Virus record (IMG/VR): IMGVR_UViG_3300009149_000340
Coordinates: 1 to 21,641 of that record
Reading direction: 5' to 3' (one strand)
DNA length: 21,641 nucleotides
From: a virus
A model generated the notes under the pieces. The model searched no databases and was not told where the DNA came from. It worked only from the letters and a program-made list of their open reading frames with translations. Below, piece after piece: positions 1 through 21,641 of this stretch (positions are counted from its first letter, which is position 1; the number at the start of each line of letters is the position of its first letter). The translations under genes and the position numbers were made by a program.

Positions 1-3000
1 GCGTTTGTTGTGCCAACACCAACATTCTCAAAAGTACTAAACGCTGAACTATCATCAACAGAAAGAGATGAAGTAGAATCTGATGCATATGGAAGAGTAA
101 GTTTTGTTGGTAAAACATCTGGTTCAATTCCAGAAATCACTACTCTGTTTGTTTCATGATACATTCCATGGTTTTTGTGATCCACTACAATGTGCAATCC
201 ATCACTTATAGTTTCAATACTTGTGGGAAGCACATTACCACCACTAGAGGCATTAAAGTCAGTTGTAATTCCTAAACTATTAGTATATCTGAGACTTTTT
301 CCTGCACCAACAATAAAATCTCCTTGAACATTATTTAATACAATTTCATTGGTGCTAGCAATTGATACTACGGAAAAACGAACGTTTCTGCCAACACTAA
401 TATTTCCAATAGTAGTAATTCCTAGTACATCTCCAATTTGATACCCAGTTCCAGAAGTTCTAACTGTTGCTGCAACAGCGACTCCGCCTTCAATAGTCAC
501 ATCTGCTGTTATGTTTTTACCAGTTCCAGTAACATTTGTAAGTTGAGTATTATTAAATGTTATTCCTCCTGATGAAGGAGTGTATCCTATTCCGGCGTTA
601 ATGATACTTAATGCTCCAGTTGCGATACCTGCATTGCTAATATAATTGCCTGTTGCATTGGAACCCTGTTGAGAAACTGTATTTCCAAATTGTAAACCAG
701 TTGAAACTCCTATTACTTCTTGAAGTGTTGATCCAAGACCAACCCTAATTGTTCTAGAATTTAAATTAATCGAATCTGGCATCAGTTTTGGAATTTGTCC
801 GTTTCCTTCACCAAGAATTGGATTATAAACTTCTAAAGTTCCACTAGATGCAAACTCTGCTCTATAAATGGTAAATTTCAAATCTTCCCATTGACTTGGG
901 TCCCATGTAGAAGCATTTTGAGATTTGAATAGAGATCCAAGATAGGGTTGATTTGAAATAAACTCATCTGTTAACAAATCAGATTCGCCAACCCTAGAGA
1001 TAAACACTCTGTATTTTGTTGACCAAGATGCAAGACAAATTGCATAGTCAGTGCCGCCTTCAAGATAAACAGGTGCTTTAAACGTAAATCTTGTAGCAAC
1101 TGTCCCATCTTGTGATGTATTAATTTGAGACGGATCTACAACAATTTCTGAAAATGGGAGAATCTTTTGAGTTGGAACCCCACCCTGCATAGTGCGAATT
1201 TGGAATGTCATGGGAATATCCATGTCATCCTTTGTTTGGAAGAAAATGTCACAACTCGTAATAAAGACACCAGTATCATCTAAAACTTGAAATGATTGTG
1301 CAAGAGGATCATACCATTCTGTTACTGTATTTGTTATGGTCCTTGCTGTTTCTGATATAACTCTAGAACCTATTAGTTGTACTCCAGTTGTTCTTCTTGC
1401 ATCTCTAGATTCTGCTTCTTGTTTAGTTTCAACTCTAGCGTTTCTTACAGAAATAATATTTTCTTGAACTGTTTCTAAAGTTCCACTGGAAGCAAAAGAC
1501 TCTTCAGCTAAAGTATCGCATACATTGGCATCATTATTTGAATTGTTAATTAGAGTAAAGGTTTTGGTTCCTGTTGCAAATCTTGGATTAGTTCCAATAT
1601 TTGAATTTGGGATAAAGAAACTGCCAATCAATGTAGCGCCAATATCAGATATGAGTCTTAAATTTGCAATAATTGCTTGTGCTCCACTTGTTTGTCCAAC
1701 AAGAATCATGCCCGATTCAACATATCCACTAAATTCTCCCTGCGCTTGTAATGATAAAGAATAAGTATCAACATTCAAAATTGTTGATGTTGATGAATAT
1801 GTGGAAGGAATTATATTGCCACTCTGACTTGCCAATTGAATAGTTCCAGGAGTTCCTAAGAAAGACTCCAATCCAGTCGCTCCAATTTGAGATAAATATG
1901 GATTATTAGTAAAGACACTAGTAGGTGCGTTATATGGACCTTCTTTATGATTACTTTGTGCAACTCTAAATGTAATTTGAGGACCTTCTGTGTTTGTAAT
2001 CGGTCCTAAACCAGTCACTCTTGGACTACCAATAACAGTTTCTCCAACTTGAAAAGAACCTAAAATCATAGAGATTTCAAGAAGTTTTGGCACACAATAC
2101 TTGGTGACATTAACTCCATCAAAGAAACTATAAATTTGAGTTAGTGGTTTTAACTTTTTAGAAACAAATTGTACATTTCTAGATCGCATAAAAGCGATAA
2201 TTTCTCTATTGACAACTCTATCACCAACAGATTCCATATCAAATTGTTCGGTAATTAAAGTTCTTGTCCCCGTTCTATTAGAAATTCCGGTATCAATAGT
2301 TTCTCTAAAAGCATCTTCAATGACTCTATCAAATACTGTTTCGTTAGTCTGACTGGTGCGTTGCACGGCAGTGCCACCAGAACCCTGGACATTGGTGTTC
2401 GTGCTTTGCCGAGGATCATTTATTGTTCTTCTTGTTGAAGAATTTATAACTTCTTGGTCTGTCCAAATAGTTTCCCAAGAGTTCCATAAGATCGGACTTA
2501 ATCCAGTTTGTGGATCAAGACCTATAGTTCTTTGAGCATTAGCAATTGTTTCTGCATAATTGCCTTCAGTATTAATAATTTTTGCTTCAATTCTAGCAGT
2601 ATCTACCCAACTATCTGAAGATGGCGTTAATTCCAGAGTTGCTTGCCAAAAACTTATTAAAAATGGAGTTATACTTTCTGTTCTAGTAGCAAAACTTTGT
2701 TTTAACCATTCTACTTCAGAATAATCTAAAGTAATGATATCACCAGATCTCTTAATATTATTTCCTTCTGGTTGTAAAAATCCAAGATCTTCAGTTGAAC
2801 TTACTCCTTCAACAGGTCCCAATTGCAAATCAAGTGAATTTGTAAAATGCCTTGGTCTTAATTCTTTATTTGGAATATCAATACTATTCTTAACTTCTAT
2901 TGAAGTTTCTTGTGGTAAAATCGTAGTAAAGTTATCAACAAAAAATCCAGACTTGAATCTATTCAATCCATTTGAATCTGAAATAAACAGATTTTGTGTA

Positions 3001-6000
3001 TTAGTTTCCAATAGTGAAAGAGTTGTATAATATTCAAGGTTTTTAATTCTATCTTCAAGTTTTTTAATATCCGACATTCTGTATCTTTTATGATTTAAAA
3101 AAGATAAAGATGCAGATTTGGTGCTATAGAGATATGGGGGGAGAACAATTGTTCCAATTTCTAAAGCGTCATCAATTGGAATTGGATTTTCTAATTTTTC
3201 GGATGGTTCTCCACTTTGAATTTGAAATTTTCCATCTTTTGTCAAGTAAATTCTATCAACTCTACCAACATAAAATGAAAAGTCTGTTAATATGGATTCG
3301 TCTGATGCTAAAATATTTGCAGCAGAATTACCAGATCCGTCAAAACTCCTGCCAAAAAATTCTAATGGCGATCTAGAATTTTCAAGAACATTATAGTTTG
3401 AAACTCTTGGTCTGATATCAATTATATCAGTATTTCTGCGTCCATTAATGGCACGAATATCATTATTATAATCAAAAGTATCATATGAATTTTTAGTTGT
3501 AATATCTCCATCATCAGAAGATTCATAATATCCATTTGTAAAATAAATTTTTAAATTTTTTGATGGCGCTTTTGCATTGGTTTTTCTTGTTATAAACCCA
3601 TGATCATAAAAAGTACTTTCTTGACCAGAGTTAAATGTATAATTATTAGAAATATCTTTACTCGGAGTTTCTAAAGTTGTGACAACAGCTTGTATTTTAG
3701 ATTCCTCAAAAGTAATAGTTTCACCTTCTTTAAAAGAAATTTGATTTCTTATCACATATGTAATTTGAGAATCTGATATTTTTTCGGTTAAAAATGCAAT
3801 AGATCCAGAAGCAGATCCTTTAATTTTCTCTCCAATGATTAAATCCGAAGTTTTTCCAGTTGGTCCGGTAAGAGAAGATAAAGTTGCTTTGGGTGCTGAT
3901 GCATTTGAAGTATTTGTAGACTCAAAAATACCAAGAATTTTGATTACATCTGGATTATTCAAAGAAATGTTTTCATCTTGAACTCGTGTGCCATATGGAA
4001 AATTTCCAGAAGTAAGTCCATCATTTAATGTTGTTGCACCAATTCCTGAACCAACTAATATTGATTTATTAACAATAATTGCATTAACTCTATTTTGTCT
4101 TTTTACTTTTGCTTTAGGTTTAGACTTTGTTAAAGTGGTGACAAGAGTTGCTCCAGTATCATCGCTACTTAAGTTTTTAATTTGAAGAACAGTAGAACCT
4201 GAAGAGAGAAAAAACTTATCTGAAGTAAGAACTTCAGTTACACCATTTGATCTGACTAGAGAATATCTTTCCTCATCAAATGGTAAGAAAACTTCATTTG
4301 TTCCTGCAATTGCTGCTGACGATAGTTGATTTCCTGATATGTTAACATTGTATGATTTCCTAATTGTTAATAATGCGCCTGTTAAATCTACGTTTGAAAT
4401 ATTATCTTTTGGCATCGCAGTATATAATGTATTATCAATAGAGTCATTTAAAGGAGTTGACAATACTTGAAGATCTGTTACAGTCAAAAATTGTGGGGTA
4501 ATTGGACTGAAAGATACTGGAAGTTTTCCCTGAGCAACTCCAGCAACTGTTGTCACCCCACTAACAACAATTGAAGTTGAAGCAACACTAACAACTCTTG
4601 CAAAAACTGGTTCGCTTAAAGAGGGATTATCTGTAGTTATTCCAGTAAATTTAACTAAACTATTTGGTTTTACAAGAGTTCCTGGAAATAATGGATTTGT
4701 GCTAACAATTGTGCTATTTCCTGTCGCTGCGGCATATGCACTAATAGTTGCAACTCCAACATTAAATGATGTTATTTGGACAGTATCTGCAGAAAAAGTC
4801 TTATCAAACCCAACATTTCCTAAATCTGGTCCACCATAAACTGATTTTACATTTGAAATTCCAAAAGAAGTTGTGGCAATAGATATTCTTGTATTTTCTA
4901 TTCCATTAAAAATGAATGGTTCATTTGCAACAAATTCGCCAGACTTTTCATAAACTGTCAGCGCGGTTCCTGCAGAAACTGAACTTCTTAAAAATCCAGT
5001 TGCACCACTATATTTTCCTTTTATATGTGTAGGAACATTTAAAGTGATTGGTTCATTTATAGTAATATGTGAAAATAATTGTATATCATAAAGAGAAATA
5101 TCCCATTCATTTATATTCGGATTTGAAGATGAATAAGAACCAGATTCTAAGGCAAAATCATAAACTCTTGCCAAACCAACTTCCTTTCCTGGAGAAGTAA
5201 GACTATTAACTCCAACTCTAGTATCTCTTAAACTTACAATATAAGTATTACCAACTCCCACCACAGGGCTTCCAAACACACGATTTAATTTGAGTGTTGT
5301 TCCTGTTGTATAATTAATTCCTTGATTTTCTAAAGTCTTTGTTGTCCTGGGTTTTGGTGCATCAATAAATGTTGTGCTAATAGTTTCAATTTCATATCCC
5401 TTAACAAAAGCTTTACCGGGAGAAATTTGATATACTAATAACTCTTCATTTGCCAACTCTCCGGAATAAGTAAATTGTCCTTGTTCGAAAATTCCATTGT
5501 TTCCTAAACCATTATTTAAAGAGTCTTTAACTGTAATATCAAATGGTGTAATGGTGTAGTCTCCAGATTCTGCAAAGGTTCTACGAGCAAGTTCATCTGC
5601 AATTAAATTATATTGCGTATTTTTAACTTGAGAACGCAATATTCCATTATTAACAGTAGCTAATTCAACAAAATTTGAATCATTAAAATCGTCGATTGGT
5701 TTAAAGAATAATGAACAAGTAATTTTTAAACGATCTGCTCCCGGAGCAGCATAGTTATTAAATCCTTTAGAATTATCGGTTAAAGTTTCATCTTCATCGG
5801 CATTAATTATTTCTTCTTGAACTCTAAGACCTATTCTTCCGGTTGGAGCGTTATCATATTGATCAAGAAGAATTGTTTCGTCCTGAACGTTAACAAAAGT
5901 TCCCCTTACAAAATATACACCATTAGAAATTGAAAATGAAGAAGATGTTGAATTTGCGTTTACTGGAATTGCAGAAGCAAAGGATTCTCCAGATGGAATA

Positions 6001-6494
6001 AAAGTATTGTTTAATGGTCCTGTGATAATATCAGTGTCTGATGCTAATAATTCACCATCTAAAAACTTTTTAACTTCTGGATCTTGAACACCAGAAGAAA
6101 TATAAGATACATAAATTGTTAAATTTCCTCTATCAGAGTTTGTTGATTTTAAGACTTTATCTATAATTGCAGTTACACCAGAAGTCAATCCAATAATTTT
6201 TCTTTTTAATAACTGTTCAATATAAAACTCAACAGGAACTCCAAGATGAGTTGCATTTAATTCTACTGCATAATAACTTCTACTGTAAGCAGTATTTCCT
6301 GGAATTACTTTTGCACCTTCTTTGAAAAAGTGCTGCCCAAATCTATCAATCTGATTTTGTAAAATTGATTGTAGTCCAGTTAATTCTCTTGCCTGAATTG
6401 GATAACCTGGCTTAAATAAAATTTTATAGTAGTTATCAGTTTGATCAAAATCATCAAAGTATGGGGAAACATTGAGATTAGTTTGCTGAGCCAT
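1..6494 (-). CDS. Giant DUF4815-type virion structural protein, first 2164 residues (3' end outside window)
   Basis: ATG at 6494-6492, then 2164 codons with no stop to position 3; the frame was checked at 4497, 3075, 1797 and at the edge (ending VGVGTTN). The N-terminus (NYYKILFKPGYPIQARELTG at about 21-40, LQSILQNQI, RFGQHFFKEGAKVIPG) is what I know as the DUF4815 start in cyanophage structural proteins. Later landmarks: a short coiled-coil-like helix at 1140-1163 (MSDIKKLEDRIKNLEYYT); about 1435-1475 (MRSRNVQFVSKKLKP, FFDGVNVTKYCVPKL); and a block at about 1727-1885 (WYDPLAQSF, TFQIRTMQGGVPTQKILPFS, YLGSLFKSQNASTW, EDLKFTIYRAEF) shared by cyanophage baseplate or tail proteins. GxGY modules occur near 1950-2035. 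Position after gp8 is where T4 has gp9/gp10, so a baseplate-periphery or fibre-attachment role is inferred, not shown. The ATG is 6 nt after the gp8 stop, with no clear Shine-Dalgarno. Confidence 0.9.
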   Translation of the reverse strand, partial: MAQQTNLNVSPYFDDFDQTDNYYKILFKPGYPIQARELTGLQSILQNQIDRFGQHFFKEGAKVIPGNTAYSRSYYAVELNATHLGVPVEFYIEQLLKRKIIGLTSGVTAIIDKVLKSTNSDRGNLTIYVSYISSGVQDPEVKKFLDGELLASDTDIITGPLNNTFIPSGESFASAIPVNANSTSSSFSISNGVYFVRGTFVNVQDETILLDQYDNAPTGRIGLRVQEEIINADEDETLTDNSKGFNNYAAPGADRLKITCSLFFKPIDDFNDSNFVELATVNNGILRSQVKNTQYNLIADELARRTFAESGDYTITPFDITVKDSLNNGLGNNGIFEQGQFTYSGELANEELLVYQISPGKAFVKGYEIETISTTFIDAPKPRTTKTLENQGINYTTGTTLKLNRVFGSPVVGVGNTYIVSLRDTRVGVNSLTSPGKEVGLARVYDFALESGSYSSSNPNINEWDISLYDIQLFSHITINEPITLNVPTHIKGKYSGATGFLRSSVSAGTALTVYEKSGEFVANEPFIFNGIENTRISIATTSFGISNVKSVYGGPDLGNVGFDKTFSADTVQITSFNVGVATISAYAAATGNSTIVSTNPLFPGTLVKPNSLVKFTGITTDNPSLSEPVFARVVSVASTSIVVSGVTTVAGVAQGKLPVSFSPITPQFLTVTDLQVLSTPLNDSIDNTLYTAMPKDNISNVDLTGALLTIRKSYNVNISGNQLSSAAIAGTNEVFLPFDEERYSLVRSNGVTEVLTSDKFFLSSGSTVLQIKNLSSDDTGATLVTTLTKSKPKAKVKRQNRVNAIIVNKSILVGSGIGATTLNDGLTSGNFPYGTRVQDENISLNNPDVIKILGIFESTNTSNASAPKATLSSLTGPTGKTSDLIIGEKIKGSASGSIAFLTEKISDSQITYVIRNQISFKEGETITFEESKIQAVVTTLETPSKDISNNYTFNSGQESTFYDHGFITRKTNAKAPSKNLKIYFTNGYYESSDDGDITTKNSYDTFDYNNDIRAINGRRNTDIIDIRPRVSNYNVLENSRSPLEFFGRSFDGSGNSAANILASDESILTDFSFYVGRVDRIYLTKDGKFQIQSGEPSEKLENPIPIDDALEIGTIVLPPYLYSTKSASLSFLNHKRYRMSDIKKLEDRIKNLEYYTTLSLLETNTQNLFISDSNGLNRFKSGFFVDNFTTILPQETSIEVKNSIDIPNKELRPRHFTNSLDLQLGPVEGVSSTEDLGFLQPEGNNIKRSGDIITLDYSEVEWLKQSFATRTESITPFLISFWQATLELTPSSDSWVDTARIEAKIINTEGNYAETIANAQRTIGLDPQTGLSPILWNSWETIWTDQEVINSSTRRTINDPRQSTNTNVQGSGGTAVQRTSQTNETVFDRVIEDAFRETIDTGISNRTGTRTLITEQFDMESVGDRVVNREIIAFMRSRNVQFVSKKLKPLTQIYSFFDGVNVTKYCVPKLLEISMILGSFQVGETVIGSPRVTGLGPITNTEGPQITFRVAQSNHKEGPYNAPTSVFTNNPYLSQIGATGLESFLGTPGTIQLASQSGNIIPSTYSSTSTILNVDTYSLSLQAQGEFSGYVESGMILVGQTSGAQAIIANLRLISDIGATLIGSFFIPNSNIGTNPRFATGTKTFTLINNSNNDANVCDTLAEESFASSGTLETVQENIISVRNARVETKQEAESRDARRTTGVQLIGSRVISETARTITNTVTEWYDPLAQSFQVLDDTGVFITSCDIFFQTKDDMDIPMTFQIRTMQGGVPTQKILPFSEIVVDPSQINTSQDGTVATRFTFKAPVYLEGGTDYAICLASWSTKYRVFISRVGESDLLTDEFISNQPYLGSLFKSQNASTWDPSQWEDLKFTIYRAEFASSGTLEVYNPILGEGNGQIPKLMPDSINLNSRTIRVGLGSTLQEVIGVSTGLQFGNTVSQQGSNATGNYISNAGIATGALSIINAGIGYTPSSGGITFNNTQLTNVTGTGKNITADVTIEGGVAVAATVRTSGTGYQIGDVLGITTIGNISVGRNVRFSVVSIASTNEIVLNNVQGDFIVGAGKSLRYTNSLGITTDFNASSGGNVLPTSIETISDGLHIVVDHKNHGMYHETNRVVISGIEPDVLPTKLTLPYASDSTSSLSVDDSSAFSTFENVGVGTTN
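385..640 (-). repeat. GxGY modules in the DUF4815 protein
   Basis: Units GALSIINAGIGYTPSSGGIT and GVAVAATVRTSGTGYQIGDV near the window edge, in the same strand-Gly-turn pattern as in gp7 and gp8. Confidence 0.7.
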
Positions 6495-6500
6495 AGTTAG

Positions 6501-8051
6501 TTAGAACTGCAATATAACTTTAATATCTTCCTTTTGATTTGAAGATCTTGTGATAGATGGTCTATTGTCAACATAAATAATATTTCCAGAATATTTTTTA
6601 ACTTCTGGATTTGCCAAACCATTAGCAAAGGTTTGACCAAGGTAATATGTTCTATTATTTATTGTGGTAGAGATACCACTAAATGAAGTGCTTATGGACA
6701 GATTGCTACTGCCTCCAACGATTGTTAAATTTCCACCTGAAGATGGTGCTGATGTAAATCTAGTAAGGTTATATCCATATGTTGGCGTAGTCTGTGCAGT
6801 TCCAACTGTGTTAAATCCTGCAAGAGTTCTTTCTTGCCAATACTTCAAAACTCCAGTAACTTGTTCGTAACTAATAACTTTACCTACCGCTGTAACTCCT
6901 GTTCCCACAGTTTGGGTTATGAGGGCATCTGGCACAAATGTTACTGAACTGTATCCAGTGCCTGCCAAACGAAGAGCATATGCAGCACTTGCTTTATCTT
7001 GAGACAAAAGTTGTGATGAATTATATGCCAAAGGATTTTCAATAATTCCTATTCTAGCGACTTCATTGCCAGTGATAAAATCTGGATTTTCTAAATCATT
7101 TTCAATTCTTGCATAAAGAAGAACATTAGATGCTCCAAGTTCTCTATAAATGTCATGTCCATGTCCCCCCTGAGGTGGGATAATTACATCTAAAATTGGA
7201 GGTGATGCTGGAGAAGGAACTCCTCCTGCAATTAAATCTACATTAGCAAATGTATATCCAGAACCTTGATTGGATACAGTCATGCTTTCGATCTGTTGGT
7301 CATTATTTACAGTTACTGTGCATTCTGCATTACTTCCATCTCCTCTGATTGGAACTTTTGTATAAGTTCTGTTTGCAGTGCCAACTCCGACTCCCCTGTT
7401 TTTAATTATAATTATTTTAATTCCACCATCAATAGCATTATCTCTGACAGCAGCATTTTCTGCACTAGTTTCCCAATTACTTGGAACTGGTAAGAATTCA
7501 GTTGAATCAAATTTTATTAATTCTGATGGTTTAATTGTATAAAGATATTTCCAAATATAACCATCACCACTAGTACCAGCAATTCTTGGTTCTAGATCTG
7601 TAAATGTGGGTTCATCCAATGATGGTTTTCCATCTGGAGTTTCTGGTGTAGTACCATTTTGTAAGCAAATATAAACTCTATAATCACTATTAACTACAAC
7701 ATAATTTGAAGAATACAAAGATGTTCCACTTGAGTTTTTGGGAACGTTTGCAATATTATAATCGTGGCGATAATAATCGTATGTTATTCCTGATGTCCAA
7801 TTATTCTTTCTTATAACTTGCTTAACATCGCTTGAAGTTATTTTTTTTAAAGCTATTGTTGTGTCCCAATAATCATTTTCTGAATTAAAATTATCTATTG
7901 GACTTGGTGGGGTTGTGTTCCAATCAGATTGAATATTGTTTGGATTTGGTAAACCAATAAATGCATAATAAGAATTTGTTGAAGAACTTACTCCTGCAAC
8001 AAAATTTTTTGCATTTAATATTCTAATTTGATCTGTTATGATAGCAGGCAT
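6501..8051 (-). CDS. 8: Baseplate wedge protein gp8
   Basis: Complete 516-residue T4 gp8 homologue; in T4, gp8 is a dimer in the wedge that contacts gp7 and gp10. Supporting motifs, in order: YAFIGLPNP near the N-terminus; ENDYWDTTIALKKI with VIRKNNW (T4 has a Trp followed by IPRRDW at this point); GDGYIWKYLYTIKPSE (T4 GDGYVWEYLFEIPPD); GHGHDIYRELGA at about 294-305; RIGIIENPLAYN (T4 ISIITNPLEA); and the terminus IIYVDNRPSITRSSNQKEDI (T4 MIYMENRPPIIMAMDQTEEI). T4 gp8 is about 334 residues. The extra ~180 lie in the middle and second half, including one GxGY module (about 235-285) and a segment ending LKYWQERTLAGF. The ATG at 8051 follows an 18-nt spacer that is A/T except for one C, with no purine Shine-Dalgarno. 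The TAA is 6 nt before the next ATG. Confidence 0.93.
   Translation of the reverse strand: MPAIITDQIRILNAKNFVAGVSSSTNSYYAFIGLPNPNNIQSDWNTTPPSPIDNFNSENDYWDTTIALKKITSSDVKQVIRKNNWTSGITYDYYRHDYNIANVPKNSSGTSLYSSNYVVVNSDYRVYICLQNGTTPETPDGKPSLDEPTFTDLEPRIAGTSGDGYIWKYLYTIKPSELIKFDSTEFLPVPSNWETSAENAAVRDNAIDGGIKIIIIKNRGVGVGTANRTYTKVPIRGDGSNAECTVTVNNDQQIESMTVSNQGSGYTFANVDLIAGGVPSPASPPILDVIIPPQGGHGHDIYRELGASNVLLYARIENDLENPDFITGNEVARIGIIENPLAYNSSQLLSQDKASAAYALRLAGTGYSSVTFVPDALITQTVGTGVTAVGKVISYEQVTGVLKYWQERTLAGFNTVGTAQTTPTYGYNLTRFTSAPSSGGNLTIVGGSSNLSISTSFSGISTTINNRTYYLGQTFANGLANPEVKKYSGNIIYVDNRPSITRSSNQKEDIKVILQF
7190..7345 (-). repeat. GxGY module inserted in gp8
   Basis: A single unit (IESMTVSNQGSGYTFANVDL) plus a proline-rich linker sits in gp8 before GHGHDIYRE. 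T4 gp8 as I remember it has no equivalent here. It matches the repeat family in the neighbouring gp7-like protein. Confidence 0.7.
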
Positions 8052-8062
8052 TTTATGTTTTT

Positions 8063-8074
8063 TATTTATTTATG
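8063..8074 (-). promoter_or_regulatory. Possible T4-type late promoter ahead of gp8 (CATAAATAAATA)
   Basis: The minus strand reads CATAAATAAATA across the gp7 stop codon and the gp7/gp8 spacer, giving two overlapping ATAAATA boxes. The T4 gp55-dependent late promoter is TATAAATA at -10, and cyanophages use similar boxes. Placed this way, transcription would start near 8061 or 8057, only 6-10 nt before the gp8 ATG, which is a very short leader. In DNA this AT-rich a chance match is quite possible. It is the only such box I saw in an intergenic gap here. Confidence 0.35.
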
Positions 8075-11000
8075 GGAGGTAATTCTGGAATTTTAATGTT
8101 TTGTTTCTCTTGACAACGGGACCTGTTTGAATACCAACAACACCTTTTGTAGTAATAGCATCATATGATTGGAGTTTATTTCTCTCTGACAGTAGGAGTC
8201 TTCCCCAACTGTATTCTCCATAAAAATCACTATATCCAAGTCCTGGTATTGTTAATCCATTAAAACTGGATACGCTAACAGTAACTCTAGTTACAACTGT
8301 CACGCCAAGACCAATCGCACCTGTTGTTGCAGCTCCTACACTAACAACTCTATAGATGTTGTCTAAGAATGAGGTCCCAACTCCAACAATAGAATTATTT
8401 TCTCCTAAAGAAGTAACACCATTTCCAACATTAGAGTTATATACAATGAAATAATAACCGGTATCAATCCCACTTCTAGTTGTATATGAGGTAACATCCG
8501 AATTTCTTAAAGATGAATATTGTGGAATGACCAAATCAAATGTGATTCCAGTTACAGCAGTTCCAACTGATGTTGTTCCAATTCCGGTAATAATTCCAAA
8601 ATCTCCCTCATACGAAACAATAGTATTATCTTCTTTGGTAAAGGTTGGTGGACTAATTAATACTACAGGAGGATTTGTGCCAGTGTATCCAATTCCAGGT
8701 GATGTTATCGTTACACTTGAAACCGTTCCACCAACAGAAATATTTGTTGTTGCAAGTGCTCTAGCAGTTGTTCCAAGACCAATTGGATTTTGAATATTAA
8801 CTTCTGGGTTTGTTGAATATCCAACTCCACCTCCAGAAATCTTAACAGATGTTATTGTACCTGCAATAGAAACTATAGCAGTTGCTGCTGCAGAAACTTT
8901 ATCAGTGTTATTAACAATAACAATTTCTTTTTGAAATCCTACATTAAGTATATTTTCATTTGTTGGATTAAAGAAAGGTCTAACATTATCAACAAAAACT
9001 ATAGTAGATCCTATACCAACACTTTGAATTAAATATGCTGATGGAGCAATAAGAGGTTCATACAATTCTCTTGATTTATTTATTACTCGACCATCAATAA
9101 TTCTATCTTCAGTTTGTCTGCACCACTCAACAGGTCTATAAAGAGTGCTATCTTCAGAGAGACCTGGACCATAATAAACTGTTGTATCAGCTGAATTAGA
9201 AGAAACAACTTCTGTTACTGTTCTTGCAGTTTGTTGTAAAAATGATTTTTGATTAAGAGAATTAGCATATTCAATTGTTAAATCATCCCCCTCTTTTACA
9301 GTGTTAATTATTTCTACATCAACAACATCAGTACCACCAGTTCCTTTATAAAAAATAAACTTAACTGTATCGCTAGATTTTGGAGCTTCGTCAAATGTTA
9401 TACTACTTCCACCAGTAAATGTATAAGATTTTCCTGGAACTTGAAGAATATCATTAATAAAGATTAAAAGTGTGTCTTGAATAGTAATATTTGATCCTGC
9501 TCTTGCTTGAATTGAGAATCTATTGCCATTACTACTAATTGGAAAAGTTTTTCTATTTCCATTAAAAAGACTAGAAAAATCATCTAATACTTGAAGTTGT
9601 CCGATAGACCAAGCAGAGAATGAATCTTTATCAACTCCTAATATTGTGGTTTTAAACTCTTTAAAGTTTGCACTTGAAGTCGTTGGAATTCCAGTCAATC
9701 CTCCAATAGGAACTGTTAAAATGTGTCCAACACCGTATCCATAACCCGTATTTGTAATTTCAAAGTCAATAACGCTAGATCCTTGTCCAACAACAATATT
9801 AATTTTTCCTTGAGCTCCTCCGCCACCAGAAGATTCTGAACTATAAACTAATGGAATATTTACATATGAAAGTGGTGGATCAATTACAACATATGGTGGG
9901 TTAGTTGAAGTATATCCAACACCTGGATTCGTAACAGCAATACTAACAATATGTCCATTACTAACAACAGCGGTTCCAATAAATTCAATGTTTGGAGTTT
10001 CTCTAGAAGAAAGTGCAACACCAACACGAACAGTTTGAACACCAACTCTATATCCAGAACCACTATTTCCAATACTTACTAGTGATATTGTACCTGCAGC
10101 AGAAACAACTGCAGTACCACCTGCGCCTATAAGTGGTTGATATCCAAATCCTTCGGTTGACCCAACAGAAACAATTACTCCTCCAACAGGAATATTTGCA
10201 TTATTTGGATCATAAGCAACGGAACTTGCTGTTCCTGTAAATGAAATTGTTGTAATTCCAGATGCTTCATTTAAAGTATAATCATATGCTAATTCTGGTC
10301 CTTGGAATATACCATTAATTAAAACAATTGCATTATTAGTTGCTACTCCGATTACATTTGAGTTATTAGATGTAAGTCTGAAGTTTTTTTCTTGTCCAGT
10401 AAACTTTTGAGAAATATCATCAAAAAGATAATTTGTAGCATAAGATTCATTTGTTCCGTCTTGAACTCCTGAGCGTGTAAAGACTCTTCCATTAAAACTT
10501 GATGACGTAGAAATTCCAATCCAATCTCTATATTGTGGAGGGTCTGTTATAGTACCAATCGGATTATTTCCATATGGTGCTTCAATAAAATTAATTATAT
10601 TATCAACAATATTATAGTTTCCATCAATTTTTGTTACCTTTGCTCCAGTAGAGTGTCCGGCAAGAGCAGTTCCAAGCCAAGATCTGGCAACTTTAATTGC
10701 ATTTGTGCTTCCAATTCCAACACCAAGAATTTTCATAATCTCAGTATCTATTTGAACATAATCAGCGCCAAAGAAGGATGTTATTCCAACAAAATATGCA
10801 ATATCTTCTGTAACAAGAAGTTCTCTATCTAAGGATGTTGTAATTGAAGTTCCAACAATTGGAGATTGTATAGCATTATCAATTGATATTAAAACTTTTT
10901 GATTTTGATTTTTTGAAGTTAGACTATGAGATGTTCCAATACCAACAGAGATAATATCTAAAGGCACCGGAATTCTCTTAAGAGCATTTTCTGCAGTTGC

Positions 11001-13214
11001 TGCAAATTTTATCTTGCTTTCACTAATTTTAATTACATATACAGATGATGGAAGTTTATCTGTACTTCCAAATCCAGTGATTGTTGTTGTTGCTATACCT
11101 ACACAATTAGTGGTAATTCCAGTTTGAGGTGCGTATGAAACTTCTTCACCACTTACAAAGAAGTGATTTGGGAGAATCAGTGAATCATCAGCAATGCTAA
11201 TAATAGTGTTGTCAGATCCATCAAATACTCTCTTGAAAATTGGATTAGTTTTGTGAGTTAAATTAAAATCTTTTTTAATAGTGGCTTCAGTTCCAGTATA
11301 AACAACAAATCCACTATCAATAGAGGCATTATTAAAATCTTTATATGCTTGTCCAGATACATTTTCAGTAATCCTAAGGGCATGTGTTAGAGTTTTAACA
11401 TGAAAATTGTTTGTAGTGCTTGGTGTAAATGTTAATTCAGTAGTATCTCCAGTTCTCCTTCCACCAAAAGTTCCTAATCCAGAAGAAGTTTCAATATTAC
11501 CATATTCCGTTAAGTAAATTTCATTGTTGTCGTCTAAGATTATAATCTCACAAAGTTGATGTTTATTGTTTGTGGTATCAGATACTTGAACCAAACAATA
11601 TGCAGCATCATAATCATTAAAATAACTTGCAACACCAACAGTAGTTGCAGATCCAATAGTTGTTGATTTTGCAGTAAGTTCTCCATATGACATTGCAAAT
11701 GTGCCAAGTCCTGTATATGCCTCAGACGAAATTGCAACTACAACGGTATTAAGTTTAGCAGTTACAATTCCAACTGCAGGTGTATAATCAATTTTAATAT
11801 TGGAACCAGAAAAATATGGATGATACGTTCCAAGACCAGAAGAAGAAAATGCATCTGAAGAATGTACACTTAACTGTCCATATTCTAACATTTCAATTTT
11901 TGTTCCATCATGTATAAGATTTAATTCTTCGTATTCACATCTACCATCATTGGCTTCAATATTAACCAAAATTTTCGCAGATCTTGTTCCAGAAGAAGTT
12001 GTTCCAACTCCTGCTAAAGTCACCATTGTTTGTGCAATTGCTCCATTAGCAAGAATGCTAGAAGTTGCAATACTAACTAGTGCGCCAGGGAATCCAGATG
12101 CACCAGATACCCCTATCGTGGTGCTTCCAATTGAAGCAAGGTTTGTTGTACCCATATCAAGCGTATCAATGTTGTATGCAAGTGGAACAACATTATAATT
12201 GTTTAGAGTATATTTAACAGGATAAAACAGAAGAACTCCCTCAGCACCATCAATGACATAATCAAAAGAACCAAGATCAAGAACAGATTCGACTCTTCCA
12301 TACTGATTAATCATTGAAACACCACGGCCGATGTCATTTAACACACTTACAATCATTATTTGTCTTTCACGATTGTAAAGTCTATCTCTTACATATACGA
12401 TGAATTTTTGTGCTCTTCCATCTTCAAGTCTTTTTCTAAAAACTTCTGTAAATGGAGTAGTTCTTGGATTATTATTAAATTCTCCACTAATATCATCAAT
12501 AGTTAATACTCTATTAGAAATTGACTCTGCATAGTCTGTTAAAATACGTGTTTTAAAAATTATTTCATCGGAAAATGCAAGAGTATTATTTGTCAAATAA
12601 GTTTCAGAAACCAAATCAAAATTAGGAACACAATTTAAATCATAAGAACTGATTAAATCAACTATAGTTGTTGTTGTTCCTGTAGGGCGGAGTGTCAATG
12701 AATTTGCTGATAATAAAGGAAGTTGAGATTCTACTTGAAGATTACCAAATTTTTTAAATCCAGATGTATGGTTTAAAGAACTTACCGCATCATTCCACTC
12801 TTCATACGGAACTTTTGATTTAATTGAATATGAAAAATTTTGATAATAGTCATTATCATGAATTCTTTGAAGTTCATTATTTAAAAATCCTGTTGAATAT
12901 TCCCAACCATTTTCAACTATAGAATAATAATCCAAATCATAATTAGATGTAAAAGATACAACCTCGCTTATTAAACCTGCAGCACCAGTTTGTGGTGAAT
13001 TGATTATTTTTCCAGTTACGAATGTATCAATAGTTTCAACAACAAGGTAATTATTGTCCCGATCCCAATCAAAAACAATTCCTGATGATTTTCCATCAGT
13101 AACTTCATCAGATTTAAAAAACTCATTGACTTTTAAAATAGGATTAAATTGTGGAAAATATTTTTCAGGAACTAATGTTGCAGATGAAGTTTGTGTGTCA
13201 AAATTACCTGGATA
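8070..13214 (-). CDS. 7: Continuation of the gp7-like wedge protein in the -1 frame (C-terminal ~1714 residues)
   Basis: The frame is open from just after TAG 13217-13215 to TAA 8072-8070. The only plausible initiation codon near the front is TTG 12935 (1621 residues), but convincing protein precedes it (YPGNFDTQ, VPEKYFPQF, VFDWDRDNNYLVV), so I do not accept it as a true start. About 30-65 residues after that TTG come DNDYYQNFSYSIKSKVPYEEW and HTSGFKKFG, resembling T4 gp7 SRSYYVMKIKSNLP...W...HPVGFG. This ties the fragment to the same protein as the upstream frame. Further along are two internal duplications (11375-11945; 9340-10425), two GxGY blocks and the conserved-looking end CRQTEDRIIDGRVINKSREL ... 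YGEYSWGRLLLSERNKL. Adding one base makes 20218-8070 exactly 4050 codons including the stop. As sequenced it has no good start or ribosome binding site of its own. Confidence 0.85.
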   Translation of the reverse strand, partial: YPGNFDTQTSSATLVPEKYFPQFNPILKVNEFFKSDEVTDGKSSGIVFDWDRDNNYLVVETIDTFVTGKIINSPQTGAAGLISEVVSFTSNYDLDYYSIVENGWEYSTGFLNNELQRIHDNDYYQNFSYSIKSKVPYEEWNDAVSSLNHTSGFKKFGNLQVESQLPLLSANSLTLRPTGTTTTIVDLISSYDLNCVPNFDLVSETYLTNNTLAFSDEIIFKTRILTDYAESISNRVLTIDDISGEFNNNPRTTPFTEVFRKRLEDGRAQKFIVYVRDRLYNRERQIMIVSVLNDIGRGVSMINQYGRVESVLDLGSFDYVIDGAEGVLLFYPVKYTLNNYNVVPLAYNIDTLDMGTTNLASIGSTTIGVSGASGFPGALVSIATSSILANGAIAQTMVTLAGVGTTSSGTRSAKILVNIEANDGRCEYEELNLIHDGTKIEMLEYGQLSVHSSDAFSSSGLGTYHPYFSGSNIKIDYTPAVGIVTAKLNTVVVAISSEAYTGLGTFAMSYGELTAKSTTIGSATTVGVASYFNDYDAAYCLVQVSDTTNNKHQLCEIIILDDNNEIYLTEYGNIETSSGLGTFGGRRTGDTTELTFTPSTTNNFHVKTLTHALRITENVSGQAYKDFNNASIDSGFVVYTGTEATIKKDFNLTHKTNPIFKRVFDGSDNTIISIADDSLILPNHFFVSGEEVSYAPQTGITTNCVGIATTTITGFGSTDKLPSSVYVIKISESKIKFAATAENALKRIPVPLDIISVGIGTSHSLTSKNQNQKVLISIDNAIQSPIVGTSITTSLDRELLVTEDIAYFVGITSFFGADYVQIDTEIMKILGVGIGSTNAIKVARSWLGTALAGHSTGAKVTKIDGNYNIVDNIINFIEAPYGNNPIGTITDPPQYRDWIGISTSSSFNGRVFTRSGVQDGTNESYATNYLFDDISQKFTGQEKNFRLTSNNSNVIGVATNNAIVLINGIFQGPELAYDYTLNEASGITTISFTGTASSVAYDPNNANIPVGGVIVSVGSTEGFGYQPLIGAGGTAVVSAAGTISLVSIGNSGSGYRVGVQTVRVGVALSSRETPNIEFIGTAVVSNGHIVSIAVTNPGVGYTSTNPPYVVIDPPLSYVNIPLVYSSESSGGGGAQGKINIVVGQGSSVIDFEITNTGYGYGVGHILTVPIGGLTGIPTTSSANFKEFKTTILGVDKDSFSAWSIGQLQVLDDFSSLFNGNRKTFPISSNGNRFSIQARAGSNITIQDTLLIFINDILQVPGKSYTFTGGSSITFDEAPKSSDTVKFIFYKGTGGTDVVDVEIINTVKEGDDLTIEYANSLNQKSFLQQTARTVTEVVSSNSADTTVYYGPGLSEDSTLYRPVEWCRQTEDRIIDGRVINKSRELYEPLIAPSAYLIQSVGIGSTIVFVDNVRPFFNPTNENILNVGFQKEIVIVNNTDKVSAAATAIVSIAGTITSVKISGGGVGYSTNPEVNIQNPIGLGTTARALATTNISVGGTVSSVTITSPGIGYTGTNPPVVLISPPTFTKEDNTIVSYEGDFGIITGIGTTSVGTAVTGITFDLVIPQYSSLRNSDVTSYTTRSGIDTGYYFIVYNSNVGNGVTSLGENNSIVGVGTSFLDNIYRVVSVGAATTGAIGLGVTVVTRVTVSVSSFNGLTIPGLGYSDFYGEYSWGRLLLSERNKLQSYDAITTKGVVGIQTGPVVKRNKTLKFQNYLP
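8650..8890 (-). repeat. GxGY beta-repeat modules in gp7-like protein (block 5)
   Basis: Units AGTITSVKISGGGVGYSTNP and GTVSSVTITSPGIGYTGTNP, each followed by a V-x-I-x-x-P strand and an alanine-rich linker. These are the best-conserved copies in the window. Confidence 0.78.
9340..10425 (-). repeat. Duplicated 'DD-S-F-G ... NG-Q' tail-fibre-like module in the gp7-like protein
   Basis: Copy 1 (10425-10225) reads FDDISQKFTGQEKNFRL, then AIVLINGIFQGPELAYDYT and ITTISFTG. Copy 2 (9590-9340) reads LDDFSSLFNGNRKTFPI, then LLIFINDILQVPGKSYTF and SITFDEAP. This 60-70 residue module (DDISSQFNG..., then a V-L-N-G-V-x-Q-E-P-G strand) is one I know from many phage tail and fibre proteins. A GxGY block lies between the two copies. 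Confidence 0.75.
9870..10130 (-). repeat. GxGY beta-repeat modules in gp7-like protein (block 4)
   Basis: Units AGTISLVSIGNSGSGYRVGV and GHIVSIAVTNPGVGYTSTNP with PPYVVIDPP. The second closely resembles the second unit of the block at 8650-8890 (SVTITSPGIGYTGTNPPVVL). Confidence 0.75.
11375..11945 (-). repeat. Internal domain duplication in the gp7-like protein (two ~65-residue copies)
   Basis: Copy A (11945-11730) runs CEYEELNLIHDGTKIEMLEY, G-LGTYHPYFSGSNIKIDYTP, then KLNTVVVAI. Copy B (11565-11375) runs LCEIIILDDNNEIYLTEYGN, GLGTFGGRRTGDTTELTFTP, then VKTLTHALRI. The order of the motifs (x-E-x-x-x-L/I-x-D-x-x-x-I-x-L/M-x-E-Y-G, G-L-G-T, I/L-x-F/Y-T-P) is the same in both, with a linker of about 55 residues. 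Confidence 0.72.
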
Positions 13215-16200
13215 CTACCAGCATTTACATAATCACTCATGCTATATGTTACAATTCCAACTCCTCCACCAAGATTTGGATGAATTTTAGTTATGGTGAA
13301 TAATGAATAATTGTAAGAAGATGAATTATATCCCCTTCCAGTTGATCCAACACCAACGCTTGCCCCTTCAACTAAAATTTTGTCATTAACAGACAATGGG
13401 AAAGAATCACTATATTGTGTTTTCATTACTGCAGTTACTTCTTTAGTTGAAGTATTGTAACTTAAAGTAGAAACTCTAATTCCATTTGGATTTTCTACTG
13501 GTAGAATTGTTGGTAAAGTGTTTGATAGTTTAAAACTATTTTTAATTATTTCTACCTTATCTTTACCCAAAACATACTGCAAATCCACATCATCAATTAG
13601 ATTCTTTGTTTTACCATCAAGAACCACAAGTCTTGGTGATATAGTATATCCAATTCCAAATGATGAAATTCCAATGTAATCAAATCCCGTCAAAGGTTCA
13701 ATTTTCAAGACTTGGGGGATGCTAGCACCTGGTTTAAGAGTTAAATCTGATGAATAATCAAATCCAATATTTTCTATTTTAGTGGTTTTAATTTTTCCAA
13801 TTGTTTCACTTGATGCTTCTAATATTGCACCAGTACCATAAGTAGAAGTAACTGTTGTAATTCCGGGTACTTTTGAATAACCTTTTCCTTTATCGCTAAT
13901 TTTTATAGATGCAATAGATCCAAAAGAATTGAAAGAGTTTGTTGTATAACTTAATTGAGATTGTGTTGAATCATAAGAACTAGATTCCGGATATTTGTTT
14001 AAATTATATGAAAAAGTATTTTGAGTGTAATTTGAAACAGTGAATTTTCCACTATAATTACTATTTTTAATTATAATTTGATTATTTAAATCAACACTAT
14101 CATCAACAACAATTTCTTTATTGCCCAGTAAATTGTCTGATGTCCTAATGGGAACAAGTTTATAATAAAGAATGTTTGGAGTGTTTTCATTAACTTTAAA
14201 GTTAACCTTTGCATCGGGAGTGACTCCTATTATTCCAGTTTGAGAAATATCAAATGTAGATTCTATGCCACTAGTTTCATATCTTTGAGTAAAAAGGTAG
14301 TCTCTATAAAATTCAAGAATAAATCCAGGATACTTAGTACTACTTTGGGTGTAAGATAAAGAAGAATCGTTAAGATTAAAGGAAATTGTAGAATTTCTAT
14401 AAAAAGTTAATGGGGGGTTTACTGGAGAAATTGTTCCAGAAGATTGGGTAGATATATCAACAAAATTGGGAATAGATTTTTTAACTTCAAATTTATTATT
14501 GGTTAATTTAATATTATCTGTATCTACAACATAAACAAAATATTCTTTATCATTTTGCAATCCACCGGCAGGAGAAGATGAATTGTGAATTATTTTTTGT
14601 CCAGTAATTAAACCATGACTATTCAAATAAATTGAATTTGAAGTTGTTCCAACGCCAGCAGCGGTAAAACTTAAATCCGTCGATAATAGTTTTCTATTTG
14701 GAAGATTGTATTTAAAAGTTACTGAAGTGGAAATAGATGGGTTGACACTGATTTCTATATTATCCCCTAACAATAAACCATGAGTTGCAGCTGTTGCAAC
14801 TGTCACAACATTTTTTTCTATATTGGATTTGATAACGTTGGGATAAGATATTTTAAAACTATGATGTGTTCCTGTCCCCAATCCAACAAAATGTAAAAGT
14901 CCTTGGTGAGATGTTGTGGATCCAATTCCTACAAAAGTTCCGGTAGTGCCAAGACCAACGCGAACAGTAGAAAGTCCAATGAGATCATTACTTAATTTTG
15001 CAACATATAAAGTAGTATTGTTTATAAGATTGTGAGTTGTTCCTCCACCAACCGTTGCTACGCCGATAGTGCTTCCACCATTAATTTGATAAGTTATTTC
15101 ATCTCCAGTAGTTAATTTATGATTTTCTAAGTAAATTGATCTTGTTGGTATGAAAATTTGAGTAATGCCTGCCCCAGGATTTGCAAAGAATAGTGTTATG
15201 CCTATTCCAACTCCTACATTGGTTCCCAAACCAACAGATTCTTTAGGATCGAAATAATATTCTTTGTTTATCTTGTCATCAAAAGTTGTTTTATATCCAA
15301 CATTAATTGTAAACTTTCTTGGCAACTCCTTTATAGATGTAGTTGCTGTGTGAGCTGCAGATACGGACCCCTCAACTTGCCTTAAAACTCTAATTCTTGA
15401 GGAAAGTCGATCAATATTTAAAACTTGGATTTTTTCCGTTCCAATTCCTAAAATATCATTTTCTCTGATGTTTAAAGAACTAAGATTGCTAGAAATAGAA
15501 AAATAAGTTACTATGCCTGTTACACCAGTCGTAGAAACTCCCGTAGACAAATTTAATATATTTGTTGTAACCCCAACAGAATATATGCCTTCAATTAAAG
15601 ATGATGTAGTCGAAACACCAGAAACAATCACAGTATCATTAACTTTAAGATTATGTGGTGCTGTATAAACACCTACAAAATTACCATTTCCATTTAATGG
15701 ATAAAATTCAACATTTAAAAGTTTTGTGTTTGCAACACTAATTGTCCCGACACCAACTCCTGATAAACGAGAGACCTTTGCAGAAGCAGAAAATCCTTTA
15801 GTTGCATTATTACTAAAAACAACTTTGTCATTTACTTGATACTTTCTTCCTCCGGTAAGTATTCCAATTGAATCTACAGACCCATTTTCAACAAATTTTA
15901 TGATAGAATTTTGATTTACATATTTGTAAGATTGATTTACGTATTCATATCCACTGTATTTTTTATCGAGAGAATATGGATATACATTTCTGATCCAATC
16001 ACTATTGTTTAAATCATAATCATTTTGATTTGAACTTTTTTTAGTATTAAATTCACTTGGTTTAGAATTAAATGAATTGCCAATCAAATATGGAAAACTT
16101 GGTTTTTTATAATTTTTAAATAATCCATCTGAGGAGGGAACAGGGTCAAAAGTTGCAAAATATGCATAAGTTCCATGTGGAAACTCTGGAGTAACACAAA

Positions 16201-19200
16201 ATCTTCCATTATTTTCATCAAGAACAGTTTCATCTGAAGAATCTATCCAAGTAAAGTCTTCAACAAAAAATTCTGGTGGAAATACACTAGTGGGTGGTCT
16301 ATTTGATTTTAAATCAGATATATATCCAGATTTAAGTTGAGAAACTATTCCACCAGACTTCGTAGTATATCCATAAGGTCCATATATTGGATAACCATCA
16401 TAAGACCACCCAATAATTGGGGAATGATCTGAGTTAGTAATTTCCTGTCCATTAAGTAATGTTAGATCCTTTTTGCCATATAAGGTGTTTCCATCAGCAT
16501 CAGTTGCGTAGAGAACTCTTCTAAGAGCTCTTGGTGCATATACATAGGAAGATTGTAATCCAAAATCAATATTTGTTGGTTTTGAAATAAAGGTATCATC
16601 TTCGGTTAGATTATTGTAATTTTTTCCAAATTGATTTACTCTCCAAGTTTGAAGACTAGTTTTAAATTCTGCTCCAACACCAGCAGGCTTTACTGTGATA
16701 AAAGTTGTTGAAACTCCATATCCAACACCTCCATTGTTTATTTTAACAGAAGTAATAACTCCATTAGTAATTTCCGGTGTTAATACTGCTCCTATTCCAG
16801 TACCAGAAATTGATAATTGAGGGGAAGCGTTATAACTATTTCCACCACTGTTAATTGCAATACTAACAATTTTTCCTTGAGAAATTATTGGGGTTAACTG
16901 TGCATTACTACCAGAATATAGATTAATAGACGGATATCTTTCAAAGTTAAGTACTTCCGATGCACCATAACCAACACCATTATTTGATAAATGTATAGAA
17001 GTAATTTCACCTCTAACTATTGGTTGTACAATTGCTTTAAAAGTTTCCTCGGAAATTGAGGATAATCCCACTTTTCCAATAACTTGTACAGAAATATCTG
17101 GATAATTGAAAGTATGAGTTCCAAGTCCAACTGAAGTTAAGTTTTCATATTGTCCCGTTTTAAAATAAAAATCTTTTACAGTTGTTCCAACTCCTACTGC
17201 TGATAATTTAAAAGAATTTTGATTTATAGATGTAACATAATATTCTAATAATGTAGAAAGTCCAACAATAGATGTGCCATCAACAGAATACTTAATTATT
17301 TCTCCTGTCTTATAATCGTGATTTTGAATACTAACGACTCCTAATGCAGTATTAATTCCAGATACACCACAAGTTCGTTTTTTATTTTCATATCCAACTC
17401 CACTATCAGTTATTATAATTGAATTTAAAATTGCTTTTCCATTTAAAGAACTTAGGGCATGAACACCACTACCATAGTCTGTAAAAGTTACTGTATTAAT
17501 TCCAAGAACAGCATCATTCAATGTTTTATGAAGTTTTATATTATAATCATTTTTTACTGACACATGGTAGATTGCTCCAGTATCAAGACCAACCAATGCA
17601 CTTCTACCAAAAGTTTTATAAACTACTCTTTCAGTATTTCTAAATTTATGATAGGTAGAGAATCCAATAGATGAATTAGTAGATCCAATTCCAATAGCTG
17701 TGCCAATACCAGAAGCATTGAAAGAAACTTCATGGGGAATAGTAATTAATTTTGCATCTGCTTTCGCACCTTGACCGTTACCGCCACTAATTTTGATTAG
17801 TGGGACTTCTATATAATCAAAACCAGTATTAAGAACTTTAATATCAACAAAAGACCCTTTTACAGAACAATATCCAGTTGCTCCAATTCCAATTGAATCT
17901 GAAATACTTAAAATCGGAGGAGAAATTATATCGTAGTTTGCTCCACCGGAAACAACATCAATAGAATTAATTTTTCCATAATAAACAATGTCTTTGGATT
18001 TATAGTTTAAAATTTCTACGCCGTTAACCAAAATTCCATTATAACCAACTGTCGTTTCATATGTTTTTCCATCATTAACGGGAGAAGATATTTCTCTCAA
18101 TAATTTTTGAGGTTCTATTAATTTATTCCTATATTCATATTTTTCAATAGTATTATTTTTAATTGTTAATGTATTACTAGTGTTTCTGCCACCATCAGTT
18201 TCCACCTTTACAAAAATCTGATTATAAATGTTTGATATACTTTTTGCCAATTTTATACTTTTATTATCAATTCTTTTGACAAAATATAAACCTTCATTAA
18301 AAAGAAAACTAATTAAATATTCTTGTAATATAGGTACGCCACCAACATCTGTAGTAAGAACAGATCCCTTTTCTGGGGTATAGTAAATAGAATCTCCTGT
18401 AAAAAAATTATGGTCTATAACATTTGCAAAAGTTAAAATCTCTTGATCTTTATTAAAAGTTCCACCAAAAGTTATTTTTTGTGTTTTGGGTCCAAACTTT
18501 ATTCCAGTTGGAGATAATGGTTCTCCAAAAGACGGTAAAGAAGTTGACGCAACTAAAATTTTATCTTCTTTTAAATAAACATTTTGTACATTAGATGTAA
18601 TTTTATTAAGATTTTGGTGTAGATTAGAATCTATTTTGGTAATATTTCTTGTTACTCTAGCAATAGACAATGTATCAGTGATTCCAGTTCCTCTTATTAA
18701 ACATGTTTGACTATTAAAAACATCATAAATAAGAAATTTATTCGATAAAACATCATTATTTTTATTAGTTAAAGAAATTCCATCACCTATTCTAAAAATA
18801 TTAACATCTTTTGTTGTTAGTCTATAAGTATTGTTTGTAGAGTCTACTAAACTTAGGGAAGAAACATCATAACTTTGGGCAGTATTAAATAACCATCCGT
18901 TTTCTTTTATACCATTGGCAATTTTTCCTAATGTTTTAAGTTTAATTAAAGAACCAGATTGTTGATATTTTGTATTACTGGGTATTTTAAATTGATTTAG
19001 TACTGATCTTATTTTTATTCTAATTCCATCCGTTGTTCCAGCACCAGCAGCATATGCATAAGTATCTTGGTCAATATCAGTTTTGTCTAAAATTGTTGTT
19101 ACAATTGCGTTAGTTGATATTCCCAAAAATTGAGTAATTGTTTTGTCGGAATAAGTTAAAATGCCTGTTGTTCCGTTATTATAGGAAAAAGATAAAGTTC

Positions 19201-20218
19201 CAATTTTGGGAAATCCAACAGTAGAATCAACATCAATAAAAGTCTGTCCAGCACCAACATTACCTATAATTTTTGTTTTAGGATGAATAGATAAAGTTCC
19301 ATATAAAAGTTCAGCAGAACCATCATTTTGAGTATAAGACCCATCAATACTTACTTTATAGTAAGAATTTGTCAAGATGCCGACAGATATTCTCTCTACA
19401 TTTGATACTGGTGCATATGCCTTTGAAATATTTTCAAATGAATCTTGAAAAAGAGTTTTATTTAACAATTCAAATGGATCACCAGAAACAGATTGTACAA
19501 TTAAATCTCTTGTTTTTTTATAACTAGCATTTGATGGTGAAATTACATAATCTCTTGGTTTTATGACACTTACTTCTTCACCATAAAGAGATTTAAAAAG
19601 AATCTTAAACGACTCATCTGTTCCTCTAGTCGAATAAAAATCTTTTGATTGACGAATAAATTGTGGTTGATTTAAATTATTAGTAAGATTTTTACCCTGT
19701 AGTCCAGGTAAAAATTGTTTTTTAACTTTTTTTAGAAATTCTTCTAAAAACAGAACATTAAGATTTTCTACTATAGAGTTATTTGAATGATCTTTTGCTG
19801 TAGAAGTAGAAAAAATCAAATCTTCCGAATTGCTTGGATCTGTAAAGGAAGTAATTCCACTAAATCCTCTTACACAATTAACAAAAGAAAAAATTGTTTT
19901 ACTAGTATATGTTATTATTTCTTCATCAATTTTAATTAACCCGTAATTTGCAGGAAATCCTTCTGTATTTTCAACAAGAATTGTTCCACTAAAAGAGTCA
20001 ATATCGCTTACAAGAGTTGTAGATTTTGTAATTTTTCCGCAAGAGTCTAATTTAATATATGAATCAATATTTTGAATTAAATCAACAGGAGCTCCTTGAT
20101 ACTCTTGCCCCGAATAATATTGAGATAAAAATTCACCAATTAATGGAAATTCCTCTTGAACATAAGAGGGTAATTGACTTTTTACAATTTTATTAAACTG
20201 AACTCTTTTTTCTGACAT
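13172..20218 (-). CDS. 7: Giant gp7-like baseplate wedge protein, N-terminal 2348 residues (frame broken at 3' end)
   Basis: Structural wedge protein. By position (after gp6, before gp8) and motifs it corresponds to T4 gp7. Residues 15-55 (LPSYVQEEFPLIGEFLSQYY, then YQGAPVDLIQNIDSYI) and 193-216 (DFYSTRG ... LFKSLYGEEV) resemble the C-terminal region of T4 gp7 as I remember it; the long N-terminal part of T4 gp7 has no counterpart here. Residues about 1225-1360 are a YHYH-type domain (HSPIIGWSYDGYPIYGPYGY from H1265; NGRFCVTPEFPHGTYAYF with H1348). The rest is Gly/Thr/Ser/Val-rich and repetitive: GxGY modules and at least six HxLxTGDxI-like motifs. The ATG lies 5 nt after the gp6 stop, with only a weak AGAAG upstream. 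The frame stops at TAG 13174-13172 in a poorly protein-like tail (ILTHKLHLQH), while the adjacent frame continues as convincing sequence. I read this as the first part of one 4049-residue gene. Confidence 0.87.
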   Translation of the reverse strand: MSEKRVQFNKIVKSQLPSYVQEEFPLIGEFLSQYYSGQEYQGAPVDLIQNIDSYIKLDSCGKITKSTTLVSDIDSFSGTILVENTEGFPANYGLIKIDEEIITYTSKTIFSFVNCVRGFSGITSFTDPSNSEDLIFSTSTAKDHSNNSIVENLNVLFLEEFLKKVKKQFLPGLQGKNLTNNLNQPQFIRQSKDFYSTRGTDESFKILFKSLYGEEVSVIKPRDYVISPSNASYKKTRDLIVQSVSGDPFELLNKTLFQDSFENISKAYAPVSNVERISVGILTNSYYKVSIDGSYTQNDGSAELLYGTLSIHPKTKIIGNVGAGQTFIDVDSTVGFPKIGTLSFSYNNGTTGILTYSDKTITQFLGISTNAIVTTILDKTDIDQDTYAYAAGAGTTDGIRIKIRSVLNQFKIPSNTKYQQSGSLIKLKTLGKIANGIKENGWLFNTAQSYDVSSLSLVDSTNNTYRLTTKDVNIFRIGDGISLTNKNNDVLSNKFLIYDVFNSQTCLIRGTGITDTLSIARVTRNITKIDSNLHQNLNKITSNVQNVYLKEDKILVASTSLPSFGEPLSPTGIKFGPKTQKITFGGTFNKDQEILTFANVIDHNFFTGDSIYYTPEKGSVLTTDVGGVPILQEYLISFLFNEGLYFVKRIDNKSIKLAKSISNIYNQIFVKVETDGGRNTSNTLTIKNNTIEKYEYRNKLIEPQKLLREISSPVNDGKTYETTVGYNGILVNGVEILNYKSKDIVYYGKINSIDVVSGGANYDIISPPILSISDSIGIGATGYCSVKGSFVDIKVLNTGFDYIEVPLIKISGGNGQGAKADAKLITIPHEVSFNASGIGTAIGIGSTNSSIGFSTYHKFRNTERVVYKTFGRSALVGLDTGAIYHVSVKNDYNIKLHKTLNDAVLGINTVTFTDYGSGVHALSSLNGKAILNSIIITDSGVGYENKKRTCGVSGINTALGVVSIQNHDYKTGEIIKYSVDGTSIVGLSTLLEYYVTSINQNSFKLSAVGVGTTVKDFYFKTGQYENLTSVGLGTHTFNYPDISVQVIGKVGLSSISEETFKAIVQPIVRGEITSIHLSNNGVGYGASEVLNFERYPSINLYSGSNAQLTPIISQGKIVSIAINSGGNSYNASPQLSISGTGIGAVLTPEITNGVITSVKINNGGVGYGVSTTFITVKPAGVGAEFKTSLQTWRVNQFGKNYNNLTEDDTFISKPTNIDFGLQSSYVYAPRALRRVLYATDADGNTLYGKKDLTLLNGQEITNSDHSPIIGWSYDGYPIYGPYGYTTKSGGIVSQLKSGYISDLKSNRPPTSVFPPEFFVEDFTWIDSSDETVLDENNGRFCVTPEFPHGTYAYFATFDPVPSSDGLFKNYKKPSFPYLIGNSFNSKPSEFNTKKSSNQNDYDLNNSDWIRNVYPYSLDKKYSGYEYVNQSYKYVNQNSIIKFVENGSVDSIGILTGGRKYQVNDKVVFSNNATKGFSASAKVSRLSGVGVGTISVANTKLLNVEFYPLNGNGNFVGVYTAPHNLKVNDTVIVSGVSTTSSLIEGIYSVGVTTNILNLSTGVSTTGVTGIVTYFSISSNLSSLNIRENDILGIGTEKIQVLNIDRLSSRIRVLRQVEGSVSAAHTATTSIKELPRKFTINVGYKTTFDDKINKEYYFDPKESVGLGTNVGVGIGITLFFANPGAGITQIFIPTRSIYLENHKLTTGDEITYQINGGSTIGVATVGGGTTHNLINNTTLYVAKLSNDLIGLSTVRVGLGTTGTFVGIGSTTSHQGLLHFVGLGTGTHHSFKISYPNVIKSNIEKNVVTVATAATHGLLLGDNIEISVNPSISTSVTFKYNLPNRKLLSTDLSFTAAGVGTTSNSIYLNSHGLITGQKIIHNSSSPAGGLQNDKEYFVYVVDTDNIKLTNNKFEVKKSIPNFVDISTQSSGTISPVNPPLTFYRNSTISFNLNDSSLSYTQSSTKYPGFILEFYRDYLFTQRYETSGIESTFDISQTGIIGVTPDAKVNFKVNENTPNILYYKLVPIRTSDNLLGNKEIVVDDSVDLNNQIIIKNSNYSGKFTVSNYTQNTFSYNLNKYPESSSYDSTQSQLSYTTNSFNSFGSIASIKISDKGKGYSKVPGITTVTSTYGTGAILEASSETIGKIKTTKIENIGFDYSSDLTLKPGASIPQVLKIEPLTGFDYIGISSFGIGYTISPRLVVLDGKTKNLIDDVDLQYVLGKDKVEIIKNSFKLSNTLPTILPVENPNGIRVSTLSYNTSTKEVTAVMKTQYSDSFPLSVNDKILVEGASVGVGSTGRGYNSSSYNYSLFTITKIHPNLGGGVGIVTYSMSDYVNAGSIQVILTHKLHLQH
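13174..13217 (-). other. Frame junction inside the gp7-like gene (apparent single-base loss)
   Basis: The upstream frame ends at TAG 13174-13172. The downstream frame is closed above by TAG 13217-13215, so the switch must fall in this 44-nt overlap. The change is -1 (one base missing). Two placements give sensible protein. One T lost next to AGT at about 13215 would read NAGS-YPGNFDTQ. One T lost from the TTTT run at 13203-13200 would read VI-FDTQ. The first looks more natural because it keeps YPGNFD. There is no canonical X XXY YYZ slippery heptamer in the zero frame (the nearest is A ATT TTG) and no clear hairpin just downstream. Assembly or sequencing error, genuine mutation and recoding all remain possible; I favour error or recent mutation. 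Confidence 0.8.
13640..13920 (-). repeat. GxGY beta-repeat modules in gp7-like protein (block 3)
   Basis: Units SIKISDKGKGYSKVPGITTV, IKTTKIENIGFDYSSDLTLK and GISSFGIGYTISPRLVV lie in succession near the end of the upstream frame, about 450 nt before the frame junction. They follow the same pattern as blocks 1 and 2. Confidence 0.7.
16085..16545 (-). other. YHYH domain inside the gp7-like protein
   Basis: Residues about 1225-1375 of the upstream gp7 frame. The block YAPRALRRVLYATDADGNTLY leads into DHSPIIGWSYDGYPIYGPYG (D1264, H1265), then LDENNGRFCVTPEFPHGTYA (H1348) and YFATFDPVPS. These are the hallmark segments of the YHYH family as I know it, which is found mainly in bacterial extracellular proteins and also in marine phage structural proteins. 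Its activity is not established to my knowledge. The exposed setting in a baseplate insert suggests a surface role, which is inference. Confidence 0.8.
16670..16890 (-). repeat. GxGY beta-repeat modules in gp7-like protein (block 1)
   Basis: Two adjacent units of roughly 35-40 residues with the pattern 'G-I-(V/T)-S-I/V-x-I-N-x-G-G-x-x-Y ... S/P-x-I/V-x-I/V ... G-x-G-A'. The copies are GKIVSIAINSGGNSYNASPQ and GVITSVKINNGGVGYG. They are divergent at DNA level, so they are old duplications. The composition predicts short beta strands separated by Gly turns. Confidence 0.75.
17750..17975 (-). repeat. GxGY beta-repeat modules in gp7-like protein (block 2)
   Basis: Units SIDVVSGGANYDIISPPILS and FVDIKVLNTGFDYIEVPLIK, followed by SGGNGQGAKADAKL. 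The spacing and strand pattern match block 1, although GY is replaced by NY and DY. Confidence 0.7.
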
Positions 20219-20223
20219 TTCTT

Positions 20224-21641
20224 CTATCTAACAATGCTTTCGTTATGATAACTTGAACTTACTTTATAATTTGAACCTGCGGGGTCTAACCCAGAACTAA
20301 TTTGATCGATAATCATCTCAATATTACTTCTACTACTATCTAGTTGCAAATACAAATCCTGTAAACCAATTACATCATTAGAATGTGGAACTGTGGATAT
20401 CTCCATAATCTGTTGTCCATTTTTTAATTTTCCCGAAATAATATTCACAGGATTAAGAGTAATACGACCCTTCACATAATCTATCTTACCAATATTTTTT
20501 CTTTTAACAACTGAAGTGTTTGATCCCGGTGATTGAAGACAGAAAAATGAAACAGTCCCAGTTTTTCTATCAAAATTTGGAATATCAAACAAATAAACAT
20601 CATCAGATATGTCGGCAACTTTAAATGCACTTGATCTTATATTATAACCATTCATTGAAGAAACATGAATTTGATTTCCAAAATCAATTGCATATTCTGC
20701 AAATGTATTCAAAGCAATTCGCAAATCTCTTCTCATTTGAATTGTTGTAATATTTGATGTTATAGATGAATGACTTTGATCGATTACCTTCAAAAGTTTA
20801 CTATATTTTAATCTTGCTCCATATCTATTTAATTCGGATGATTCTGCATACTTATTAATATTTGATTGAACTACAGTCGATACAAATGCAGAATTTGGAG
20901 ATAAATTGCTATTATAGTAGACTTTGCTGTCTACTTCAACATATAAGTATTTAAGATCTAAAATTTCTGGAACGATTCCAGCTACTGCATACTTTCTTAA
21001 GTCTCTTTTAATGTTTTCTTTGATTGAATTGGATACAAAATCACCAATTCTTGGTTTTATACTTATAAAAACCTTTCCATATTGTGGTGGTATTAGATCT
21101 TCGCCACCAAAAACTGAAATTGACTCTGCTTCTGGATAAATTTTATTTGGAATTAAAATTTCATAATCATTTGCAGTTAAAGCTCTATTTTGTGTCGAAT
21201 AAACTTGAGGTGCATACTTCCTAACTGAGTCAATACTTTCAATTTGCCCACCACCACTTGATGGTCCACTCGCACTAATTAAAGAAATTCCACTTGTGAC
21301 CGTATATTCAATTGCATTTCTGTTATATGTTATTTGCCCGCTAAAAGTAAAGTTAGAAATGCCGTTTGCAGAGTCTCCATCAGTAACAATATAAGAAACT
21401 TCTATGATATTACCGTCTTCTAATTTTTTTCCAAATATTCCATCACCAAATACAAGTTCATATTGTTCATCTTCAATCTCATTTGTAAAATAAATCGCTG
21501 AATTTTGATTAATTACAAAACTAGTTGTACTATCGAAGAGATTGTCTTGTTTTGTATATTTAACTGATACTGTAGATGAGATACTTGGCTTTACACTGAC
21601 CTGCAAACTATCTAAATCAATGCCTGCGTTAGGTAAAACAA
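20224..21641 (-). CDS. 6: Baseplate wedge protein gp6, C-terminal 471 residues (5' end outside window)
   Basis: T4 gp6-type (baseplate J-like) wedge protein; in T4, gp6 dimers link neighbouring wedges into the ring around the hub. Seen: the stretch FGDGIFGKKLEDGNIIEVSY, followed by YAPQVYSTQNRALTANDYE, IYPEAESISVFGG, PPQYGKVFISIKPR and VAGIVPEILDLKYLYVEVDS, all of which I recognise as the conserved C-terminal half of cyanophage gp6. The frame is open to the window edge. The TTG at 21606-21604 is an internal Leu codon, not a start, because eleven further in-frame codons (VLPNAGIDLDS) precede it. T4 gp6 is about 660 residues, so roughly the last two thirds are present. It ends in TAG 5 nt before the gp7 ATG, which implies co-transcription and perhaps coupled translation. 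No frame damage is seen. Confidence 0.93.
   Translation of the reverse strand, partial: VLPNAGIDLDSLQVSVKPSISSTVSVKYTKQDNLFDSTTSFVINQNSAIYFTNEIEDEQYELVFGDGIFGKKLEDGNIIEVSYIVTDGDSANGISNFTFSGQITYNRNAIEYTVTSGISLISASGPSSGGGQIESIDSVRKYAPQVYSTQNRALTANDYEILIPNKIYPEAESISVFGGEDLIPPQYGKVFISIKPRIGDFVSNSIKENIKRDLRKYAVAGIVPEILDLKYLYVEVDSKVYYNSNLSPNSAFVSTVVQSNINKYAESSELNRYGARLKYSKLLKVIDQSHSSITSNITTIQMRRDLRIALNTFAEYAIDFGNQIHVSSMNGYNIRSSAFKVADISDDVYLFDIPNFDRKTGTVSFFCLQSPGSNTSVVKRKNIGKIDYVKGRITLNPVNIISGKLKNGQQIMEISTVPHSNDVIGLQDLYLQLDSSRSNIEMIIDQISSGLDPAGSNYKVSSSYHNESIVR

Follow-up and report, generated by a model that had tools for sequence, protein, structure and literature searches.

The window, i.e. the whole stretch of DNA analysed (21,641 nucleotides, IMG/VR virus record IMGVR_UViG_3300009149_000340), carries a row of genes on the minus strand, one of which encodes a giant protein in two frames that is read here as a likely gp7:

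20224..21639, minus strand: gp6, C-terminal part (PHROG 219, E 2.7e-120; Pfam Gp6_C-I, 8e-6, slightly below the cut-off)
13172..20218, minus strand: first frame of the giant gp7, 2348 aa (P0001), matched over 1-2329 by PHROG 2885 ('baseplate wedge subunit') with E 0
8070..13214, minus strand: second frame of the giant gp7, 1714 aa counted from stop to stop (PHROG 2885, E 0, continuing the match)
6501..8051, minus strand: gp8 (Pfam Phage-Gp8, 3.8e-15)
3..6494, minus strand: DUF4815 protein, running off the contig (Pfam DUF4815, 1.6e-58)

The giant gene is flanked by gp6 and gp8, as expected of T4 gp7. The order gp6-gp7-gp8 is also found in T4, SynMITS9220M01, P-SSM2, phiN3, Moby, HTVC008M and P-HM1; adjacency of gp7 and gp8 is not strict: in S-PM2 and P-TIM68 they are separated by one further ORF, in S-CRM01 and Mosig by two. 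In relatives (P-HM1, HTVC008M, phiN3) a gene annotated as VrlC stands where the DUF4815 protein is encoded here. The two frames cover positions 5-2282 and 2290-3355 of the PHROG 2885 profile (4179 positions), both with E 0. The family is already annotated under this number, and what is new is the mapping of the split domain and the growth series described below. The giant gp7s of Kyanoviridae (P-SSM2, S-SM2 and SynMITS9220M01), annotated as 'baseplate wedge initiator', belong to the same family, occupy the same place between gp6 and gp8 and are of comparable length (4067 aa in SynMITS9220M01, 5195 in P-SSM2 and about 4,050 codons in the intact relatives of the window), the SynMITS9220M01 protein showing 54 % identity to the first frame. 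The window copy is an ordinary member apart from its frame break:

13172..13214, minus strand: stretch in which the reading frame changes, a contig-specific break

Among the matches listed, the five loci nearest to the window, L002 to L006, share 75-82 % identity with it over the C-terminal flank and are open across the break; the whole 4051-codon gene is continuous in L002, L005 and L006, while the frames of L003 and L004 are open up to where their contigs end. The two long ORFs and the change of frame between them could represent two real products split by design, either as separate genes or by a programmed frameshift, and gene fission after motif B (see below) does occur in some relatives. 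The break in the window, however, precedes B, other broken copies (L028, and L072 with its stop) are interrupted at other places, and together with the open frames of the closest loci this makes a designed split very improbable.

The sequence-only reading had picked out two motifs, here called A and B, and had likened both to the C-terminal region of T4 gp7. They lie where it had placed them:

19565..19660, minus strand: motif A (residues 187-218), T4 gp7 727-758 (profile searches of the PDB and the T4 genome)
12744..12848, minus strand: motif B, T4 gp7 about 862-890 (broad profile search and hhalign)

With the motif A profile (22 sequences), T4 gp7 was the best match among 177,635 PDB sequences (E 1e-5); searched against the complete T4 genome, the profile matched gp7 alone (E 2.3e-8), the match to T4 being strong over only about 34 columns. 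Enterotoxin chains also came up weakly in that PDB search, at E 0.04 or worse, and were regarded as chance matches. A broader motif B profile (16 sequences, no T4 row) hit the T4 genome once, within gp7 and where motif B was expected (E 5.2e-5; hhalign 8.7e-6). Motif B was clearer through a group of compact gp7s than directly from the giants: a giants-only profile found nothing in the T4 genome and one unrelated sequence in the PDB (E 0.71), and by hhalign it fell at the right place in T4 gp7 but weakly (E 0.002, probability 14 %). Locus L072 was left out of alignment A2 on account of its stop codon, and the analysis was rerun also without L080. Single-sequence phmmer searches of the PDB with both frames gave no match.

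All 20 of the named gp7s, the majority of which had been selected on a flank match, contained both motifs, and so did S-CREM2; motif B was weak in the six T4-type members (i-E 6e-4 to 0.043). Neither profile found anything below i-E 0.5 in 12 control proteins, a set that included the gp6 proteins of four phages and VrlC from HTVC008M. Longer matches to the T4 gp7 profile were given by the compact gp7s of phiN3 (residues 10-206, E 6e-10) and Dv7757 (8-283, through motif B, E 5.4e-8), the best shuffled sequence in that search reaching 0.01. Judged by sequence comparison, the flanks of the giant protein carry the gp7 core motifs in T4 order, and one core is split by the insert, as had been proposed.

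In T4 gp7, domain V (Pfam Gp7_5th, 766-861) lies between A and B, and the two motifs are 104 residues apart, in keeping with the hundred or so given earlier. The following segments were mapped in the corresponding part of the giant protein:

19343..19474, minus strand: first half of domain V (residues 249-292), T4 gp7 about 779-814 (tiled-window comparison)
13032..19342, minus strand: insert, from about residue 293 to second-frame residue 61, about 2110 aa (right boundary uncertain)
12966..13031, minus strand: putative second half of domain V, residues 62-83 of the second frame, weak alone

For the first half, the three best of 38 tiled T4 windows contain it (P 2e-4 to 3e-4), the next window being at 0.029. 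For the candidate second half the three best of the 38 also hold domain V, with a weak P of 0.014, and the segment is part of a 71-column match that runs through motif B (P 9.4e-5). The chain runs on for about 2,100 residues past the first half of domain V before B is reached, and the insert most likely lies inside T4 domain V, after its first half, as far as these alignments can place it. The earlier view that everything between the motifs is extra, which left domain V absent, has to be corrected for at least the first half of the domain (P 2e-4). Likewise, the proposed insert length of about 2240 residues equals the A-to-B spacing in L002, L005 and L006, whereas the insert proper is nearer 2,110 residues.

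The part before motif A was assigned as follows:

20033..20218, minus strand: N-terminal helical segment (residues 1-62), candidate for the core bundle (matches compact gp7 13-69, hhalign E 2.2e-19)
19784..20035, minus strand: small extra segment between the helical segment and motif A (about residues 62-145, extent estimated by eye)

The T4 helical domain (Gp7_helical, T4 643-689), sought directly in the giant protein, was not detected; the compact gp7s matched by the helical segment align to T4 gp7 from residue 636 on. No tiled window of the giant protein matched T4 domain VI (T4 920-1012). Motif A starts near residue 180 in the giants as against near 90 in most compact gp7s. The T4 N-terminal domains (T4 1-640) are not present, since the first residue of motif A is 187 here as against about 727 in T4. 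The sequence-only reading had noted this absence correctly, but the long N-terminus is probably an addition of the T4 lineage rather than a loss in the giants: among the matches listed, no more than 250 residues separate the ORF start from motif A in 78 of the 79 compact rows, for which reason the N-terminus is taken as a T4-type and not a defining trait.

The fold evidence for the core comes from an AF2 model of a compact gp7, not of the window protein, built with alignment A8 (42 rows), which replaced A7 (44 rows) after X1 and one near-duplicate had been dropped. Three chains among 350,542 were found at E <= 1e-3, i.e. 5hx2_A, which is named T4 gp7, and 5iv5_BJ (1,004 residues) and 9f4a_A0 (1,031), which come from entries where the profile search had found gp7. 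By VIA, model residues 1-437 align to 5iv5_BJ 641-896 over 229 residues (Z 9.3); the pTM is only 0.50 and the rmsd of the T4 match is 20 A, which means that pieces match with hinges between them. EF-Tu-like barrel matches of the same model (Z 5-6.6) may mark the domain V barrel and are too weak to claim.

T4 gp7 (1032 aa, PDB 5IV5 and 5HX2) and the giant protein share, in the same order, motif A, the first half of domain V and motif B; T4 gp7 differs in the roughly 640 residues that precede its helical domain and in an A-to-B distance of just 104 residues. The compact gp7s of Xanthomonas phage X1, Stenotrophomonas phage Moby and Pseudoalteromonas phage XG4 have the same core, the same insertion site and GxGY motifs, but are only 419-503 residues in total, with spacers of 217-289 residues and 53-74 residues after motif B. 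Among the matches listed, the A-to-B spacer measures 95-937 residues in compact gp7s and about 1,100-1,630 in some cyanophages. In at least 134 deduplicated giants it measures 2,112-2,477 (median 2,202, SD 64). Loci were the best 80 per search, so that these counts give a range and not a frequency, and identical A-to-B segments were dropped before counting (226 ORFs reduced to 209, and 79 compact rows to 75). The shortest spacers resemble a bare domain V; among the matches listed, spacers of up to 113 residues are without GxGY motifs and longer ones mostly have them. By these alignments the insertion site is a general growth point, with inserts of many sizes in other phages, and the natural intermediates form a ladder from about 100 to about 2,400 residues.

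Within the insert of the window protein several segments were recognized:

17759..18208, minus strand: GxGY segment (residues 671-820); tile profile matches the compact spacers of X1 (250-318, 2.6e-5) and Moby (250-320, 8.5e-4)
17438..17740, minus strand: FCCH-like barrel (residues 827-927), AF2 model; VIA Z 8.9, rmsd 2.3, 78 residues aligned to a ubiquitin E1 chain
17099..17386, minus strand: second FCCH-like barrel (residues 945-1040); phi92 endosialidase 256-338, Z 7.6, rmsd 2.3, 71 aligned, and E1 (4p22_B), Z 7.2, where a VIA Z below 8 can reflect mere arrangement
16409..16858, minus strand: GxGY segment (residues 1121-1270); tile matches Moby, X1, XG4, Mosig and HTVC008M
16145..16441, minus strand: YHYH-family domain (residues 1260-1358), signature absent (Pfam PF14240, E 1.2e-20, profile positions 87-183 of 193 only)
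15509..15958, minus strand: GxGY segment (residues 1421-1570); tile matches X1 (243-296, 5.4e-10), Moby, Mosig and HTVC008M
13709..14158, minus strand: GxGY segment (residues 2021-2170); tile matches HTVC008M (485-558, 1.1e-12), Mosig, Moby and X1

The GxGY barrel of the compact gp7 model resembles domain I of the T4 sheath protein gp18 (Z 8.2, rmsd 2.7, 76 residues; sequence E 4.6e-4), and the window segments are tied to gp18 domain I only through these compact gp7s. In T4 this domain decorates the sheath, protruding from the tail and binding the baseplate and the retracted fibres according to PMC3004832, whereas the related segments are repeated inside giant gp7. Insert residues 700-1440 were modelled with AF2 at pLDDT 89.7 and pTM 0.77, and the block is predicted to be rigid, with 43 % mean column identity (alignment A9). 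Foldseek of this block against the PDB returned nothing at E <= 1e-3, so the FCCH-like reading depends on VIA Z values of 7-9, on the matched region of the E1 chain, which we take to be its FCCH domain, and on a motif: HxLxTGD has seven matches, one of which (residue 966) falls within the modelled block, in the second FCCH-like barrel. The YHYH domain noticed earlier was recovered as a family member but without its signature: the YHYH string occurs in 0 of 182 ORFs checked, YAYF standing in nearly all of 170 rows, whereas a canonical Deinococcus plasmid member has GVYHYHG. No canonical YHYH copies were found in 14 control genomes, and Pfam finds no YHYH-family domain in T4 gp7. In S-CREM2, ORF122 was detected in virions with 27.2 % coverage (PMC10665884), i.e. 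about 527 of 1,937 residues; as only 312 residues lie outside the A-to-B spacer, the insert is made and packaged in this one cyanophage.

The explanation judged likely as a whole is that the window comes from a marine T4-like cyanophage and encodes its gp7 wedge protein, in which the gp7 core would have been kept and the insert would project from domain V as an outer brace or platform. The helical segment and motifs A and B would form the core bundle and, with the gp6 dimer, the trifurcation, as in T4 and XM1; with both of these inferred to be kept, assembly and triggering would be T4-like. The gp7 counterparts XM1 gp17 and T6SS TssG, likened here not by sequence but through published descriptions, have a core bundle and a trifurcation with a gp6-type or TssF dimer according to PMC10457771 and PMC6300606, in which XM1 gp17 is, at 242 aa, very small against giant gp7. 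From domain V the insert would extend outward, to the periphery of the baseplate, with its beta-barrels packed into a rigid row, taking the place of the T4-type gp7 N-terminal domains and of the gp10 pins they hold; that the pins are absent is argued on the basis of this region and of papers rather than of a whole genome. With the DUF4815/VrlC-type protein it may serve as a brace and platform for host-binding parts.

Two other readings bear on this explanation. The insert could itself be an adhesin, its barrels binding the host surface and its variation shifting host range. A likeness to parts of phage endosialidases was seen for the second FCCH-like barrel; the S-PM2 homologue S-PM2d081 is, according to PMC9910659, among the very large proteins with late mutations in a host-phage co-culture; and YHYH domains are linked to host recognition or to a predicted metal hydrolase in PMC7029224 and PMC7824862. 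The nearly constant spacer length in the giants, the conserved and predictedly rigid insert block and the missing YHYH signature in all 182 ORFs speak against this, and we regard the adhesin as a minority possibility. It is considerably more doubtful that the protein is not gp7, i.e. that a different scaffold, by replacement or fusion, has come to lie between gp6 and gp8, the motifs it shares being short and generic. According to PMC7029224, cyano- and pelagimyophages lack T4 Gp7, for which VrlC seems to be substituted, PMC3037559 lists gp7 among non-cyanophage core genes, and the strong T4 match is indeed short. Yet motif A singles out gp7 in the T4 genome, its match reaches into domain V, the compact gp7s carry the likeness over longer stretches, and the control proteins, VrlC among them, are silent. 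A gp7 core split around domain V argues against the printed statement that these phages lack gp7.

A wider version of the gp7 explanation is put forward tentatively: domain V would be a general growth point that a barrel like sheath domain I entered once and then multiplied in stepwise, the cyanophage version being a new outer baseplate tier that replaced the T4 gp7 N-terminus and the gp10 pins. If true, one protein would account for both the gp7 and the pins that are 'missing' from marine T4-like phages. Marine T4-like cyanophages are very abundant, and no published structure or tomography of their baseplate was found in the literature searched; a tail structure has reportedly been obtained for the Anabaena myophage A-1(L). 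With one protein, one insertion site and defined boundaries, the outer baseplate becomes testable.

The sequence-only reading, borne out on the insert, did not mention a second expansion after motif B:

8070..12722, minus strand: C-terminal tail after motif B, about 1550 aa, a separable module (separate ORF in relatives)

The tail is an ORF of its own in L065 and L071, and also in L050, where the split is at another point, and it may constitute a second, separable peripheral module. Blast comparison of tail and insert gave weak matches only (best E 0.002); the tail is thus no straightforward duplicate of the insert, although two of its tiles also match compact gp7 spacers.

The window is a 21,641-base IMG/VR virus fragment whose long genes sit on the minus strand and encode the final part of gp6, a gp7-like protein spread over two frames, gp8 and a DUF4815 protein, the last from an incomplete gene that runs off the contig. 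The PHROG 2885 profile 'baseplate wedge subunit' spans both gp7 frames (profile positions 5-2282, then 2290-3355 of 4179). With tblastn, 463 phage records matched the first frame and 371 the second; almost all of these phages carry the name of a cyanobacterial host. The best match to the first frame was SynMITS9220M01 (54% identity), in which, unlike the window, gp7 is a single uninterrupted protein of 4,067 residues. The giant gp7 family is thus already known, and several GenBank records label its members gp7; the points at issue are the correctness of this label and the nature of the 3,000 extra residues.

The gp7 reading frame switches at about 13.17-13.21 kb of the window contig. Since the frame is open across this position in the five closest loci (75-82% identity over the C-flank), the break was treated as specific to the contig, due either to misassembly or to a damaged gene copy. 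The related loci L002, L005 and L006 have an unbroken gp7 frame of 4,051 codons; L003 and L004 are open across the break as far upstream as they reach (515 and 1,007 codons). Aeromonas phage CC2 (L166, 1-3497) has two separate coding sequences annotated over gp7, with a gap between them, another natural or sequencing split.

The sequence-only reading held that a gp7 core is split by a giant insert between two motifs, here called A (residues 187-218 of the window gp7) and B (corresponding to about 862-890 of T4 gp7). This main line was borne out, as the profiles of A and B each matched T4 gp7. The motif A profile, made from the first 260 residues of 22 sequences, ranked T4 gp7 first of 177,635 PDB sequences (E 1e-5), and its sole match in the T4 genome was gp7 727-758 (E 2.3e-8). 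Motif B is the weaker flank: a profile of B from giants only (33 sequences) had no match in the T4 genome and hit one unrelated sequence alone in the PDB (E 0.71), and hhalign put it at the correct place in T4 gp7 with E 0.002 and a probability of 14%. Compact gp7s of about 500 residues, those of X1 and Moby, link the B motif of the giants to T4 (giants to compact, E 5e-8), and a broad B profile of 16 sequences, with the T4 row excluded, gave only one match in the T4 genome, within gp7 (E 5.2e-5; hhalign 8.7e-6). In a set of 12 control proteins neither the A nor the B profile had a match under i-E 0.5; of these controls, the window gp6 and DUF4815 protein are cut at contig ends and HTVC008M gp059 lies incomplete at its locus end. 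All 20 named gp7s that were examined had both motifs, most of them selected by a prior match of one flank, with B weak in the six T4-type ones; in S-CREM2 gp7 they lie at 179-236 and 1862-1922 of 1,937 residues. The giants also carry a further segment, about 85 residues long (window 19784-20035), between a helical segment and motif A, for which most compact gp7s have no room.

In T4 gp7 the interval from A to B holds domain V (Pfam Gp7_5th, 766-861). A profile of window residues 183-345 (135 sequences) aligned over 90 columns to T4 gp7 at about 725-814 (E 4.3e-14), extending into domain V. With A removed (220-345), the three T4 windows holding domain V took the first three ranks of 38 at P 2e-4 to 3e-4, the next being at 0.029. 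The segment upstream of B gave a weak match to the second half of domain V when taken alone (P 0.014) and a better one when B was included (71 columns, P 9.4e-5). From these alignments to T4, the insert most likely interrupts domain V, leaving it near T4 residue 816 with a part of the domain on either side, and would be about 2,110 residues long. The GxGY barrel of a compact gp7, as modelled with AF2, is flanked by pieces (133-219 and about 376-381) that match one EF-Tu-like barrel, a weak match that fits nesting inside domain V. The earlier claim of an insert thus stood and was made more precise, domain V being probably the part that is split; a separable C-terminal tail had been missed.

Insert length was compared across gp7 homologues by the spacer, the residues from A to B, which in named phages ranges from 104 in T4 to 2,743 in Syn2. 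The other named spacers measured 136 in Dv7757, 217 in XG4, 289 in X1 and Moby, 400 in Mosig, 552 in HTVC008M, 832 in phiN3, 1,116 in S-CRM01, 1,615 in S-PM2, 2,255 in P-TIM68, 2,256 in SynMITS9220M01, 2,259 in P-SSM2 and 2,377 in P-HM1. Among the matches listed, 226 IMG/VR ORFs had both motifs, 209 after identical segments were dropped: 75 compact (spacers 95-937) and 134 giant (2,112-2,477, median 2,202, SD 64), counts that carry no frequency meaning because the sampling was limited in size and homology-driven. None of these 209 listed ORFs had a spacer between the two classes, the gap into which S-CRM01, S-PM2 and S-CREM2 fall. Among the 75 listed compact spacers, none of the three of up to 113 residues had a GxGY-like motif, and at least one was found in 71 of the 72 longer ones; by size class, these spacers had 2.3-4.3 motifs each vs 0.5-2.3 in shuffles. 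Compact spacers were matched by profiles of four insert segments and two tail segments of the window family, and the YHYH segment profile matched, among the proteins tested, only S-PM2, P-SSM2, P-HM1 and Syn2. The simplest reading is that the spacer grew by repeated addition of GxGY barrels, to which cyanophages would have added FCCH-like and YHYH-family domains, with the domain V site probably a general growth site. The giant gp7 belongs to a known family, the probable split of domain V at such a site being the refinement made here; no description of this split was found in the titles, abstract starts and passages of the open-licence PMC papers listed, which does not prove that there is none.

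Long N-terminal parts also occur. In Cyanophage Syn2 (L178, 14150-25747), whose gp7 gene exits the record end, A starts near residue 692, and the roughly 500 extra N-terminal residues are matched by GxGY-type tiles. A gp7 with a compact spacer (L216, 897-6962) has its own, very long N-terminal extension, with A as late as residue 1448.

The compact gp7 model (42 sequences, pLDDT 75, pTM 0.50) matched three of 350,542 PDB chains at E <= 1e-3: 5hx2_A, named T4 gp7, and two others, 5iv5_BJ (1,004 residues) and 9f4a_A0 (1,031 residues), whose PDB entries also gave a gp7 match to the motif A profile. By VIA the model matched 5iv5_BJ 641-896 with Z 9.3 and an rmsd of 20 A, which means matching pieces at different hinge angles. 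Its GxGY part (259-335) matched domain I of T4 gp18 (99-188; Z 8.2, rmsd 2.7, 76 residues), also by sequence (E 4.6e-4). This gp18 domain is described in passages of PMC3004832 as sticking out from the tail without sheath-sheath contacts and as binding the baseplate and retracted long fibres. An insert block, window residues 700-1440 (77 sequences), was modelled at pLDDT 89.7 and pTM 0.77 and had no Foldseek match at E <= 1e-3. In VIA alignments two barrels of the block resemble chains of ubiquitin E1 (Z 8.9 for the first, 7.2 for the second) in a region taken to be the FCCH domain, and the second also matched phage endosialidases (Z 7.6). HxLxTGD motifs accompany the FCCH domain; one of seven matches to this motif lies within the block, in the second barrel.

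The YHYH-family domain was firmly matched in Pfam (E 1.2e-20) but from profile position 87 onward only. The YHYH string was found in none of the 182 ORFs carrying the domain; YAYF stands at a later, strongly conserved position, and a Deinococcus member has GVYHYHG upstream of the part matching the gp7 domain. Passages of PMC7824862 predict a metal-hydrolase role for YHYH domains. Such an activity is unlikely in the giant gp7, judging by the missing string and the Pfam match starting at position 87.

The window gp7 continues for about 1,550 residues past B. In L065 and L071 gp7 ends about 100 residues past B and the tail forms its own ORF of about 1,500 codons (37-40% identity); in L050 the split lies further along. 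The separate tail ORFs, each before gp8, are:

L065, 10778-15284: separate tail ORF
L071, 10770-15270: separate tail ORF
L050, 11828-15371: separate tail ORF, split point different from L065 and L071

Tails of fewer than 900 residues occur in 5 of 68 giants with closed ends, among the matches listed.

Passages of PMC7029224 call T4 Gp7 absent from cyano- and pelagimyophages, apparently substituted by VrlC. Against this statement stands the protein between gp6 and gp8, which has both gp7 motifs in the pelagiphage HTVC008M (A, i-E 3e-5) and in cyanophage giants. HTVC008M gp7 (L173, 7727-10777) is annotated 'head closure Hc2', and a later gene is labelled 'baseplate wedge initiator'. The motif profiles did not find A and B in the partial sequence of the latter, at the locus end, and found both in the 'head closure Hc2' protein.

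In XM1 and the T6SS, according to passages of PMC10457771 and PMC6300606, the core bundle and the trifurcation are where the gp7 counterpart connects two chains of gp6 type. Because A and B are kept, the giant gp7 would be expected to join gp6-type chains in the same way. T4 gp7, whose separate domains hold the gp10 pins (passages of PMC3004832), has a long N-terminal part that the giant lacks, the extra mass of the latter being in insert and tail. Since the insert is of near-constant length and its model rigid, a brace or platform is favoured over a free adhesin. Passages of PMC10665884 report S-CREM2 ORF122 as a protein of the virion, identified by 91 unique peptides at a coverage of 27.2%; as this is about 527 residues, more than the 312 outside the A-B spacer, part of the insert was detected on these figures. 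S-PM2d081, the S-PM2 gp7 homologue, is named as one of the very large proteins in which late mutations arose during co-culture (passages of PMC9910659).

GxGY-type strings also occur in gp8 (window 6501-8051, residues 263 and 364) and in the DUF4815 protein (window 3-6494, residues 1968 and 2014). Their counts only slightly exceed those of shuffles, and a spread of the GxGY barrel among the neighbours of gp7 is a guess.
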